In this document: in pieces, positions 1-64,000 of the stretch | Numbering within the stretch: position 1 is the first letter of the stretch | Layout: every line of letters starts with the position of its first letter | Source: Desulfuromonadales bacterium | GTDB taxonomy: Bacteria; Desulfobacterota; Desulfuromonadia; Desulfuromonadales; BM103 | NCBI GenBank assembly: GCA_030145195.1 | Contig: JAQYVY010000016.1 | Location: 1-64,000, forward strand | Length of the DNA: 64,000 bases | Reading direction: 5' to 3' | Program-made: the position numbers and the translations under genes | Notes under the pieces: model-generated | Told to the model about the DNA's origin: nothing | Database searches by the model: none | What the model saw: the letters and a program-made list of their open reading frames with translations, nothing else

Positions 1-560
1 GCGGTACGCTCCAGCATGACCGGCGGTTCAGGGGTGATGTTCTGCCGCGAATGGCAGATCCGGGTGGTCGGTCGCAGCACCACGTTGAGTTCATATTTTT
101 CCGACAGTTCAAACGCCAGCGGCACCATGGCCTTGGCTTCGGCCGGGCTGGCCGGGTCGAGCACCGGCACCCGTGCCTGCAGACAAAACAGCCGGGTATC
201 CTGCTCGTTCTGTGAACTGTGCGGCCCGGGGTCATCGGCCACGATGGTGACCATGCCGCCCTTGACACCTAAGTAGGCGGTGCGCATAAAGGGATCAGCC
301 GCCACGTTCAGCCCGACCTGCTTCATCACTACCGCGCTCCGCTTGCCGGTATAGCTTGCGGCCAGCGCCACCTCGAAAGCCACCTTCTCGTTCACCGACC
401 ATTCGATATGCAATGGCTCAACCGCCGCCTCACGGTCATCAATAACCGCTTGCAGAATCTCGGTCGAAGGCGTGCCTGGATAAGCCGTTGCAATCTGGCA
501 ACCGGACTCGATCAAGCCGCGAGCGATCGCTTCATTTCCCATCATTAATTGTTTTTTCAT
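1..560 (-). CDS. iorA: Indolepyruvate ferredoxin oxidoreductase alpha subunit, N-terminal part (cut by window edge)
   Basis: Oxygen-sensitive enzyme that converts aryl pyruvates from aromatic amino acid degradation to aryl-CoA, passing electrons to ferredoxin. About 186 residues are visible. They start MKKQLMMGNEAIARG and show the thiamine-enzyme pyrimidine-domain signature AYPGTPSTEI, then VNEKVAFEVALAAS and MKQVGLNVAADP, as in IorA. The start at 560 has a purine-rich AGAAGAAAG upstream. The gene runs off the left edge, so the thiamine diphosphate and ferredoxin domains are not seen. It lies downstream of livH on the same strand, which fits amino acid import and fermentation. Phenylacetate/indoleacetate-type homologues are the alternative; the family is secure, the exact substrate is not. 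Confidence 0.85.
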   Translation of the reverse strand, partial: MKKQLMMGNEAIARGLIESGCQIATAYPGTPSTEILQAVIDDREAAVEPLHIEWSVNEKVAFEVALAASYTGKRSAVVMKQVGLNVAADPFMRTAYLGVKGGMVTIVADDPGPHSSQNEQDTRLFCLQARVPVLDPASPAEAKAMVPLAFELSEKYELNVVLRPTTRICHSRQNITPEPPVMLERT

Positions 561-645
561 ATTTTCTTTCTTCTGTTTGGTTGAATCAAATTAACTACCT
601 GCTCCAGAAAAGTTACTAACAATTCTCACGCCCGTTCGCTATGCT

Positions 646-725
646 CACTAAAGCCGCAAAGGCGCAAAGGCAAGCTAAAAAACAAGGGGTTCTCTTGGCG
701 TCTTGGCGTCTTTGCGTGAGACAGG
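646..725. repeat. Short-period inverted repeat, CGCAAAG/CTTTGCG type
   Basis: The left arm has GCCGCAAAGGCGCAAAGG and the right arm has CTTGGCGTCTTGGCGTCTTT, so the arms are imperfect inverted copies of 7-8 base units. It fills the gap between livH and iorA. Similar units recur at about 42287-42390 and 47008-47060, and in CACGGAG form around the GxxExxY cassette near 6-7 kb. Probably a small non-coding dispersed element. Confidence 0.55.
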
Positions 726-748
726 TTTTTTGCTGTGCTTTACGCGCC

Positions 749-1612
749 TCACTTGCCCATCAACCCTTTCGGCCGCACGAACAGCACCAGCAGCAAGACC
801 ACAAAAGCACAGACGTCCTTATAGGCGCTGCTGATATAGCCCGCCGAAAGAGATTCCAGCAGCCCCAGACCAAGACCCCCGATAATCGCTCCCGGTAAGG
901 AACCGAAGCCCCCCAGAATAGCCGCGGCGAAACCCTTGAGACCGAGCAGCACCCCAACATCGTGGCTCAAGGTCGTGATCGGTGTCACCAGAATCCCCGC
1001 CAGACCACCCAACGCGCCAGCCAGACCGAAGGTCAGCATCCGAATGCGACCCAGCGGCAGCCCGACCACTGATGCCGCTCGCGGGTTGGTGGCAACGGCC
1101 CGCATCGCCAGGCCAAGGCTGGTCTTGCGATAAAACCAGACCAGCACAATAATGGTGAGGCTAGTGAGAGCAAGAATCCAGAGAGTTTGCGGCATGATCG
1201 CGGCCCCGAACAGCCGCAGCGGTTCATCACCGGTCAACGAAGGCACCGCCATGCGGTTCTTGCCCCAGACCAGAGCCATCAATCCGCGCAAGACAATCGA
1301 CAGGCCAATGGTCAGAAAGATCAGGACGACCGGATCATTGGAGCGCGCCGGACGGATACCGATCCGTTCGACCAGCATGGCAACCAGAGTGACGCCAAAG
1401 ACCGCCCCAAGCAAAGCAATCGGCATCGCCAACCCTGCCGAAAACAGCGCACTATAGAGGAGCATGCCGCCAAGGGAGACGAAATCAACCTGGGTAAAGT
1501 TGACGATGCCCATGGTATTGTGCACCACACAGAAGCCCAACGCGATCAGGGCATAAATCGCCCCGCTGGTCAGGCCGGCAAAGATGAATTGGAATAGGTC
1601 CTGGGTCGTCAT
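749..1612 (-). CDS. livH: Branched-chain amino acid ABC transporter permease LivH
   Basis: Inner-membrane permease of a high-affinity leucine/isoleucine/valine importer. The 287 residues are the usual length and almost wholly hydrophobic, with about eight membrane spans. Family landmarks are the N-terminal FAGLTSGAIYALIALGF, the segment HNTMGIVNFTQVDFVSLGG, and the cytoplasmic coupling region GLKGFAAAILGGFGSLPGA. The other transporter genes (livM, livG, livF, binding protein) are not next to it here; the next gene downstream is iorA and upstream is a 340-bp non-coding stretch. It may therefore be a split or orphan transporter gene, or the partners may lie beyond the left edge. Confidence 0.92.
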   Translation of the reverse strand: MTTQDLFQFIFAGLTSGAIYALIALGFCVVHNTMGIVNFTQVDFVSLGGMLLYSALFSAGLAMPIALLGAVFGVTLVAMLVERIGIRPARSNDPVVLIFLTIGLSIVLRGLMALVWGKNRMAVPSLTGDEPLRLFGAAIMPQTLWILALTSLTIIVLVWFYRKTSLGLAMRAVATNPRAASVVGLPLGRIRMLTFGLAGALGGLAGILVTPITTLSHDVGVLLGLKGFAAAILGGFGSLPGAIIGGLGLGLLESLSAGYISSAYKDVCAFVVLLLVLFVRPKGLMGK

Positions 1613-1952
1613 CAGCTACTACTCTTAACGTCGGTCGCTACGCGTTACTGAACAAAACAAGCTTTGGAGGTTAACTTATCCCGGAGCGCTTTGAAAGTCC
1701 TAAATCCTCGCCATCGCACCAATAAAAAGCACGTGAGAGAATTCAGGAATGGCTTAAAATCAGTATGGCGGCAGATTAAGCAAAGTGCCGGATATGGCGC
1801 TGGAACCGACTTTTGTTAAAGCAAACAAGTGTCGCTAAGGATGATCGGGCAACAGGCGCAACCGTTACTTATTGAGAACCAGGAACAGTCCCCCCTAAAA
1901 ACCACTGCAACACATTGCTGAGTCAAAGATGTCTGCGAAAAGCCCCTAGCCT
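1613..1952. other. Intergenic region without a recognisable gene
   Basis: 340 bp between the start of livH and the end of the zinc-ribbon peptidase. The only open frames are short, lack a good ribosome binding site and have no family features. A GGAGG at 1665-1669 is not followed by a start codon. It presumably holds the livH promoter, but I see no clear -35/-10 pair. Confidence 0.5.
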
Positions 1953-2693
1953 TCAGACTCGCTTCCGGTACTGCAGCAACAACACATACCCTGCCCACAC
2001 GACCGCCAGCGCCATCAGCAACGCCCCAAACAGGTGAGATGCTTTAGCCAGAAAGTGATCATAACGGAGCAACCCGGTTTCTGTCAGCAGATACTCCCAA
2101 TCGTGAAATCCGTAGGGTGAGGTCTGACCAAAATTGCCGCCAACCAGAGGCAGCACCCCGGCCCTGGCATCGTTTATGTAGGGTGCAATATCAAGAAAGT
2201 TTTCTCCAAACCACCACAGGCAAATGGCGGCGCCGAAGGCATCACGCGTTTTAAACAACAAGGCACTGAAACAGACCAGCGGCAGAATCAATTGCCCCAG
2301 CGTGCCGCCAAGCGAAGTGAGAAAACGCCCGAACGGGCGAAACACCAGATGGCCTGTTTCATGAAAAGGCAGGTTGACCAGATGCAACAAGCTCTCTCCG
2401 GCGTTGTTGCTGGCGATACTTGAAAAAATCAGTTTGAAGCCCCAGACAGCAATACCGACCAGAACGATTACCCGGCCCAGAACGTACAGGCTGTTGACCT
2501 CAGCGGGAACCCCGAAAAACAGTTCTCGCAGGAAGCCACCCTGCCCTGATGACTCTATCGCAACAGCGTGCGCATTCAGTCCCTCGCCAGCAGCATTCGC
2601 AGCGCGAGCTTTGAGTTTGGCAAAGACCACGCCACACCGGCAACAGTCGATAGAATCTGGCTGGTTTTCAAATCCACATTTCGGGCAATCCAT
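1953..2693 (-). CDS. Zinc-ribbon membrane protein with HExxH motif, M50-like peptidase
   Basis: A 246-residue protein. Residues 3-20 form a zinc ribbon (CPKC ... CCRC). Hydrophobic spans follow, and HETGH at 111-115 in a membrane context resembles the site-2-protease (M50) zinc motif. About four or five membrane spans follow, with a conserved-looking GENFLDIAPYINDARAG segment that could carry the third metal ligand. I infer a membrane metalloprotease, possibly with the ribbon as a regulatory or substrate-binding domain. The ATG at 2693 is preferred over the TTG at 2699 because AGGGG lies nine bases upstream of it. It stands alone on its strand. Activity is a prediction from one motif. Confidence 0.65.
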   Translation of the reverse strand: MDCPKCGFENQPDSIDCCRCGVVFAKLKARAANAAGEGLNAHAVAIESSGQGGFLRELFFGVPAEVNSLYVLGRVIVLVGIAVWGFKLIFSSIASNNAGESLLHLVNLPFHETGHLVFRPFGRFLTSLGGTLGQLILPLVCFSALLFKTRDAFGAAICLWWFGENFLDIAPYINDARAGVLPLVGGNFGQTSPYGFHDWEYLLTETGLLRYDHFLAKASHLFGALLMALAVVWAGYVLLLQYRKRV

Positions 2694-2897
2694 AATCAAA
2701 AACCCCTAAGTTACTGAATTCTTGGTGAAGGCAAGTTGGAATCTTACAACCACCGGACTCGCCCGACAGTCGAGGCCGATTCAAAACTTTACCAAATCTT
2801 TACCTGCCCCTTAATCAATCCTTAAGCAGAACGGTTATACTTCAATCACAACATAACGAAAAGCTATTAACCCAAGCACTTCAGACCCGGAGGCATT

Positions 2898-3488
2898 ATG
2901 ATATTAAAATCGATTCTCGTCCTCTTAACCTGCTCACTCTTTTTTGCCACAAGTGCCATGGCCGACAAAACAATCCTGGCCGGTGGCTGCTTCTGGTGCA
3001 TGGAGTCAGACTTTGAAAAACTTGATGGCGTCACCGATGTGGTCTCCGGTTTTACCGGCGGCACCTTGAAAAACCCCACCTATATGGGCAACCATTCCGG
3101 CCACTATGAAGCGGTCGAAATCACTTACGACCCGGCCAAGGTCAGCTACCAGCAACTGCTCGATCATTACTGGGTTAACACCGACCCCTTTGATGATCGT
3201 GGGCAATTCTGCGATAAAGGTTTTAGCTACCTGGCAGCGATCTTTGTCGCCAATGCAAGCGAAAGAGCCATTGCCGAGGAATCGAAACAACACGTTGTCG
3301 CGATGTTCCCGGGCCAAACCGTGGTCACACCCATTCTCGAAGCGTCCACCTTCTACCCGATCAAGGGAGACGAAAGTTATCATCAGGATTATTACAAGAA
3401 CAACCCGCTGCGCTACAAAGCCTATCGATGGAACTGTGGTCGCGATCAGCGCTTAAAAGCAATCTGGGGAGATAAGGCAACGCATTGA
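2898..3488 (+). CDS. msrA: Peptide-methionine (S)-S-oxide reductase, exported form
   Basis: Repairs oxidised methionine by reducing methionine-S-sulfoxide. The 196-residue protein has an N-terminal signal peptide (about residues 1-22, ending SAMA), so this copy should work in the periplasm. The catalytic motif GGCFWCME puts the nucleophilic cysteine at residue 31; the family features VVSGFTGGT, GHYEAVEITYDP and DRGQFCDKG follow. A C-terminal cysteine in WNCG may resolve the disulfide. A GGAGG lies just before the start. It is divergent from the upstream peptidase gene and seems monocistronic. No MsrB domain is fused. Confidence 0.95.
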   Translation: MILKSILVLLTCSLFFATSAMADKTILAGGCFWCMESDFEKLDGVTDVVSGFTGGTLKNPTYMGNHSGHYEAVEITYDPAKVSYQQLLDHYWVNTDPFDDRGQFCDKGFSYLAAIFVANASERAIAEESKQHVVAMFPGQTVVTPILEASTFYPIKGDESYHQDYYKNNPLRYKAYRWNCGRDQRLKAIWGDKATH

Positions 3489-3512
3489 TCCAGCCAGCTT
3501 AGGCCGTTAAAA

Positions 3513-3536
3513 GGGACACTCATTTTTGAGTGTCCC
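3513..3536. repeat. Dispersed palindrome GGGACACTCA, copy 1
   Basis: Perfect 10-bp stem GGGACACTCA/TGAGTGTCCC with a four-T loop, followed by CCGGCTTCC. It sits between msrA and sbcC, which converge. Copies 2 and 3 are at 10444-10469 and 14169-14194, each just 3' of a gene. There is no U-tract, so it is more likely a REP-like repeat than a simple terminator. Confidence 0.6.
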
Positions 3537-3612
3537 CGGCTTCCAGCCATCATGATGAGCAGAGGTATAACTTGCGCCGATTCAACGGCAAACTTTTCCC
3601 CTTCACTAAGAT

Positions 3613-6051
3613 TCACTCCAAAGTCAAAATCTGATCCGTCACTTCAGTAAACGCCACATCATGACTAATCAAGAACAACTGATCGTACCAATGCTCGGTG
3701 ACCTCTTCCTTGCCCACATCAATGGCGCGGAAAGCATGGGCCAAGTTCTCGCGGCGGCTGGCGTCAAGATTCGAGGTTGGTTCGTCGAAGAAGGCGATGC
3801 GTGCGCCGATCGTTTGCAATAGAGCCAGACGCAAGGCGACCACGGCACTCATGGTCTGCCCACCTGAGAGCTGGTCATCAAAGCGTTCACGCAGTTCACC
3901 GTCGACCATGTCGCGCAACACAATGCGGTAATCCTCTCCCCAAGCCATCTCCTCATCGACTTCAGCAATAATGCGGTAGATACGATTAGCCCTATGGCTG
4001 ATCTCCTCGCGGAAGCGTTCCGAAAGGTAACCAGAAACGTTACGAAAGACCCGGTTGCGCAGAAACTTGACGAGTTCATCCTTCTCTTTATATGACTTGA
4101 CCTGACCCTGCTTGGCGGCAATATCCTTCTCGATCTGCTTGAGCTTCTCAATCTCGGTGGCAAGGCGGGTTACAGCGGCGGTCAGCCCTTTAACCTTCTC
4201 CCCTGATGCTCCCACCTCTACGCCCAACTCGTCTTTTTGTTTGCGTAACGCTGCATGCTCAGCGGCGCTATATTCTTTGCCCGCTTTGCTGTAGGCATCA
4301 TTTTTGACCGTCAACTCATCCTGCAACTGCTTGAAGAGTTTTTCGAAGTTCAAAAGATCTGTCCGCCGTTGTTCCAGCTCAGCGGCTTGCTGGGAGTTAG
4401 CAACATAAAGATCCCGCGCTTCCTGATGTTTTGTCTTGTCCTTTTCTGCCGCCTCGATATCAGCCTGTAAGCGATTGTAGGTCGCCAGAACCTTTTGTTT
4501 CTCAGCAAGCTGTTGCTGGACTGAGGTCTGTTCTTTTTGCAATGCTGTCAGGCTTTCAGCTTTTACCTCGTTAGCGGTGCGACGTTCTAAAAGTCTCTCA
4601 ACCTGAGCGTCCAGAACTTTAAGCTTAACCTCAACCTCTTTGAGTCGATCGTTCGCTCTGCTGGCCGCCTTCTCTTCCTGTTCGGTCTTATCGATGTCGT
4701 ATGTCAGCTGCTGGCGTAGCTTCTCGAGTTCTGAGAATTTATCGGAGAAGACATCACCCGGCGGCTTTTCGGCAATATTGAGACAAGGCTCCTGAAAGAA
4801 CGGGCAGACCCCCTCGGCGAGCTTCTCGCTGCCCTCTTCAAGTGCTGCACGACGCCCTTCGAGCTGCCCGAGTTGTTTGCGCATCCGATCAATGGTGGTG
4901 CGGATTTCCGGCAGACGCTCTGCTAACTGATGTAGCTTTTCATCAAGGGCCAGAGCTTTCCGGCTCTCGGCCAGAGTATTCTCTTCAGCGGTAAGCTCCT
5001 CTCGGGCTTTTTCAACAGCTTTTGACTCGATCTTAAATCGCTCGCTCAGCCTGCCCACTTGATTATTGAGGTCGGCCTCCTCCTGTTCAAGCTGGCGCTG
5101 TACTTTAACCTGATGGCGCAACTCGGTCAGGCGAGTTTCGGCCAGCTCAAAAGCTTGCTTACCAGAAGTGGTCTCATCAATAATTATATGTGCCTTGTTC
5201 GCCTCGCTAACCATTAATTTCTGATGACAGATCTTCTCTTTACCATTATCAATCCGCTCTTTGAGCGTGCCGATCTCGATTTCAAGAGCTTTGAAGCCCA
5301 GTTCACGTTTATTGACATCAACCAGCAGAGCTTGCAACTCCAGAAGTTTCGTCTGCTGTGCCTTCAGCTCCACTTCGGTCTGTTCAAGATTCTGCCTGGC
5401 AGCCTTGTGCTCATCCTTTTTCGGCGGAAGTTCTGCCACCTGATCCTTGAGAGGGCCAATAGCGCTCTCTAAAGCGTCGACCTTCGACTTGATCGCACTG
5501 GCGAGCACTTTGGTCTCATTGAAAGTCTTGCGCCAGGTATCGATCCCGAGAATCTCGTCAAACTTGTCACGCCGCTTGCTCGGTTGTTTGATCACAAAGG
5601 GACCGAGGAATTCATTCTGGAACGGGCCGATAACCAGTTCGAACTGCTCAGCAAGCGAGCGAGCAGACTTAAGGCCAAGCAGTTCCTTCAGGCGCGACTC
5701 AGTCTCTTTGCTGTCTTTGTGTTCCTCAACCTCGAAATCGCCACCGATCTCTTTGGCCAGAAGCCACTTCGAGGGAGTGCCGACGGTCCGGCTGACACGA
5801 TAACGCTCTTCATCCGCCAGTTGGAACACGACAACAATTTCACCTCGTTTTGCGCCAATAGTGACAAAGCGGTCGACATTACCGACAAAGCTCTGCGCAT
5901 CAACCCCGAACAAGGTATAACCGATCGCCTCAAAAATGGTACTTTTGCCGACACCGTTCGGGCCGGAGAGCACGTTGATGCCTGGCGAGAAGATAAGTAC
6001 CGTTTCGCGGTGTGACTTGATGTTTTTCAGATGGATGGAGAGAATCTGCAT
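3613..6051 (-). CDS. sbcC: SbcC/Rad50-like AAA nuclease subunit
   Basis: SMC-type ATPase subunit of the SbcCD (Mre11-Rad50) nuclease, which processes hairpins and double-strand ends. 812 residues: Walker A GPNGVGKST at 30-38, a long coiled coil, a hook apex near residues 414-421, a second coiled coil, the signature LSGGQ near 726 and Walker B FFDEPTSNLD near 753. The apex reads CPFFQEPC instead of the usual CxxC zinc hook, giving cysteines six residues apart. The partner sbcD lies upstream on the same strand but is separated by a GxxExxY gene and three 240-bp repeats that duplicate the first codons of this gene. It is shorter than E. coli SbcC. Confidence 0.93.
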   Translation of the reverse strand: MQILSIHLKNIKSHRETVLIFSPGINVLSGPNGVGKSTIFEAIGYTLFGVDAQSFVGNVDRFVTIGAKRGEIVVVFQLADEERYRVSRTVGTPSKWLLAKEIGGDFEVEEHKDSKETESRLKELLGLKSARSLAEQFELVIGPFQNEFLGPFVIKQPSKRRDKFDEILGIDTWRKTFNETKVLASAIKSKVDALESAIGPLKDQVAELPPKKDEHKAARQNLEQTEVELKAQQTKLLELQALLVDVNKRELGFKALEIEIGTLKERIDNGKEKICHQKLMVSEANKAHIIIDETTSGKQAFELAETRLTELRHQVKVQRQLEQEEADLNNQVGRLSERFKIESKAVEKAREELTAEENTLAESRKALALDEKLHQLAERLPEIRTTIDRMRKQLGQLEGRRAALEEGSEKLAEGVCPFFQEPCLNIAEKPPGDVFSDKFSELEKLRQQLTYDIDKTEQEEKAASRANDRLKEVEVKLKVLDAQVERLLERRTANEVKAESLTALQKEQTSVQQQLAEKQKVLATYNRLQADIEAAEKDKTKHQEARDLYVANSQQAAELEQRRTDLLNFEKLFKQLQDELTVKNDAYSKAGKEYSAAEHAALRKQKDELGVEVGASGEKVKGLTAAVTRLATEIEKLKQIEKDIAAKQGQVKSYKEKDELVKFLRNRVFRNVSGYLSERFREEISHRANRIYRIIAEVDEEMAWGEDYRIVLRDMVDGELRERFDDQLSGGQTMSAVVALRLALLQTIGARIAFFDEPTSNLDASRRENLAHAFRAIDVGKEEVTEHWYDQLFLISHDVAFTEVTDQILTLE

Positions 6052-6770
6052 TCTTTAAAACCTTTTACCACGGAGGCACGGTGACACGGAGAAGAGCCAT
6101 AGATTAATTATAAAATCATGCGCCTGAAACCATCCATGATGCGCATTGCATGAATCCTTGGCCAGTTCTTCCCCATGAAGGTCCAATCATTGTCTTTGTC
6201 GTAACTCCCATTTCTAGCAGCCACCTTTTTTGTAACAGAATTTCTCCGTGACTCCGTGGTGAAGCTTTAGGTGGATAGTGAGTATCTGCATTCTTTAAAA
6301 CCTTTTACCACGGAGGCACGGTGACACGGAGAAGAGCCATAGATTAATTATAAAATCATGCGCCTGAAACCATCCATGATGCGCATTGCATGAATCCTTG
6401 GCCAGTTCTTCCCCATGAAGGTCTAATCATTGTCTATGTCGTAACTCCCATTTCTAGCAACCACCTTCTTTGTAACAGAATTTCTCCGTGACTCCGTGGT
6501 GAAGCTTTAGGTGGATAGTGAGTATCTGCATTCTTTAAAACCTTTTACCACGGAGGCACGGTGTCACGGAGAAGAGCCATAGATTAATTATAAAATCATG
6601 CGTCTGAAACCATCCATGATGCGCATTGCATGAATCCTTGGCCAGTTCTTACCCATGAAGGTCTAATCATTGTCTATGTCGTAACTCCCATTTCTAGCAG
6701 CCACCTTTTTTGTAACAGAATTTCTCCGTGACTCCGTGGTGAAGCTTTAGGTGGTTAGTGAGGATCTGCA
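6052..6770. repeat. Three tandem 240-bp units, collapsed copies of the GxxExxY cassette
   Basis: Three near-identical units (6051-6290, 6291-6530, 6531-6770) with an exact period of 240 bp. Each contains the 3' end of the neighbouring GxxExxY gene fused to its 5' end, with about 290 bp of the coding middle deleted, flanked by CACGGAG/CTCCGTG inverted repeats. Each unit also ends with a degenerate copy of the sbcC start (minus-strand ATGCAGATACTCACTATCCA). Only a few bases differ between units, so amplification looks recent. There is no spacer diversity, so this is not CRISPR. Confidence 0.85.
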
Positions 6771-7296
6771 TTCTTTAAAACCTTTTACCACGGAGGCACG
6801 GTGACACGGAGAAGAGCCATAGATTAATTATAAAATCATGCGTCTGAAACCATCCATGATGCGCATTGCATGAAAATTAAGGATGAGACCGACCCGGATA
6901 TTTGCTAGCTTCAAATAGGTCAGCAGTTGTGCTTCGTGTACCGGAAGAACCTTTTCCACACATTTCAGTTCGATGACAACCCGATTGTCAACCACGAGAT
7001 CCATACGGTAAACACCATTGAGCTTAATTCCTTTATAAGAAACAGCCAAGGGCTTCTGTTTCTCAACAGGTATATTACGCAACGAAAGTTCATGGGCCAG
7101 GCATACTTCGTAGGCAGACTCCAGCAACCCGGGTCCGAGCTGCCTGTGCACCTCTATGGCAGCAGCAATAATCTCATTGGTCAGTTCTTCATCATGAAGG
7201 CCTAACTTTGTCTTTGTAGCGACTTTCATTTCGTATATCCCCCCTCCTTTGTAACAGAATTTCTCCGTGTCTCCGTGGTGAAGCTTTATGTTTTTG
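6771..7296. mobile_element. Full-length GxxExxY cassette with CACGGAG inverted termini
   Basis: The complete copy of the element whose collapsed versions lie at 6052-6770. The left terminus (6788-6811) carries CCACGGAGGCACGGTGACAC; the right terminus (7263-7280) carries CTCCGTGTCTCCGTGGTG, its imperfect inverse. The only gene inside is the GxxExxY gene. No transposase is encoded, so if mobile it depends on functions elsewhere. Confidence 0.55.
6828..7229 (-). CDS. GxxExxY family protein
   Basis: A 133-residue protein of the GxxExxY family, named for the motif seen here as GPGLLESAYE. Other family features are EIIAAAIEVHRQLG, the YRMDLVVDNRVVIELK stretch (which resembles a PD-(D/E)xK nuclease core) and a C-terminal LILNF. 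The biochemical role of the family is not established as far as I know; a nuclease-like fold is an inference. The ATG at 7229 has GGAGGGGGG upstream, so I reject the longer frame starting at 7304, whose first 25 codons run through the element terminus. It interrupts the sbcD-sbcC pair. Confidence 0.85.
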   Translation of the reverse strand: MKVATKTKLGLHDEELTNEIIAAAIEVHRQLGPGLLESAYEVCLAHELSLRNIPVEKQKPLAVSYKGIKLNGVYRMDLVVDNRVVIELKCVEKVLPVHEAQLLTYLKLANIRVGLILNFHAMRIMDGFRRMIL

Positions 7297-8532
7297 CTAT
7301 TCAATCAATGCCAACAAATCATCACCATCGACATCACCTTTTTGCACGGCATCGCGCAACGAAATGGAAAGCTTGATCAGTTCATCCTCGCGCCCCTGAT
7401 AATCACTCCCGGCCTTGATCAGCTCATGCAGAACTTCATGCTCGATCTCTTCCAGGCTCTTCTGGGAGGAGTCTCCATCTCCAGCGCTGCTGACTAATGA
7501 CAAATGATTCTTGATCTCAACATGCAGCGGCTCGACTAACTCATCCAAAACCAGTTTCAACCGCTCACGACCGAGTTCAAAAGGATGGAAACCAACCCGG
7601 CCAGTCAGCTTCAGTTCCAGCAACGGCTTGCGCTCATCAGCAGAGATATCGATCTTGGCCTTCACCTGTTCGCGGAACAGATCCAGAGCCTGTTCGGCAT
7701 TCTCTGCTCCTTCGAGTTCAATGGTTTCGACAAACATCGGGCGCGGCGAAGTCTTTCTGAATTCGGGGGTGAACTTGCCATCCTCAAAAGTTACCAGGTA
7801 ATAACCCTTGGCGTATTTCTCTTCCCCAAAGTTAACCTGCTCCGGCGAACCAGGGTTAAAGGCATAAGACTTCTTTTCAGGGGTTTCGATGACGTAGGGT
7901 TTGTGACCATGACCAAGAGCGACATAACCAAATTTCTCTGCCAGGGGATGCGCATCTTCGAGCTTCATGTTGCCGATTTCTACTGGAGAGAAGGTCCAGA
8001 TGCCGACGTGAAAAAGCAACAGGTTGTTCTCTGTGGTTACTGCTTCGCAGATGCGCTCAACGTGACTACCCGCTTGAGCACCGATATAACCGAGACCGTA
8101 AATGTTGAGGCCGTTTATTTCGACGTGACCACCCATTCCGGTTTCTGCGTCGAAGGGGTCGAAACGGTAGCCACCCTCTTCGGTGCGCGAGGGGCGCAGC
8201 AGGCGGATGTAACCCATCTGCGAAAGCGCTTCCATCCACGAGATGCTATCGCGACGGTGGATCCAGTCGTGATTGCCTTCGATGGCGATGCAGGGGATGT
8301 TGGCGTCTTTAAGGGGTTGCAAGACATCTATGGTTTTGGCGAAGGTTCTCGGCAGGATCTGACCAACGTGGAAGAGGTCACCGCCGATCAGAACGAAGTC
8401 GACCTTTGTTTCGATGGCATCGGTGACGATCCCGGCCAGGCAGCGGAAGAAATCTTCGTAGCGCTGCGCTTCGCCGGAGTCGGTGCGGTAGGTTTTGCCG
8501 AGGTGGATGTCGGAGGTGTGGATGAAGTTCAT
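7297..8532 (-). CDS. sbcD: SbcD/Mre11-like exonuclease subunit
   Basis: Manganese-dependent phosphoesterase partner of SbcC. 411 residues with the calcineurin-like motifs in order: DIHLG (residues 8-12), GDLFH (51-55), GNHDW (86-90), then LLFHVG and VALGHGHKP supplying the late histidines. A C-terminal extension of about 100 residues is the expected capping/SbcC-binding region. It starts the sbc cluster; between its stop and sbcC lie the GxxExxY gene and tandem repeats. Co-transcription with sbcC is possible, because no obvious terminator lies between them, but the inserted repeats may weaken coupling. Confidence 0.93.
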   Translation of the reverse strand: MNFIHTSDIHLGKTYRTDSGEAQRYEDFFRCLAGIVTDAIETKVDFVLIGGDLFHVGQILPRTFAKTIDVLQPLKDANIPCIAIEGNHDWIHRRDSISWMEALSQMGYIRLLRPSRTEEGGYRFDPFDAETGMGGHVEINGLNIYGLGYIGAQAGSHVERICEAVTTENNLLLFHVGIWTFSPVEIGNMKLEDAHPLAEKFGYVALGHGHKPYVIETPEKKSYAFNPGSPEQVNFGEEKYAKGYYLVTFEDGKFTPEFRKTSPRPMFVETIELEGAENAEQALDLFREQVKAKIDISADERKPLLELKLTGRVGFHPFELGRERLKLVLDELVEPLHVEIKNHLSLVSSAGDGDSSQKSLEEIEHEVLHELIKAGSDYQGREDELIKLSISLRDAVQKGDVDGDDLLALIE

Positions 8533-9034
8533 GATTTGCCCAGTTGGTTTGAGGAAGATCTGAGTCTATAGATTCTTTCCCAACTGTTCAAGAATGGAAA
8601 CGGCCGGACACAAATTGTGGGGCCTGTTTTGAATATTTGAAGAGGTATTATGTCCCCCGATTCCAAATCATTGTCGAATGAGTAGATCAGGATTAAAAAC
8701 CTATGGGGCTGTTTTCGACCCTAAAAATAGCTCTATAGCATGATTTTATGGGCTATTTCGGCACTGAATTGATGTGATTTCAGTTGGTTAGCTTGATCCG
8801 ACCCCGGCACACGGTAGATGAAGCGCCTTGTTTGCTCGTTCGAACAGGTTTAACTGAGTCTACAGGATCGCTCTCCGTTGTTCTAAGGTCTGTTGAATCA
8901 TCCAATTTGACCTAACTAAAGGGTAAAATAAGAATAATTTAACTCTATAATTTGTTTTAGTTAATGATATTGTCTTAGTGCTTAGGATAAATTCAAATTT
9001 AAACCCTGATTTCATTGTTCACGGAGGCATACCA
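8533..9034. other. Intergenic region upstream of the octahaem cytochrome
   Basis: About 500 bp between two divergent genes, AT-rich in its last 150 bp. No open frame looks real. TATAAT at 8946-8951 could be the -10 element of the cytochrome promoter, but there is no good -35 at the right spacing. I see no riboswitch or operator. Confidence 0.5.
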
Positions 9035-10417
9035 ATGCGACAGATCAAACAATTGATCTCAGCCCTGCTATTTATTGTCTTACTGGCGCTGCCAGCCCTG
9101 GCAGCCAACACCCACGAAGAATTCGTACAGGGGCCGTTTGCAACGGGTCCTGATGTGACCAAAGCCTGCCTTGAGTGCCATGAAGATCAGGCGACTGCAT
9201 TTATGAAGACCAGCCACTGGACCTGGGCACTGGAACAACAGGTTGGCGGCAAGAAGGTAACTTCGGGTAAGCGCAACACCTTCAACAACTACGGCACCCA
9301 GATCTTTACCAATGAGCCCTCCTGTAATCGTTGCCATGCTGGCTACGGTTATGTTGATAACAGCTTCGATTTCAGTGACAGCACTAAAGTTGATTGCCTC
9401 GTCTGTCACGACACCACTGGAACTTTTGTGAAGACAACCGGCGGCAAGGTTTTTGAGGGGCTGAATCTACTCCGGATTGCCCAGAATGTCGGCGCGCCGG
9501 TGCGAGACAATTGCGGCACCTGCCACTTCTACGGTGGCGGTGGGGATGCCGTCAAACATGGAGATCTCGACTCTTCCATGTCTTACCCGGAGAAGTATCT
9601 TGATATTCACATGGGTCTGGATGGACAGGATTTCGCGTGTCAGACCTGTCATGTGACCAAAGATCATGTCATACCGGGAAATTCGCTTGGTGTTTCACCG
9701 GGCGCCGAAAGTCAACTCAGTTGCGAAGATTGCCACACAGTTAAACCGCATGAAGAGACCCTACTCAACGATCACATCGCCAACATCGCGTGCCAGACCT
9801 GCCACATCCCGACGTATTCCAAGGAGATCCCGACCAATGTCTGGTGGGATTGGTCAACCGCTGGAGATGACGACAGAAACATCGTCAAGGACAAGCATGG
9901 CAAGTCGCTCTACGTGAAGAGCAAAGGCGACATAAAGTACCGTAAGAATGTCGAACCTGAGTACGCATGGTTTGAGCCAGGCAAAGCGGTTAACTATGTT
10001 CGCGGCCAGAAAATTGAAGATCCAAACAAGGTGCTGACCATAGCCGGGCCAACCTCGACCAGAAAGGACAACAAGGCTCGCATCTTTCCTTTCAAAGTGA
10101 TGCGCGGCAAACAGGCCTTTGACCCTAAACACAAGACCCTGATGGTTGTTCATCAGATTGGAGATGACGGCTATTGGCGGACCTTCGATTGGAAAAAGTC
10201 TGCCGAGATCGGCATGAAAGCAGCGGGTTTGCCGTTCAGCGGTGAGGTCGACTTCATTGAGACCAGGATGTTCTGGCGGATCAACCACATGGTTTCCGGA
10301 GCCAGAGAGGCTCTCAATTGCCTGAATTGCCATGGCGACAAAGGACGCATAAAATGGGAAGATCTTGGCTACCAGGGTGATCCAATGCTGAATGCCAAGT
10401 GGGCTCGCGGTCAGTAA
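9035..10417 (+). CDS. Octahaem c-type cytochrome, tetrathionate reductase (OTR) family
   Basis: Exported multihaem cytochrome of 460 residues. It has a signal peptide (MRQIKQLISALLFIVLL to about residue 24) and eight CxxCH motifs: CLECH, CNRCH, CLVCH, CGTCH, CQTCH, CEDCH, CQTCH and CLNCH. The segment after the first haem (MKTSHWTW) and the overall spacing match the Shewanella OTR-like octahaem family, whose members reduce tetrathionate, hydroxylamine or nitrite in vitro; the natural substrate here is unknown. The ATG at 9035 has GGAGG seven bases upstream and directly precedes the signal peptide, so the longer frame from 8978 is rejected. It appears monocistronic; the palindrome at 10444-10469 follows. 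Confidence 0.9.
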   Translation: MRQIKQLISALLFIVLLALPALAANTHEEFVQGPFATGPDVTKACLECHEDQATAFMKTSHWTWALEQQVGGKKVTSGKRNTFNNYGTQIFTNEPSCNRCHAGYGYVDNSFDFSDSTKVDCLVCHDTTGTFVKTTGGKVFEGLNLLRIAQNVGAPVRDNCGTCHFYGGGGDAVKHGDLDSSMSYPEKYLDIHMGLDGQDFACQTCHVTKDHVIPGNSLGVSPGAESQLSCEDCHTVKPHEETLLNDHIANIACQTCHIPTYSKEIPTNVWWDWSTAGDDDRNIVKDKHGKSLYVKSKGDIKYRKNVEPEYAWFEPGKAVNYVRGQKIEDPNKVLTIAGPTSTRKDNKARIFPFKVMRGKQAFDPKHKTLMVVHQIGDDGYWRTFDWKKSAEIGMKAAGLPFSGEVDFIETRMFWRINHMVSGAREALNCLNCHGDKGRIKWEDLGYQGDPMLNAKWARGQ

Positions 10418-10443
10418 AAACATTGACCTTAGGGACGTTCAAA

Positions 10444-10469
10444 GGAGACACTCAATGTTGAGTGTGCCC
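10444..10469. repeat. Dispersed palindrome GGGACACTCA, copy 2
   Basis: GGAGACACTCAATGTTGAGTG followed by TGCCC. The stem matches copies 1 and 3 with two changes and is followed by AACTCG, a variant of the shared CGACTCC tail. It lies just after the octahaem cytochrome gene. Confidence 0.55.
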
Positions 10470-10528
10470 AACTCGTTCTCATTCTCTGTTTGCAGGTTAG
10501 CAATCCCACAACCAAAGGTGCCATTATT

Positions 10529-11431
10529 TTGAAACAATTTAAAGTTGGACTGGCACTTGGCGGCGGCGCTGCACGAGCTTTTTCCCACATCGGCGTTCTT
10601 GACGGGCTCACGAAACACGGCATCCCCATCGATATTGTCACCGGCACCAGTATGGGTGCGATTATCGGCGCGATGTATGTGACGCAACCCGACGTGGCTG
10701 CGATCAAATCACGCTTTACAGCCTATATCGACAGTGATGAATTCGACGAATCAGGGTTCAACTTCTTTAAGGAGCTTGATTCTCATGACGATGGGTTTCT
10801 CGCAGAAATGGGGCGTTTGGCTCGACGCGGCGTCTTTAACGCCCTGATGGTCACCAAGACCGCGCTGGTTAACGAGAAAACCGCAGCAAGCAGTTATGCC
10901 TACCTGATTGAAGATTTAGGTCTTGAACAAACCCGCATCCCCTTCGCTGCTGTCGCCCTTGACCTGAAGACCGGCGAGCCGGTCGTTCTCAACCAGGGGC
11001 GGCTGCGTGATGTGATCGCTGCCTCCTGCGCCATGCCGGGGGTCCTGAATCCAGTCAAGCTGGAAGACCGGTTATTGGTTGATGGTGGCTGGACCGAAAC
11101 GGTCCCGATCAGAGCCGCCCGTGAGCTCGGCGCCGATTTTGTCATCGGCGTCGACGTAGGTGATTCTCTCAGAGCCTTCGAAGAACCACGCAACGCTCTC
11201 GATGTTATCGCCCGCGCAGATGCCTTGGCGCGAATCGCCCTTAACAAAGAACAACTTAAGGCCGCCGATGTCATCCTTTCCCCACAAAACGGGGTAACTC
11301 ACTGGGCCGATTTCTCCACCTTTGAACTCGCAATTGAACGCGGCGAAAAAGAGGTCGATCGGCAGATTGTCGCTGTGCAGCGCGCGCTCAAAAAGGCGCG
11401 GTTCCAGAGTTGGTTTAGTTGGGGTGGCTGA
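10529..11431 (+). CDS. Patatin-like phospholipase, RssA/YchK type
   Basis: Predicted serine lipid acyl hydrolase of 300 residues. It has the oxyanion-hole loop LGGGAARAFSHIG, the nucleophile elbow GTSMG (Ser41) and the catalytic aspartate in LLVDGGW near residue 185, which form the patatin Ser-Asp dyad. No signal peptide is seen, so it is probably cytoplasmic or membrane-associated. I chose the TTG at 10529, with AGGTG eight bases upstream and the conserved GLALGGG close behind; an upstream TTG at 10490 would add 13 residues of low-quality sequence. It stands alone, and the hairpin at 11504-11539 probably ends it. Confidence 0.88.
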   Translation: MKQFKVGLALGGGAARAFSHIGVLDGLTKHGIPIDIVTGTSMGAIIGAMYVTQPDVAAIKSRFTAYIDSDEFDESGFNFFKELDSHDDGFLAEMGRLARRGVFNALMVTKTALVNEKTAASSYAYLIEDLGLEQTRIPFAAVALDLKTGEPVVLNQGRLRDVIAASCAMPGVLNPVKLEDRLLVDGGWTETVPIRAARELGADFVIGVDVGDSLRAFEEPRNALDVIARADALARIALNKEQLKAADVILSPQNGVTHWADFSTFELAIERGEKEVDRQIVAVQRALKKARFQSWFSWGG

Positions 11432-11503
11432 CGATGGCATCATCGGGGGTTGTTCAAAGAGTTTACATAAGGCTGGACACTCCCGATAGATTGGTTCAAT
11501 AGC

Positions 11504-11539
11504 AAAGGCCACTATCTCAATTGAGATGGTGGCCTTTTT
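11504..11539 (+). terminator. Hairpin AAAGGCCACTATCTCAA, probable terminator
   Basis: A 17-bp stem (AAAGGCCACTATCTCAA / TTGAGATGGTGGCCTTT, with one G-T pair) runs into a T-tract. It fits a rho-independent terminator for the patatin gene. The same stem and the following GTTGGGTTGTCCC recur at 13817-13870, so it is also part of a dispersed repeat. Confidence 0.7.
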
Positions 11540-11791
11540 GTTAAGTAAGTTGGGTTGTCCCATGTCGCGAACTGACGTCATTTTCTTATTGTTTTACTCG
11601 ACAGAAATGGGTTAATTCCGAAAGAATGCCCCCTCCAGAAAACCTCATAAACACACAGGGGGCATTTAAGAACAGGCCCCCCGCCATTGGCTGCAGACCA
11701 GCAGTACCTCATAACCTTGCCAAACAGAGACTTGCCCACTTCACCTTTCGCATGGGATGGTCTGTCACCCGATTTATAGTCCTAAAAGTTG
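11540..11791. other. Intergenic region before the radical SAM gene
   Basis: Non-coding stretch between the terminator hairpin and the radical SAM promoter. It includes the tail of the hairpin repeat (GTTGGGTTGTCCC). No gene or structured RNA was recognised. Confidence 0.5.
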
Positions 11792-11800
11792 TGGTATAAT
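11792..11800 (+). promoter_or_regulatory. Extended -10 promoter for the radical SAM gene
   Basis: TGGTATAAT gives a perfect -10 hexamer with an upstream TGn extension. The -35 region is poor, as is usual for extended -10 promoters. It would leave a leader of about 45 bases before the ATG at 11854. Confidence 0.5.
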
Positions 11801-11853
11801 TTAGAAAAGAATCTTAATGAGACAATCAACAGCAACCGGCAACCGAGGCTCAC

Positions 11854-13581
11854 ATGTCTCAAATTGATCTCCTACTGCTCCACCCACCAAGTGTCTATGA
11901 CTTTAGACAAAAATCGATCATGTATGGCCCGATCAGCGACCTGATTCCTTCCTCGCCTGTCTTTGAAATGTATCCCCTCGGATTTCTCACCATGGCCAAC
12001 TACCTTGAGTCGCGTGGTTTAAAGGTGAGAATAGTCAACCTGGCCTTAAGAATGATGAACGACGTGGATTTTGATGTCCCTGAGTTTTTGGCCAGCGTTA
12101 AACCAAAAGCGATCGGCATTGATTTGCATTGGCTGCCCCACGCCCATGGCTCGATTGAAATAGCGCGGCTGGCAAAAGAGATCCATCCCGAGGTTCCGGT
12201 TATTTTTGGTGGTCTCTCGGCAACCTACTTCCATGAAGAGCTGATTCACTATCCGCAGGTCGATTACATTTTGCGAGGTGATGCGATCGAACCACCACTG
12301 TACACTTTGCTCACGAGCTTGAGATCAGGCCAGTCGTTGGAAGCGGTGCCAAACCTGACCTGGAAAACCGCTGGAGAGGTACGCACTAATCCGCTAACCT
12401 TTGTCCCGGCAACCGCTGATTATGTTGATCTCAACCCTGAGCTGATGATGCAAATGGTGTTGCGTTATCGTGATCTACAAAGCGTTTTACCTTTCAACGG
12501 TTGGTGGCAAAATCCGATTACTGCGATATTCACCGTCAAGGGCTGCGCGCACGAGTGCACCACATGCGGAGGGTCAAGTCAGGCCAATGAACTTCTCAAT
12601 ATACGCCACGCTCCGGTTTTTCGCAGCCCGCATAATATTGTTAAAAACATCGTTGACATTAGTCGCTTTTCGAAAGGCCCAATATTTTTGGTGGGGGATT
12701 TATGTCAGACGGGAGAAGAGTTTGCTTTTGACACTTTAAAGAGTCTTAAAGCTGCCAAAATCAAAAACGAGATTGTCTTTGAAGTTTTTGGGATGCCATC
12801 CAAGAGCTATTTGCAAGCCATTGATGATGCCGTCGAAAACTGGTGTCTGGAACTTTCACCCGAAAGTCATGATGAGCAGATCCGGCGGCTGCAAGACGAA
12901 AAAGTATTTTACTTAAACGCCGAGATGGAAGCGGTTATCGAAGAGGCGCTGGCGCTGCGTTGTCATCGTGTTGATGTCTTTTTCATGATTGGTCTCTCCA
13001 AACAAACCAGAGAATCGGTGCTGGCAACCATTGACTATTGTGAGCAGCTGTTTCAAACATCAGATACCCGCTTGTCATGCTTTATCTCTCCGATGGGTCC
13101 ATTTGTCGATCCTGGCAGCAGGTGCTTTGAAGAGCCCGACCGTTTTGGCTACAAGTTGTTTGCCCATACTCTTGAGGAACATCGTCAGTTGCTGGTTCAA
13201 CCCTCCTGGGGCCAGATCTTGAATTACGAAACAAAATGGATGTCTCGCGATGAGCTGGTCGATATCACCTATGATGCCGCCGAAGCCTTAAATCGATTAA
13301 AGTTAAAATACAGTCGCATCGATAGTGCTCGAGGCGAGGCTGTTGCCGAACGGATTACTCAGGCCAGAAATCTCAAGGACAGGCTACGCCTGAGTATCAG
13401 CGATCAAAACAAAATGGATCCAAATGAGCGGAGGTTGCTCCTTGGAGAGATTCATGATTTTAGTGTTTCGACGGTTTGTGACAAAAGAGAGTTGTTCTGG
13501 AAACGCCATCTGATGAGCTTTAAATGGATAGAGATTCTGCGTGTGGCGCTAGCCTTCTTCTGGAATAAGAAAATGCGGTGA
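11854..13581 (+). CDS. B12-binding domain radical SAM protein
   Basis: A 575-residue enzyme with an N-terminal cobalamin-binding-like domain (about residues 1-190: LLLLHPPS, PLGFLTMANYLESRG, VPVIFGGLSATYF) and a radical SAM core. The iron-sulfur cluster cysteines are C231, C235 and C238 in KGCAHECTTCGGSS. The CGGS extension and the long C-terminal half set it apart from methylthiotransferases; it resembles uncharacterised Ta0216-like B12-radical SAM proteins, though I recall that family only loosely. The substrate is unknown, and no biosynthetic neighbours are present. GAGG lies upstream of the ATG. It is preceded by an extended -10 promoter and seems monocistronic. Confidence 0.85.
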   Translation: MSQIDLLLLHPPSVYDFRQKSIMYGPISDLIPSSPVFEMYPLGFLTMANYLESRGLKVRIVNLALRMMNDVDFDVPEFLASVKPKAIGIDLHWLPHAHGSIEIARLAKEIHPEVPVIFGGLSATYFHEELIHYPQVDYILRGDAIEPPLYTLLTSLRSGQSLEAVPNLTWKTAGEVRTNPLTFVPATADYVDLNPELMMQMVLRYRDLQSVLPFNGWWQNPITAIFTVKGCAHECTTCGGSSQANELLNIRHAPVFRSPHNIVKNIVDISRFSKGPIFLVGDLCQTGEEFAFDTLKSLKAAKIKNEIVFEVFGMPSKSYLQAIDDAVENWCLELSPESHDEQIRRLQDEKVFYLNAEMEAVIEEALALRCHRVDVFFMIGLSKQTRESVLATIDYCEQLFQTSDTRLSCFISPMGPFVDPGSRCFEEPDRFGYKLFAHTLEEHRQLLVQPSWGQILNYETKWMSRDELVDITYDAAEALNRLKLKYSRIDSARGEAVAERITQARNLKDRLRLSISDQNKMDPNERRLLLGEIHDFSVSTVCDKRELFWKRHLMSFKWIEILRVALAFFWNKKMR

Positions 13582-13816
13582 CAGTTACCCCATAAATTTC
13601 GCCCTTACAGGCAGATAAGCATTTACAAGTTTAATACAACTTGCTGAAAATTGGCCAGTATCCTCATTCTTAACTCTCAAAGAGTATTTTTGTGCTTTGC
13701 CAGGAAAGCAGGCAAGAAAGACCATCGGCGAGCCGGTTTTGCAGAGTCTCAAACAGCTCACAGTCACTTCGACCGAATGAGTAAGCTTGTCCAGTAAGAG
13801 GGTTTAACTAGCGAAG

Positions 13817-13870
13817 GCCACCATCAATTGAGATTGTGGCCTTTTGGTTTTGCAAGTTGGGTTGTCCCCA
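13817..13870. repeat. Second copy of the AAGGCCAC hairpin repeat
   Basis: AAGGCCACCATCAATTGAGA followed by TTGTGGCCTTTT, then GTTGGGTTGTCCC, as at 11504-11566. The loop side is two bases shorter. It overlaps the last codons of a small membrane ORF on the minus strand. Confidence 0.55.
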
Positions 13871-14069
13871 ATTTTACTGGCTGCTCATCTAAAGGAGGAA
13901 GACTCTGAATCAAGACAGTGGTTCCGTAACTCATCAAAACTGCGAAGCCCAAGATGAAGACACCGAAAACCGTGCAGACGACAGCGTGCCGCAGACGTTT
14001 GGCCCGCAGACACAGGATGCCGATAATGAGGCATAATATTCCAATGGGAACAAAGAAAATGATAATCAT
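13824..14069 (-). CDS. Small hydrophobic protein, two predicted membrane spans
   Basis: An 81-residue open frame. Residues 1-20 (MIIIFFVPIGILCLIIGIL) and about 28-52 are strongly hydrophobic and separated by a basic RAKRLRH turn, which suggests a two-span inner-membrane hairpin. I do not recognise a family. The upstream sequence has no good ribosome binding site, and the last 12 or so codons run through the dispersed AAGGCCAC repeat, so the natural C-terminus may have been replaced. It may be a real small membrane protein or a chance frame. Confidence 0.4.
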   Translation of the reverse strand: MIIIFFVPIGILCLIIGILCLRAKRLRHAVVCTVFGVFILGFAVLMSYGTTVLIQSLPPLDEQPVKLGTTQLAKPKGHNLN

Positions 14070-14168
14070 GTCAGAGTTTTTTTAGTGGGGTTGATTCATT
14101 ATGCTGAGGCGCACGTTACCATAGCCATGACTGCGGGGCAAACGACGGGTCTGCACCAGATTGGGATT

Positions 14169-14194
14169 TGGGACACTCAATGTTGAGTGACCCC
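14169..14194. repeat. Dispersed palindrome GGGACACTCA, copy 3
   Basis: GGGACACTCAATGTTGAGTG followed by ACCCC and the tail GACTCC. It shares its core with copies 1 and 2. It lies between two small membrane ORFs. Confidence 0.6.
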
Positions 14195-14230
14195 GACTCC
14201 AACCACGTACTGACTTCATGAGGTTGTGGC

Positions 14231-14413
14231 CTACTCTCTTTTTTCAAGAGGAGTGTCTGGCGTTTTCTCTGCAACCTCCGCCTTTGTGCAAGAAGAGGCG
14301 TTTGCTTTGGCAATTCTTCGCCTACGCAGCTTGGCACGTGTACCAAAGAACAACCCAACACCGGTTAAGGTCCAGATTGTGATCAATAAAATGGTTTCAG
14401 AGGTGGTCTGCAT
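14231..14413 (-). CDS. Small single-span membrane protein
   Basis: A 60-residue open frame starting MQTTSETILLITIW. Residues 8-24 form one membrane span, followed by a very basic stretch (RAKLRRRRIAKAN), which predicts a cytoplasmic C-terminus. AAGGAG lies seven bases before the ATG at 14413, a strong initiation signal and the main reason to call it. No family was recognised. It diverges from the DUF4126 gene. Confidence 0.55.
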   Translation of the reverse strand: MQTTSETILLITIWTLTGVGLFFGTRAKLRRRRIAKANASSCTKAEVAEKTPDTPLEKRE

Positions 14414-14538
14414 CTCGGGACTCCTTGCTGGCTTGCCAAACCTAATCATAGTATGCTTTATCCCTGCAGACTTTGACGTTAATCAAGTTTTCGTAACAGC
14501 GGGCTTATTTTATTTGATAGCGAGGTTATATTGCCACT

Positions 14539-15162
14539 ATGCAGGAGCTATTATCTCTCATAGCCCTCTCTATGGGCGTTGCCTGGGCCAGCGGCATCAA
14601 CCTGTATGCCACGATTCTCGTGCTCGGCTTGCTCGGTACCACGGGCAACATGCCTCTGCCCGAGACGCTACAGGTTCTCCAGAACCCGCTGGTCATTGGT
14701 GCTGCCGGCTTCATGTACTGTGTCGAGTTCTTTGCCGATAAGATCCCGGGGGTGGATAGCGCCTGGGATACGTTGCACACTTTTATTCGCATCCCGGCCG
14801 GTGCCGTACTCGCTGCAACGTCTATTGGTGAAGTTGATCCGGCGGTTGCGATCGCTGCCGGGATGGTTGGTGGCGGGTTGACCGCGGGAACTCATCTGAC
14901 CAAGGCAAGTTCGCGTCTTTTCGTGAATACGTCACCGGAGCCTTTCAGCAATATCGGTGTCTCTTTGGCAGAAGACACGCTTGCTATCGGTGGCCTGTGG
15001 ACGGCACTGTTTTATCCCTCCTTCTTTCTTATCTTCCTGCTGGCGTTTGTGGCGCTGATGATCTGGATTCTGCCGATCCTCGGGCGAGGGCTCAAGGGGC
15101 TCTATGTTTCGTTGCGTGGCTTCTTTGCGGTCGGTGAGGTTAAGCGTTTGCCGGAGAGGTAA
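14539..15162 (+). CDS. DUF4126 family membrane protein
   Basis: A 207-residue integral membrane protein. The N-terminal SMGVAWASGINLYATILVLGLLG and the middle ADKIPGVDSAWDTLHTFIRIPAGAVLAA are characteristic of the DUF4126 family, followed by GGGLTAGTHLTKASSRLFVNTSPEPFSN and a C-terminal hydrophobic pair. No biochemical function is known to me. It is the last backbone gene before the tRNA-Leu island. The hairpin at 15224-15253 may be its terminator. Confidence 0.85.
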   Translation: MQELLSLIALSMGVAWASGINLYATILVLGLLGTTGNMPLPETLQVLQNPLVIGAAGFMYCVEFFADKIPGVDSAWDTLHTFIRIPAGAVLAATSIGEVDPAVAIAAGMVGGGLTAGTHLTKASSRLFVNTSPEPFSNIGVSLAEDTLAIGGLWTALFYPSFFLIFLLAFVALMIWILPILGRGLKGLYVSLRGFFAVGEVKRLPER

Positions 15163-15223
15163 TGCACGTTCAACGTACATGGACAAATGATTATTTAGAC
15201 CCTGTTTTACGGTTCTGATAAAA

Positions 15224-15253
15224 GGGTTAGCCCTCGATGTCAAGGGCTGACCC
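15224..15253. terminator. GC-rich hairpin after the DUF4126 gene
   Basis: GGGTTAGCCCT pairs with AGGGCTGACCC across a loop of about eight bases (one G-T pair). There is no T-run behind it, so it could be a rho-independent-like stop or another palindromic repeat. Confidence 0.4.
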
Positions 15254-15406
15254 CGTCCCCTAACTATCCAGAGCTACCCGCATTTTATCAAGAATCATCC
15301 AGGCCGCAGCCACAGGATCTATCGCAACAGAAATCGGCCGGCCGAGGACCAAGTAAAGGGGTTGCAAACTTCTCCGATCTCATTCCCTAATCAACCCCAC
15401 AAACAA

Positions 15407-15440
15407 AAAGAGCGGCTGACAATTAAGTCAACTGCTCTTT
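15407..15440 (-). terminator. Terminator attached to the displaced tRNA-Leu 3' end
   Basis: AAAGAGCGGCTGAC pairs with GTCAACTGCTCTTT (two G-T pairs). On the minus strand it runs into TTTTTG. It lies directly 3' of the tRNA fragment at 15450-15470, exactly where the terminator of the original tRNA-Leu would be if the island inserted into the gene's 3' end. Confidence 0.7.
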
Positions 15441-15449
15441 GATTTCGTT

Positions 15450-15470
15450 TGGTGCCGAAGGGGAGATTCG
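15450..15470 (-). other. Island distal attachment site: displaced 3' end of tRNA-Leu
   Basis: TGGTGCCGAAGGGGAGATTC and the next base match the 3' end of the intact tRNA-Leu (40342-40362) at 20 of 21 positions, including the CCA end, in the same orientation. This is the expected left attachment repeat of an element inserted in the tRNA. The following 130 bp contain repeated CTATATGCA-type motifs that may be recombinase arm sites. Confidence 0.8.
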
Positions 15471-15811
15471 CGCTACTCTAAAAAACCCTTTATATACGGG
15501 TACTTAGTTTCACAAAAACCGCCCTGGTTGCGCGAAAGGTGTCGCTATATGCAACCCATGCGCAACCATTTGTCACTATATGCAGGACAGGGGGTTTTAA
15601 GTCCCATCTGCCGGCCCTTAGTGCTTCACACGCGGCGACAAGTTACAACCACTCAAGACTGACAACAGCACGCTATTCCTGAAGCTTACAACCTTGTAAT
15701 CTTCAGAAGAGTCTGTTGTACATTGTCGTACAAACTGGTCTCCTGTCGCTAGAATTTGCGGCGGAGTGGCACAAATTTGTCACAATTTTCATTGCTGTGC
15801 CATCTACATAA
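15471..15811. other. Left end of the island, non-coding
   Basis: Non-coding, with TGTCGCTATATGCA and TGTCACTATATGCA as two direct repeats about 35 bp apart. The first 130 bp resemble the stretch at 24612-24735 in order and spacing of motifs, which suggests related element ends. No gene is seen. Confidence 0.5.
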
Positions 15812-16285
15812 TTAATAGCCTAATTTCTTATAAACGTGATCCTGAAAGTGATAATTATCGTTGTCATTGTGCATTTTATACTTTTGTATCGCAAATGAAA
15901 CAATATTTGGGGAGAAAGGAACAAAAATAGCACCAATATCTCTTATTATTGGCGGGCAAGTACCCTGCACCATAGACCTTGAATTATCAAGATTTACACC
16001 AATAATGGTGCATCCTTTTTCAATGGCAACCTCTGCCTCCCATCTAACGTATTTATGTTTGCTCTTCGTGTCACTACCAATGAGCATTACATATTTGCCT
16101 GCCATTTTGATTCTCTCTCGGCACTTTTGCTTTATGTAAGTTTCATTTTCTGAATTCACTTCAGTTTGAAGCTGACAGTTTGCAAAATCAAATTCGATAT
16201 TGTCATTCGCCTTCCATGCCTGCATAAGTCGGTAATAACGAATATCAGTACTACTGAAACCAACAAAAGTTCTTGGTAACCCCAT
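15812..16285 (-). CDS. TIR-like (DUF1863/MTH538, ThsB-like) protein B
   Basis: A 157-residue single-domain protein. TFVGFSSTDIRYYRLMQAWK, the stretch NSENETYIKQKCRERIKMA, VMLIGSDTKSKHKYVRWE and GCTIIGVNL follow the order seen in DUF1863 TIR-like proteins such as ThsB of Thoeris, which make NAD-derived signals after phage sensing. GGAGG lies five bases before the ATG. It is the last gene of island module 1, after the two TPR proteins, and is more AT-rich than its neighbours. No ThsA effector is adjacent, so it is not a standard Thoeris pair; the TPR proteins may take that role. Function inferred. Confidence 0.75.
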   Translation of the reverse strand: MGLPRTFVGFSSTDIRYYRLMQAWKANDNIEFDFANCQLQTEVNSENETYIKQKCRERIKMAGKYVMLIGSDTKSKHKYVRWEAEVAIEKGCTIIGVNLDNSRSMVQGTCPPIIRDIGAIFVPFSPNIVSFAIQKYKMHNDNDNYHFQDHVYKKLGY

Positions 16286-16411
16286 TTATTCCTCCCATAG
16301 ATATAACAATTTACATTTTGACAGCGGCGTACCCAAACACGAAGCACAGAATGTTTATAGCGCGTTGTTATTATTTACCGTTAACGCATCAGATTACTAA
16401 CCTTGAAAATT

Positions 16412-17641
16412 TCAAACGGCTTCCAATGCATGCTTCTTGCCTAATTCAAAAGTTTCCAATTCCCATTCGGCCAGGGCTTCTTTTCTAAATAACACCTCAT
16501 AAGTATCTCCGTCATGACTTTTCCCGGTGGCATAAAAACAATTGGCCAATGTGGCGTATACCCACCGGCGGTCGGTACGTTCATCAAAAGAGGGTTGAGC
16601 CAAATCATCTGTAAGTTCAGCGATAATTTCTTCGCGGACCTTACGTGCGCTCATCCGATCGTATAGAGCTTCATCATGGTCTGAATGAAGGCGAACTCTA
16701 AAATCATAGCATGTTGCGAGGTTCTCACCATTATAGTAATCACGCCGAAACTCGAAGCCTCGCCCATAATGGCGAATGGCAGCGTCTAACTGTGAGGGGT
16801 CTTGAGTTTCCAACCACAGTCGTTTGTATATAGCTCCCGTAATTCCACAAGTCTCTGGATCGTTCGATGTGTCAGGATGAAGGGCAGAGATGACCATCAG
16901 ACCATTCATGAGTGCGGCAATCTCTGAAGGTTGCTTGGACTTGTAAGTGGCAAGAGCGAGCTGCTGAAGAATGAAGGGCTCATTTGGCTTGAGCTGGTTG
17001 GCTGCATTATAAGCAGTGACAGCATCACTATGGCGACTTTCTTTGCATGCAGATTCACCTGCATGCATATAGCCTGATAGGCGCTCTTGCTCTGCTTCCT
17101 TCTCGTCCAGCAACTCAGCGAACTCATCATCGCTCATTCTGGGTTGCTGAAGTTTCGGCAGGAAAGTGTAGACGGGGCTATCTGGCCGCTGCGCAACAAG
17201 CACTTCTTCGATTAGTGCGTGCAAGTCACGCGACGCCCGTACTGCCTCACGAGCACCGATATCCTCACCCAAATGTTGGTATTCAAATGTACTGACATGG
17301 TCTAAATCAAAATAGAGGCGGCCTTTGTCCTCTTTCATGATTATGGTCGAGTTAGGCCGCAGTGCATGACGGACCCCAAGCTCGTAGACCGCATTGACGT
17401 TACCTGTAGAGATGTCAGCTATCACCAGTTCAGCACGCAGCAGCATTTCGTACATCTCAGTATCAATAACACCGGAATGCATAACCTCGTCCGCACGTAT
17501 GCACCGTAGTCCTGCATTTTCTGCTGCCGGGTGGATAATTGCCTCGTAGGTGGCGTTTAGATCAAGGGTCCGACCTGACTCAAAGTCAGTTTTCTTCCCG
17601 AATCCCATCACAACAAAACAAAGCTTACGGTTATCTGTCAT
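16412..17641 (-). CDS. Deoxyribosyltransferase-like (DRHyd) domain fused to a TPR scaffold
   Basis: 409 residues. The N-terminal 130 form a nucleoside 2-deoxyribosyltransferase-like Rossmann domain (CFVVMGFGKK, IRADEVMHSGVID, ELVIADISTGNVNAVYELGVRHALRP). The rest is helical repeats of the TPR type also found in the regulatory region of animal ASK/MAP3K5 kinases ('TRAFs-binding'). Such TPR scaffolds were proposed to sense NAD-derived nucleotides (Burroughs and Aravind, from memory). The likely role is an effector or sensor acting on nucleotides. The ATG at 17641 with GAGGG upstream is preferred; ATG 17734 would add 31 residues and has a weak site. It follows the hydrolase-TPR gene. Confidence 0.75.
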   Translation of the reverse strand: MTDNRKLCFVVMGFGKKTDFESGRTLDLNATYEAIIHPAAENAGLRCIRADEVMHSGVIDTEMYEMLLRAELVIADISTGNVNAVYELGVRHALRPNSTIIMKEDKGRLYFDLDHVSTFEYQHLGEDIGAREAVRASRDLHALIEEVLVAQRPDSPVYTFLPKLQQPRMSDDEFAELLDEKEAEQERLSGYMHAGESACKESRHSDAVTAYNAANQLKPNEPFILQQLALATYKSKQPSEIAALMNGLMVISALHPDTSNDPETCGITGAIYKRLWLETQDPSQLDAAIRHYGRGFEFRRDYYNGENLATCYDFRVRLHSDHDEALYDRMSARKVREEIIAELTDDLAQPSFDERTDRRWVYATLANCFYATGKSHDGDTYEVLFRKEALAEWELETFELGKKHALEAV

Positions 17642-17754
17642 TAGTCCCTCGCTAGTTTTACCAAACACATTTACGGCTGAAGCTATCTCACATGGCCGTA
17701 ATTTCTCAATATTGGCTTTTTCTGGGTCCACCATGCCTGGCTAGAATTTACGCC

Positions 17755-19173
17755 CTAAGACAGGCCAAACACCTCATCTATCTGTTTGGCACCATCTTCC
17801 CCAAACACACGCAATGCAACGGTCACAGCTTGCATGTGCATAGAATCACATTGGCGGAGATCTTTTGCTAACCCCCGAGCCCCTCGATAAGCGTCTACGG
17901 CAACTTCCAAATTGCCAAGCATCAGGTGGGCCTCACCTTTAGTTGCGCAAGTCCAGTGGTTTTCATGTGCCGCATCAACGTGGCCCAGAGCTCTCCTCGC
18001 CATTTCCTTGACTTCAGTGGTTGGGGGACCGTCCCCTGCTTCTGACAATAGTCGGAGGAAAGCCACGTTAATGGCATGGTAATAAGCTTGGCTATGGTCC
18101 TTACTGGCCTCAGCGCACTCAAGTCCTTCATTATAAAGCTCAAGAGCACGGTCAAAGTCTTGTTCTTGGCGAGATGTCATCCAGCGACGCTTCAACCGTC
18201 CCGCCAGTACTCCTATGGGATCAAGCGAACGACGCTCGTGAGCGTCGTTCCATTTCTCAATAACCTCAATCGCGTCTTCATTGCGGCCAACACTTTCGAG
18301 TGCCAGTGCCAGGGTAACAATTGCATCTGCATCGAGGCCGTCTGCACCAGGCAACAGTAACTCAATAGCATGATTGAATTCATTGTGCTCTACCGCTAGT
18401 CTTGCGCTCTCGACTGCACTGAAAGCCCCACGGGAGTCGGTCAGAGTTTTATAGAACAGCTCGTATGAATAGTGGTCAGTAGAGTCAGGTCTTACAATTC
18501 CCAAGTGATTGCCCGGTACCACAGCCTGCTGCGAATTTGGAAATGGATCAATTGACGATGATGCAGGAACGAAAGCGTCGGTTTCTCCAGCAATGGCGGT
18601 AAAAGAGAAAAGTGGCCGTTCTCCGATTGTATTCTGCCAATCCTCTCGAAGTTGTGTAATAAACGTGCTTCCAGCACACATGTCGCTTGCCTGTCGCTTA
18701 ATGCGTGCTACTAAGGAGGCCTTCAACACACCCGCGCTTGGAGTGCCGTAGAGCAGCACATGCCTTAGGCGATTCCTCAATTCCTCACTGTCAAGAATAG
18801 CCCGCTGAACTACGAGCCCCCCCATACTATGAGCAACCAGGACAATAGCTTGATAACTATCAAGCGGAGCGAGCCTTAGCTTTGTAGTCAGCCCAACAGC
18901 ACAAACACGAATGTCTGGATCCGAGGTCCAAATTGGCAGATCAATAGAAAGGTTGGTCGGATACCCTGCACTATAAACATCCCAATCGTTCAAACGGTGA
19001 TCATTTAAAAAGTTTGTCAAAAAAGAAGCCCATGTTGTGCCAACATCTCCACTGAAACCATGGACAAAAATGACTGCAGCACGACTCCCGGCGTTCCTAT
19101 TCTCTTCGAGGGCCAACGACAGATCTTTATTCCCGACACCAAATATTTTGCAAAAAATGTCTTTAATAATCAC
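17755..19173 (-). CDS. Alpha/beta hydrolase (lipase-like) fused to a TPR scaffold
   Basis: 472 residues. The N-terminal half is an alpha/beta hydrolase: VIFVHGF (oxyanion, 38-40), nucleophile elbow AHSMGG (Ser116), candidate acid Asp199 in GETDAFVP and His223 in GNHLGIV. It resembles lipase/esterase effectors that could attack membrane lipids. The C-terminal half (from about residue 240) is TPR-like (HNEFNHAIELL, NEDAIEVIEKW, FDRALELYNEG, LEVAVDAYRGA). The same layout, effector then TPR scaffold, appears in the next gene with a different effector domain. It starts with GTG overlapping the stop of the SLOG gene by four bases, so the two are translationally coupled. Probable membrane-damaging effector, inferred. 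Confidence 0.78.
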   Translation of the reverse strand: MIIKDIFCKIFGVGNKDLSLALEENRNAGSRAAVIFVHGFSGDVGTTWASFLTNFLNDHRLNDWDVYSAGYPTNLSIDLPIWTSDPDIRVCAVGLTTKLRLAPLDSYQAIVLVAHSMGGLVVQRAILDSEELRNRLRHVLLYGTPSAGVLKASLVARIKRQASDMCAGSTFITQLREDWQNTIGERPLFSFTAIAGETDAFVPASSSIDPFPNSQQAVVPGNHLGIVRPDSTDHYSYELFYKTLTDSRGAFSAVESARLAVEHNEFNHAIELLLPGADGLDADAIVTLALALESVGRNEDAIEVIEKWNDAHERRSLDPIGVLAGRLKRRWMTSRQEQDFDRALELYNEGLECAEASKDHSQAYYHAINVAFLRLLSEAGDGPPTTEVKEMARRALGHVDAAHENHWTCATKGEAHLMLGNLEVAVDAYRGARGLAKDLRQCDSMHMQAVTVALRVFGEDGAKQIDEVFGLS

Positions 19174-19739
19174 AGATTTCTCCGCTTTGTGAGCACTGAT
19201 TTTTTCTCAAACCCCTGAGAAAGCGCATTATTGAGAAAATCGGCAGTAGAATCATCTGCCCCACGAGATTTACCTTCCCAAACAACAAAAGCAAGCTTTC
19301 GCTGGAACCGCGACCTTAGAGCCGAATGTATTATTCGAGAGTTAGCCTCTGAGAAGGCATTTTCATCGTCGGTAGCGAGCCCAAGCTCGATAAGATCATC
19401 TCGGCTGTGAGCTTCCGTCACCAAAAGGTCATAACGCTCTCCCCAATTTCCTGGTCGATCGATAACTGAAATATTCCGGAAACGATCTGGATCAAAGGGC
19501 AGCACAATAGTGGCTGGGATAGCTAATTCTTTTGCAGCTTCAAGGGCGAGGATATCTGCTCCACAGGCCGCAGAGCAGACAAGACGTTCGACACGTTCCT
19601 GACGGAAGCGACGAATAATCTTGTGCAGCACGTATTCAGCTTCTATCAGGGGAAAGCGCGAGGCATCGGCGTCTTGTGCGTCGATCCGACGGCCAGCAAG
19701 AGCTGCGACAGCAGGGGTAAGGCAATCCTGATCTACCAT
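19170..19739 (-). CDS. SLOG/LOG-like nucleotide-binding protein
   Basis: 189 residues. VCSAACGADILALEAAKELA followed by IPATIVLPFDPDRFRNISV has the Rossmann layout of the SLOG superfamily (LOG/DprA-like), whose members bind or generate nucleotide signals. A DNENAFSEANSRIIHSAL-like helix near residues 115-140 could form part of the pocket. The ATG at 19739 has GGAGGGAGGG ten bases upstream; an upstream GTG at 19772 is rejected. Its TGA overlaps the GTG of the hydrolase-TPR gene. I infer a nucleotide sensor or messenger enzyme paired with the TPR effectors. Ligand unknown. Confidence 0.7.
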   Translation of the reverse strand: MVDQDCLTPAVAALAGRRIDAQDADASRFPLIEAEYVLHKIIRRFRQERVERLVCSAACGADILALEAAKELAIPATIVLPFDPDRFRNISVIDRPGNWGERYDLLVTEAHSRDDLIELGLATDDENAFSEANSRIIHSALRSRFQRKLAFVVWEGKSRGADDSTADFLNNALSQGFEKKSVLTKRRNL

Positions 19740-19822
19740 TGGTAGTTTTCCCTCCCTCCCATGAGTGCCCACATGACTAATGGTGACGTGAATATAAAAG
19801 TCGGGCGCCGAAAAGTCTTTTA

Positions 19823-20305
19823 TTACAATTCATCCGAAAGTTTCGACCAGGGTACCACTTTGATATCCTTGGGGAGCCAAGCGGGCTTTCCCCCTTGTAG
19901 ATTGGCACCCGAATGTACCGCGATTACCCTCTTGCCCAGCTCACGGCTCTTGTCGACCTCCCACTTAACCCATTGGCTTTGTGCTGTATTCGCGGAAAGA
20001 TAAACAACAGTAGTTGAAGTCCTTTGGATACGTTCTGCAATTTTGCGCTTAATGTATTCCGCCCTCTCACTATTGTACGGTTCACGTACCGAGTGGTCAT
20101 TAAACTCGATGTCACTTTTATCGTTTTTGGCTTGCCCGCGGAGTAAATTAACCTCATTCATGTCCTCAGTTGCAAAACTGATGAAGACATTTCGATTTCC
20201 ATCCTGAGGCGCTTCCTTTGCCTTTTGAAGCGCTTCTTTTGCCTTTTGTTCGAGCGCTCGAATATCCCCGAGAGTGCTCCACCCACCACCACCGTCACCA
20301 CCCAT
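19823..20305 (-). CDS. TIR-like (DUF1863, ThsB-like) protein A with Met-Gly-Gly N-terminus
   Basis: 160 residues: a glycine-rich tip MGGDGGGGW, an amphipathic helix (about 12-34), then a TIR-like DUF1863 domain from residue 39 (NVFISFATEDMNEVNLLRGQ, NSERAEYIKRKIAERIQRTS, VVYLSANTAQSQWVKWEVD, ELGKRVIAVH). GAGGAGG six bases upstream fixes the ATG at 20305, so the glycines are truly N-terminal after Met removal; the longer frame from 20350 is rejected. It starts one base after the stop of the QueC-like gene. Recent work, as I recall it, reports that QueC-like enzymes of type IV CBASS and Qat attach a deazaguanine to an N-terminal glycine of a partner protein; this protein is the obvious candidate here. 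Confidence 0.8.
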   Translation of the reverse strand: MGGDGGGGWSTLGDIRALEQKAKEALQKAKEAPQDGNRNVFISFATEDMNEVNLLRGQAKNDKSDIEFNDHSVREPYNSERAEYIKRKIAERIQRTSTTVVYLSANTAQSQWVKWEVDKSRELGKRVIAVHSGANLQGGKPAWLPKDIKVVPWSKLSDEL

Positions 20306-20306
20306 A

Positions 20307-20897
20307 TTAGGCCTCCTCGAACTTGTATTCATTGCACGCAATACATTCACCGCAGGCTTTTTCTCCGCCTATATGGCAGGAGTATGTATTTTCAATTCCT
20401 TTGTGCCTAGCGAGCGCGACAACATCAGCTTTATGAAAATCAGCAAGAGGGGCGAGAACTCTGATGCTCTTTCCCATGCAACTGCTAATCAGGCCTTCGG
20501 CATCATGAAGAAATGCTGAAGTTTGATCTGGGAAAAGATGAGTACTTTCGTGAAGCAGCCCTATCGAGACAGTATCGGCACCAACTTGATATGCATAGGC
20601 TGCAGCTGTTAATAAAAACAACATATTCCGCCCAGGTGTGAATGCGTCATCGACTATATGAAGATTGGGGTCGGTAAGTCCCGATCGAATGAGTGCACCG
20701 AAACCGGAGAGGTCTGCCAACTTCGGCTCGGGTAGATTGAGGTCGATCATCGCTCGCCGGCAAGCCGCCAACTCCCGATCGCGTGAGCGCTGGCCATAAT
20801 CGACAAATAACGGATATTGCTGTAGGCCTTCTTCCTGTGCAAGTTTTGCGACAAGGACCGAATCGAGACCACCCGACACAAGCGTGACAATACTCAT
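20307..20897 (-). CDS. QueC-like 7-cyano-7-deazaguanine synthase family protein (Cap9/QatC-like)
   Basis: 196 residues. It has the ATP pyrophosphatase loop SGGLDS (8-13) and a C-terminal zinc site with C174, C182, C185 and C188, as in QueC, which builds preQ0 from carboxy-deazaguanine. No queD, queE or folE lies nearby, so housekeeping queuosine synthesis is unlikely. Neighbours are a DNA glycosylase, a TGT-like protein and TIR proteins, which matches the accessory set of type IV CBASS (QueC = Cap9, TGT = Cap10, OGG = Cap11). The ATG at 20897 overlaps the glycosylase stop (ATGA). A role in protein or nucleobase modification for defence is inferred. Confidence 0.88.
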   Translation of the reverse strand: MSIVTLVSGGLDSVLVAKLAQEEGLQQYPLFVDYGQRSRDRELAACRRAMIDLNLPEPKLADLSGFGALIRSGLTDPNLHIVDDAFTPGRNMLFLLTAAAYAYQVGADTVSIGLLHESTHLFPDQTSAFLHDAEGLISSCMGKSIRVLAPLADFHKADVVALARHKGIENTYSCHIGGEKACGECIACNEYKFEEA

Positions 20898-21601
20898 ACT
20901 GCTACAGTCTCCATATTCCGATTCGCCACACGCATAACAATCCATATTGCCCAATCAAGAAGCCCAACCGGGCAATCTAACTCTTGAGCATGTTCGCAAA
21001 GGGCATCCTCATGTAGCTGATATTGTTTCAGGCCAGAGATAAAATGCTTAGTTCCCGAATAGATACCTAACCTTGACATGTAATTCAGAACGTGGCGGTC
21101 GAGGATTGCAAGATCATAACTTACACCAGCATTACGCAAAAACATGCTGGCCTGTTTGGGCCCTATGCCAGGAACATGCTCGACAAACCAAGTGCGAGCC
21201 TCCGTAGCACAATTGAAGTTATTGACGAGTTCGCGCAGTGAACCCGTTTCCGACGTGATGGTCGCACGTGTTGCTGTAAGGTGCTGAGCACGAGCCACAG
21301 GGAAACGATACTTGCGAGACCGCCCTTCGACGATTAGTGGTGTGCTCAATAGTTCAACTAATTGCGGCATCAAATTCTCTATGTCGCTTTGAGCGTTCAG
21401 TAGAAGCTTTTTTTCATCAATAGCATTAGCTGCGGCGACAGCAAGTGGGTAAGGAACCTGACTACTTAAAATACAGGATGATAGCTCCCACCACAGGCGC
21501 CGTTCGCTGCGAGGGTTGGTGTCGCTTCTCACTCGATCCAAGATATCAGGACAAATAGCGGCGACAGCATTTGAGAGATTTTCAATTTTGTATTGATTCA
21601 T
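20894..21601 (-). CDS. OGG-like HhH-GPD DNA glycosylase/lyase (Cap11-like)
   Basis: 235 residues of the endonuclease III/OGG superfamily. The helix-hairpin-helix reads HVPGIGPKQASMFLRNAG, with the candidate Schiff-base lysine K149, followed by LAILDRHVLNYM with the catalytic aspartate D168. The N-terminal WELSSCILSSQVPYPLAVAAA is the usual helical-domain opening. No iron-sulfur cysteine set is seen at the C-terminus, which favours the archaeal-type Ogg/Cap11 group over Nth. The start at 21601 gives an ATGA overlap with the TIR-TGT gene; an in-frame ATG at 21607 is possible. It probably excises or recognises a modified base made by the neighbouring enzymes; this is inference. Confidence 0.82.
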   Translation of the reverse strand: MNQYKIENLSNAVAAICPDILDRVRSDTNPRSERRLWWELSSCILSSQVPYPLAVAAANAIDEKKLLLNAQSDIENLMPQLVELLSTPLIVEGRSRKYRFPVARAQHLTATRATITSETGSLRELVNNFNCATEARTWFVEHVPGIGPKQASMFLRNAGVSYDLAILDRHVLNYMSRLGIYSGTKHFISGLKQYQLHEDALCEHAQELDCPVGLLDWAIWIVMRVANRNMETVAV

Positions 21602-23022
21602 TCGCATAATCCAGGCACTTTTTGCATAAATTGTCTCGCAGTTTGACCCATTTTATACACCAAAAAAGCTTCAATATTATCTTCGTTAAAGTACTTTCGC
21701 ATCTCACGGATAAAGCTATCATAGTAATCAAGGTTATGAAACACAGCTTTCGTGCTAAAAGTTATCCCTTCATTTTCTAAATAAACTCTGGCAACTGGTG
21801 ATTCAACCATGCCTATCTGGTTTATAAAAAGGTCGAAATGCTGAAAATGATGAAGTCGGTCCGATGCCCTATCGACAACCATTCTGCACCATTCCAATCC
21901 ATCAAAGGTGTCCGCACCCGCTGCAGCGAGAACTGGGATAGTCCAAGGATTTCCGGTGCCTAAAATGTGAATCGGTTGATAAAAAGGTAACTGACTTAGT
22001 TCCTGTCTAATCGCCAGTACAGTTTTAGCCCGCTCGATAAGTCCGAATCCGAGGTCACGCTCTGGAATGCCAATCAGTGGAGGGTTAAGTTTTACCGCAA
22101 CTTCACGGACAATCCGTTGAATACTATATAGCTCGCGTTCACCCTGCTCTAGTTTTAACGCATGCACAATTGGAATTACCGGAGCAGAAGTGAACAAGCT
22201 ATCTCGCTCTACCGCATTTATTATCTGTTCAACAGCAAGGGCTGGATCTGGTCTTGAGCCTGTTTCATCAACACCATCAAAGCAGAACGCCCAATCATGT
22301 GGTGCGTGAGAAAGTACCTCCTTTAAACTGTCAGCATTCCATGACTTATCTTTTAAACGGAAAGCTTCATAGTAACCAGAATCGATCAGGACAAACCCGC
22401 CACTATCTCTGTATTCGGTTAACTCTTTGAGCATTTCCTCAGGAGCACGACTTTTGTCCAAATCATATGCTGAAACAAGTATGTTTGGTGCTTCAAATAT
22501 ACGAAGTGCGGCCACTGCATCTGACGGAATAAGTTGTGTCTCATGCGACGACACTGATGGGAAAAATGTTGGTAGTGGGATGCGATCATTAGCAATTGCG
22601 GATAGTCGTCTCGGCTTTTTATTCGGTGCGACTTTTGTAGATATTTTTATTTTTAACAGCAAAACCTCTGGATGGTCTGCCTCCCCCTTCCAGTCTTGCA
22701 AATCTATTTTACTGTTTATGTTATAGGGATAAGTCGGTTCACTTTTGCCAAGCTGAATAGGTATTATCGGCTTTTTATATCTGCGTGCTAACTCTAATTC
22801 AGCAAGAACTGTATCCTTATCTCTAGAAATTTCAGTAAACAACGCAACCACACAACTTGTTTTTTGAATCTCTTCTTCGATTGTCGGGTTATAAGGTCCA
22901 ACAATGTAATCGTCCCACCATGTGTCCCACGGCTCAGATAGGAGCCCATAAATTTCTTTAGCAATCAGACGGTCTTCTCTCGCATATATAATATAAATGT
23001 CGGACATATATCGCTTATCCAT
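21598..23022 (-). CDS. TIR domain fused to a TGT-like (tRNA-guanine transglycosylase) barrel
   Basis: 474 residues. Residues 7-100 are a canonical TIR domain (DIYIIYAREDRLIAKEIY, WWDDYIVGP, SCVVALFTEIS, LAELELARRYKKPIIPI), with Glu75 at the usual NAD-hydrolase position. Residues of about 150-474 resemble the TGT/DpdA TIM barrel: FVLIDSGYYEA near 212 (compare DSGGFQ), IPIVHAL, then HILGTGNPW and GADTFDGLEW near 371. The CxCxxC zinc site of tRNA TGTs is not present. This joins an NAD-cleaving or signalling domain to a base-exchange enzyme. ATG at 23007 is an alternative start. It overlaps the OGG gene and is preceded by the PfkB fusion gene. I do not know a described system with this fusion. 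Confidence 0.82.
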   Translation of the reverse strand: MDKRYMSDIYIIYAREDRLIAKEIYGLLSEPWDTWWDDYIVGPYNPTIEEEIQKTSCVVALFTEISRDKDTVLAELELARRYKKPIIPIQLGKSEPTYPYNINSKIDLQDWKGEADHPEVLLLKIKISTKVAPNKKPRRLSAIANDRIPLPTFFPSVSSHETQLIPSDAVAALRIFEAPNILVSAYDLDKSRAPEEMLKELTEYRDSGGFVLIDSGYYEAFRLKDKSWNADSLKEVLSHAPHDWAFCFDGVDETGSRPDPALAVEQIINAVERDSLFTSAPVIPIVHALKLEQGERELYSIQRIVREVAVKLNPPLIGIPERDLGFGLIERAKTVLAIRQELSQLPFYQPIHILGTGNPWTIPVLAAAGADTFDGLEWCRMVVDRASDRLHHFQHFDLFINQIGMVESPVARVYLENEGITFSTKAVFHNLDYYDSFIREMRKYFNEDNIEAFLVYKMGQTARQFMQKVPGLCE

Positions 23023-23069
23023 TTATCCTTAGTTGGCATTCCACTGATAACAACATCTGGACCTGCTCA

Positions 23070-24221
23070 CTACTTGACATGCTCCGCTGCAGCCCAAGCT
23101 GCGAAATAAAGTGCTGAGGCAAAATCATCTATGACGGTAACATCGGGTCCGTCGGCTAACGCCCCCGCCGTTTTCACTCCACTTTCTCGTAAAATAACAA
23201 TGGGTATTCCGCCAGCTTTGGTTCTTATTTGTTGAATCGCTTCGTCATCAAGCCCCTCAGTGAGGGCAAGGACTGCTTTTGCTGTCGAATTTATGGAGCT
23301 GTCCAATGCTGGACAAAACACCTCAACTCCAAGTTCGCGCAATACGAATCGTGCCTCTTCAATCGTATAACGTTGTCCAAGAGTATCGGCCACACCCTCA
23401 AGCAAAACGGAACCTGGAGCTGTGAACTGAATCGGTATCAGACCACTAATTTCTTCATCATTAAGTGGTAAACACCCGGCACTGCAATATGCAGCGACCC
23501 AACGTGAGGAAAGGTCTGCAGCATTAACTGCGGGCAAACCCTTCTCAGCCCAGAAATGAGTAAAAATTGCACTGAATACATCTCCGGTGCCGATTTTGAA
23601 CACACGCGACGAGCGGTATGCAGGGACAGAAGTGATTCTTCCACCACGTTCAAAGACCGTAGCTCCTCGTATTCCCCTTTTAGCGACAACAACCTCTGCC
23701 CCTTGATGCTCCATAACACTTAAAGCTGCCGCCTTAAGATCGTCGAGACCAGCAGCGGATTGGAGCTCAAGTTCGTTAAGCACAATTGCAAGTTCTTTCG
23801 CAACTGATCCATTTGCGCCAAACAGAGCCGGGTTTCGCCAGGTCTGTGGGTCATAAACAGCACGGCGAGCATTTACGATGGCATCTCCTTCCAGGAATCC
23901 AAAACGAAGTACGGCATCACCACTGACTTGAATTTTAGACTGACACTCAATCTCAGCGGTTGGGGGTTGAATAAGTGGTCTCGACAGTGGGTGAAAGTAT
24001 GTAAAAACAATAGCAGTTGGGCGCAGGCTTAAACGCATCTCGATGCCCAGTTTCTTTAGAGAAGCAACACTTTCGCTGTCGAAATCTTCAGAATAGGTAT
24101 GGAGGGTACTTCCGGGCGAGAGTGTAGAGACGGCCACTGCGGCTCGGCCACCAGAACCAAATATGGCGTCCCACGCAGGTATACAACATTGTTCTCGATA
24201 AAGCCCACCGACTATATGCAT
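23070..24221 (-). CDS. PfkB-family kinase fused to a nucleoside deoxyribosyltransferase-like domain
   Basis: 383 residues. The N-terminal part (about 1-265) is a ribokinase/PfkB fold: ALFGANGSVAKELAIVLNE, VVVAKRGIRGATVFERGG, then the anion-hole motif KIGTGDVFSA near 210 with the catalytic Asp. The C-terminal part (about 275-383: TLGQRYTIEEARFVLRELG, VEVFCPALD, GIPIVIL, VTVIDDFASALYFAAWA) resembles nucleoside 2-deoxyribosyltransferases. Together it could phosphorylate nucleosides and exchange their bases. It is the first gene of the module by position and direction, 47 bp before the TIR-TGT gene. Substrate and role in defence are inferred. Confidence 0.75.
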   Translation of the reverse strand: MHIVGGLYREQCCIPAWDAIFGSGGRAAVAVSTLSPGSTLHTYSEDFDSESVASLKKLGIEMRLSLRPTAIVFTYFHPLSRPLIQPPTAEIECQSKIQVSGDAVLRFGFLEGDAIVNARRAVYDPQTWRNPALFGANGSVAKELAIVLNELELQSAAGLDDLKAAALSVMEHQGAEVVVAKRGIRGATVFERGGRITSVPAYRSSRVFKIGTGDVFSAIFTHFWAEKGLPAVNAADLSSRWVAAYCSAGCLPLNDEEISGLIPIQFTAPGSVLLEGVADTLGQRYTIEEARFVLRELGVEVFCPALDSSINSTAKAVLALTEGLDDEAIQQIRTKAGGIPIVILRESGVKTAGALADGPDVTVIDDFASALYFAAWAAAEHVK

Positions 24222-24555
24222 CTACAATGTTTCCCTATAAATAGGCAGACCAAAACACGAGAAACCATCCGCTCGGCCTTGAATGACTTGTGGTTATTGC
24301 TTCATCGGCCATCTAACCCGCAGAAACTCAAGGATATGAGACACTTGCAATTTACAGTAATCTGCGCAGAAGGTCAAAACCTTGCTTGCCTCAAAAAACG
24401 TCCTCTCGCTTAGCAACCTCAGTTTGTCACAACAATTGATGTGATACATATGGTCCTCCGTGCCGCCAACCCATTTTGCAAACAAGCCGTTAACAAATTG
24501 AAGACCATTTATTGTCTGTGTAAAATCGTCAAACGTTCGCCTACTGATTAAGCAC
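24222..24555. other. Upstream region of island module 1
   Basis: Non-coding. The promoter of the nine-gene minus-strand module should lie just above 24222, but no clear -35/-10 pair is apparent. Short open frames here lack ribosome binding sites. Confidence 0.45.
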
Positions 24556-24584
24556 GAAGGCCACCAAATAATTTGGTGGCCTTC
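24556..24584. terminator. Perfect hairpin GAAGGCCACCAAAT beside the middle att remnant
   Basis: A 14-bp perfect stem, GAAGGCCACCAAAT / ATTTGGTGGCCTTC, with a minimal loop. It lies in the same relation to the tRNA-like remnant at 24600 as the terminator at 15407-15440 does to its att site. The plus-strand side is followed by T-rich sequence. Confidence 0.6.
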
Positions 24585-24599
24585 TATTTATTCGATTTC

Positions 24600-24611
24600 G
24601 AAGGGGAGATT
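24600..24611 (-). other. Degraded middle attachment-site remnant
   Basis: GAAGGGGAGATT matches the core of the tRNA-Leu 3' end repeat and is preceded by GATTTC, as at 15441. The following 120 bp share ordered motifs with the left island end (AAACCC, GGCACTT, CCGCTATG, CATATGCA). Interpreted as the junction between two successive insertions. Confidence 0.55.
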
Positions 24612-24734
24612 TTGAAAACCCTGCTAAACCCAGCAAACAAGGGCACTTCATTTAACAAAACAGGTCAAGCTGCGTGAAGCATGCCGCTATGTTCAACCAA
24701 ATGCCACCATATGCATGATAGAGGGACTTTATCT

Positions 24735-26117
24735 CTAGTTTTTTTTCCCACCAAACGTTTTCATCACTTGACTACGAATGGCATTAAGGTTCATTGCACT
24801 TTCATCTATTCTGCGTAGCATTTCACCCAATTCCTTTCTGGTACGCGCGTCATCTTCAAACATTTCAGACTGATGAGGACTCCTGTCACTTCCTTGTACA
24901 TGACCGTACTCATACCATTTGAAGTTCGCCGAAATGAGAGGAAAAACCTCAACGTTAAGCACACCAGTAGTAAGCGTTCTCAAATCAAATTTCGCTGAAT
25001 CACGATTTCGCAACAAAACCTCCATTTCAGTAAGTGCGATATCACAAGTCGGAGAAGACAACCAATGTACTGGCCGCTCAATTTCTCTTTTCAGTAACCA
25101 ACCCAGTCCACTTCCGTAATTGGCCACAGAGGTCTCTGGTGTCAAACCAGCGCAAGCCCCGTACCACAATAGGCTCTCAGGACAGGTTGAAAGCACCGGG
25201 AAAAGAAGAGAAAAGTGATCGAGGCTACCAGGTTGAATTCTGCTCACCAGGTAACCAAGCAGAAAAGCTTGATGTTCCCGGTTTTTCTCTAAGCCATTTA
25301 CTAGACTCTTAACCTCTACCTCAACTGCTTTGACTCTATCTTCGCGCGGCCCCTCTAACACCTCAAAAAGAGCCACAATCTTTTTGGATCTACCATATAG
25401 TTTCGTCCAGATACTCCGAGGGACGCGGCCATCAATAAGCACTCCCTGAAGAGCGTCCAAAAGCAAACGATTTACCACAGAATTACTTTGAGACTCGCGT
25501 GGGGAAACAGCGCATCGGACAATTTCCCATACATCGCTGATCCTGCCGGAAGATAAACCCAAGGATTGTTGTTGCAAACACTTACGGGCAGAGAGCCACC
25601 CTTTTTCTATCTGACTGAAGACCCCCTCTTGATCTCTATAGACCTGATTGTAATGTTTAAGGCCTTTTGCGAAAGCAAAAGACAACGTTCGAACGTAAGC
25701 CGAAAGTGGCAACTTTTTAACATCTGTGCGGCTGGCTGAATACGCTATTACCTCAGCTAAAATAAGTCCTATATCTGCCGATTTCACATCATGCATAGGA
25801 GGGGACTGATGGGCTTGTTCTGCCAATCGAGCGAGGGATGGTGTAAGAACACGGCATTGCGCTGTAAAAGGTCGGAGGTGTTTGAAATATGTAGATATCC
25901 AAGCAATGAAATCCGGCACGCCTCCTTCGGCAACAATGACTGCACTTGGCAATACAAACCTTTCGGATGGAGATTTTTGCCAGACAAGTATGATGTCTTC
26001 ACCTTGGACAAAGACATCTTCAATCGAATCAATCCATTGAACATCATGCGAGTTCAAAGGCTTTTGGTCTGCAAAGAAATCTACAAATTGGCGACGACTA
26101 CATAGCCAATGAAACAT
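24735..26117 (-). CDS. Unknown protein, third gene of kinase-helicase module
   Basis: 460 residues; I recognise no domain. It is mostly helical in appearance, with FAFAKGLKHYNQVY, a run of charged helices (PREDRVKAVEVEVKSLVNGL) near 265-285, and a C-terminal heptad-like tail (RKELGEMLRRIDESAMNLNA). No membrane span, signal peptide or nuclease motif is obvious. Its ATG shares one base with the helicase stop (TAATG), so expression is tied to the helicase and kinase. It ends about 125 bp from the middle att remnant. It could be a sensor or adaptor of a defence module. Confidence 0.75.
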   Translation of the reverse strand: MFHWLCSRRQFVDFFADQKPLNSHDVQWIDSIEDVFVQGEDIILVWQKSPSERFVLPSAVIVAEGGVPDFIAWISTYFKHLRPFTAQCRVLTPSLARLAEQAHQSPPMHDVKSADIGLILAEVIAYSASRTDVKKLPLSAYVRTLSFAFAKGLKHYNQVYRDQEGVFSQIEKGWLSARKCLQQQSLGLSSGRISDVWEIVRCAVSPRESQSNSVVNRLLLDALQGVLIDGRVPRSIWTKLYGRSKKIVALFEVLEGPREDRVKAVEVEVKSLVNGLEKNREHQAFLLGYLVSRIQPGSLDHFSLLFPVLSTCPESLLWYGACAGLTPETSVANYGSGLGWLLKREIERPVHWLSSPTCDIALTEMEVLLRNRDSAKFDLRTLTTGVLNVEVFPLISANFKWYEYGHVQGSDRSPHQSEMFEDDARTRKELGEMLRRIDESAMNLNAIRSQVMKTFGGKKN

Positions 26118-27274
26118 TATTTAGTACCTCCAAAAACTTCTTCTATCGTAGGGGGCAGAGGCTCGGGCTTCAACAACTGAAGAGCTGCATCAAAATATCC
26201 ATGCAAATCATCACAATGATAGACAGATAATGCCGTTTTTGCCCTCGTAACAGCCGTAAAAGTTAGAGCTCGATTACGCCCAAAAGATTTAAGTTCATCA
26301 CAAGCAGCCAAGTGAAGTGCGCGGAATTCTAAACCTTTCGCAGAATGGAATGTAGATATTACAATTGGTTTGTCCGGTGGGAACATATCGTCCGAACTCC
26401 CATGAAGAAGAAAGGCTTTATCCGAATGCTTAGACTTGCTAAGTATATCCCAAATGGCATTCATTGTGTCTCTTTTCGGGCAAAGGATACCTATAAGTTC
26501 ATTAGGAAAAGTAACAAGCTGTGTCTCTAGCCGCGACATTATCAACTCGACTTGTTCTTCGATTGAGTCGCATTTCGTGCAATTAACAGTTGATGGGTTG
26601 GCCACTTCATCATAATTAGACGTTTCAGCTAACGGCTGATAACCGAGCAACTTCTTAGCGATTCCATCTGCGACGCGACAAATATTAACGCCATTTCGAT
26701 AGTGAAACTGCAATTCGTGAGGCTCTCCGATAACAGTTTTGATTATGTCTAAAGAATCTTCGTCATCATAAAGTTTCTGCCTTTCGTCGGCCACGCAGTA
26801 AAACCGGTCCGTTAAGCTTGAAAAGAGTCGAATCTCGTCTGGGGTATAATCCTGTGCCTCATCAAGAAGAATTGCATCATAAACGTTCGACAGTTCTAAG
26901 GAATCTACCTTCTTTTTTATTTCCACCAAAAACGCTTCACGGTCAGCCTTAAAATCATCGGTAGACTCTACATGCCCTCCATACTGTTTTATGAAATCAA
27001 TTTGCCACTCTCGACACGTCATAATCTTTGACGCAGGAAAATCGTAATTCTCCGCGCCGTTGGCAATAAACTCTCGTAAAGACCGAGTAAAAGTGACAAC
27101 TACGATATTGTGAAGCCCTGCAAGATAAAGGTAGTTCGCACGTAATAGGAGAAGATTTGTTTTCCCTGAGCCAGGAGGGCCTGTTATAAAAACGCTGTCA
27201 TCAACAGGTAATGCAATAATATTACGCTGTGTTTCATCCAACTCCGTCTGATCTACCCACCATGTTCCACTCAT
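26117..27274 (-). CDS. UvrD-like superfamily 1 helicase
   Basis: 385 residues. Walker A GPPGSGKT at 32-39, motif Ia-like VVVTFTRSL, motif II DEAQD at 138-142, motif III-like YCVADERQKLY, motif IV/V FHSAKGLEF and motif VI FTAVTRAKTALSV. It is short for UvrD and lacks large 1B/2B insertions, so it may be an ATPase switch rather than a processive helicase. The start overlaps the kinase stop and the end overlaps the next start, both as TAATG. Known partners of such compact UvrD proteins in islands include nucleases (for example Gabija), but no nuclease motif was found in its neighbour. Confidence 0.85.
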   Translation of the reverse strand: MSGTWWVDQTELDETQRNIIALPVDDSVFITGPPGSGKTNLLLLRANYLYLAGLHNIVVVTFTRSLREFIANGAENYDFPASKIMTCREWQIDFIKQYGGHVESTDDFKADREAFLVEIKKKVDSLELSNVYDAILLDEAQDYTPDEIRLFSSLTDRFYCVADERQKLYDDEDSLDIIKTVIGEPHELQFHYRNGVNICRVADGIAKKLLGYQPLAETSNYDEVANPSTVNCTKCDSIEEQVELIMSRLETQLVTFPNELIGILCPKRDTMNAIWDILSKSKHSDKAFLLHGSSDDMFPPDKPIVISTFHSAKGLEFRALHLAACDELKSFGRNRALTFTAVTRAKTALSVYHCDDLHGYFDAALQLLKPEPLPPTIEEVFGGTK

Positions 27275-28677
27275 TACGGCTCCTCCAAGACTTGATTAAT
27301 ATCTAGCCAATATGCATCTTCGGTTGGCGAAAGTTGTCCGCCTTGACGTTGGGCAAAGTCAATCGCGCTCCACAAGACATCACGCACTGCCAATGCAAGG
27401 CTTCTTGACTCCAATGACCCACGGAATACATCTGTTACAGATGGTGCATCTCCATGATCAGATCCCGTTCGCAGAAAGCACACTGATGCGACAATATGAA
27501 AGGCCATCGTCGCTTCATCAACAAGGTCACAATCAAAACGAATCGAAAGTTGGCGCGGCAATTCATGAACAGAGGACGGTTGGAATACAACTCGAACCTG
27601 TACAGGATTCTCACTTATTTTCGGAAGAATTTGCATCTGTGGGAATGCGCTACTTCCGGCGCACTCATTTCTGACTACAGCATCAAGTCGTGATGCAACA
27701 TGTCTCCCTATTTGCCTTTGAGACAAACTGTGTGGCTTCTCCTGCTCTGGCGCTTGTGAACGAGTGAGCAAACGGCGCTTTAATACCCTTTCTCTTGCAA
27801 GGTCTGCTGACCTGTGCACATCTCGTCCGATATCGAAGTCTCCCCATGACACCAAAGAAAGACGCGCCTCTGGAGGCTTTACGAGACAATTCCTCGCAAG
27901 TAAAACAAGATTTGCAGAGACATCATCTGCATGCAAACGAGGCGTTTCATTTCTCACAGCATCAACCAAAAGAGCAAAAGGGTCCGAGAACTCAAGAAAA
28001 AGTGGCTGGCGCATTATCAGGTCGTGCAGAACGGCCCCTAACTGGTAGAAAGTAACAGCTCGCCATCCTTCTTCATTATCAGACTCTTTTCGGAGAAGAA
28101 ACTCAGGGGAACTGTAACGAAGTGTCCCAACGAACAACCTTGCGTCTTCATCAGTAAGATCAGAGTCACCGATTGGACGCAGCACACCAAGGTCTAGTAG
28201 AACGGCTCGAGAAAAGTCCTCAAGAACAACGATATTCTCCGGCTTAATATCTCGATGTACAAGCCCCTTGGTTTCGAGGAATTTGGCAGCAGACGCAATG
28301 TGGTTGAGGATAGTGGAAATTTTTTCACGGGGGACTAATGTAAGAGAATCCTTCAAATTTGGAGCTTTAATAAACTCCATCACCAGGTATAACAACCCAG
28401 AATTCTCGCATGCACCGCCATCAAAAATTTGAACCAAGTTAGGATGTTTTACACCAATCAAAAACCGCTCGCGCTCAATTCTTTCGAGCTGAGCTTCTCT
28501 TCCGTACTTTTCAACCAATTCAGGATCGAAAATCTTCAGTGCCGCTTTCTGCCCGTCTTTCTCACTCTCGAAAACAACTGCCGACTTCCCGTTGTTAATG
28601 AACTTCTGTACGAGCCAACCACCGACACTTTTCCCGACAAGATCCGTTGCAATATTTTGGGCACGGACAGAATCCAT
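27274..28677 (-). CDS. Serine/threonine protein kinase with C-terminal extension
   Basis: 467 residues. The kinase domain spans about 15-285: AALKIF with the ATP lysine K48, HRDIKPEN at 141-148 (catalytic D143), DLG at 162-164 where DFG is usual, then a SSPEFLL (APE-like) segment. There is no membrane span. The C-terminal 180 residues carry no domain I recognise; they look like a mixed alpha/beta sensor. It is the first gene of a three-gene unit with a helicase and an unknown protein. It may trigger on phage infection and phosphorylate targets, as other island kinases do; this is inference. Confidence 0.85.
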   Translation of the reverse strand: MDSVRAQNIATDLVGKSVGGWLVQKFINNGKSAVVFESEKDGQKAALKIFDPELVEKYGREAQLERIERERFLIGVKHPNLVQIFDGGACENSGLLYLVMEFIKAPNLKDSLTLVPREKISTILNHIASAAKFLETKGLVHRDIKPENIVVLEDFSRAVLLDLGVLRPIGDSDLTDEDARLFVGTLRYSSPEFLLRKESDNEEGWRAVTFYQLGAVLHDLIMRQPLFLEFSDPFALLVDAVRNETPRLHADDVSANLVLLARNCLVKPPEARLSLVSWGDFDIGRDVHRSADLARERVLKRRLLTRSQAPEQEKPHSLSQRQIGRHVASRLDAVVRNECAGSSAFPQMQILPKISENPVQVRVVFQPSSVHELPRQLSIRFDCDLVDEATMAFHIVASVCFLRTGSDHGDAPSVTDVFRGSLESRSLALAVRDVLWSAIDFAQRQGGQLSPTEDAYWLDINQVLEEP

Positions 28678-28881
28678 TCTCGAGTTCCTCTCTAATGGCG
28701 GTCATTTTACCTTAGTGTTAGAATTGACATTGGCTTATCGAGCAAGTTCACACATCTTCCAAGAAACACCAACACCCAGATTCGCATGCTTCATATACTT
28801 GCTAATTACAGACATGAAAGAATCAACTTCAGGCTATACAAACTTCGTTATCCAAACCACAAAAACGCCTTAAATTTAAAG

Positions 28882-28913
28882 AAAAAAAAACAAATCAACC
28901 CTAGAGCAAGGGT
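28882..28913 (-). terminator. Likely terminator of the hsd/ABC-3C operon
   Basis: On the minus strand ACCCT pairs with AGGGT around TGCTCT and is followed by TGATTTGTTTTTTTTTC. It is a short stem but has a strong T-tract, 38 bp after the DUF3883 gene. Confidence 0.5.
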
Positions 28914-28950
28914 CGCAATTCGTCAAGAACCAGTCCCCCCTTAAATAAAT

Positions 28951-30156
28951 CTAGGCAATTATTCCGACTTGGTACTGGACAGGTGTCATCTTAAACCGAC
29001 TATCATTACGAATATCTGCAACTTTCAAATGGAGGATTTGAGGCTTTTTTTTGTAAACAGAAAAAACTAAATAAACGTAGTAATTATCTAGCGTCTGCGA
29101 TTTGTCTGCTTCATTTTTTGAGATATAAAACCCTTTGTCAGCGTATTGTGAGGTCGTCGATTTGACTTCGATGAAACGTTTTTGGCCCAATTCATCGAAG
29201 GAGAGGATGTCATAGCCTAGGCTGTCATCGGCCAGAGAAACGTGCTTAACCTTTTTTGCCAATTCTGGCTTTCCTAACAGTTCCAACCGTTTTTTCTCAT
29301 TCTCAAAAACGAGCACTTCTCCGCGCTCACCGACACCTCGTTTATTACGAGCTTGTGCTTCATAATCTGGCTTCCAGGGCGACCCACCGCCACGTGCTAC
29401 TGGAGCTTTGCCGGACAACGGAAGGCTTATGATAATTTCAGGTATTGCTTCCTGCGGGAGTGGCTTGCGAGTCTTTTTCTCGGCGGCCTCTTTGCTAGGC
29501 CGACCAAACTGATCGTAAAGAAGCTTACTCCGATAATGAACTGGATGTTTAAGCACATCAGGGAACGAACCTAGGTATTCCATGATGGTTTTCTGCATAT
29601 CAAGCTCACTTACTGAATCAGAAACTAAGTTCATTTTATTCAGAAAATAATGCAGATGTGATTCAGCGTAAATTGGGAGAAACTTTTGAGGGTAATAAAT
29701 ATACAAGAGCTTCCCCTTAAACATAGGGGAAATTTTATTTGACCGCAATTCGCTGAAATCGTCTACTTCTCCAGCTAACAGTAAGTTGGAAATTTCATTT
29801 TTGACTGCTTCAAAAGCTGCCAAGTAGTTTTCACCAAATTTCTTAACACATCGATACTCATTTGTTTTATCTGACTTGTTAACCCTTCCGTACCAAAGGC
29901 CAAATTTACGCGCCGGCGAACCGACTATTTTTCCCAACTGGTCCAATTCCCATTCGACACGGTAACAAAAGGATTTGTTACTTGCACCTTTGCCGATGAC
30001 ATATTCATCGAGAGCAAGGCTCTTGATACTTTTGATTGGATAGTCCTTAACAAAAGACTTTCTAAGTTTCTCCATATTTTCAATCAAAGACTTGTTTTCT
30101 TCGATGATAATCGGAAACCTAGCACTCAATATATCGTCAAACTCTGAACGATTCAT
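28951..30156 (-). CDS. DUF3883 domain protein, restriction-endonuclease-like
   Basis: 401 residues. The C-terminal third is DUF3883: GERGEVLVFENEKKRLELLG, then SLGYDILSFDE and RFIEVKSTT. The D...E-x-K spacing fits a PD-(D/E)xK nuclease core. The N-terminal half (about 1-200) has YRVEWELDQLGKI and LYIYYPQKFLPIY features like DNA-reading domains of McrB-type proteins, but I cannot name it firmly. It is separated from hsdR by a 38-codon ORF that overlaps both genes, so it appears to be part of the same operon. It could be an extra modified-DNA nuclease supporting the type I system. Confidence 0.78.
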   Translation of the reverse strand: MNRSEFDDILSARFPIIIEENKSLIENMEKLRKSFVKDYPIKSIKSLALDEYVIGKGASNKSFCYRVEWELDQLGKIVGSPARKFGLWYGRVNKSDKTNEYRCVKKFGENYLAAFEAVKNEISNLLLAGEVDDFSELRSNKISPMFKGKLLYIYYPQKFLPIYAESHLHYFLNKMNLVSDSVSELDMQKTIMEYLGSFPDVLKHPVHYRSKLLYDQFGRPSKEAAEKKTRKPLPQEAIPEIIISLPLSGKAPVARGGGSPWKPDYEAQARNKRGVGERGEVLVFENEKKRLELLGKPELAKKVKHVSLADDSLGYDILSFDELGQKRFIEVKSTTSQYADKGFYISKNEADKSQTLDNYYVYLVFSVYKKKPQILHLKVADIRNDSRFKMTPVQYQVGIIA

Positions 30157-30269
30157 ATTGTATCCTCAACACTTAAATCCTCAGTAATCTCCCGGAACGC
30201 CTTCATCGCCTTCTGAAGGGCAGCGACAATTCCTTCCGCAATCACGCATAATTCAGGTTTTTTTATCAT
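30153..30269 (-). CDS. 38-residue ORF bridging hsdR and the DUF3883 gene
   Basis: A short open frame starting MIKKPELCVIAEGIV and ending EDLSVEDTI. Its ATG shares one base with the hsdR stop (TGATG) and its stop overlaps the DUF3883 start (ATGA), so it fills the gap exactly with coupled signals at both ends. The predicted product is one amphipathic helix (about residues 10-30) with an acidic tail. No family was recognised. It could be a small regulator or antidote of the neighbouring nuclease, or a translated linker that keeps ribosomes moving to the next gene. Confidence 0.65.
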   Translation of the reverse strand: MIKKPELCVIAEGIVAALQKAMKAFREITEDLSVEDTI

Positions 30270-33200
30270 CACGCCGCAGCATTCGAATAGTAAGGCGAAG
30301 GAACCGTAGGATAATTCCGATACACATGCCGGAAAACATCATCCGCCTTCTGGGCGACATCGTCCTCCGTGTAACCATCAACCGGTAGCCCCGTCTCATC
30401 ACTCCACAAAAAGTCCCGGATAGTATTCAGTACCGCATCCCGGGTCGCCTCTTTGTCTCGCCAATGGTCAACCCTCAGCTTCTCAGCCTTGAGCCTTCCC
30501 AGAAGCTCCACTGCGACTGCCTTGATTCTCTTTATCTCAGGTTGGCTCAGTTCCTGCTTTTTTAACAAGTCAAAGATGGCCAATGATTCTTCATCAAGGC
30601 CTTCACGAACAGCGCGGTGTTCTTCTTCATCAAGTGACTGCTCAAGCTTAAACAGGGCCTCAAAAGTCTGCTCAATGGTTACCCGGTCTTTCTCTCGATT
30701 ATAATCGGTTACAATCTGCTCAAAATGTTGTTGGAAGTCAGTTCTAAGTGGATTCCGCTGCAACAGTCGTTGCAAACGTTGCTCCACGACTTGTCGGAGG
30801 TCTTGAACGATGGTGCTCTTTTCTGTACTGCGTTCGAATTCTTGTTTGAGCCGTTCAAAATCTATCTGGCTTATGTCGTAAGGCGCACGTTCGTCTTCGT
30901 CCGTTCCCTCCCGAACCTCAATCGCCTCGTTTACAACCTTGTGCAATTTACGGATGATGTCGGTGATGTCAGCTTGCTCACGGTCTCGCTGGAGACTCTT
31001 GTAGACGATGTTGATGGCATCACGATCCGACCGGTGAGCATTCACCCCTTGCACGTTGATACACGCCTTGAATTTCTTGAAGACCTCGCGACATATCACT
31101 TCAAATCGCTTGCGGGTCTCGTCGTTCTCGTTGGCGGCTTCCTTGCAGACCGCAATAGCAGCATTGCGTTCGAAACCGGGCAGATTTATGACATCGTCCA
31201 ATGAAGAACCTCGGTCGGTAAGAAACTGCCGTACAAAAGCAATGGTTTCAGCCAAATCAGCCAACAGTTCCTCATCTGGCCGGGCTGGGTCGGTCTCACC
31301 ACCCTGCCCTCCGGGCTGTGTGCCAGCAAAAGTCGCTAAGGCCTTGCGCAGATGTTTGAGAATTCCACAGTAGTCAACGATCAAGCCGTTGTTCTTACCT
31401 TCATTCACACGATTAGCGCGAGCAATAGCCTGCATCAGAGTATGTGCCTTCAGTGGCTTGTCTAGGTACAACGTGGCAAGACTCGGCACATCGAACCCGG
31501 TCAACCACATAGCGCAGACGATTGCGACACGGAAAGGATGTTCTTCTTCTTTGAACGCCTCATCCAAATCCATGCGTTGCATGTTCCGGAATTGAGGTTT
31601 GTTGCGCATCGACTCAGGCAGATCGATACCTTCCTTGATGAGACGCCTGTGTGGCGTAATGTCCAGGTCCCACTTACGGAATTTATCAACCTCGCCCTGC
31701 TCTTCACTCACCACTACCGCCATGCGAGTTTCCCGCATCCAATCAATCTGACGATGAAGGAACAATTCCTCCTGTTCGTCAACGATTGTGGCCAGAGACT
31801 TCTCCAGCTCGCTGATACGTTCATTCCAGTGAAACTCAATCAGTTGGTGCATCCGCACACAAGTCACCTTGTCGAGACAGACCATCATTGCCTTACCGGT
31901 TTCCCAGGCTGTCGAATAGTGCCGTACAAAGTCCCGTGCGACTTGGTCAAGCCGTTTACCAGCAGTAATGATGTGGTAGTCGCGTGTGAGTTCTCTTTCC
32001 AGCCTTTGCTCAACGTTGATGTCATCGACTTCGAACTCTTCCAGCTTCTCAGCGATGCGTTCGTTTAAGTCACCGATGGCAATACCCAATTTATCACCCC
32101 GGGCATCGTAATAAATTGGCACCGTGGCATTGTCCTCAACCGCACGCTGGAAATCATACGTCGAGACGTACTTACCAAAGATGCGCCGTGTTATCTCGTC
32201 ATCACCGAACAGGGGTGTTCCTGTAAAGCCTATGTAGCTGGCATTTGGCAGGGCGTTGCGCATATTGAGAGCCAAGGTACCGTATTGAGTACGATGAGCC
32301 TCATCAGTGAGAACGATGATATCGTCACGTTGGGTGTAGCCTTCATCTGGGTCTACTTCCTGGTTGAATTTCTGGATCAGCGAAAAGACAAAGGCCTTGT
32401 GCTCGGTCAGAAGCTGGCCAAGGTGAACGCCACCAGAAGCTCTACACGGTTCGCGATCATGGTCAACCACCCCACACCCTGCAAAGGTCTTATAAATCTG
32501 CGTGTCGAGGTCATCACGGTCTGTCAGCACCAGGAACGTGAAGTTGCCGCCAAGTTTGCGATGAACTTTACGGGTAAACATCACCATCGAGTAACTTTTA
32601 CCCGCCCCTTGGGTATGCCAAAAGACCCCCAACTTCCCTAGCCGAACTTTGCGCTCACGCACTGCCTCAATGGCCAGGTTCACACCAAGGAACTGATGGT
32701 TGCGTGCGAGAATCTTTCTGGGTTCGCCGGCCGACTCATCAAAGAGGATAAAGTTCTCCACCAAGTCGATGAAATTGTGCCGATCACAGACACCCTTAAG
32801 CAAGGTTTCCATATCGACCGCCCCCGGCTCATCTTCGGCCAAGCGCTTCCATTCATTGAAGTGCTCCCACTTACTGGTGACCGAACCAATCTTTGCCTGT
32901 TCCCCGTTGCCGAACATGACGATTGTGTTGTGGTGGAAGAGATGCGGGATAGTGTCACGATAATCGGAGAAATTCTGTTCGAAGGCTGCCTTGAGATTCT
33001 TATGAATATTTTTGCACTCGATGAACAACAGTGGCAGGCCGTTGACGAAACCGATGATGTCTGCCCGCCGTCGGTAAAGGTCACCCTTTACCCACAGCTC
33101 ACGCACGCAAAGGAAAGCATTATTGGTCGGCTCATCGAAATCTAAAACCTTTAGACGCTGACGAACCCTCTCGCCCTTTTCGTTACGGAAGGTCACCTGC

Positions 33201-33505
33201 ACACCGTCGCGTATCTGGGTGTACTTCTCACGGTTGGCGGAACTGAGGGTTTGGGAGGCGACGGTGGCAATAATTTGCCGCAAGGCATCGTCGTAAGCAG
33301 CGTCGGGCAGGCTTGGATTCAATTCAACCAACTTCTGCCGCAATGGTCGCGTTAGCACTACTTCATGGGCTGAGGTTCTACCAAGCAGACTGTCTGGTCC
33401 GAAGTCCTCGTTGTTGTAGGCGAAGACAGACTCCCAACCTAGTTGCTGTTCCAGGTAGTCAGCGGTGGTTTGTTGGACGAGAGTGTCTTCGGTGTAGACG
33501 TTCAT
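30269..33505 (-). CDS. hsdR: Type I restriction enzyme R subunit
   Basis: 1078 residues. The translocating and cutting subunit of a type I restriction-modification complex. The N-terminal nuclease has the PD-(D/E)xK stretch GLPLLFIECKN near 155-165. The motor has Walker A TQGAGKS near 298, DEAH near 401, GFTGTP and later QAIARANRVNEGK. A helical C-terminal region (about 850-1078) is the usual HsdM-contact part. Its ATG overlaps the DUF2326 gene stop by four bases. It is intact and of normal length. It is the last hsd gene, separated from hsdS by three ABC-3C-type genes. Confidence 0.96.
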   Translation of the reverse strand: MNVYTEDTLVQQTTADYLEQQLGWESVFAYNNEDFGPDSLLGRTSAHEVVLTRPLRQKLVELNPSLPDAAYDDALRQIIATVASQTLSSANREKYTQIRDGVQVTFRNEKGERVRQRLKVLDFDEPTNNAFLCVRELWVKGDLYRRRADIIGFVNGLPLLFIECKNIHKNLKAAFEQNFSDYRDTIPHLFHHNTIVMFGNGEQAKIGSVTSKWEHFNEWKRLAEDEPGAVDMETLLKGVCDRHNFIDLVENFILFDESAGEPRKILARNHQFLGVNLAIEAVRERKVRLGKLGVFWHTQGAGKSYSMVMFTRKVHRKLGGNFTFLVLTDRDDLDTQIYKTFAGCGVVDHDREPCRASGGVHLGQLLTEHKAFVFSLIQKFNQEVDPDEGYTQRDDIIVLTDEAHRTQYGTLALNMRNALPNASYIGFTGTPLFGDDEITRRIFGKYVSTYDFQRAVEDNATVPIYYDARGDKLGIAIGDLNERIAEKLEEFEVDDINVEQRLERELTRDYHIITAGKRLDQVARDFVRHYSTAWETGKAMMVCLDKVTCVRMHQLIEFHWNERISELEKSLATIVDEQEELFLHRQIDWMRETRMAVVVSEEQGEVDKFRKWDLDITPHRRLIKEGIDLPESMRNKPQFRNMQRMDLDEAFKEEEHPFRVAIVCAMWLTGFDVPSLATLYLDKPLKAHTLMQAIARANRVNEGKNNGLIVDYCGILKHLRKALATFAGTQPGGQGGETDPARPDEELLADLAETIAFVRQFLTDRGSSLDDVINLPGFERNAAIAVCKEAANENDETRKRFEVICREVFKKFKACINVQGVNAHRSDRDAINIVYKSLQRDREQADITDIIRKLHKVVNEAIEVREGTDEDERAPYDISQIDFERLKQEFERSTEKSTIVQDLRQVVEQRLQRLLQRNPLRTDFQQHFEQIVTDYNREKDRVTIEQTFEALFKLEQSLDEEEHRAVREGLDEESLAIFDLLKKQELSQPEIKRIKAVAVELLGRLKAEKLRVDHWRDKEATRDAVLNTIRDFLWSDETGLPVDGYTEDDVAQKADDVFRHVYRNYPTVPSPYYSNAAA

Positions 33506-35265
33506 TTACCAGGCCTCTCGAATCGAATACCAAGAAGACTACCTGACGGGGTCGCATCTGAGAGAATCAAACGGACATGCTTATCGAAATCGAACCTATC
33601 GGAAAAATCACCTTTGGGGATCATGTCCGAGTTGATAGTGCAGATATACTGAGCGCCGAGCTTTTCTGTTACCTCATTAGCAAGTTCGAATGCCAATGCA
33701 CGTTGTCGTCCATCTACAGAGTCGTACATTAAGGTATCGTGAATAATAAAGTCGATACCGGTCCGGGTCTGCATTTGTAGTTGAAGAACAGCGAGATCAA
33801 AGCAGAAGATTTTCATTTTTTCAATCCCCTCACTTCCACTTCGCTCAATATCAACTTGATATTTATAACCTGTTTCGCCAACGTCAATGACAAGTTTCCC
33901 AGGCGACTTATAGAGCGCTTGTGAGTGGTCGTTGAATAAACGAACTGCCGCCGACCAAGTATCTCTACGTTGTTCGTGGTCCTGCTCAGCAGTTTTAACT
34001 AACTCTGTCTTCGCGGTCTTAACATCCCTCTTGGTTGCTTTAAGGTCTTTAATCTCTTTAAGGCGTGACTGAAGACGATCAAGCGATCCCTGGAGGACAA
34101 CGTAGCTCTCTTGGAGCTTTGTCATTTCTTGAAGAGCACCATGTGTCTGAAGAACTTGCATAATCTTTGAACGTTTGTCGGTAAAGACCTTGACCTGGCA
34201 CTCACGGTCATCCATCCCCTGCTTCAAACGCTTAATCTCAGCTTCTAGGAAATCACTACGATTAGCAACAATCTGATGGTGGAAAACCCGAGCCTCGTCT
34301 AGTGAACGCTGAACGGCTTCAGGGAAAACAAGTCCAGATTCCTTGTACAAGCTCTCCAAGGACATCGAAGCCGGCGGCTTCTCTTCTTTGATAGAGTCCT
34401 TGTAGAGAGTTAACTTTCGTTGATCAGTTACGTTACGATTGACAAGGTCATGAATCTCCCGTGTCAATCGGTCCGCATCTTGCTGAACAGTTTCATATTG
34501 GGGATGGACCCGAAAAGTCTCTAAAGCTTCTTTCGCGTGGGTAGCCTGATGCTCAAGTTGAATACATTGTGTTTCAAGTTCACCAACAGTACCGATGGCA
34601 CCTTCCATAGCGCCGGACTTGATTGCCTTCTCAAAGGCCTTAACGCCATCTTCCCGATCTTTCAGCCCCTGCCAGCGTGCAGCATACTCCCAGTTCATAC
34701 CCAGGAGGTAGGCAGTATGAAGCTGGATGTCCCAAGTTTTTTGTTGGCGAAAATGCGTGAATGGACTCGTATAAGCATCCGGTCCACGGCGAACCAGATA
34801 AGAAATAAGACTTCGAAAGCTTGGTTTATAAGGCAACTGGTCAGCCGAGCGCGACAGGCCGAAATAAGCCCATCCTAGTAGTCGCCTCCAACGGTCCACC
34901 TTGAACACAAATTCGCCCGATTCCTTATCACGATCCGGCTGCTCGACCCATCCCTTCGTGACACCGTCAATGACGATTCGATTTTGGCTAGCTATAGCCC
35001 TTGTCACTTTTACCCGGTTGCCCGCAATAGTGACTTCCAGAGTAAAAGACCAATGTTCTAGAGGCTCAATCAATAATCCTTTGCCCTTTTTCGCCCCACT
35101 GCCCAGACAAAAGTCGATGATTTCAATAAGAGTTGATTTACCAAGGCCGTTGCGAGTGTCCTTTTCCGAAGATGCTTCAGAGCGTTCGGCAAGTATGACA
35201 TTTAGGCCTGAGGTAAATGTTACCGTGTGAAATGAGGACTGGTTGGCTGACACACTGTGAATCAT
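33502..35265 (-). CDS. DUF2326 / ABC-three-component SMC-like ATPase
   Basis: 587 residues. The N-terminal P-loop NGLGKSTLIEIIDFCLG has Walker A at 39-45, then a region typical of DUF2326 (RRLLGWAYFGLSRSADQLPY, SFRSLISYLVRR). Residues of about 210-430 are coiled coil. The C-terminal ATPase half ends with IDFIIHDTLMYDSVDGRQRA and GAQYICTINSDMIP. This is the ABC component of ABC-3C conflict systems as classified by Aravind's group. It overlaps both neighbours by ATGA. It should form a DNA- or protein-end-sensing ATPase that controls the HNH protein encoded two genes upstream. Confidence 0.82.
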   Translation of the reverse strand: MIHSVSANQSSFHTVTFTSGLNVILAERSEASSEKDTRNGLGKSTLIEIIDFCLGSGAKKGKGLLIEPLEHWSFTLEVTIAGNRVKVTRAIASQNRIVIDGVTKGWVEQPDRDKESGEFVFKVDRWRRLLGWAYFGLSRSADQLPYKPSFRSLISYLVRRGPDAYTSPFTHFRQQKTWDIQLHTAYLLGMNWEYAARWQGLKDREDGVKAFEKAIKSGAMEGAIGTVGELETQCIQLEHQATHAKEALETFRVHPQYETVQQDADRLTREIHDLVNRNVTDQRKLTLYKDSIKEEKPPASMSLESLYKESGLVFPEAVQRSLDEARVFHHQIVANRSDFLEAEIKRLKQGMDDRECQVKVFTDKRSKIMQVLQTHGALQEMTKLQESYVVLQGSLDRLQSRLKEIKDLKATKRDVKTAKTELVKTAEQDHEQRRDTWSAAVRLFNDHSQALYKSPGKLVIDVGETGYKYQVDIERSGSEGIEKMKIFCFDLAVLQLQMQTRTGIDFIIHDTLMYDSVDGRQRALAFELANEVTEKLGAQYICTINSDMIPKGDFSDRFDFDKHVRLILSDATPSGSLLGIRFERPGK

Positions 35266-35489
35266 GACTCCTCCCTATGAATCAAGCCTTTAGTCAGGGT
35301 TACTACCCCAGTAATGTGGAGAAGGTCTAAAGCCAGGACAAATCGTTCATAGGTACCAACGGCCCTTTCCTCACGCACCTTGCCCCAGAGACTGGTAACG
35401 GTTTGGGGCCGCTCCAGATGGCGAAGCACAACGGCTCCCACACCCAGCAGTGCCTGTTCCTCCGAGATGTGCTTAGATGGCAAAATCAT
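35262..35489 (-). CDS. ABC-3C middle component, MC6-like
   Basis: 75 residues. MILPSKHISEEQALLGVGAVVLRHL and RFVLALDLLHITGVVTLTKG match the short 'middle component 6' proteins of ABC-3C systems, which have a winged-helix-like fold and link the effector to the ATPase. Four-base overlaps with the HNH gene upstream and the DUF2326 gene downstream support a stoichiometric complex. Confidence 0.8.
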   Translation of the reverse strand: MILPSKHISEEQALLGVGAVVLRHLERPQTVTSLWGKVREERAVGTYERFVLALDLLHITGVVTLTKGLIHREES

Positions 35490-36268
35490 TTTTCGAACAC
35501 CTCACAAGATTCAAAAAGGTAGATCAGCACAGCAAGCCCAGCCGAGCGCTGCCCTTGACGAGAGAACCCCTGCTGTGCAAATCGACACATCAACTCAAAT
35601 AAGTCGGCGCCCTTGATGCCCTCTTTCTTTAGTCGCCAGTATTTCTCTAAAAAACCTGCCTTGAGGCGCTCGGGGAATTCTGGGTCGATTTGAGCGACAC
35701 TCTCTATGTATCGAGAGACTTCTGGAGCAACTCCTAGACCCATAGCGATAACAGCTCGAGATTCAGCGTCGAGGTCATTCTTCTTAATTTTATCGTCCAA
35801 CTTTAGTAACGAGTAATCGTCCGTAACTGTTGATGGCTGTATTACAGCAACCCATTGAGTGGCCTCCTGCAATTCAGAAAAGCCAATCTCGGCAAATGCG
35901 TCTACCATGGCTTGGCGAACCTTTTCCTCATGATCAGTTTTGATTGATTTGAGGAGCTCAACAGAGAAGTCCATTTCCCCTTCCGGTAGGGTGTCGATCC
36001 TTTTGTGGCAAGCACCACAAAGGTAAACGAGATTGTGGTAACTATTTCGCTCTTCGTCGGACATGTCCGGGTTATATCTCGCTGACCGCTGCTTCTTATC
36101 TGTTCCTCCATGTTCGCCCGCTATGTGTGCGGCTTGGCCAACGTTTATGGGGTCGCCACTGGCACTGTCAACTGAAAGCCTACGCCCCTTCCGCACGCAT
36201 TCCGGCAGTGCACATATGTCCCCACTTCTATATGCAAGGAGAATTTTAGTCTTAGGTACGGCACTCAT
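35486..36268 (-). CDS. HNH-type effector of the ABC-3C module
   Basis: 260 residues. A zinc-associated HNH nuclease-like domain occupies about residues 18-95: ICALPEC (C19, C24), AAHIAGEHGG (H48), SYHNLVYLCGACHKRID (N79, C84, C87, H88). The C-terminal 150 residues are helical with no known domain and probably bind the ABC or middle component, as in ABC-3C effectors. It starts inside the end of hsdS (ATGA) and precedes the MC6 gene. Predicted DNA nuclease, probably held inactive until the ATPase senses invading DNA. Confidence 0.8.
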   Translation of the reverse strand: MSAVPKTKILLAYRSGDICALPECVRKGRRLSVDSASGDPINVGQAAHIAGEHGGTDKKQRSARYNPDMSDEERNSYHNLVYLCGACHKRIDTLPEGEMDFSVELLKSIKTDHEEKVRQAMVDAFAEIGFSELQEATQWVAVIQPSTVTDDYSLLKLDDKIKKNDLDAESRAVIAMGLGVAPEVSRYIESVAQIDPEFPERLKAGFLEKYWRLKKEGIKGADLFELMCRFAQQGFSRQGQRSAGLAVLIYLFESCEVFEK

Positions 36269-37482
36269 ACAGAAACCTCCCCATTCATCAATCGTGGCAA
36301 AAGAAGGGCTCGGACCTGCACCAATTTATCGTTTTGAGCCATCAGCGTCCTGATTTGATCAAAGTTGTCGCTCACTATCTCATCAAACATTTCAAGTAAA
36401 TGCTTTGGTGGTAGAGGTACATTGTACTCGTCAAAACAAGAGACCTGAACTCTCTGCCTCCCGGATGATCCGACCATACTCTTAATTGCATTCTCACGAA
36501 GAGGATAAGACCGAGCCAAACAATACGTGAAGGCATGGCTAACCAGGACACCTCTCATAACAATAAACTCAGTCGAGCCACATGCTACCTCCTCATCACT
36601 TAAGAAGTAAGCCAGGCCCGTTTTCCCATTTTCAAGACAAGGAGTGATCCTGGCGAGAAGCACATCGTTTTTTCTAAATTTCACTGAAGTGTGATTAACT
36701 CGACTTTCGAAAGCACTAATGTCAGCGGTCATTCCTATTTTAGATAGAGATGACATTGGTACATACCGAATTTCTTTTCCCTTCTCGACAGACGTTTTGG
36801 GGTTAATCTTAATCAGGTCAGGTAAAAACGTATCCTCCCACCCCTCTGGCACACCATCAGCAAGTTGTATATGTTCATGACCGGGGAAACGAAAATGAAC
36901 AAACCATTCCTCGAATAACAACTGCGCAGATTGCTCCAGCAATTGTATCCGTCGTCGATTATTTTCAATCAGCTCGTCATAGGAAGAAAGATTTTTAGCA
37001 ATGGCCCGTTGTTCTTGAAGGCCAGGGAGTGCCACAGTAATGTTTTTCAACATAGAGAGGTTTATATTGGGTTGTGCGGCCTGGGCACTGAGCCCCTGAA
37101 TATAAGCAAACGAGCGTTTTTGCTTAAACCAATAGTAAATAAAGCGAGGCTCCACCTTTGACCGGTCAAACCTCATTATTCCAACCGCCTGATTTGTATT
37201 TGCAGGGAGGTGAGAAATGTCAACAATTCCAGATTTACCAATCTGTGCTCCTGCAATCGTCAGAAGGACATCGTCCTCTTGCAGAATAGAGCGTTTCAAT
37301 TTCTGATGAACATCTTCACTTATACTGTATATTCCCTTAGTATCTAACGAAGTATCTCCATTAAGCGCTTCAGCTTTGATAAAGTTTACTCCGCTTTCGG
37401 AAAACCCCTGATCTTTGGTTGGAGTTGTACCTTTTGTAACGACATGAGCTATGTCACCAATCTTGCAAACTGACCAACTCAT
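36265..37482 (-). CDS. hsdS: Type I restriction enzyme specificity subunit
   Basis: 405 residues with two target-recognition domains and the conserved helical spacers: ITVALPGLQEQRAIAKNLSS followed by DELIENNRRRIQLLEQSAQL after the first, and EYNVPLPPKHLLEMFDEIVS with KLVQVRALLLPRLMNGE after the second. It sets the DNA sequence methylated and cut by the complex. Start and stop overlap hsdM and the HNH gene by four bases each. No inverted-repeat shuffling partner is seen nearby, so phase variation by recombination is unlikely here. Confidence 0.95.
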   Translation of the reverse strand: MSWSVCKIGDIAHVVTKGTTPTKDQGFSESGVNFIKAEALNGDTSLDTKGIYSISEDVHQKLKRSILQEDDVLLTIAGAQIGKSGIVDISHLPANTNQAVGIMRFDRSKVEPRFIYYWFKQKRSFAYIQGLSAQAAQPNINLSMLKNITVALPGLQEQRAIAKNLSSYDELIENNRRRIQLLEQSAQLLFEEWFVHFRFPGHEHIQLADGVPEGWEDTFLPDLIKINPKTSVEKGKEIRYVPMSSLSKIGMTADISAFESRVNHTSVKFRKNDVLLARITPCLENGKTGLAYFLSDEEVACGSTEFIVMRGVLVSHAFTYCLARSYPLRENAIKSMVGSSGRQRVQVSCFDEYNVPLPPKHLLEMFDEIVSDNFDQIRTLMAQNDKLVQVRALLLPRLMNGEVSV

Positions 37483-39611
37483 ACGCCCAGTTCCTCAAAA
37501 TTCTTTTTTATGGTAGCAGCCAACGTCACCGACTCATTATTGAGGTCCTGCAACTCCACGTGAATCTCACGCAAGGCTTCCTCAAAATCAAAATCGTCAT
37601 CCTCTTGCTCAGGTGCAACCCCGACATAACGGCCAGGAGTCAGACTCCAATCATTGGCCTCTATCTCCTTGATATCCACCAATTTGACAAACCCTTCGAC
37701 ATCACACAGCTTAGCCTCAGGGAAACGTTCAGTGAGCCAATGGGCTTGTTTCCAGAAATATCGCACTTGCTTGAGATGTTCGACAGCCAAAGCGCGATTA
37801 TCATCAGCTAATTTGCAAGTGCGTTTAATATCTCGGCTCATCCAAACATCGCTGGCTTTTGCGTTATATTCTTTCTCGCAGGTCTCAATGAGACGACAGG
37901 CGAGTTTATAGATCAGGTCGGTCTGTTTGATAAGGTCACGACTGGCCTCGGCGATGGGGGCAAGACGAACGACCGCTTTTTTTAGTTCACCGTTGCCAGT
38001 ATCCTGTTTTTCCCAGGCAACCCGTTGTTCACTGCAAGAATTGACAAATGCCTCAACGTCTAACTGAAAACCTTCGCGACTTATTGTGAGCTCATTCCTA
38101 AGGACTTCATGAGGCCCAGGAATATCGAGTTCTTGAGGCAAAGTATTCAAGAATGGCTCTAAAGACTTCATCAAAGAAAGAATTCCTGCGGAGAAATCAA
38201 TCAAGGGCCATGGGTTATCCCCAGCATCAGATTTAACTTCAGCTTCAACACAGACGGCAGCTTGATCAATTGTGCGCTTGCAATAACTGGAGACCAAATC
38301 GAGGTAGCGTTCTGTCTCTCCACGATACAGCCAAACGATAGCCAACAAGTTCTGTTCTTGCTCGGGGCTGAAATCATAAATTTTGCGCGTAACTTTACGA
38401 TAAACATTACGAGCATCAATCATCAGCACCTTGTCACAATACTCTTTTGGCTTATCGCGATTGAGGAACCACAACTCACAGGGGACGCTGCGGGTATAGA
38501 AGAAATTTGAACGGATAGAGACCATCACATCTACATCACCAGTCTCAACCAGCTTTTGCCGGACTTTGGCTTCGCCGCCGCCGGCACTGGAGGCCTGGGA
38601 GGACATAACGAAACCAGCACGACCCTTTTCACTCAGGTAACTGTAGAAATAGCTAATCCAGACATAGTTACCGTTGGAGACCTTGTCCTTCTTGTTGACA
38701 CCAGGCAGGCCGAAAGGCAGGCGCGGGTCATTCTTAATCTTGTCGGCGTCAATCTCATCAACATTGAAAGGAGGGTTGGCCATCACGTAGTCGGCCTTGC
38801 CGACAAGTTCATGTGGGTCTTCGTAGTAAGTGATCGCCTTCTGGATGTCACCTTCCAGACCGTGAACAGCCAGGTTCATCTTAGCCAGGCGAATGGTGGT
38901 GGCGTTCTTCTCCAGGCCACGGAAGGTAAGCCGTTCAGTGGGACTCTGGCCATGCTCTTCAACAATGCGCGCGCTTTGCACGAACATGCCGCCCGAACCA
39001 CAGGCAGGGTCAATCACTGTGCCGCTTTCAGGGTCAAGTACGTGGGCGATCAGTGAGACAATTGAAATAGGAGTAAAGAACTCGCCACCATCGTGTGCTT
39101 TCTGGTCAGCGAAGCGAGTAAGGAAATATTCGTAGATACGACCGAAGACGTCGCCAGATATTTTTTTCAATTCGTCGGGGTTGAGGGCTCGCAGCAACTG
39201 ACCGAGAACCTCGTTATCCAGTTCCTGGTATTCGTTCTTTGGAAGGACGCCACGCAGATTCTCATAGTCCGCCTCGATAGACTCCATCGCTTCGATGATA
39301 GCCTTGGCACGGTCCACACTGTCGGGCAGGGACACAAGAGTGTCGAACTGAGCATTGGGTTGCAGAAAGATTGCACTCTGCTGGGAGAAGTCCTCCTTAG
39401 TCAGTTCACGTGTCTTGCCACCACGACTGGGCAGGTTGACTTCAATCTTCTCCTTCATCATCAGATAACGGCTGTAAGCATGGCGAAGGAATACGAGCCC
39501 CATGACGGGCATGAAATACTCGTTGCTGGCGTAATTCGAATTAGCGCGCAGCGTGTCTGCCGCGGACCAGAGACGTTTTTCAATAGCTTCTATATGTTCC
39601 AGTTGTGCCAC
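37479..39611 (-). CDS. hsdM: Type I restriction enzyme methyltransferase subunit
   Basis: 710 residues, N6-adenine methyltransferase. It has the HsdM N-terminal helical domain (AIEKRLWSAADTLRANSNYA), the SAM-binding DPACGSGGMFVQSARIV, and the catalytic motif MANPPFN near residue 277. A long C-terminal extension (about 480-710, with coiled-coil-like tail EIHVELQDLNNESVTLAATI) makes it larger than EcoKI-type HsdM. It starts with GTG and is the first gene of an eight-gene operon (hsdM, hsdS, HNH, MC6, DUF2326, hsdR, small ORF, DUF3883) with overlapping junctions. Confidence 0.95.
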   Translation of the reverse strand: MAQLEHIEAIEKRLWSAADTLRANSNYASNEYFMPVMGLVFLRHAYSRYLMMKEKIEVNLPSRGGKTRELTKEDFSQQSAIFLQPNAQFDTLVSLPDSVDRAKAIIEAMESIEADYENLRGVLPKNEYQELDNEVLGQLLRALNPDELKKISGDVFGRIYEYFLTRFADQKAHDGGEFFTPISIVSLIAHVLDPESGTVIDPACGSGGMFVQSARIVEEHGQSPTERLTFRGLEKNATTIRLAKMNLAVHGLEGDIQKAITYYEDPHELVGKADYVMANPPFNVDEIDADKIKNDPRLPFGLPGVNKKDKVSNGNYVWISYFYSYLSEKGRAGFVMSSQASSAGGGEAKVRQKLVETGDVDVMVSIRSNFFYTRSVPCELWFLNRDKPKEYCDKVLMIDARNVYRKVTRKIYDFSPEQEQNLLAIVWLYRGETERYLDLVSSYCKRTIDQAAVCVEAEVKSDAGDNPWPLIDFSAGILSLMKSLEPFLNTLPQELDIPGPHEVLRNELTISREGFQLDVEAFVNSCSEQRVAWEKQDTGNGELKKAVVRLAPIAEASRDLIKQTDLIYKLACRLIETCEKEYNAKASDVWMSRDIKRTCKLADDNRALAVEHLKQVRYFWKQAHWLTERFPEAKLCDVEGFVKLVDIKEIEANDWSLTPGRYVGVAPEQEDDDFDFEEALREIHVELQDLNNESVTLAATIKKNFEELGV

Positions 39612-40293
39612 AGTTTTCTAAGTCCTTTTGTTATTAACGATAGAAAGGCAGTTATTACTCTCTTGAAGCAAAAAAATGCACCCTGTCTCATCGACAGCAA
39701 GCGCATTTGGAATAGTTCTACAGCGGCGCCATGAAAAGAACGTAACAAAACATCATCGCATGGGGCGCATGGATGTTAGCAATTCGCCGTAACTCTGGCG
39801 GTGTTTTTGAAGCCACTGAATTCCCCCTGAATCGATATGACTAAATTGCTGTTTTTAGTGGGTATCCTCACTAAAAAGCAGGGTAGCACTTAAGTTCCGG
39901 AGACACCTCACTTAATTAACCATCAGACAACAAAAAACCGCCCAACCGCACAACGCGGCCCAGACGGCTTTCAAATCATCACCCTACTCCCCCTGCATCC
40001 CACATAAGCGCTCTCAAACCAGCCGACACCCAAGAAGGATATGGCCGATAAACAAAAAAGAGCACTACGCTAAAAGCGCAACACCCTCCCATTTACTCCA
40101 AAACAAATCACGGAAAATTCCGTACAATTCAAATTAACTTGTTGAAAATACTCTATTAGTTAGGATTCGTCAAGATGAACATTGGCACCGCTGAACCTTA
40201 GGAAAGTGCGAAAAGTGACTAGTAATAGACGCCTCAAGCACAACAGTTCAAAACAGACACAATCGCAACGAAACACGCCCTATACGCAATCAC
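39612..40293. other. Non-coding right end of the island
   Basis: About 680 bp between hsdM and the tRNA-Leu terminator. It should include the hsd operon promoter. A hairpin TTTTTAGTG/CACTAAAAA lies at 39852-39877. No integrase, excisionase or other gene is present. The short frame at 40182-40382 runs into the tRNA and is not credible. Confidence 0.6.
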
Positions 40294-40332
40294 AAAAAAA
40301 AGGCCTGAAACCGATAATGATTTCAGACCTTT
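40294..40332 (-). terminator. Terminator of tRNA-Leu(CAG)
   Basis: On the minus strand AAAGGTCTGAAA pairs with TTTCAGGCCTTT (one mismatch) and runs into a seven-T tract. It is ten bases beyond the CCA end. If the island carries the tRNA 3' end, this terminator was brought in by the element. Confidence 0.75.
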
Positions 40333-40341
40333 GTTTGTTTA

Positions 40342-40428
40342 TGGTGCCGAAGGGGAGACTCGAACTCCCACGTCAATACTGACACTAGACCCTGAACCTA
40401 GCGTGTCTACCAATTCCACCACTTCGGC
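40342..40428 (-). tRNA. tRNA-Leu (anticodon CAG)
   Basis: 87 nucleotides with encoded CCA. The acceptor stem GCCGAAG pairs with CTTCGGC; the anticodon arm is CTAGG-TTCAGGG-TCTAG with anticodon CAG; there is a long variable arm and a T-arm GGGAG-TTCGAGT-CTCCC. It reads CUG codons. Its 3' end is the integration site of the defence island: a 20/21 copy is at 15450-15470. Confidence 0.95.
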
Positions 40429-40443
40429 ATGAAGCGAGGGCAA

Positions 40444-40472
40444 TTTATAGCAAAAGGGGATAACCAATGCAA
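40444..40472 (-). promoter_or_regulatory. Sigma-70 promoter of tRNA-Leu(CAG)
   Basis: On the minus strand TTGCAT, a 17-base spacer and TATAAA, followed by a GC-rich discriminator (TTGCCCTCGC) just before the tRNA 5' end at 40428. The GC-rich discriminator is typical of stringently controlled stable RNA promoters. Confidence 0.7.
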
Positions 40473-40511
40473 TAAAAAAAGAGAGGATGAATGCTGGAGT
40501 TGTGACGCTAT

Positions 40512-42176
40512 TTATTTGTCCAGACGCTTGGGAACAACCATCACCGTCTTGTAAGTCTCAACAGTGACCAGACCCGGCCGCGCACCTTTCGGTTTCTTAA
40601 CATCCCTGCCCTGCGCGACGATGACATCAACCTTGCCAGCATCCTTGCCTTTGGAGTAACCGGCGGCAAATGACGCGGCACACAGAATGTCTTCATCTGA
40701 TACGGAGCCTGCAGCTTCGCCACATTTAAGCACCAGATGACAACCCGGCATGCCGTGGGCGTGAAACCACAAATCCTTCGGCCCGGTCAGGCTGCGACTG
40801 ACATAATCGTTGGTGCGGCTGTTCTTGCCCCAGAAAAGTTTCCGACCGCCCGGCGTTTCGGCTCGAAGCAATTGATCTTCAATCTTGACGGCTGGCCGCT
40901 TGCCAAGCTGCCCTTTCACCTTCTGCAGCAGGCCAGCCGCCTCAAGTTCGGTCTGAATTTGGAACAGATCGTCCGGGCTAGCCGCTTCGTCCAAGGTCAG
41001 GTGCAGTTCCTCAAGCCAGAGAAGCTCCGCCTCGGTCTCCTCCAGGCGGCGTGCGTGATGATCTCCGGCCCGCTTGGCCTTGCGGTAGCGATGAAAAAGG
41101 CGCTCGGCGTTTTCCTGCGGCAACAACTTGGAATCCAGCTCGATCTTCACCCGCGTTGGCGGCGACTGGTAATAGTCGTCGACTTCTATCGAATCCATAC
41201 CTCGCCGCATCAAATGTAAATTCGCCAGCAGCAGGTCACCAGTTATGCGCAACGCTTCTGGTGCAACATAACGCTGCTGGTCTTGTTGAATATGTTTAAG
41301 CCGTTTCTTGAGTTTCTTCTCTTGACGTTTGATCACGCCCAGCATTTTCTCGCCCAACCCTTGCGGGTTAGTGCTCTCGTTTTCGCTAACACCGGAATCA
41401 AACAGGGCAGAGAAGCTATCAAACGCCTCAATCGTGTTGAACGCCTGATCACCAATCGCAAAAGGCAACAGACCGCTACCGCCAGCCCAACGGACTTTAC
41501 GCGGCTGAAACTCCGCAGCGGCAATGCGTTGTTGGATATCACATAACAGTTGACTTAACTCTTTACCTGCTGCGACCTCGGTGGCCACAGCTAGCGCCAG
41601 CGCCAGCGACATGGGATAGACCGTTGCGACCAGCATTGCGGCAACATCCCGGTCATGTGCAGACAAGGCAGCATCAAGCTCAACAGCAGAAGCCGTTAGC
41701 GGCAGATAAGACGATTGCTCAGGAAGTTGATACAGCTGCCCCGGCAGCAGAATTCTGGGACCCTCCAGACGGCGCAGCAGGTCGACAATCAGTCCGGTGT
41801 CGAGGTCAACCAGGATCATGTTGGATTGTTTGCTAAGAAGTTCGAAAACCAGATCGTAATTTTTGTTATCAGCACCAGCACAAACAAAATGAATAATCCG
41901 GTCAAACGGTTCCACCGAAATCTTGACCAGACGCCGTAAGCGAGCACGCAACAGTTGGCAGAAACGCGGCGGCGTGGCCGGTGCGGCAAAACTCTGGGTG
42001 GTAAGAAAGAAGTGACTGTCGCCATCGGCCTGCAAACATAGTTGCTGCCGTTCCCGACCGGTCCAGATGCGCAAAACCATGGTTCCGGCACCGACCTGGA
42101 TGATTCGATCAATCCGACTGCCATCAATCCGTTTTGCAACTTCTGCCGCCAGCGATTGTAAAATAATGCTGTCCAT
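40512..42176 (-). CDS. NFACT family protein (RqcH/FbpA-like)
   Basis: 554 residues. The N-terminal NFACT-N region (RIDRIIQVGAGTMVLRIW, PPRFCQLLRARLRR, LVFELLSKQSNMILVD) is followed by helix-hairpin-helix and coiled-coil parts (KRQEKKLKKRLKHIQQDQQR) and the C-terminal NFACT-R domain (FWGKNSRTNDYVSRSLTGPK, DLWFHAHGMPGCHLVLK). In bacteria that have it, this family binds stalled large ribosomal subunits and adds alanine tails for ribosome rescue; older annotation calls it fibronectin-binding. The ATG at 42176 is preferred over GTG 42179 because of AAGGTG spacing. It is monocistronic and sits next to the tRNA-Leu. Confidence 0.9.
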   Translation of the reverse strand: MDSIILQSLAAEVAKRIDGSRIDRIIQVGAGTMVLRIWTGRERQQLCLQADGDSHFFLTTQSFAAPATPPRFCQLLRARLRRLVKISVEPFDRIIHFVCAGADNKNYDLVFELLSKQSNMILVDLDTGLIVDLLRRLEGPRILLPGQLYQLPEQSSYLPLTASAVELDAALSAHDRDVAAMLVATVYPMSLALALAVATEVAAGKELSQLLCDIQQRIAAAEFQPRKVRWAGGSGLLPFAIGDQAFNTIEAFDSFSALFDSGVSENESTNPQGLGEKMLGVIKRQEKKLKKRLKHIQQDQQRYVAPEALRITGDLLLANLHLMRRGMDSIEVDDYYQSPPTRVKIELDSKLLPQENAERLFHRYRKAKRAGDHHARRLEETEAELLWLEELHLTLDEAASPDDLFQIQTELEAAGLLQKVKGQLGKRPAVKIEDQLLRAETPGGRKLFWGKNSRTNDYVSRSLTGPKDLWFHAHGMPGCHLVLKCGEAAGSVSDEDILCAASFAAGYSKGKDAGKVDVIVAQGRDVKKPKGARPGLVTVETYKTVMVVPKRLDK

Positions 42177-42286
42177 CACGGCACCTTATGTGAGACCGAC
42201 CTATGCTGCAAGTTTTTACTCCCCTTCAGCAACTGTTCTGTTATTATATCGAGCTTAAAAAAGAACTGACCTATAATCAAAAAAAG

Positions 42287-42390
42287 GTTTAACGCAGAGT
42301 CGCTAAGAACGCAGAGGAGAGTATATTAATTCCCAGGCGAATGACTCGTGCATGCTCTGTTCTCTCTGAGTTTCCGCGTCTTAGGGTTAA
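42287..42390. repeat. Short-period inverted repeat, ACGCAGAG type
   Basis: The left arm TTTAACGCAGAGTCGCTAAG, then AACGCAGAGG; the right arm has CTCTGAGTTTCCGCGTCTTA, then GGGTTAA. These are imperfect inverted arms of 8-base units around a central stretch of about 35 bp. Same style as the elements at 646-725 and 47008-47060. Confidence 0.5.
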
Positions 42391-42463
42391 AAAATGACTT
42401 TATTTGTGTTTGCCTTTGCTTAGGATGTAGACTCAAGAATAATCAATTATGGAGGCTTTACTT

Positions 42464-43741
42464 ATGTCCGATAAATGGAGAATTGAAACTCAGGCGGTGC
42501 AGGGAAACTATACCCCCGCAGCAGCGGAACCTCGCACTGCACCAATCTGCCAGAGCACCACTTTTAAATATGACAGCGCCGAGCATATGGCCAAGCTGTT
42601 CGATCTTGATTGTGCGGACCCCTTTTACACCCGTCTCGGCAACCCGACCACCAGCGTCTTCGAAGAGAAGATAGCCATGATGGAAGGTGGCGTTGGCGCG
42701 CTGGCGACTTCGTCTGGACAGGCCGCTTCAGCGCTGTCGATCCTCAATATTTGCAGCGCCGGTCAACATGTGGTCTCGGCCGGGACTCTTTATGGCGGCA
42801 CCTACTCCCTCTTCGCCAACACCCTGCCCAAGTTGGGGGTTGAAGTCACCTTTGTTGATCCGGGGTTACCGCTTGAAGAACTAAAAAAAGCCTTTCGTCC
42901 CGAGACCCGTTGCCTCTTTGCTGAGACCATTGGTAATCCAGGTCTGAACGTACTCGACTTTGAAAAGTTCAGCGCTCTGGCAACAGCCATGGAGGTGCCG
43001 CTGATCGTTGACAGCACCTTTGCCACGCCCTACCTTTGTCGTCCCTTTGAACACGGCGCCGATATTATCGTCCATTCTGCCACCAAATATATCGACGGCC
43101 ACGGCACCAGCCTCGGCGGCGTTATCATCGACAGCGGAAAATTCAACTGGAATAACGGTAAGTACCCCGGATTATGCGAGCCAGACAGCTCTTACCACGG
43201 CTTGCGTTACACCGAAAAATTCGGTCCGTTAGCCTATATTATCAAAGCCCGCGCCCAATACATGCGCGACCTCGGAGTCACCCCGGCGCCGCTGAACTCA
43301 TTCATCTTTAATCACGGTTTGACCACTCTGCCGCTACGCATGGAAAGACATAGCGATAACGCCCTGATTATTGCGACATTTCTCCAACAACATGCCAAGG
43401 TCAAGTGGGTCAATTATCCGGGACTCGAAAGTCATCCCAGCTACCCTCTGGTTCAGAAATACCTTTCGCTCGGAGCCAGTGGCGTACTGACCTTCGGTAT
43501 CGAAGGTGGTCGCGAAGCAGGCATCAAATTCATGGAAGGCTGTAAATTGATCGCCATGGTTGTTCATGTCGGCGATGCCCGTTCCTGCGTCTTGCACCCA
43601 GGTAGCACCACACATCGGCAGCTAACTGAAGAGCAACAAATGGCCTCGGGAGTTACCCAGGATCTGATTCGTCTTTCTGTTGGGATTGAGCATGTCGATG
43701 ACTTGATCGCCGACATAAACCAGGCCTTGCAAGCGAGCTGA
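42464..43741 (+). CDS. metY: O-acetylhomoserine sulfhydrylase-type PLP enzyme (copy 1)
   Basis: 425 residues of the Cys/Met metabolism PLP family in the long MetY (O-acetylhomoserine aminocarboxypropyltransferase) form. YTRLGNPTTSVFEEKIAMME, SSGQAASALSIL, the PLP-lysine motif SATKYIDGHGTSLGG, and the C-terminal HPGSTTHRQLTEEQQ are present. It forms homocysteine or methionine from acetylhomoserine and a sulfur donor. ATG 42464 has GGAGG eight bases upstream, so the longer frame from 42449 is rejected. A paralogue follows 360 bp downstream, and homoserine dehydrogenase lies 4 kb away. A gamma-lyase cannot be excluded. Confidence 0.88.
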   Translation: MSDKWRIETQAVQGNYTPAAAEPRTAPICQSTTFKYDSAEHMAKLFDLDCADPFYTRLGNPTTSVFEEKIAMMEGGVGALATSSGQAASALSILNICSAGQHVVSAGTLYGGTYSLFANTLPKLGVEVTFVDPGLPLEELKKAFRPETRCLFAETIGNPGLNVLDFEKFSALATAMEVPLIVDSTFATPYLCRPFEHGADIIVHSATKYIDGHGTSLGGVIIDSGKFNWNNGKYPGLCEPDSSYHGLRYTEKFGPLAYIIKARAQYMRDLGVTPAPLNSFIFNHGLTTLPLRMERHSDNALIIATFLQQHAKVKWVNYPGLESHPSYPLVQKYLSLGASGVLTFGIEGGREAGIKFMEGCKLIAMVVHVGDARSCVLHPGSTTHRQLTEEQQMASGVTQDLIRLSVGIEHVDDLIADINQALQAS

Positions 43742-43766
43742 CACAAAAAAACTGAATTGATTCACC

Positions 43767-43798
43767 AAAAGGCGAACCCCAAAAGGTTCGCCTTTTTT
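43767..43798 (+). terminator. Rho-independent terminator after metY copy 1
   Basis: GGCGAACC pairs with GGTTCGCC around CCAAAA, with flanking A/T pairs and a six-T run. Confidence 0.85.
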
Positions 43799-43800
43799 GC

Positions 43801-43845
43801 AAACCATAAACCACACCTGCTACGTGTAGTTTATGGTTTATTTTT
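43801..43845. terminator. Second hairpin between the metY copies
   Basis: AAACCATAAAC pairs perfectly with GTTTATGGTTT, with an inner partly paired CACACCTGCTACGTGTA, then a T-rich tract. It could be a backup terminator or an operator. Confidence 0.5.
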
Positions 43846-43846
43846 C

Positions 43847-43874
43847 TTGACTTTGCAACTCTCACTGGCATACT
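43847..43874 (+). promoter_or_regulatory. Possible promoter of metY copy 2
   Basis: TTGACT, 16 bases, then CATACT. It would give a leader of about 220 bases before the ATG at 44103, with no recognised riboswitch. Tentative. Confidence 0.35.
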
Positions 43875-44102
43875 GAAGTTTAGCGCAAAAACAAACCAAT
43901 CGTTTTTAACGAGACGAGCAGTCTGTTGAACGACCAATGAACTGGCTGCAAATCCGTCCGTTGGCCTATATTCCAGCTCCTTTTTGACCATTAGCTACGG
44001 CTATTACTCTCAAAAGAGCCAAAAGCTGATCTAAAAACGGCCAAATTTTCGCTTCAGCCCGGATAGTCCGACAGGCTGCTAGCAGTTTGAGGAGAACATA
44101 CA

Positions 44103-45389
44103 ATGTCAGATCAACCTGATTATCGTCTGGGGACCAAAGCACTGCATGCCGGTCAAGTGCCGGATCCGACCACCAATTCACGAGCGGTACCGATCTACCA
44201 GACCACCTCATACGTCTTTGACTCAAGTGAACACGCTGCAAACCTTTTTGCGCTCGCCGAGATGGGCAACATCTATACTCGCATCATGAACCCAACCACT
44301 GATGTGTTGGAGAAGCGACTGGCTGAACTCGACGGCGGAGTTGGCGCCTTGGCTTTCGCTTCGGGATCTGCCGCCATCTGCACTTCGATCCTCAACTTGG
44401 CCAAAAACGGCGACAATATCGTTTCAACCCAGGCTCTCTACGGAGGGACCTATAACCTGTTCCATTACACCCTGGCGCGCATGGGGATCACCGTCAAATT
44501 CGTCGACACCTCGGACCCAGCCAACGTCGCCGAAGCCATTGATGAGAACACCAAGGCCGTCTTCACTGAAGCCATTGCCAATCCAAAAAACAATGTTGAT
44601 GACTTCGAAGTTATCGCCCGGATTGCCCATGACCATGGGTTACCGTTGATCGTCGACAATACCGTTGCCACCCCATTGCTGTTTCGGCCTTTCGAGCACG
44701 GTGCCGACATCGCCTGTTATTCACTGACCAAGTTCATTGGTGGACATGGCACCAGCATCGGCGGTGCCGTGGTCGACAGCGGTAACTTCGACTGGTCAAG
44801 TGGGCGCTTTGACGAATTCACCACCCCGGACCCCAGTTATCACGGACTGGTCTATCATGAAGCCCTGGGTAAGCTGGCTTACATCCTGAAGATGCGGCTC
44901 ACCTTGCTGCGCGACATGGGGGCTTGCTTGTCACCGTTCAACGCCTTTCAGTTCTTACAAGGTCTGGAAACACTACATGTACGCATGCCACAACACTGCA
45001 AGAACGCTCTTGAGGTGGCCAAACATCTCGAAGATCATGAGAGCGTCGAGTGGGTCAACTATCCTGGCCTGAAGAGTCACCCTGACTACGAGCGTGCCAT
45101 GCATTACCTGCCGAACGGCCAGGGTGCAATCCTCGGCTTCGGTATCAAGGGCGGCGCTGAGGCAGGCGCCAGGTTTATCGACAGCGTCAAACTTTGCAGC
45201 CACCTGGCGAACATCGGCGACGCCAAGACCCTGGTGATTCATCCAGCCAGCACCACGCATCAGCAACTCTCTGATGAAGAGCAGCTTGCCGCTGGAGTCA
45301 GCCCCGACTTCATCCGGGTTTCAGTTGGGATTGAGGATGTGCGCGACATTATCGAAGATCTGGATCAGGCACTTAAGGCCAGTCAGTGA
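44103..45389 (+). CDS. O-acetylhomoserine sulfhydrylase-type PLP enzyme (copy 2)
   Basis: 428 residues, paralogous to the gene upstream along its full length. [40 protein letters not shown], the PLP-lysine motif [20 protein letters not shown] and [20 protein letters not shown] are all present. Copy 1 has PICQSTT where this one has the family-typical PIYQTTS, so this is the more canonical MetY. AGGAG is close to the ATG. It has its own leader and terminator, which suggests separate regulation of the pair. One may prefer sulfide and the other methanethiol or serve as a gamma-lyase. Confidence 0.88.
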
Positions 45390-45411
45390 TTTAATTACGC
45401 GCAACGAAACT

Positions 45412-45442
45412 AAAAAGGCGGACCATCTGGCCCGCCTTTTTT
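45412..45442 (+). terminator. Rho-independent terminator after metY copy 2
   Basis: AAAAAGGCGG pairs with CCGCCTTTTT, with a T-run, 22 bp after the stop codon. Confidence 0.85.
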
Positions 45443-45618
45443 AGTTTGAAGCACGCTTTTCTACAGATTGGTAACGTACCACAAGACCCAATCCAAGTTA
45501 GACTCTTCTCATCGCTCAGTCTGCAACACTTCCTTACCACCCCAACCTTGTCAATTCTTTTGCCAGCCCTTTGCGACCGTGTTATTGTTGCGCGCAAATC
45601 TAGCTGGGGGTTCCACTT

Positions 45619-46488
45619 TTGATACGCTATTGGCTCGAATACATACCCTTTATCACGGTCGCAACCGTGGTTCGCCTCCTGCCGCGCGGGGCCGCCATGA
45701 GCCTGGGTCGAAAACTCGGTTACCTCGGTCGCTACCTGCAACCGGGCCGCGTTAAAATTGCCGACGACAACCTGCGCCAGGCTTTTCCCGAAATGCCGCA
45801 GAACGAACGCGCGCAGATGGTTAAACGGGTCTTTTCCGATCTGGGAGTCGGCTTTGTCGAGATGTTGCGCCTCGACCTGTACAATGGCCGCGACGATCTG
45901 GAAAAGCTTTTCACCTTTGAAGGCGCGCAACATCTCCCGGACGCTCTGGCCTTAAACCGCGGCTGCATCCTTTTAACCGGTCACGTCGGCTCTTGGGAAG
46001 CCGGGAACTTTGTTTTTCCAACACTCGGGTTTCCAATCGCAGTGGTCGCAAAACCGATGCGTAACCCCCTTGTAGACAGATATTTTCGTCGTATGCGTCA
46101 ATCGTATGGGGCCTACATGATCGACAGTCGTAAAGGTGCCCGAAAAATCTTCAAAGCTTTACAGCAAAATCATGTGGTCGGGATTTTGATGGATCAACAC
46201 ATCAAGAAGAAGGAAGCCGTTAGTGTGCCTTTCTTCGGTCGCCCGGCCCACACAACTCCAATCATCGCCCAGATCGCTATGAAATACCACGTACCAATCG
46301 TACCCGTCTTTGCCTATCGCAATCCAGACGACACTTACCTGATAAAGGCATTCAAGCCAATCCTGCTTGAAGACGCACTGACAGAAGAGAACATTATCGC
46401 CAACACCGCAAAACTGACCCAATGCATTGAGGAAGGGATCATGCATGACGTCAGCCAGTGGTTCTGGGTCCACCGGCGCTGGAAGTAA
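45619..46488 (+). CDS. LpxL/HtrB-like lipid A acyltransferase
   Basis: 289 residues of the lysophospholipid acyltransferase family that adds secondary acyl chains to lipid A at the inner membrane. An N-terminal hydrophobic anchor (about 5-25) is followed by the catalytic motif GHVGSWEAG (the HxxxxE/D motif), then VVAKPMRNPLVDRYFRRMR and MDQHIKKKEAVSVPFFGRPA. The frame begins with TTG at 45619 with GGGGG upstream; no better ATG is available before the conserved start. The next gene, trmL, begins five bases after its stop, so the two form a small operon. Confidence 0.9.
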   Translation: MIRYWLEYIPFITVATVVRLLPRGAAMSLGRKLGYLGRYLQPGRVKIADDNLRQAFPEMPQNERAQMVKRVFSDLGVGFVEMLRLDLYNGRDDLEKLFTFEGAQHLPDALALNRGCILLTGHVGSWEAGNFVFPTLGFPIAVVAKPMRNPLVDRYFRRMRQSYGAYMIDSRKGARKIFKALQQNHVVGILMDQHIKKKEAVSVPFFGRPAHTTPIIAQIAMKYHVPIVPVFAYRNPDDTYLIKAFKPILLEDALTEENIIANTAKLTQCIEEGIMHDVSQWFWVHRRWK

Positions 46489-46492
46489 CTCA

Positions 46493-46969
46493 ATGAAGCA
46501 AACCACATCTTTTCATATCGTTCTGATCGAACCGGAGATCCCCCCCAACACCGGCAACATCGCCCGTCTTTGTGGTGCGACCGGCACAGTCCTGCATCTG
46601 GTGGGGAAACTCGGGTTTTCTCTGGATGACAAACATCTAAAGCGAGCCGGGCTCGATTACTGGGACGCGGTCGATGTGCGCCGCTGGGACAGCTTTGATG
46701 ACTTGCAAGCCGCTTTTCCTGAAGGGCGTTTCTGGTTTACCTCGAAGAAGGCGACGAAATCCCATGTTCAGGCAGACTTTGAAGCCGGAGACTTTCTGGT
46801 GTTCGGCAAAGAAACTTTGGGGTTACCGGAAGAACTGCTCTCCCGTTACGCCGACAGGTCCCTGCGCATCCCGATCCTCAGCCCGGTGGTGCGTAGCCTG
46901 AACCTCTCAACCGCAGCCGGAATAATCCTCTATGAGGCTTTACGTCAGGTTGGACAGTTAGAACCATAA
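46493..46969 (+). CDS. trmL: tRNA (cytidine/uridine(34)-2'-O)-methyltransferase TrmL
   Basis: 158 residues, SPOUT methyltransferase that modifies the wobble base of tRNA-Leu. Knot motifs are present: IEPEIPPNTGNIARLCGATG, FLVFGKETLGLPEELL, and IPILSPVVRSLNLSTAAGII. The ATG at 46493 lies five bases after the acyltransferase stop; the longer frame starting at 46427 overlaps that gene and is rejected. Length and motif order are standard for TrmL/YibK. Confidence 0.94.
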   Translation: MKQTTSFHIVLIEPEIPPNTGNIARLCGATGTVLHLVGKLGFSLDDKHLKRAGLDYWDAVDVRRWDSFDDLQAAFPEGRFWFTSKKATKSHVQADFEAGDFLVFGKETLGLPEELLSRYADRSLRIPILSPVVRSLNLSTAAGIILYEALRQVGQLEP

Positions 46970-47007
46970 ACCCACAAGCACCTCAAACCCCTTTGCGGAT
47001 TGTCTAC

Positions 47008-47060
47008 CTTTCTTTGCTCCTTGTCTGCCTTTCTTTGCGACTTTGCGTCTTTGCGTTATT
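47008..47060. repeat. Short-period repeat, CTTTGCG type
   Basis: TTTCTTTGCGACTTTGCGTC then TTTGCG: successive 8-base units of the CGCAAAG family seen at 646-725. It lies between the converging trmL and hom genes. Confidence 0.5.
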
Positions 47061-47077
47061 TTTTTCTAGCAGACAAC

Positions 47078-47101
47078 AAAAAAGGCGCCCCAAAGGGCGC
47101 C
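47078..47101 (-). terminator. Rho-independent terminator of hom
   Basis: On the minus strand GGCGCCC pairs with GGGCGCC around TTTG, followed by a six-T run. It is about 30 bp after the hom stop codon. Confidence 0.85.
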
Positions 47102-47129
47102 TCTGTAAGCATCAGATTATCAGTTCCAG

Positions 47130-48440
47130 CTACTCTAAGTTATCCTCAATCCGAATCAGCAGACTCTCCTCACACACTTCCCCAAGTTGATCAATTTCGT
47201 ACAGGGCGGCACGCACATTACGCTCCTCGGCTTCATGGGTCATGAATACAATCGGAACCGCTTCTGCAACGTGGCGGTGTGGTTGAATCATCGATTCTAT
47301 GCTGATCTGATGTTTTCCAAGAATCCCCGCGATTTGAGCCAAAACCATCGGTTGATCCTTAACCATAAGTCTCAAGTAATAAGGGGTAACAATCTGTTCC
47401 ATAGGCTTTATTGCATAATTTGATAGAGCGCTCTGAGGACAACCAAGCGCCGCAACTCTGGTGCCGATTCCAGCCTTGAGATTATGAGCAATAGCAACCA
47501 CGTCGCCCATAACGGCACTGGCCGTGGCATCCATACCAGCACCGTAACCAGAGAGCATCACCGGTCCGACGAAGTCTCCGACTAGGCGGACACAGTTGAA
47601 AACGCCATTGATAGTAGACAAGGGGTAGTCTTTTGGCACCATGGTCGGGTGCACTCGCGCTTCAATCTGGTCGCCGTCGCGCTTGCCAATAGCCAAGAGC
47701 TTCAACTTGTAACCAAAACCATGAGCGAACTCGATATCAAGAGCCGTGATTTTGCTAATCCCCTCGGTATAAATCTTATCGAAATCGACGCGAGTGCCGA
47801 AACAAAGGCTCAGCAAGAGAGCCAGTTTATGGGCAGTATCGATCCCCTCGACATCAAAAGTCGGATCGGCTTCCGCATAACCATGCTTCTGGGCATCAAC
47901 CAGAACGTCAGCGAAAACTTCGCCTTCTTCATCCATGCGGGTCAGGATATAGTTGCAGGTGCCGTTGAGAATCCCATAGAGACTGGTAAACTCATTCGCG
48001 CCGAGGTTCTCTTTGATTGCTGAGATCACCGGGATACCACCGCCGACGGAAGCTTCGTACATGACCTCAACGCCAGCCTCTTCTGCCGCGCGAAAGATTT
48101 CCTCACCATGCAGCGCGAGCAAGGCCTTGTTCGCAGTGACCACATGCTTGCCGTTTTGGATCGCCTTAAGAACAAAGCTACGAGCCGGTTCGTAACCACC
48201 GATCAGTTCGATGACAACCTGAATCTCTGGATCGTTGAGTAACCCTTCAGCATCAGCGCTCAATATCCCGGGGGCCAGATTAACCCCACGATCTGTGGTG
48301 ATATCGAGGTCAGCAATCCGTACCAGTTCGAGACTGACACCAGTCCTCTCAGCGAGGAGGGCATGATTCTTCTGCAACAACTTGACGACACCGGTACCGA
48401 TGGTGCCAAAGCCTAAAAGGCCTAGTTTAATACTCCGCAT
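47130..48440 (-). CDS. hom: Homoserine dehydrogenase
   Basis: 436 residues. Reduces aspartate semialdehyde to homoserine for methionine and threonine synthesis. The NAD(P)-binding motif GLLGFGTIGTGV is at the N-terminus; the catalytic core has GGGIPVISAIKENLGAN, GILNGTCNYILTRM and EADPTFDVEGIDTAHK; the C-terminal 80 residues form an ACT domain (RLMVKDQPMVLAQIAGILGK) for feedback control. ATG 48440 is six bases after AAGGTG; the GTG at 48449 lies inside that ribosome site and is rejected. It lies close to the two metY genes, which use acetylated homoserine. Confidence 0.95.
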   Translation of the reverse strand: MRSIKLGLLGFGTIGTGVVKLLQKNHALLAERTGVSLELVRIADLDITTDRGVNLAPGILSADAEGLLNDPEIQVVIELIGGYEPARSFVLKAIQNGKHVVTANKALLALHGEEIFRAAEEAGVEVMYEASVGGGIPVISAIKENLGANEFTSLYGILNGTCNYILTRMDEEGEVFADVLVDAQKHGYAEADPTFDVEGIDTAHKLALLLSLCFGTRVDFDKIYTEGISKITALDIEFAHGFGYKLKLLAIGKRDGDQIEARVHPTMVPKDYPLSTINGVFNCVRLVGDFVGPVMLSGYGAGMDATASAVMGDVVAIAHNLKAGIGTRVAALGCPQSALSNYAIKPMEQIVTPYYLRLMVKDQPMVLAQIAGILGKHQISIESMIQPHRHVAEAVPIVFMTHEAEERNVRAALYEIDQLGEVCEESLLIRIEDNLE

Positions 48441-48513
48441 AACATTCACCTTATATGTTCAATTGATATGACTCTTTAAAGGGTTATTGAAGGGCGGGCA
48501 GCCTGACGGACTA

Positions 48514-49002
48514 TCACTGAACTGGCTGTAAGGAAACCGGCGACGTACTGCATACCGACTCACAATCAAGCCAGCAGACGGTGACATCATCGTTCTGGCC
48601 CTCCAGGACCGCATTGACCAGCGTATGCAAAACTTCGGCATCAGCATCTTCATGCAGCGCCAGACACAGGGAGGTGTTTTTAAAACCAGCTTGGCGGGCG
48701 ACTTCAACCATATGCTTCACCAATGAGGCATAGGTTTCAGCACATAACCCTTGCCACTTGCCGCCACCAACGAAAAGCACCCAGTCGGCCTTGAGCTTAC
48801 CATTGTTTTCCAGCACGACATGCTCACCGGCCTTACCTTTGACCTGGCCGTCAAGCAGCATCCGGGTCAATTGACCATCCATACGCCAATCGAGCAAAGC
48901 GGCCGGACCGACGAGTGGAAGCTGATCCATAAAATAAAGCGCTACCACAGCTTCACCCGGCAGGCTATCGGCGGAAAGCGCCGGGTTTACCAACGAGGTC
49001 AT
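48514..49002 (-). CDS. Leucyl aminopeptidase (M17) N-terminal-domain-like protein
   Basis: 162 residues. The features LPGEAVVALYFMDQLPLVGPA, LLDWRMDGQLTRMLLDGQVK and WVLFVGGGKWQGL resemble the N-terminal macro-like domain of M17 aminopeptidases, without the metal-binding catalytic domain. It is therefore not expected to be a peptidase; a binding or regulatory role is possible. Its ATG overlaps the nusB stop (ATGA), so it is the last gene of the rib-nusB operon. Such stand-alone proteins next to nusB seem to recur in Desulfuromonadales, but I cannot check that here. Confidence 0.65.
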   Translation of the reverse strand: MTSLVNPALSADSLPGEAVVALYFMDQLPLVGPAALLDWRMDGQLTRMLLDGQVKGKAGEHVVLENNGKLKADWVLFVGGGKWQGLCAETYASLVKHMVEVARQAGFKNTSLCLALHEDADAEVLHTLVNAVLEGQNDDVTVCWLDCESVCSTSPVSLQPVQ

Positions 49003-49472
49003 GGTGTTGCACGCCGTATTTGCTGAGAGAGATGATCAAGGACACCATTGACAAATGAGGGCGTTTCTTCGGTGCCAAAACGCTTTCCAAGCTCTATCGC
49101 TTCGTTGATAACGACATTGCACGGGACCTCGGGACAGTGAAGCAGCTCAAAGGCAGCCAGACGCAGGAGAGCAAGGTCAACCCGTGCCATGCGATCAAGA
49201 GCCCAGTTTGTCGAATAAGAGTCCAGCTTCTGATCGATCTCATCTAGATGCTCGGCGACGCCACAGACCAAAACCTCAGCAAAGCTCCGGACTTCTGGCT
49301 GCATCGGCGAGAGACCATCCTCAACCGCTTCGCCGAGAACATCATTTCGGAACTGAAAGTTTTTCCAGAAAACAGCCAAGACCTGTTCCAGCGATCCGCC
49401 TTCATGGTCGGCCAAACTATAAAGAACCTTCAGGGCCATTTCCCGGCCCTGGCGTCTAATCCCACGTGACAT
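48999..49472 (-). CDS. nusB: Transcription antitermination factor NusB
   Basis: 157 residues. RNA-binding helical protein that joins NusE/S10 on boxA during rRNA transcription. RRQGREMALKVLYSLADHEG at the N-terminus, and the C-terminal CNVVINEAIELGKRFGTEET, FVNGVLDHL are diagnostic. It follows ribH by six bases, the common order in this phylum and others. Confidence 0.95.
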   Translation of the reverse strand: MSRGIRRQGREMALKVLYSLADHEGGSLEQVLAVFWKNFQFRNDVLGEAVEDGLSPMQPEVRSFAEVLVCGVAEHLDEIDQKLDSYSTNWALDRMARVDLALLRLAAFELLHCPEVPCNVVINEAIELGKRFGTEETPSFVNGVLDHLSQQIRRATP

Positions 49473-49478
49473 ATCGAT

Positions 49479-49943
49479 TTATAACGCCTTGTACAGGTTA
49501 ACCATCTCTACCGCTGCCATAGCCGCATCAAAGCCCTTATTGCCCGCTTTGCTACCAGCACGCTCAATCGCCTGTTCGAGAGAATCAGTAGTCAGGACCC
49601 CAAAGGCAATCGGAATCCCGGAGTCAATAGCGACACTGGCAACCCCTTTGGAGACTTCGGCACTGACATAATCGAAATGCGGCGTGGAACCACGGATCAC
49701 TGCACCAAGACAAACGATGGCATCAAAACGTCCGGTTGCAGCCATCTGTTTTGCTGTCGGCGGGATTTCAAATGCACCGGGGACGCGCACAACAACGATA
49801 TCGTCCTTCTCGGCACCATGGCGAACCAGTGCGTCAATAGCACCTTCGACCAAACGGTCGCCGACAAAGCTGTTGAAGCGACTGACCAACAGCCCCATCC
49901 GCAGACCTTTGGCATCCAGTTTTCCTTCGATAATCTTTGGCAT
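49479..49943 (-). CDS. ribH: 6,7-dimethyl-8-ribityllumazine synthase
   Basis: 154 residues. Condenses the ribityl-pyrimidine with dihydroxybutanone phosphate to lumazine. Motifs: [75 protein letters not shown]. Normal length; should form the icosahedral or pentameric enzyme. Between ribBA and nusB in the operon. Confidence 0.96.
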
Positions 49944-49965
49944 GTCACATCTCCACTTTCCGGGA

Positions 49966-51171
49966 TTAAAGATTTTCCAGCAAATGACCCATCTTTTGCT
50001 TCTTGGTTTTCAGATATTTCAGGTTTGACTTGTTCGCCTCAATCTCTATAGAGACCCGTTCGACGATCTCCAGGCCATAACCTTCGAGACCGATAATTTT
50101 GCGCGGGTTATTGGTCAGCAGGCGAATTTTCCGCACACCGAGTTCACTCAAAATCTGGGCACCAATCCCATAATCACGCAGATCGGCTTTGAAACCAAGC
50201 GCTTCATTGGCTTCCACCGTATCACAGCCATCATCCTGAAGGTTATAAGCTTTCAGTTTGTTAACCAGGCCGATTCCCCGGCCTTCCTGACGCATGTAAA
50301 GGACGACACCAGCGCCCTCTTTTTCTATAATCTGCATCGCTGTATGCAGTTGCGCACCGCAGTCACAACGCTCCGAGCCAAAGACATCACCGGTCAGACA
50401 TTCGGAATGCACCCGAACCAATACCGGCTTCTCTGGGTCAATTTCGCCCTTATAGAGAGCGAGATGCTGGGCGTCATCAACATCATTATCATAGACGACA
50501 GCCTTGAAATCCCCCCCCGCAGTGGTCGGCAAACGGGTTTCGGCAGCGCGTCTGACCAGCAATTCCGTCCGCATCCGATAAGCCACAAGATCGGCAATAG
50601 TGACAATCTTCATCTTGTGCTTCTCGGCAAACTCACGCAACTCGGGCATACGCGCCATAGTACCGTCATCATTCATGATTTCACAGATGACACCAGCGGG
50701 TTTCAAACCGGCAAGGCGAGACAAATCAACCGAACCCTCAGTCTGACCAGCGCGAACCATAACCCCACCCTTCTTCGCGCGTAGCGGAAAAATATGTCCA
50801 GGACGGGCCAAGTCATTAGCTGACGTTTCGTCAGCAAGCGCAACCTGAACGGTCTGGGAGCGATCGGCGGCGGAGATGCCGGTTGTCACACCCCGGCGGG
50901 CTTCGATGGAAACGGTGAACGCGGTTCCAAATGACGAAGAATTGTCCTGAACCATAAGTGGCAAACCGAGATGGTCGGCCCGCTCTTCAGTTAAGGAAAG
51001 ACAGATCAGGCCGCGGCCCTCTTTAGCCATAAAGTTGATCGCTTCGGGCGTAACCATTTCGGCAGCCATGCAAAGATCGCCTTCATTTTCACGATCCTCA
51101 TCATCGACCAGGATGATCATTTTGCCTTGGCGGATCTCCTCCAAGGCTTCTTCAATACGGGTTAACGGCAT
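49966..51171 (-). CDS. ribBA: Bifunctional DHBP synthase / GTP cyclohydrolase II
   Basis: 401 residues. The N-terminal half makes 3,4-dihydroxy-2-butanone 4-phosphate ([27 protein letters not shown]-like [14 protein letters not shown]). The C-terminal half opens GTP ([20 protein letters not shown] with zinc cysteines, and [20 protein letters not shown]). Both active sites look complete. It feeds ribH and ribD in the same operon. Confidence 0.96.
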
Positions 51172-51204
51172 ATCAACTCCTTACTCACAAGGCTTTAAAA
51201 TATC

Positions 51205-51852
51205 TCATAAAAATCCATGCTTGGCAAGGAGATCCATGGTTACGCCCCCGGTCTTGCCGAGAGCTCCAGCGTGCATAAATCTTGCTACATATTTACCAAT
51301 CAAGTCAGTTTCGACATTCACCATGCCACCAACCTGGCAATCCTGAAGATTGGTCTGTTCAAGGGTGTGTGGGATAACGGCGAGAGAGAAACCATCCTCA
51401 CTCACTTCGTTTACAGTCAGGCTGATGCCGTCAATGGTGACCGAGCCTTTGGCCACCAGCAGGGCAACAATTTCCGGGTCGGCCTGAAATCGGAGAGTCC
51501 AGGCGTTGCCTTCCTTGCGTCGTTCAGCCAGGCGCGCCCGGCCATCGACATGACCAGTAACCATGTGACCACCAAGACGATCGGAGAGGCGTAAAGCTCG
51601 CTCAAGATTAACTTTGGAACCACGTGACAACTCGCCTAAGCCACTACATCTCAGCGTCTCGGCAGAAACATCGGCAAAAAAACGGCCATCACCGAAACCA
51701 GTGACCGTGAGGCAGACGCCATTCATCGCAATACTCTCACCGAGGCTCAGTTCGGCCATAGGGAAAGCGGTCCCAACCGTGACCCGAGCCTGAGCTGTGC
51801 CAAGCTTGATCTCGACCAGAGTACCGACATCTTCAATCAATCCGGTGAACAT
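51205..51852 (-). CDS. ribE: Riboflavin synthase alpha subunit
   Basis: 215 residues. Dismutates lumazine to riboflavin. Two homologous beta-barrel repeats are seen: MFTGLIEDVGTLVEI with SIAMNGVCLTVTGF in the first, and GHMVTGHVDGRARLAERRKE with VTIDGISLTVNEV in the second. The start lies within the last 16 bases of ribD, so the two are translationally coupled. Confidence 0.96.
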   Translation of the reverse strand: MFTGLIEDVGTLVEIKLGTAQARVTVGTAFPMAELSLGESIAMNGVCLTVTGFGDGRFFADVSAETLRCSGLGELSRGSKVNLERALRLSDRLGGHMVTGHVDGRARLAERRKEGNAWTLRFQADPEIVALLVAKGSVTIDGISLTVNEVSEDGFSLAVIPHTLEQTNLQDCQVGGMVNVETDLIGKYVARFMHAGALGKTGGVTMDLLAKHGFL

Positions 51853-52952
51853 GTTGCCACCTCCCCTTCGATCAGAATGTCATCACCACTCCGGGTCACT
51901 TGCATATCGGTCAACCGGTAGGCCTCACGCATTGCCGCAACGCCCACACCTGAGAACAGATCATGGCCATCACTGCCGCCAAGAAGTTTCGGTGCAATAA
52001 ACAGCATCATTTTATCGACCAGTCCGGAACGCAACATCGCACCGCCAAGGGCGCTACCACCTTCAAGCAGCAAGGATTGAAGGTTCATGGCTCCAAGCTG
52101 TGACATGGCCGCCTTCAGGTTCAGAAAGCCATCGGCGCTTCGTTCAACCTGAACAATTTCGGTTCCCAACTCTCGATAAGGCTGTAAAGCCTGTTCGGCA
52201 CAATCGACCGCAGTGACCAGGAGTGTTTTCGCTACCGACTCTTGGGTATAGACAACGGCTTGCGGAGAAGTCCGCAGATAGCCATCAAACACGATCCGGA
52301 CTGGATCCCGGCCACCATCTGCCAGACGGGTCGTCAGTTGCGGATTATCAGCCAAAATCGTTCCCGAACCAACTATAATAGCATCAACCTGATCGCGCAG
52401 ACGATGCACCAATTCACGACTTTCTGGACAGGAAATCCAGCGCGAATCACCATCTGCTGTCGCAATTTTCCCGTCGAGAGTCATGGCCGCCTTAAGCAGC
52501 ACGTATGGCAGGCCAGTCGTAACATGTTTGGCAAAGGGTGCAATCAACTTCTGGCACTCATCCGCAAGCAGACCGCTATTAACCTCAATACCCGCCTGTC
52601 TCAACCTCTCTGCGCCCTTACCCGAAACCTGAGGATTCGGATCAGTCGCACCGATATAGACGCGAGCAACTCCAGCAGCGATAATCTCTTCGGTACAAGG
52701 ACCGGTGCGCCCCTGGTGGCAGCACGGCTCCAGGGTCACATAAAGGTCGGCACCATGTGCCTGTTGACCGGACTCACGCAGGGCAAAGACCTCGGCATGA
52801 GGCTGCCCAGCGACAGGATGATAGCCCCGGCCAACGACCTTGTCCTCACGAACCACCAAAGCGCCAACCGGCGGATTCGGGGTCGTCCGGCCAAGACCTT
52901 TGCGCGCCAGACTGATCGCTTGTCGCATGTATTGTTGATTGCGGTCACACAC
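51837..52952 (-). CDS. ribD: Bifunctional riboflavin deaminase/reductase RibD
   Basis: 371 residues. The N-terminal cytidine-deaminase-like domain has HAEVFALRE and PCCHQGRTGPC zinc motifs; the C-terminal reductase has LLKAAMTLDGKIATADGDSR and LLLEGGSALGGAMLRSGLVD. It catalyses two early pyrimidine steps of riboflavin synthesis. The GTG at 52952 is the likely start because the usual DRNQQYMRQAI opening follows; ATG 52928 is the alternative. It begins six bases after nrdR. Confidence 0.95.
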   Translation of the reverse strand: MCDRNQQYMRQAISLARKGLGRTTPNPPVGALVVREDKVVGRGYHPVAGQPHAEVFALRESGQQAHGADLYVTLEPCCHQGRTGPCTEEIIAAGVARVYIGATDPNPQVSGKGAERLRQAGIEVNSGLLADECQKLIAPFAKHVTTGLPYVLLKAAMTLDGKIATADGDSRWISCPESRELVHRLRDQVDAIIVGSGTILADNPQLTTRLADGGRDPVRIVFDGYLRTSPQAVVYTQESVAKTLLVTAVDCAEQALQPYRELGTEIVQVERSADGFLNLKAAMSQLGAMNLQSLLLEGGSALGGAMLRSGLVDKMMLFIAPKLLGGSDGHDLFSGVGVAAMREAYRLTDMQVTRSGDDILIEGEVATCSPD

Positions 52953-52958
52953 GAAAGG

Positions 52959-53423
52959 TTATTTACCGGTCCCTTTAGCCAGGATATCGGTAAGCTCGGA
53001 CATGAATTCGTTAATATCGCGAAATTGTCGGTACACAGATGCGAAACGAACGTAGGCGACCTCATCAAGGGACTGCAGGGCCTGCATCACAGCTTCACCG
53101 ATGCGGCACGCGTCAATCTCTTTCTCGCCACTTTCCTGCAGGGTTACTTCCATCTGATCAACAACCTTCTCAATGGTTGCGATCGAGACCGGCCGTTTCT
53201 CGCAGGCACGCTGAATCCCGGAAATGATCTTATTCCGGTCAAAGGCCTCCCGGCGACCATCTTTTTTAACCACCAGAGGCAGAGTCTCTTCGACCCTTTC
53301 ATAAGTCGTGAAACGGCGTTCACAGGAGACACATTCCCTGCGACGACGGATATTGTTGCCTTCTTTGCCCAAACGGGAATCAACCACCCGGGTATCGTCA
53401 TGAGTGCAGAATGGACATTTCAT
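52959..53423 (-). CDS. nrdR: Transcriptional repressor NrdR
   Basis: 154 residues. Represses ribonucleotide reductase genes when its ATP-cone is loaded with dATP. Zinc ribbon C3/C6 and C31/C34 (MKCPFC, CVSC), then ATP-cone ([35 protein letters not shown]). The ATG at 53423 shares one base with the dCMP deaminase stop (TGATG) and has GGAGG upstream. No nrd gene lies in the window. Confidence 0.96.
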
Positions 53424-53896
53424 CACAGACCTCCAGACTCTTCATTGGAAATATCGGCGAAAGCGCAGACTTCAATGCCAGACTCATCAAGCATATCCAT
53501 GGAAAGTTGATCGGCATACCCTTCCAGATATACCACCTTGCGAATCCCGGCATTAATCAACATCTTGGTGCAGATAATACAAGGTGAATTGGTACAGAAG
53601 AGTGTTGAACCCGCGATATTGATCCCATGGCGAGCTGCCTGAATAATAGCATTCTGCTCGGCGTGCAAGCCACGGCACAACTCATGGCGTTCACCAGAGG
53701 GAACTTTTAATTGTTCACGCAGACAACCGGATTCGGCACAGTGAGTAATCCCCGAAGGAGTCCCATTGTAACCGGTTGCCAGGATATTCTTTTCCTTGAC
53801 CATAACCGCCCCGACCTGACGACGCAGGCAGGTTGACCGCCGCGCCACCAGTCGAGTGATATCCATGAAATACTCTTCCCAGGAAGGTCTTTCCAT
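53423..53896 (-). CDS. Deoxycytidylate deaminase (ComEB-like)
   Basis: 157 residues. Zinc enzyme that converts dCMP to dUMP for dTMP synthesis. Zinc motif [14 protein letters not shown] with the second part [15 protein letters not shown]; the N-terminal [20 protein letters not shown] and GYNGTPSG are typical. It is adjacent to glyA (stop and start abut), which links it to one-carbon supply for thymidylate. Confidence 0.94.
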
Positions 53897-55147
53897 CTAG
53901 ACCAACCGATGAGCGTAGAGCGGGAACTGTTGGCAAAGCTCACGAATTTCTTCGCGGATAGTCACAAGTTCCTGTTCGTTTTCAATGTTTTTCAACGCCC
54001 GGTCGATCCAGGCACCAACCTGACGCATCTCATTCTCTTTCAGCCCACGTGAAGTACTGGCTGGCGTCCCAATGCGAATACCGCTCGTAACAAAAGGAGA
54101 ACGCTCATCGAAAGGAACCGCATTCTTGTTCACGGTAATTCCAGCTTTTTCAAGTATTGCCTCGGCAACCTTGCCAGTCAACTCAGTGCCGGAAAAATCC
54201 AATAACATAAGATGGTTATCGGTTCCGCCGGAAACCAGGTTGTAACCGCGCGCAACCAGATCCTCTGCGAGTGCTTTGGCATTCTTCACCACTTGCTCAG
54301 CGTAGACCTTGAATTCGGGCGTAAGCGCTTCCTTGAAAGCGACCGCCTTAGCTGCAATAACGTGCATCAGCGGACCGCCCTGAATTCCGGGGAAAATATT
54401 GCTGTTCAACTTTTTTGCATACTCTTCGCGGCAAAGGATCATGCCGCCACGGGGACCGCGCAGAGTCTTGTGGGTCGTGGTGGTGACAAACTCGGAGTAA
54501 GGGACTGGGTTAGGATGAACTCCAGCAGCAACCAAGCCAGCGATATGAGCCATATCGACCATAATCGGAGCACCGACCATATCGGCAATCTTGCGAAACG
54601 CCTCAAAATCTAGGGTTCGAGGATAAGCGCTCGCACCAACCACAATCAGTTTCGGCTTATGCTCTTTCGCCAACTGCTCGACTTCATCGTAATCGATGGT
54701 GCCGGTGTCCTTGCGAACACCGTAAGGGACTATATTGAACAACTTCCCGGAGAAGTTGACCGGTGAGCCATGAGTGAGATGACCACCGTGAGCGAGGTTC
54801 ATGCCTAGCACCGTATCTCCCGGTTGGCAGACGGTAAAATAGACCGCCATATTTGCCTGAGATCCGGAGTGAGCCTGCACATTGACATGCTCGGCACCAA
54901 ACAGCTCCTTAGCACGGTCGATAGCCAACTGCTCAGCGACATCGACAAATTCACAACCACCGTAGTAACGCTTTCCGGGATAGCCTTCGGCGTATTTATT
55001 GGTCAGAACCGAACCTTGAGCTTCAAGGACGTGTTCACTGACAAAGTTTTCCGAAGCAATAAATTCCAGGCTGTACTCCTGGCGCTCGGTTTCTTGACGA
55101 ATAGCTGTGGCAATTTCAGGATCAAATTGGGAAAGGGTATCAGGCAT
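53897..55147 (-). CDS. glyA: Serine hydroxymethyltransferase
   Basis: 416 residues. PLP enzyme that moves the serine one-carbon unit to tetrahydrofolate. Landmarks: [43 protein letters not shown] lysine in [18 protein letters not shown], and [20 protein letters not shown]. Complete and of standard length. Part of the minus-strand run from rpmF to nusB. Confidence 0.97.
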
Positions 55148-55257
55148 AACTTTGAAAACCTCCGATTATTTTAAGCTTAGGCTTTTTTTACCATCTGAGT
55201 CAGGGACCGTTAAAAGGACTACGGGCAGGCCGTGTGAGCCTGCCCGTAAGCTGTCAT

Positions 55258-55713
55258 TTATGTCTTGCTGTTTCGAACAGCCTCTTCCAACCGGGCAATC
55301 TTATCAAGACGCAACTGATGACGACCGCCTTCATAGGCTGAATCGAGCCAGACGTTCACCATGCGCACCGCCATATCAACGTTCAGCACCCGACCGCCAA
55401 GTACCAGGATGTTGGCATTATTGTGTTCTTTGGCCATTTGCGCCATAAATTCGTCAGTTGCCAATGCGGCCCTGACTCCAGGGAATTTATTAGCAACAAT
55501 CGACATGCCGATACCGGTGCCGCAGACCAGAATACCTCGTTCTGCACTTCCCTGAGAAATGGCTGAAGCCACCTTTTCGGCAAAGTCGGGATAGTCAACA
55601 GAGTTATCGTTGTCAGTCCCGTAATCGTCTACGTCCATTCCGCGTGAAGCGAGCGCCACCTTGATGGCCTTCTTCAACTCAAGGCCACCATGATCACTGC
55701 CAATAACAAGCAT
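55258..55713 (-). CDS. rpiB: Ribose-5-phosphate isomerase B
   Basis: 151 residues. Interconverts ribose 5-phosphate and ribulose 5-phosphate. VIGSDHGGLELKKAIKVAL, DYPDFAEKVASAIS, and ILVCGTGIGMSIVANKFPGV are the family signature. The ATG at 55713 lies four bases after the fabF stop, with AAGGTG overlapping the fabF end; the longer frame from 55755 is inside fabF. Confidence 0.94.
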   Translation of the reverse strand: MLVIGSDHGGLELKKAIKVALASRGMDVDDYGTDNDNSVDYPDFAEKVASAISQGSAERGILVCGTGIGMSIVANKFPGVRAALATDEFMAQMAKEHNNANILVLGGRVLNVDMAVRMVNVWLDSAYEGGRHQLRLDKIARLEEAVRNSKT

Positions 55714-55717
55714 GAAG

Positions 55718-56950
55718 TTACACCTTACGGAACAGCAGGGTCGCGTTGGTGCCACCGAACCCCAGAGAATTGGAGAGTGCGACCTTCACCTCTGCCTGAC
55801 GCGCAATGTTCGGCACGTAGTCGAGATCACATTCAGGGTCCGGCTCGGAATAATTAATGGTCGGAGGCACGACACCACGATTCATCGCCAGCAGTGAAAA
55901 GATAGCCTCTACCCCACCGGCAGCGCCGAGCAGATGCCCCGTCATACCCTTGGTCGAGCTGACCATCAGCCGTTTGGCATGCTCACCAAATACAGATTTG
56001 ATGGCGAGGGTTTCATAGAGGTCATTAAACGGTGTGGAAGTCCCGTGAGCATTGATGTAATCAACCTCTTCAGCGTTCACACCGGCGGTATCCAGAGCCA
56101 TCTGCATGCAACGGGCCGCACCTTCCCCGCCGGGAGCAGGAGCGGTCAGATGATAAGCATCGCCGGTCAGTCCATAACCGGCAACTTCGCCATAGATTCT
56201 GGCACCGCGCTGTTTGGCAGACTCATATTCTTCGAGGACAACAATTCCGGCACCCTCACCCATGACGAAACCGTCGCGGTTTTTTTCAAAGGGGCGACTC
56301 GCCGCCTGGGGATCATCGTTGCGAGTCGAGAGGGCTTTCATAACCGAGAAGCCGCCCATACCAAGGGGGCAGATCGTCGATTCAGTGCCACCGGCAATAA
56401 CCGCATCAGCATCGCCGCGCTGGATCAGACGATAGGCTTCACCAATCGAATGCGTCCCGGTAGCACAAGCAGAGACAGGTGCCAGGTTGGGACCTTTGGC
56501 GCCGGATTTTATGGAGATCTGGCCCGCGGCCAGATTGATAATCGTCATCGGGATGAAAAAGGGGCTGATCTTACGGTAGCCACCTGCAGACAGGGCCTCT
56601 TGATATTTCTCAATGGCTGGCAAGCCACCCATTCCGGAACCGACCACAACACCGACACGTTCAGCATTGTCATCATTGATTTCCAGACCGGAATCAGCTA
56701 GAGCCATAACAGCCGCGCCAAGAGCATAATGGATGAAGAGGTCCATCTTGCGGCCCTCTTTCTTATCAAAAAACTCTTCTGCAGGAAAATCCTTGACCTC
56801 ACCGGCAAATCGGACCGGGAAATCTGTAGAATCAAAACGGGTAATTGGACCAATGCCGGAGCGACCATTAATAAGGGCATCCCAGTTTTTATCTATTCCA
56901 GTGCCTAGAGGGGAAGTGATTCCCAGGCCGGTTACAACAACTCTGCGCAT
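55718..56950 (-). CDS. fabF: 3-oxoacyl-[ACP] synthase II
   Basis: 410 residues. Elongates acyl-ACP with malonyl-ACP. [20 protein letters not shown] at the start, the active cysteine in [16 protein letters not shown], and two histidines in [13 protein letters not shown] and [16 protein letters not shown] 56950 is chosen because the conserved RRVVVTG begins there; the longer frame from 56995 adds 15 unconserved residues. It follows acpP by about 110 bp. Confidence 0.96.
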
Positions 56951-57061
56951 GAGGCTATTGTCCTCCCAACACAAAGCCAGCCACCGGCAACCCAAGAAGG
57001 GCTGCCGGGGCAGGTTTTGTAATTATTGACAGCGGGGCGTATGCCCCGAGTTGTCTAAGAT

Positions 57062-57295
57062 TCAGGAATTCGAGGAAATATAATCAACGGCATTCTGGAC
57101 AGTCTGAATCTTCTCGGCGTCCTCGTCAGATATTTCAATGTCGAACTCTTCTTCAAGAGCCATGACCAGTTCAACAGTGTCCAGAGAATCGGCGCCGAGG
57201 TCGTCCATGAAAGATGCCTCAGTAGTGACCTGCTCTTCATCAACACCCAACTGCTCAGCAACAATCTGCTTAATACGTTCTGCAATAGTAGCCAT
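57062..57295 (-). CDS. acpP: Acyl carrier protein
   Basis: 77 residues, acidic, four-helix carrier. The phosphopantetheine serine is in [26 protein letters not shown] lies just before the ATG at 57295, and [12 protein letters not shown] is the normal opening, so the longer frame is rejected. It sits between fabG and fabF, as usual. Confidence 0.97.
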
Positions 57296-57386
57296 TAATT
57301 TTCTCCTCATTCAAGTTTTGATCCGATCATCGATCGTCTCTTCTGATAACAACTTTGACCCAAACGGGTTCACTCACAAATTCGCG

Positions 57387-58127
57387 TTACATATACATAC
57401 CGCCGTTAACTCCGAGCACCTGACCAGTAATATAAGAGGCCTGGTCAGAGGCCAGGTAGAGCACAGCATGAGCAATATCTTCCGACTCACCAAGACGGCC
57501 AAGCGGAATCTGTTCGGTCAGGGTTTCCCGTGCCTTGTCAGTCATCCCTTCGGTCATCTCCGTAGCAATGAAACCGGGGGTAATAGCGTTAACCGTCACA
57601 TTGCGCCGAGCCAGTTCACGGGCAACCGACTTGGTCAGACCGAGCAGGCCCGCTTTGCTGGCACAGTAATTTGCCTGACCAGGGTTGCCCATCTCTCCAA
57701 CAACCGAGGAGATGTTGATAATCCGGCCGCACCGCTGCTTGCTCATCACCTTGGCAACGGCACGAACACAAAAGAAGGCCCCTTTCAGGTTGGTATCGAG
57801 AACCGCATCCCAATCGTCATTCTTCATGCGGAGCAGCAGACCGTCACGAGTGATTCCGGCATTGTTGACTAGAATATCAACCCGTTCGAATGCAGCAACC
57901 GCCTGAGCCACCAGATTGTCAGCATCTGCACTGGTAGCAACATCGGCAACAACGGCAAGCGCCTTTCCACCCTGCATCTCAATCTCTGCAACCAAACTTT
58001 CGAGAGCCTCAGCACTGCGGGCCGAAGCAACAACTTTTACACCTTGGGCAGCAAACGCCAGAGCAATAGCTCTACCGATACCACGTGAAGCGCCGGTGAC
58101 AATCGCAACTTTATCAGACAGCATCAT
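57387..58127 (-). CDS. fabG: 3-oxoacyl-[ACP] reductase
   Basis: 246 residues, short-chain dehydrogenase. NADPH motif VTGASRGIGRAIA, NNAGITRDGLLLRMK, catalytic Ser in INISSVVGEMGNPGQANY with YCASK, and the C-terminal GQVLGVNGGMYM typical of FabG. Two ATGs are adjacent at 58127 and 58124; either may be used. Confidence 0.96.
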   Translation of the reverse strand: MMLSDKVAIVTGASRGIGRAIALAFAAQGVKVVASARSAEALESLVAEIEMQGGKALAVVADVATSADADNLVAQAVAAFERVDILVNNAGITRDGLLLRMKNDDWDAVLDTNLKGAFFCVRAVAKVMSKQRCGRIINISSVVGEMGNPGQANYCASKAGLLGLTKSVARELARRNVTVNAITPGFIATEMTEGMTDKARETLTEQIPLGRLGESEDIAHAVLYLASDQASYITGQVLGVNGGMYM

Positions 58128-58141
58128 TTCAACTCCATAAA

Positions 58142-59062
58142 TTATGCAACAAGAGCGCGAATGTCAGCCATATATTGAACGTTCTGGATGACACTGCCCT
58201 TGGCCACACGCTTGACCAAACCAGACAGAACTTTGCCCGGACCGACTTCAATATAGCGCTCAACGCCTAGATCAACCAAAAATTTTACAGTTTCTTCCCA
58301 ACGAACCGGAGCGCTGACCTGTTGTACCAACAGATCACGAACCCTTGATTCATCCTGATTCGGCTTGGCCTCGACATTGCTGATGACTGGAAGAGCCATT
58401 GCGTTAACTGAAACCTGCTCAATAACTTCGGCCAGTCTCTGTCCGGCAGGGACCATCAAGCGGCAATGGAAGGGGGCACTGACAGGCAGAAGCATGGCTC
58501 GCTTAGCCCCTTGCTCCTTGGCGAGGACAATCGCACGCTCGACCGCTTCAACGTGCCCGGCAATCACGACCTGACCGGAACTGTTAAAATTGGCGGGTGA
58601 AACGACTTGCCCCTGAGCCGCATCGGCGCAAACCTGATTGAGCACATTCGGATCAAGACCGAGAATAGCCGCCATGGAACCGGTCCCGACCGGCACCGCC
58701 TCCTGCATGAAAGTTCCGCGTTGGCGAACGATCCGTACTGCATCAGCAAAGCCAAGGGCACCAGCGCAGACCAAGGCACTGTATTCTCCGAGGGAGTGGC
58801 CAGCCGCATAATCAGGGGTCAGTCCCGTCTCGGCTTCAAGCACTTTCAAAGCAGCGATACTGGTTGTAAGGATCGCAGGCTGAGTGTTTGCCGTCAGCTT
58901 AAGAGCGTCTTCCGGGCCATTATAGCAGAGCGACGCCAAGTCGAATCCGAGAGCATCGTTTGCTTCTTCGAAGAGCTGCCGCGCAAGCGGAAAATTTTCG
59001 GCCAGATCCTTGCCCATACCGGGGTACTGAGAACCTTGGCCTGGGAAAAAAAATACTGTCAT
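58142..59062 (-). CDS. fabD: Malonyl-CoA:ACP transacylase
   Basis: 306 residues. FFPGQGSQYPGMGKDLAENF at the start, the active serine in AGHSLGEYSALVCAGAL, and the histidine in VSAPFHCRLMVPAGQRL. Transfers malonyl from CoA to ACP. Complete; between fabH and fabG. Confidence 0.96.
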   Translation of the reverse strand: MTVFFFPGQGSQYPGMGKDLAENFPLARQLFEEANDALGFDLASLCYNGPEDALKLTANTQPAILTTSIAALKVLEAETGLTPDYAAGHSLGEYSALVCAGALGFADAVRIVRQRGTFMQEAVPVGTGSMAAILGLDPNVLNQVCADAAQGQVVSPANFNSSGQVVIAGHVEAVERAIVLAKEQGAKRAMLLPVSAPFHCRLMVPAGQRLAEVIEQVSVNAMALPVISNVEAKPNQDESRVRDLLVQQVSAPVRWEETVKFLVDLGVERYIEVGPGKVLSGLVKRVAKGSVIQNVQYMADIRALVA

Positions 59063-59105
59063 CAGTAACAGAAACCTTTTATAGACGTTTGCGACAAAAG
59101 AAGCG

Positions 59106-60086
59106 CTACCAGCGCATCAAGACCGATGCCCAGGTGAAACCACCACCGAAAGCATCCAGCAAGACAATGTCACCTTCCTTAAGCTTGCCAGCTCGATTCG
59201 CCTCATCCATCGCTAGAGGAATCGTTGCCCCGGAGGTGTTACCAAACCGATCGACATTGACATAAACCTGATCTTCTTTAAACCCGATTCTTTTCGCAGT
59301 GGCCTTAAGAATCCGAATATTGGCCTGGTGAGGGATAAAGAGATCGACGTCCTCAACTGACATGTCGTTTGCCTTAAGAGCAATTTCGGCAACATCAGCC
59401 ATTGAACGGACAGCAACCTTAAAGACTTCGTTGCCCTCCATTTTCAAGGTGTATTCCTTATTCTTCAACGATTCTTCATTCGGGACTAACTTGGTGCCGA
59501 ACCCCGGCTGGTAAAGAAGTTTCAGATGTGTTCCGTCGGCATGAAGATGGGTTGAGAGAATCCCGTGTTCACTCTCCTGGGCCTCGACCACAACAGCACC
59601 GGCAGCGTCACCGAACAGGATACAGGTATTGCGATCTTCCCAATCGACCACCCGCGACAGAATTTCAGCGCCGATCACCAAGACCTTCTTTGAGCGTCCG
59701 GCTTCAATGCGGTCAACTGCGGTTGATAGCGCATAAAGAAAGCCACTACAGGCCGCAGAGACATCAAAAGCTCCGGCATTGACCGCGCCGAGATTACTCT
59801 GCACGATACAGGCCGTTGCTGGCCAGGGATAATCACCGGTAATGGTACCGACCACAATCAGGTCAAGGTCCTCAGCTTTAACGCCAGCCATTTCCAAGGC
59901 ACGTTCTGCAGCCCGGGTTGCCAAATCGGAAGTGTTTTCATCATCAGCAGCGATGTGACGTTCACTGATGCCTGTCCGCGCCTTGATCCACTCATCGTTC
60001 GTATCGAGAGTTTTCTCAAGATCAAAGTTGGTTAGTATTTTTTGGGGGACATAGGACCCGGTGCCGGTAATTCGTGCTCTGATCAC
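59106..60086 (-). CDS. fabH: 3-oxoacyl-[ACP] synthase III
   Basis: 326 residues. Starts fatty acid synthesis from acetyl-CoA. Active cysteine in [16 protein letters not shown], histidine in [16 protein letters not shown] and asparagine in [16 protein letters not shown]; the C-terminal [18 protein letters not shown] is typical. Its start overlaps the plsX stop by four bases. Confidence 0.97.
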
Positions 60087-61162
60087 AAGCCTGCTCCTTG
60101 GGAGTTACTGGCAACTGCATCGACAGCACCCACCAGTTCATGGTTGTCTGTTTTGGTGTCGTTTATTTCGGCAAGACGTTCAACCAGTCGAGCATTCACC
60201 TGGCGCGTCTCATAGTCATAAGCCATCTTGATGGCATTCATTATTGCTTTGGGACTTGAACTGCCGTGACAGATCATGCCAGTTCCCTGAATCCCGAGCA
60301 ACGGCGCTCCGCCATATTCGGCATAATCGATCTTCTTTTTGAGCGCGGACAGGGCAGGTTTCACCAGCAGGTAGCCGATCTTCGCTATGAAACGAGAAGC
60401 AAACTCTTCGCGCAACATACTGCCAATCGCCATGGCCAAGCCTTCTGAAACCTTGAGCACAACATTGCCGACAAAACCATCACAGACAACAACGTCAACC
60501 TTGCCGTTGTAAATATCGCGCCCCTCAGTATAACCAATATAGTTAAATGAAGCCGCTTTGAGCAACCGATTCGCCTCACGCGTCAACTCGTTGCCCTTGG
60601 ACTCTTCTTCGCCGTTGGACAGCAGTCCGACCCGTGGCGAATCCTTTCCGAGCATCTGGGTGGCATAAACGCTACCCATAAGCGCAAACTGTGCCAGATG
60701 AGGAGCTTTGCAGTCGACATTGCCACCAACATCAAGGACCACCGTCTGATTCTTCAGATTGGGTACAATCATGGCAATTGCGGGACGATCAATTCCGTTG
60801 ATCCGCTTAAGTACAAACATCCCGGCAGCCATAGTCGCTCCGGAATTGCCAGTACTGACAACCGCATCAGCCTTCCCCGCCTTGACCAGATCAAAAGCGA
60901 CTCGAATTGACGAATTCTTTTTTTTGCGCACAGGATCGGAGGCCGAATCATGCATACCAACAACTTCGTTGGCCTGCTCAATACAAACATCCAGGCCCTG
61001 GAGATCATGCTTCTCCAGTTCCCTCTCAATCAGTTTCGTCTGTCCAACAAGAACTACGGGAATCTGCCATTCTCTGGCAGCCATAACGGCACCGGCAACT
61101 TCATGAGCAGGTGCGTTGTCTCCTCCCATAACATCAACGGCAACTATCGGGCGTTTATTCAA
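60083..61162 (-). CDS. plsX: Phosphate acyltransferase PlsX
   Basis: 359 residues. Makes acyl-phosphate from acyl-ACP for phospholipid synthesis. [20 protein letters not shown] at the start, [20 protein letters not shown], and [20 protein letters not shown] are family marks. It follows rpmF by 12 bases and overlaps fabH. Confidence 0.97.
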
Positions 61163-61174
61163 TGAAACGACCCT

Positions 61175-61354
61175 CTAATCCTCAGAGCCGAGGACATCCT
61201 TGCCTTTGTAGGTGCCACAGGAAGGACAAGCGCGGTGAGACTGTTTAGGTTCCTTGCATTGTGGGCAAACCGAAAATCCAGGGGCCTTCAGCGCATCGTG
61301 GGAGCGACGCATATCACGTTTAGATTTAGACGTTTTCTTCTTTGGTACTGCCAT
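61175..61354 (-). CDS. rpmF: Ribosomal protein L32
   Basis: 59 residues, starting [18 protein letters not shown] and carrying a zinc-ribbon pair CPQC and CPSC (C30, C33, C43, C46), which marks the zinc-binding form of L32. AGGAG precedes the ATG at 61354. It heads the rpmF-plsX-fab cluster, a very common order. Confidence 0.96.
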
Positions 61355-61432
61355 GGTTCGAATGTCTCCTTAGCCGGGATACCCGGTTTCTATATTTTAA
61401 TATTAAGGCCAGAGACCTTAAGAGAAGCTCTC

Positions 61433-61978
61433 CTATTTCACTACCTTGAAATTTTTCAAGACAGCGAGTCCGGCGTGAAATACCGTCGGTTCACAATCAC
61501 AGGCACGTTTGTTGAGGTTGCAGCCGCAATGTAAGCAAAGACCTCGACACTCATCACTGCATAACGGCTTCGGCGGCAAACTCATGATGACTTCCTGTTC
61601 AATGTCATTTGTCAAATCAATGACATCACCACTGAAAGTCAGCAGGCCGATTTCTTCGCTGGCAAGCTCGACATCTTCAGCCGACACATCTTCAGGCGCA
61701 GCATCAGCGCTGACATACGTGAGCACAACCTCTATGTTTAGAGGGCAAGTCACAGGACCTAGGCAACGGCTACAATTAAGGATCACCGTTGTTGCCAGAG
61801 AACCGGTGACCTCAATCATATCGCCAACCCGGATGGCCTCAAGCCGACCGTGCACCAAATCGATAAATTCGATGTGCCCTTGTTCGACTTGCGCACTCAA
61901 TTCGGGAAATGCCGTTACCGACTCATTGACATTGATAATGCGAGGTCGATTTTTAAGTTTTTCGATCGGTATCTCCAC
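61433..61978 (-). CDS. YceD/DUF177 family protein
   Basis: 181 residues. The family normally sits before rpmF and has been linked to 23S rRNA or L32 accumulation in plants and bacteria. ILNCSRCLGPVTCPLNIEVV in the middle and the C-terminal cysteine-rich CSDECRGLCLHCGCNLNKRA tail fit DUF177. It is probably the first gene of the rpmF-plsX-fab operon. Confidence 0.9.
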   Translation of the reverse strand: MEIPIEKLKNRPRIINVNESVTAFPELSAQVEQGHIEFIDLVHGRLEAIRVGDMIEVTGSLATTVILNCSRCLGPVTCPLNIEVVLTYVSADAAPEDVSAEDVELASEEIGLLTFSGDVIDLTNDIEQEVIMSLPPKPLCSDECRGLCLHCGCNLNKRACDCEPTVFHAGLAVLKNFKVVK

Positions 61979-62191
61979 CGAAAAAGACCTCTTGCCAAAT
62001 TAAGCAAGGCGTTAGTATAGGAACCTGTCGCTTACAGTCAAGAAGTTTTCTTTCCTGACCAGAAATAAGTGACATCTATTAACGTATTAACGATAAATTT
62101 GCAAGAGTTTAGTGTCCAGAGACCCTGGTCCCTTGCAATCGACCGAAGGCTGATGTAGAAGGAGTCTACAACGTATAGGAAAAGATAAAAG

Positions 62192-62887
62192 ATGACTCAT
62201 AATGATTCACACAAAACAATCGAAAGACTCCTCAGGGTTATGCAAACGCTCAGAGCACCCGAGGGCTGCCCATGGGACACTGAGCAGACTCCAGAGAGTT
62301 TGACCCCATACATCCTTGAAGAGGCTTGCGAACTGATCGATGCCATAGAAAGCGGTTCAACCGAGCTTATTCTGGACGAATTAGGGGACCTCTTGCTTCA
62401 GGTTGTATTCCAAGCCCAGATTTTTGCCGAACGCGGTCAGTTCGAATTTAGCGATATCGCCACAGCCATTGCCGACAAACTCGTACGTCGCCATCCGCAT
62501 GTTTTTAACCGCGAAAGCGGGTGCCACAGCAAGGACCTAGACCAACAGTGGGATGAAATTAAACGCGGCGAAACGACACAACAAAAGAGCTGTCTCGAAG
62601 ACCATCTCCCGAACCGACTGCCTTCATTGCAGCGTGCACAAAAGCTGATCAGCAAAATTTACCGCAGCAAGCTTGAGGCATATCTTCCGCCGAAGCCAGT
62701 CCGGTCGGCACAACCTCTCGACGAAGTGGCTCTCGGACAAGCGCTCTTTGAACTCGTCAAACGAGCCCATGCTTCGGGGATTGATGCCGAGACCGCGTTA
62801 CGTAAAATTACGCGGCAAACAATGTGCCAAATTGAATCGCTTAAAACCGATATTCTCAACACTGACCAACCCGAACCCAGTGACTGA
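62192..62887 (+). CDS. mazG: Nucleoside triphosphate pyrophosphohydrolase MazG
   Basis: 231 residues. Hydrolyses (d)NTPs to monophosphates and pyrophosphate. The core motif GCPWDTEQTPESLTPYILEE, the metal-binding EEACELIDAIE and DELGDLLLQVVFQAQIFAE, then KLVRRHPHVFNRESG are present once in full, with a second weaker domain (about 170-231). Monocistronic on the plus strand, divergent from yceD. Confidence 0.94.
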   Translation: MTHNDSHKTIERLLRVMQTLRAPEGCPWDTEQTPESLTPYILEEACELIDAIESGSTELILDELGDLLLQVVFQAQIFAERGQFEFSDIATAIADKLVRRHPHVFNRESGCHSKDLDQQWDEIKRGETTQQKSCLEDHLPNRLPSLQRAQKLISKIYRSKLEAYLPPKPVRSAQPLDEVALGQALFELVKRAHASGIDAETALRKITRQTMCQIESLKTDILNTDQPEPSD

Positions 62888-62944
62888 ATCGACACTCAAT
62901 CCAGGTCAATTCAACAAAAAAACAAAGCGTTTCGGGCATCTTCA

Positions 62945-62975
62945 CAGCTTTTCCACGCGACACGTGGAAAAGCTG
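62945..62975. repeat. Inverted repeat CAGCTTTTCCACG
   Basis: A 13-bp perfect stem CAGCTTTTCCACG / CGTGGAAAAGCTG with a five-base loop, without a T-run. It is followed by TTGAAAAGC and TGTGCACAG. The arms contain TTTTCCACG, close to a DnaA box. It may be a mazG terminator-like structure or a protein site. Confidence 0.45.
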
Positions 62976-63158
62976 TTGAAAAGCATGTGCACAGACAATT
63001 CCGCAAACCGCAAAACCGTAACTTATACTACCTGCTCAATAATTGGGCATATTTATTTTCCAATGAATTCAGTTACTTATCATACACTTTAAATAACAAC
63101 CTGGACATAACAACATTTACCCACATATTTTCAAAAATATTCAGACCAGCGAGGAACC

Positions 63159-63551
63159 GTGTTAATAAAACTGCTCGTACTCTTCACTTTTGTACCACTT
63201 ATGGAACTCTACATCCTCATTGAAGCCGGACAACTGATTGGCTTGGGACCGACCATCCTGCTCATTATAGCGACAGGAATCGGCGGGGCCTGGCTGGCCC
63301 GCAGCCAAGGGCTGGAAATCATTCGTCGGATCCAGGAAGAAACCTCACGCGGACAGATGCCTGCCGTCACCATGATCGACGGAGCACTGGTATTGATCGG
63401 TGGGCTGCTGTTATTGACTCCGGGGTTTTTTACCGACCTTCTGGGTTTTAGCTTTCTGGCCCCCCTGACACGCTCTTTATGGCGCAAAGGATTCAGCACC
63501 TGGCTGGAAAGACAAGTCCGGCAAGGCTCCATAACGGTCAAGCATTTATAA
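63159..63551 (+). CDS. fxsA: FxsA family membrane protein
   Basis: 130 residues. VPLMELYILIEAGQLIGLGP, GIGGAWLARSQGLEIIRRIQ and GGLLLLTPGFFTDLLGFSFL match FxsA, a cytoplasmic-membrane protein whose E. coli form lessens F-plasmid exclusion of phage T7. Four membrane spans. It starts with GTG after a GAGGA. Confidence 0.93.
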   Translation: MLIKLLVLFTFVPLMELYILIEAGQLIGLGPTILLIIATGIGGAWLARSQGLEIIRRIQEETSRGQMPAVTMIDGALVLIGGLLLLTPGFFTDLLGFSFLAPLTRSLWRKGFSTWLERQVRQGSITVKHL

Positions 63552-63616
63552 TTTCACCCATCCCTCCCTTAAAAAATATAAAAAACTTCATAAACTGAGA
63601 ATGTAAATTCAACGGA

Positions 63617-63653
63617 ATAAAAAACCGCCCATCAGTCATCCTGATGGGCGGTT
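63617..63653. terminator. Bidirectional terminator between fxsA and htpG
   Basis: AACCGCCCATCAG pairs perfectly with CTGATGGGCGGTT around TCATC. On the minus strand it is followed by TTTTTTATT, so it is strongest for htpG. Confidence 0.85.
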
Positions 63654-63680
63654 CAGTGCTTCTCGAAAAATTGAGGCGAC

Positions 63681-64000
63681 TTATGCCACCTCAGCCATCA
63701 ACTGTGACATTGCCTTGGCAAACGCCACCGGATCACGCGGGCGGTCGCCTTCAAGCAACAACGCCTGATCGTAGAGCAGGTCGACATACTCCTTGAGCCG
63801 GTCGTTCTTGGCATCGGCGGCGAAGAGCGCCTGCATTTTGGCGATCAGAGGGTGGTCGGGATTGACTTCGAGGGAACGTTGACCCTGAGGGACGTTCTGG
63901 CCCATGGCGCGGAACATCTTTTCCATCTGCGGGTCAAGATCGTGCGCGCCAGAGACCAAACAGACCGCTGATTCCTTAAGCCGTCCTGAGATACGTACCT
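63681..64000 (-). CDS. htpG: Chaperone HtpG (Hsp90), C-terminal part, cut by window edge
   Basis: About 106 C-terminal residues are visible. VRISGRLKESAVCLVSGAHD, then LDPQMEKMFRAMGQNVP and a C-terminal dimerisation region (RLKEYVDLLYDQALLLEGDR) match bacterial Hsp90. The ATPase and middle domains lie beyond the right edge. Confidence 0.93.
   Translation of the reverse strand, partial: VRISGRLKESAVCLVSGAHDLDPQMEKMFRAMGQNVPQGQRSLEVNPDHPLIAKMQALFAADAKNDRLKEYVDLLYDQALLLEGDRPRDPVAFAKAMSQLMAEVA

What the first reader, a model, noticed from the sequence alone, without database searches (positions are those of the whole stretch)
15812..24221. Candidate undescribed defence system: QueC + OGG + TIR-TGT with TIR, SLOG and TPR partners but no CD-NTase
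Seen: nine minus-strand genes, several with overlapping junctions, encoding PfkB-deoxyribosyltransferase, TIR-TGT, OGG, QueC, TIR-like, SLOG, hydrolase-TPR, DRHyd-TPR and TIR-like proteins. Known: QueC, TGT and OGG are the accessory genes (Cap9-11) of type IV CBASS; TIR, SLOG and this TPR scaffold are tied to NAD-derived signalling. Inferred: a nucleobase-modification module has been rewired to a TIR/NAD signal in place of a cyclic oligonucleotide synthase.
Basis: partly seen in the sequence, partly recalled or inferred. Interest (0 to 1): 0.93.

Follow-up and report, generated by a model that had tools for sequence, protein, structure and literature searches.

The report
QueC-TGT operon with tagged TIR
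A conserved bacterial gene set, probably an anti-phage defence, seems to reuse a recently discovered protein tag (a modified guanine joined to the first residue of a partner protein) on a TIR signalling enzyme instead of the usual cyclic-nucleotide synthase, which would make the tag a reusable immune switch.

Summary
The nine genes are present. A five-gene core, PfkB kinase > TIR-TGT > OGG > QueC > small ThsB-type TIR, stands in the same order in 27 of 27 loci fetched through TIR-TGT, all Pseudomonadota, with no CD-NTase detected. SLOG (2 of 27) and hydrolase-TPR (1 of 27) are peripheral.

The new observation is at the queC/TIR junction. The small TIR starts ATG-GGT-GGT (MGGDGGGGW). It starts MGG in 26 of 27 loci; the 27th keeps ATG-GGC-GGC but its frame is broken. 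MGGS is the published N-terminal motif of the type IV CBASS CD-NTase, whose Gly2 receives 7-deazaguanine (NDG) from the QueC-like Cap9. In a control, 0 of 22 TIR-profile ORFs around 15 other TIR sites start MGG. The TGT half matches Cap10, which binds the NDG tail, best by sequence and predicted fold.

Best reading: QueC deazaguanylates the TIR, TIR-TGT docks the tagged tail, and the TIRs process NAD. Gene set, tail and homology are shown; chemistry and phage defence are inferred. It works like the tag branch of type IV CBASS but fails the CD-NTase test, so it is not CBASS.

The parts
23070..24221 (-). PfkB/ribokinase-fold protein, core gene 1, with an extra C-terminal alpha/beta region (about residues 270-383) of untested kind
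   Evidence: 27 of 27 loci; model pLDDT 88.7; residues 1-264 match pseudouridine, ribo- and nucleoside kinases at Z about 25; GxGD glycines and Asp214 in 27 of 27
21598..23022 (-). TIR-TGT, core gene 2; start probably 23007 (Met6) by comparison with relatives; predicted binder of the NDG-tagged tail, carrying a second TIR
   Evidence: TIR_2 and TGT; Cap10 is the only PDB sequence match at E<=1; best fold match 9ntn, VIA Z 26.9; Glu75, Asp214, Asp374 in 22 of 22 aligned rows
20894..21607 (-). OGG-type HhH glycosylase/lyase, core gene 3; start probably 21601 (Met3)
   Evidence: Ogg-HhH 7.5e-28; Lys151 and Asp170 in 28 of 28 rows (their catalytic role is recalled)
20307..20897 (-). QueC family enzyme, core gene 4; predicted to conjugate 7-carboxy-7-deazaguanine to the small TIR
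   Evidence: QueC 2.5e-37; SGGLDS, YxQ(x)5E, RN and zinc cysteines kept, FPDQ in place of YPDC
19823..20305 (-). Small ThsB-type TIR with N-terminus MGGDGGGGWSTLGD, core gene 5; predicted NDG acceptor at Gly2
   Evidence: sequence; MGG in 26 of 27 loci; no other possible start in 12 of 26; Gly2, Gly3, Trp9, Glu116 in 21 of 21 aligned rows
20294..20320 (-). queC/TIR junction: GGAGG inside the end of queC, stop TAA, one base, then ATG-GGT-GGT
   Evidence: sequence; same kind of junction in the other loci
19170..19772 (-). SLOG-like protein (weak call), accessory
   Evidence: YpsA E 0.18, under the cut-off; found in 2 of 27 loci
17755..19173 (-). Alpha/beta-hydrolase plus TPR-S, accessory
   Evidence: Abhydrolase_6 and TPR-S; window only, 1 of 27
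16412..17734 (-). Protein with C-terminal TPR-S; candidate sensor or effector, frequent accessory
   Evidence: TPR-S 4e-23; BLAST homologues in 26 of 27 loci, two of them partial
15812..16285 (-). Second ThsB-type TIR (MGLPRTF...), accessory, 127 bases after the previous gene
   Evidence: ThsB_TIR 3e-17; homologues in 16 of 27 loci

Best explanation
This is a TIR-based immune operon built on protein deazaguanylation. After removal of Met1, QueC joins 7-carboxy-7-deazaguanine to Gly2 of the small TIR, as Cap9 does to the type IV CBASS CD-NTase. The TGT half of TIR-TGT, a Cap10 relative, holds the tagged tail in its deazaguanine pocket instead of a tRNA. That brings the fused TIR and the tagged TIR together, and on infection they turn NAD into an ADP-ribose-type signal or deplete it. 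TPR-S proteins, a second TIR or SLATT membrane proteins act downstream. OGG and the PfkB protein are core but their step is open: OGG perhaps reads damaged or modified phage DNA, PfkB perhaps handles a nucleoside or the tag. Shown here: gene set, its conservation, the MGG tail, the Cap10 relationship, kept catalytic residues. Inferred: conjugation, docking, NAD chemistry, anti-phage role.
For: Core in one order in 27 of 27 loci. MGG tail in 26 of 27, at or across the queC stop, forced start in 12 of 26. The diverged subtype L051 keeps TGT, OGG, QueC and a TIR starting MGGGSGGGLFSSDIRSLEDK, close to the CD-NTase start MGGSGGGFFSNSDITKELRE of the CBASS locus L007 and to CdnD, GGSFGSGFDPRDISRQ. 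Control: 0 of 22 other TIR-profile ORFs start MGG. Published: Cap9 modifies Gly2 of an MGGS motif and G2D blocks it (PMC13279940, passages); Cap10 binds the NDG tail (PMC11996544, abstract). TIR-TGT matches Cap10 first by sequence and fold, lacks the zinc cysteines of canonical TGT and shares PSxSS and ExxLG with Cap10. Catalytic Glu kept in both TIRs (22 of 22, 21 of 21).
Against: No chemistry was measured. The QueC resembles canonical QueC at least as well as Cap9 (4e-16 and 3e-12 against 7e-12), forms its own clade and has FPDQ where Cap9 and QueC have YxDC. Its zinc and YxQ spacings also occur in some phage QueCs, so they are not diagnostic. L051 has no TIR on its TGT, so the TIR-TIR docking idea is not general. 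Host QueE, needed for CDG, was not settled. MGG could be only a flexible start; 7 of 573 other ORFs in the loci also start MGG at their first ATG.
Confidence: 0.65

Rival explanations
1. DNA-centred reading: QueC makes a free 7-deazaguanine base, the TGT half inserts it into DNA (DpdA-like), OGG removes or senses modified or damaged bases, and the TIRs are the toxic response.
For: Canonical-like QueC motifs, an intact OGG, TGT Asp214 and Asp374 kept.
Against: The TGT half is nearest Cap10, lacks the zinc cysteines; the MGG tail would be unexplained; no other DNA-modification gene belongs to the core. DpdA itself was not compared.
Confidence: 0.15
2. Thoeris-like TIR system in which QueC, TGT and OGG serve as sensors or regulators, and MGG is only a flexible leader with no tag.
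For: ThsB-family TIRs with the catalytic Glu; SLATT and TPR-S partners.
Against: The tail goes with QueC: both QueC-linked TIRs of the 395-genome control start MGG, and 0 of 22 other TIR-profile ORFs do; Cap10 relationship.
Confidence: 0.12
3. A housekeeping or stress operon for nucleoside salvage that is not a defence system.
For: PfkB nucleoside-kinase fold; OGG and QueC are base or nucleoside enzymes.
Against: Patchy presence: full-length TIR-TGT in 2 of 277 genomes of the class, the window's own included; plasmid and integrase neighbourhoods; type I restriction genes, by my reading of the ORFs, beside L051 and in the window; SLATT, TIR and TPR-S partners.
Confidence: 0.06

Closest known systems
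Type IV CBASS (CD-NTase with Cap9 QueC and Cap10 TGT; Cap11 for OGG is recalled)
   Same: QueC and Cap10-like TGT in one operon with a partner protein that starts MGG directly after them; small membrane partners in some loci
   Different: The MGG partner is a TIR, not a CD-NTase; TGT is fused to a TIR in 27 of 27 loci (not in L051); PfkB is a core gene; QueC is a separate clade from the two Cap9 examples
qatABCD
   Same: QueC-family enzyme with a partner that has an N-terminal glycine motif (MGTS in QatB, PMC13279940)
   Different: No QatA, QatB or QatD hit among the nine proteins; QueC is short (196 residues) and lacks the QatC extensions
Thoeris
   Same: ThsB-family TIRs with the catalytic Glu
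   Different: No ThsA recognised; QueC, TGT, OGG and PfkB are constant partners; the TIR carries the MGG tail
TIR domains of short prokaryotic Argonaute systems (entry names recalled)
   Same: The TIR of TIR-TGT matches TIR domains of entries 8z92, 8u7b, 8ifk, 8j8h (E about 5e-4)
   Different: No Argonaute among the nine proteins

Membership tests
Type IV CBASS | CD-NTase (oligonucleotide cyclase) in the operon | tested here: not met
   None in Pfam hits of the nine proteins, by BLAST in 27 loci or by a two-sequence HMM at E<0.1
Type IV CBASS | QueC-like Cap9 | tested here: inconclusive
   QueC family member with PADLOC type IV QueC match 1.4e-26, but as close to canonical QueC and its own clade
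Type IV CBASS | TGT-like Cap10 | tested here: met
   PADLOC TGT 4.5e-27; 9ntn first by sequence and fold; shared motifs
Type IV CBASS | Partner protein with MGGS-type N-terminus | tested here: met
   MGG in 26 of 27 loci, on a TIR; the fourth residue varies, S in the Pseudomonas-type loci, G, D or N elsewhere
Deazaguanylation-dependent immunity | NDG on Gly2 of the partner | not testable with these tools
   Needs mass spectrometry
Thoeris | ThsB-type TIR | tested here: met
   PF08937 and PADLOC ThsB models
Thoeris | ThsA effector | tested here: not met
   No PADLOC ThsA hit among the nine proteins; other loci were not scanned with PADLOC
Thoeris | NAD-derived signal | not testable with these tools
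   Needs metabolite measurement
qatABCD | QatA, QatB, QatD and a long QatC | tested here: not met
   No such hits among the nine proteins; QatC model only 0.0073, 15 bits against a cut-off of 280

The most novel reading that the evidence does not exclude
Deazaguanylation is a portable immune module (an 'NDG leash') that has been moved from a cyclic-nucleotide synthase to a TIR. The tag docks into a TGT that itself carries a TIR, so a nucleobase builds a composite TIR-TIR active site; infection may trigger it through OGG reading damaged or modified phage DNA.
Probability: 0.5. Interest if true: 0.93.

Novelty: new variant of a known kind. Interest (0 to 1): 0.87.

Why it matters
Protein deazaguanylation is known from type IV CBASS and proposed for Qat. 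A TIR family with the same acceptor tail, linked to QueC and a Cap10 relative in 27 of 27 loci, would show that the tag is a reusable switch independent of cyclic nucleotides, would tie it to TIR/NAD immunity, and would give a natural substrate swap with which to ask what the tag does. One mass measurement and one G2D mutant would decide it.

Tried and rejected
SLOG and hydrolase-TPR as defining parts: rejected, 2 of 27 and 1 of 27 loci. Deoxyribosyltransferase C-terminus of the PfkB protein: no Pfam support; the fold search filled up with the kinase domain, so that region stays untested. Zinc spacing C(x)7C and YxQ(x)5E as Cap9 signatures: rejected, some phage QueCs share them. QueC tree (50 rows): separate clade, relation to Cap9 unresolved (fork 94/71); dropped before the build were six similar TIR-system loci (L028, L032, L037, L041, L043, L044) and the odd-numbered viral rows. 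Phage records: no match. IMG/VR: one contig with this system; 50 further QueC loci were not searched for partners. Type IV CBASS examples were few: L007 and L050. The second TIR begins MGLPRTF in 12 of 16 but not MGG, so it was not taken as a substrate. The start choice leans on the window's own start; searches are the unbiased check. First control looked only 1.5 kb around and one of its 19 TIRs was the window's own second TIR, about 4 kb from QueC; so I repeated it with up to 10 kb on each side, less at contig ends. There one stretch of 15, L151, holds a QueC about 3 kb from a TIR that is an internal domain of a 756-residue ORF without MGG; no OGG lies near, and I take it for an unrelated QueC. 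An 825-residue ORF there has an internal MGG at residue 204. Fetched but not analysed: L075, L076; L052 gave a weak TGT match and L053 none. Of the 14 plasmid records, five were opened. Literature: ten searches listed no TIR-QueC-TGT system; the library has no bioRxiv collection and lacks most subscription papers; the Burroughs 2015 paper that I tried by recalled identifiers is not held.
Full report
Observation. The nine minus-strand ORFs are real. Pfam and PADLOC support two ThsB-type TIRs, two TPR-S proteins, QueC, an OGG-type HhH glycosylase and a TIR fused to TGT; PfkB is just under its Pfam cut-off but clear by fold. The SLOG, DRHyd and deoxyribosyltransferase labels reached no Pfam cut-off. 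Reading the strand gave two corrected starts: queC at 20897, overlapping the OGG stop, and the small TIR at 20305, one base after the queC stop, with GGAGG just upstream. The corrected TIR begins MGGDGGGGWSTLGD.

Conservation. tblastn of TIR-TGT against 72,556 plasmid records matched 14; 13 cover at least 80% of the query and are Rhizobium, Agrobacterium or Neorhizobium. The fourteenth, on a Pseudanabaena plasmid, is a type IV CBASS (L007: QueC, TGT-like protein, annotated CBASS oligonucleotide cyclase). Five of the 14 were opened. In the class of the window's genome 13 of 277 genomes matched, but only two over the full length, the window's own and G182; the other eleven match only the TIR part. 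A scan of genome contigs with two peptide patterns, which must undercount, gave 20 loci, among them Pseudomonas, Brenneria, Halomonas, Marinobacter, Methylotenera, Methylobacterium, Mesorhizobium, Sinorhizobium, Ensifer and Rhizobium. IMG/VR gave one, phage records none. That makes 27 loci: window, four plasmids (L003-L006), L023, L024-L043, L044. All were fetched through TIR-TGT. In 27 of 27 PfkB, TIR-TGT, OGG, QueC and the small TIR follow in one order; in L043 TIR-TGT is split and in L024 the small TIR is partial. L025, L043 and L044, L003 and L032, and L034 and L037 are near copies, so by my count about 23 are independent. Partners vary: homologues of the window's 16412-17734 protein in 26 of 27 (two partial), SLATT-type proteins in 23, the second TIR in 16, SLOG in 2, hydrolase-TPR in 1. 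These are BLAST counts; Pfam checked TPR-S in L003, L005 and L042 and SLATT_3 plus SLATT_1 in L003 only.

The tail. The small TIR starts MGG in 26 of 27 loci, at or across the queC stop; L024 has ATGGGCGGCGG there but that frame does not run into its TIR ORF. In 12 of 26 no other ATG, GTG or TTG lies between the upstream stop and this ATG. In 21 aligned rows Gly2, Gly3, Trp9 and Glu116 do not vary. A diverged subtype, L051, has a SLATT-type protein, a TGT without TIR, OGG (32%), QueC (55%) and a TIR (53%) that starts MGGGSGGGLFSSDIRSLEDK; no PfkB was found in its 14 kb. That start resembles the L007 CD-NTase, MGGSGGGFFSNSDITKELRE, and the CdnD chain of 9ntn and 9nto, GGSFGSGFDPRDISRQVRDAE. The second CBASS example, L050, starts MGGGGGKSSGS.

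Controls. The TIR profile matched 19 places in 16 of 395 genomes of the phylum. The two with QueC next door, the window and G482 (L051), start MGG and align from profile position 1. One further place is the window's own second TIR, which starts MGLP. Around the remaining sites I read 15 stretches of up to 20 kb: 22 ORFs match the TIR profile and 0 of 22 start MGG; OGG was found in 0 of 15 stretches and QueC in 1 of 15 (L151, see Tried and rejected). Among other ORFs of at least 150 codons in the loci, not all of them genes, 7 of 573 start MGG at their first ATG, besides the L007 CD-NTase.

Published chemistry. Cap9 joins CDG to the N-terminal glycine of the CD-NTase, giving NDG; the motif is MGGS; G2D blocks modification and defence; QatB has MGTS (PMC13279940, passages). 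Cap10 is a TGT relative remodelled to bind the NDG tail, and Cap9, Cap10 and NDG are essential for defence (PMC11996544, abstract). A 2026 survey of QueC proteins names QatC and Cap9 as the defence forms; I read parts 1 and 2 of 5 and a word search of its main text found no TIR, Thoeris or MGGS (PMC13329287).

TGT and QueC. The window TIR-TGT matches one PDB sequence, Cap10 (2.9e-10); the family profile matches Cap10 first (1.4e-11), then archaeosine TGT and several TIR chains. The AlphaFold2 model (pLDDT 88.1) matches 9ntn first in Foldseek and in VIA-align: Z 26.9, rmsd 3.4, 298 residues, 22% identity, against Z 23.5 for the best canonical TGT. Aligned with two Cap10s and the genome's two canonical TGTs, the window TGT half and L051 TGT lack the zinc cysteines and share PSxSS and ExxLG with Cap10; identities to Cap10 are still only 20-25%. 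QueC keeps SGGLDS, YxQ(x)5E, RN and the zinc cysteines but has FPDQ for YxDC. Its PDB matches are canonical QueC (4e-16, 3e-12) and Cap9 (7e-12), and its clade is separate, so it is not a plain Cap9. The host has a separate canonical queC beside an ORF that I read as FolE2 by eye; QueE was not settled.

Mechanism. The simplest account is a substrate swap: the CBASS tag machinery acts on a TIR. Both TIRs keep the glutamate that is catalytic in TIR NADases (role recalled; 22 of 22 and 21 of 21). TIR enzymes work as assemblies (recalled), so docking of the tagged TIR on a TGT that carries a TIR could assemble the active site; L051 shows that this is not obligatory. SLATT is a predicted ADP-ribose-derivative-regulated membrane effector (PMC9503650, passage). 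OGG keeps Lys and Asp in 28 of 28 rows; PfkB is a ribokinase-fold enzyme near pseudouridine and nucleoside kinases. The steps of these two are unknown.

Membership and novelty. It fails the CD-NTase test and is not CBASS; no ThsA was recognised, so it is not filed as Thoeris; it is not Qat. PADLOC 2.0.0 knows its parts separately. Ten literature searches listed no description, in a library that lacks much of the literature. I rate it a new variant of deazaguanylation-dependent immunity.

Noticed in passing
window 24735-28677 (-): Three adjoining genes: unknown protein (460 aa), UvrD-like helicase and Ser/Thr protein kinase; possibly a second defence module beside the operon.
   Followed up: no
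window 30269-39611 (-): By my reading of the ORFs, a type I restriction-modification set with other genes between; not scanned with HMMs.
   Followed up: no
   Followed up: partly
L024:12680-13055 and L043:7467-9863: Broken copies: in L024 the frame from the MGG start does not run into the TIR ORF; in L043 TIR-TGT is split into two ORFs about 2.4 kb apart, probably by an insertion.
   Followed up: no
L004 and L003: The system lies on an Agrobacterium Ti plasmid (pTiCFBP4996) and a Neorhizobium plasmid, each with an integrase gene nearby.
   Followed up: no
window 15812-16285; L142 (L060): The second TIR has a near-fixed N-terminus MGLPRTF (12 of 16); a relative in G144 starts the same with no QueC or OGG in its 20-kb stretch.
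   Followed up: partly
L001 and L002 (G000:C50 and C73): The host genome carries two full canonical-type TGT genes, 49% identical.
   Followed up: no
L003:4887-6104: A protein with the CAP12/Pycsar TIR effector domain lies about 2.6 kb before the PfkB gene.
   Followed up: no

Follow-up and report, generated by a model that had tools for sequence, protein, structure and literature searches.

A QueC-like gene followed by a Met-Gly-Gly TIR gene: a candidate N-terminal deazaguanine acceptor in a probable type IV CBASS-like operon

The window, that is the whole stretch of 64,000 nucleotides analysed here (Desulfuromonadales bacterium, contig JAQYVY010000016.1), carries on its minus strand a unit of five genes that overlap or almost touch. 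These genes encode, in this order, a PfkB-like kinase, a TIR-TGT fusion, an OGG-like glycosylase, a QueC-like enzyme and a TIR protein with a glycine-rich N-terminus (Table 1). The C-terminal region of the kinase is without family match and resembles, by eye, nucleoside deoxyribosyltransferase-like folds. Downstream of the unit, the SLOG-like protein gave no match in Pfam, PADLOC or NCBIfam, and the gene of the alpha/beta hydrolase fused to TPR-S occupies the place of the SLATT gene found in most relatives. Upstream of the unit, at 24735-27274 of the window, lie two co-directional genes, possibly a separate defence pair; one product looks by eye like a UvrD-like helicase/ATPase and its partner has no Pfam match.

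Table 1. Genes and sequence features at the locus (positions in the window)
Feature	Position	Strand	Remark
PfkB/ribokinase-family kinase with C-terminal extension	23070..24221	-	first gene of the unit
TIR_2 domain fused to a Cap10-like TGT domain	21598..23022	-	putative reader of the N-terminal tag
OGG/AGOG-type HhH DNA glycosylase-like protein	20894..21607	-	catalytic Lys/Asp motif GPKQAS...LDRHVL
QueC-like protein (Cap9-type), 196 aa	20307..20897	-	putative N-terminal deazaguanine ligase; Pfam QueC 2e-37
GAGGAGG, Shine-Dalgarno sequence of the acceptor gene	20312..20318	-	within the end of queC
ThsB-type TIR protein, 160 aa	19823..20305	-	putative acceptor; flexible tail, helix 13-28
Gly2 and Gly3 codons of the acceptor	20297..20302	-	predicted modification site (Gly2 once Met is removed)
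Protein with SLOG-like (Rossmann) motifs, by eye	19170..19772	-	50 bp downstream of the acceptor
Alpha/beta hydrolase with fused TPR-S sensor domain	17755..19173	-	putative effector
TPR-S/TRAFs-binding protein with N-terminal TIR-effector-like region	16412..17734	-	putative effector or sensor
Second ThsB-type TIR protein, MGLPRTFVGF start	15812..16285	-	without glycine tail; recurrent companion

The TAA codon of queC (20307-20309) is followed by the single base 20306 and then by the ATG of the putative acceptor gene (20303-20305), and the GAGGAGG motif is located six bases upstream of this ATG. An arrangement of this kind, with a QueC-like gene, a one-base gap and a TIR gene starting MGGDGGGGW behind GAGGAGG, had been described in an earlier note on this DNA and is confirmed on the minus strand. 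The start of the protein reads MGGDGGGGWSTLGD... / MGGDGGGGWSTLGDIRALEQ..., with MGGDGGGGW as N-terminus. In-frame TTG and ATG codons occur upstream of this MGG, both inside queC, and a GTG still further upstream gives an ORF of 175 amino acids. In three related loci (L011, L012 and L025), the open frame of the acceptor starts at the MGG itself, so that an upstream start is impossible there. In the AlphaFold2 model, residues 1-10 have a mean pLDDT of 39 and are predicted to be disordered; a helix and the TIR core, which begins at about residue 38, come next. A disordered N-terminus is needed in substrates that receive an N-terminal deazaguanine (NDG; PMC13279940). The protein matches ThsB_TIR with 1.7e-23, and the solved folds nearest to its model are 8fz9, a TIR protein of B. 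cereus, and ThsB. Its conserved glutamate, E116 in WVKWE, belongs to a WVxWE motif; it is invariant among the acceptors and aligned with the glutamate of ThsB.

The unit is found well beyond the window. Genes for PfkB, TIR-TGT, OGG, QueC and the acceptor occur in the same order and on a single strand in all 25 loci, which comprise the window, one viral contig, rhizobial plasmids and alpha-, beta- and gammaproteobacterial genomes (Rhizobium, Methylobacterium, Methylotenera, Pseudomonas, Halomonas, Marinobacter and Brenneria are included). Every acceptor in these 25 loci starts with MGG, no more than 14 bases ahead of the queC stop and no more than 5 bases past it. In the alignment, G2, G3 and G7 are invariant, W9 and D14 are nearly so, and the remaining linker is variable and has indels. 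All four Gly codons are used at G2 and also at G3. Thus, the amino acids and not the DNA are conserved at these positions and, as the linker varies in sequence and in length, the two glycines are under purifying selection. Since the acceptors of the main family are 64-76% identical to one another, shared descent explains part of the MGG conservation.

The earlier note had suggested comparing the N-termini of homologues located beside QueC-like genes, and this comparison supports its proposal: all acceptors start with MGG, versus none of the 19 ThsB-like TIR proteins encoded away from queC in a phylum survey. Most of these 19 proteins have 2-6 residues ahead of the TIR core, and queC was not found in the flanks of their genes. 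Among 1455 ORFs, 27 start with MGG, mostly acceptors or CD-NTases of CBASS; once these are subtracted, the background is about 9 of about 1,430 other ORFs (<1%). On viral contigs, about 50 QueC genes, most of them canonical, had no convincing MGG gene next to them, which serves as a rough negative control. In one of the loci (L033:5736-9771, Pseudomonas gessardii), an insertion appears to have split the TIR-TGT gene, whose two pieces are separated by about 2.4 kb; the acceptor and QueC are retained.

The QueC-like enzyme (P0002) contains the motifs SGGLDS, YGQRSRDRE, RN, FPDQ and Cx7CxxCxxC. It shares with canonical queuosine QueC the RN motif and an intact PP-loop (SGGxDS) and zinc motif. Its score with the NCBIfam QueC model is 115.8, under the equivalog cut-off of 150.3. 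It matches the CBASS QueC model of PADLOC with 2.7e-26 and the Cap9 structure 9nto of the PDB with 7e-12; in single pairwise matches, E. coli QueC scores above Cap9. Canonical QueC is characterized by YxQxHxxE, whereas Cap9 has Y/FxQ(x)5E (PMC13329287). Counted with regular expressions, hence approximately, Q(x)5E is present in 28/28 TIR-linked QueC and in 3/3 Cap9 of CBASS; QxHxxE is found in neither group (0/28 and 0/3) and occurs in 63 of 79 other QueC. In a QueC tree, TIR-linked QueC and Cap9 of CBASS group in separate clades (100/99 each), and long branches prevent their junction from being placed. Taken together, the PADLOC match, the match to 9nto and Q(x)5E point to a Cap9-type QueC with a putative ligase role.

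The base-recognition motif is FPDQ in 28/28 TIR-linked QueC, in place of the YPDC/YxDC motif, of which Cap9 has the YxDC form. This favours the idea that the enzyme adds to the N-terminal glycine a group other than 7-carboxy-7-deazaguanine (CDG), as may hold for QatC, which has altered recognition residues and an unresolved reaction (PMC13279940). However, the Asp and an aromatic residue are kept in the motif, and the TGT-family reader keeps its base-site Asp motifs, which fits a deazaguanine. In E. coli QueC, a variant with Phe retains partial activity (PMC13329287). We regard a group other than CDG as very improbable.

The TIR-TGT protein (P0004), whose conserved start is probably Met6 (23005-23007), brings the strongest support for the proposal of an acceptor, as its TGT part is, by sequence and by fold, a relative of Cap10; this relative was absent from the earlier note. 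The TGT part matches the type IV CBASS TGT model of PADLOC with 4.5e-27. Its best sequence match in the PDB, by profile, is 9ntn (4.6e-11), the structure of Cap10 in complex with NDG-modified CdnD, that is, with the deazaguanylated N-terminus of a CD-NTase. The alignment for structure prediction was built without the plasmid loci, and an AlphaFold2 model (mean pLDDT 85) again has 9ntn as top match by fold (Foldseek, 1.2e-13). A VIA search with residues 116-463 of the fusion also places 9ntn first, with a Z of 26.6 and an rmsd of 3.0 over 294 residues, the next rows being at 23; the TIR portion was assigned by Pfam. E75 of this fused TIR domain is invariant. The base-site motifs DSGxYE and FDGLEWC are present in 26/26 TIR-TGT proteins. 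Binding of Cap10 to the NDG-modified N-terminus has been reported for type IV CBASS (PMC11996544).

QueC, TGT and OGG are all base-handling enzymes, and 7-deazaguanine DNA modification systems exist. A nucleic acid could accordingly be the target: QueC would make a free deazaguanine, TGT would insert it into DNA or tRNA, OGG would recognise unmodified or damaged sites, the TIR proteins would be effectors and the MGG tail only a linker. Several observations argue against this scheme, which we consider quite unlikely. The TGT domain is nearest to Cap10, and the zinc motif CxCxxC, present in both other TGTs of the host genome, is missing in 26/26 TIR-TGT proteins; on these two grounds, a role of this TGT as a tRNA or DNA modifier was rejected. 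A PADLOC scan of P0004 that included the Dpd models returned the CBASS TGT model as sole match. The host genome already has a separate canonical queC (G000:C46) and two further TGTs, and QxHxxE is replaced by Q(x)5E in the enzyme of the unit. Finally, the scheme leaves unexplained why G2 and G3 are invariant at the extreme N-terminus of a protein with a variable linker.

A locus of a Pseudomonadota genome (L143) is informative with respect to type IV CBASS. It encodes SLATT, a stand-alone Cap10 without TIR, OGG, Cap9 and a MGGGSGGGLFSSD-TIR protein, which starts with MGGGSGGGLFSSDIRSLED (MGGGSGGGLF-TIR) behind a clear ribosome site. Judged from its genes, this locus is a type IV CBASS with a TIR protein in the place of the CD-NTase, and it is a case independent of the main acceptor family. 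The compact operon (L143:4893-8178) adjoins type I restriction genes. No second copy of this architecture was found in viral scans with its Cap10 or in a class-wide genome search. Three type IV CBASS loci (L013, L144 and L170) encode Cap9, Cap10 and an SMODS CD-NTase that starts with MGG (MGGSGGGFF, MGGGGGKSS or MGGGGAYTP); by eye, all three have a small membrane-protein-like gene, and L144 and L170 an HhH-like gene. The parallel between L143 and these loci indicates that the acceptor of one and the same kit can be a CD-NTase or a TIR protein.

On a viral contig (L115:1-3327), a divergent MGG-TIR gene is followed by genes for a helical protein starting with MGH and for a QatC-like enzyme (PADLOC QatC, 1.1e-50). 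The first base of this contig coincides with the start of the TIR gene, so that a Cap9-type gene may lie upstream; the MGGGGGGG-TIR protein was not used as independent proof of a Gly-TIR/QatC pairing. The helical protein has seven relatives (L119-L125); a large gene lies downstream of them, and an MGG-TIR gene is absent upstream. Nearly all members of this helical family start with MGH..LPRTRKW, and they may be QatB-like acceptors without the long tail.

NDG was discovered on the CD-NTases of type IV CBASS. The unit of the window has in common with these systems a Cap9-type QueC, a Cap10-type TGT, an HhH/OGG-like gene, SLATT-type companions and an acceptor whose MGG stands on a glycine-rich tail predicted to be flexible, and the gene set of L143 is nearly the same as theirs. 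Unlike type IV CBASS, the unit lacks a CD-NTase (SMODS, PF18144, gave no match in the whole host genome), the acceptor is a TIR protein of the ThsB_TIR family, Cap10 of the main family bears an N-terminal TIR domain, and a PfkB-like kinase and TPR-S proteins are added. The likeness to Thoeris lies in the acceptor and companion TIR proteins, both of the ThsB_TIR family. Unlike in Thoeris, the acceptor has a glycine tail and adjoins QueC and Cap10, and a PADLOC scan of ten proteins of the window gave no match to ThsA. As in qatABCD, a QueC-family enzyme adjoins a partner whose disordered tail bears an N-terminal glycine (PMC13279940), but this partner is a TIR protein and not the helical QatB, QatA and QatD are lacking, and P0002 has no QatC extensions and matches only the QueC model of PADLOC. 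The earlier note starts from QueC-like enzymes of type IV CBASS and of Qat that attach a deazaguanine to an N-terminal glycine of their partner. For Qat, the N-terminal glycine of the partner is needed and the modification itself has not been reconstituted (PMC13279940). The function of the QueC enzymes of other defence systems is stated to be unknown in the same paper.

The proposal that the TIR protein is a candidate N-terminal deazaguanine acceptor thus gains support from the MGG of all acceptors, the Cap9-type Q(x)5E and the relative of Cap10. Starting from features established at the level of sequence (the operon, its homologies, the invariant MGG, the conserved catalytic residues and the absence of a CD-NTase), we consider it likely that the unit is a type IV CBASS-like immune operon in which a ThsB-type TIR protein replaces the CD-NTase, QueC tags Gly2, TIR-TGT reads the tag and the TIR proteins signal. 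The best reading of the operon is then a CBASS/Thoeris-like hybrid. By analogy with type IV CBASS, the QueC-like enzyme would activate CDG using ATP and ligate it to the Gly2 amino group of the Met-less TIR protein, forming NDG; the Cap10-like domain of TIR-TGT would then bind the base and the glycine tail. The host genome has its own queC and QueD with a QueE-like frame directly alongside (this QueE-like match scores below the family cut-off), so that CDG should be made. The later steps are drawn more loosely. Binding of the reader would place its own TIR domain against that of the acceptor. The paired TIR domains would be the active enzyme and, upon sensed infection, would produce an NAD-derived nucleotide signal, with the linked TPR-S and SLATT proteins as its receivers. 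A homologue of the TPR-S/TRAFs-binding protein adjoins the core in 25/25 loci (in L014 and L016 the profile scores are weak, at 30-40), SLATT does so in most of them, and on plasmids without QueC, TIR genes likewise adjoin TPR or DUF4231/SLATT genes. We infer that this linkage fits TIR-made signals read by TPR-S/SLATT proteins. The post-translational switch on NAD signalling put forward in the earlier note is plausible in this context.

The same sequence evidence would also agree with a tag having the opposite effect. The MGG tail would be tagged and read, but the tag would keep the TIR proteins inactive until infection removes the base, with the OGG-like protein as eraser or sensor. An OGG-like gene with its catalytic motif is indeed part of every operon (regular expressions find the Lys motif in 26/26 and Lys plus Asp in 24/26 proteins), and an HhH protein is encoded in type IV CBASS loci. 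On the other hand, the link in NDG is an amide, whereas OGG-type enzymes cut glycosidic bonds of DNA. Moreover, conjugation in type IV CBASS is described as essential for defence, not inhibitory (PMC11996544). We find an inactivating tag unlikely, and retain the proposal that tagging of Gly2 and its reading by TIR-TGT lead to signalling.

In the PMC papers searched, no description was found of a QueC-TIR operon, of a TIR protein as acceptor or of Cap10 fused to TIR; the paper on type IV CBASS may mention them. N-terminal deazaguanylation is already known, and a TIR acceptor with a TIR-fused Cap10 would, from the genes at hand, be a new variant. The broader proposal, for which we see the arguments as evenly balanced, is that of a new immune class in which deazaguanylation of a TIR protein and its reading by TIR-Cap10 yield a mixed TIR enzyme, the NAD product of this enzyme activates TPR-S/SLATT proteins, and NDG is a general handle. 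The reading that we favour predicts a mass shift of +176 Da at Gly2 (calculated as CDG minus water) and binding of the modified protein by TIR-TGT. One example does not explain the role of the tag in type IV CBASS. If the proposal is true, writers and readers of the same families would serve a second, unrelated acceptor fold, which would make NDG a transferable handle for docking of proteins onto one another, and the case would offer a natural experiment on the reason for the reader's own TIR domain. CBASS and TIR/NAD signalling would then be joined, and nucleobase tagging of proteins would be linked to TIR immunity.
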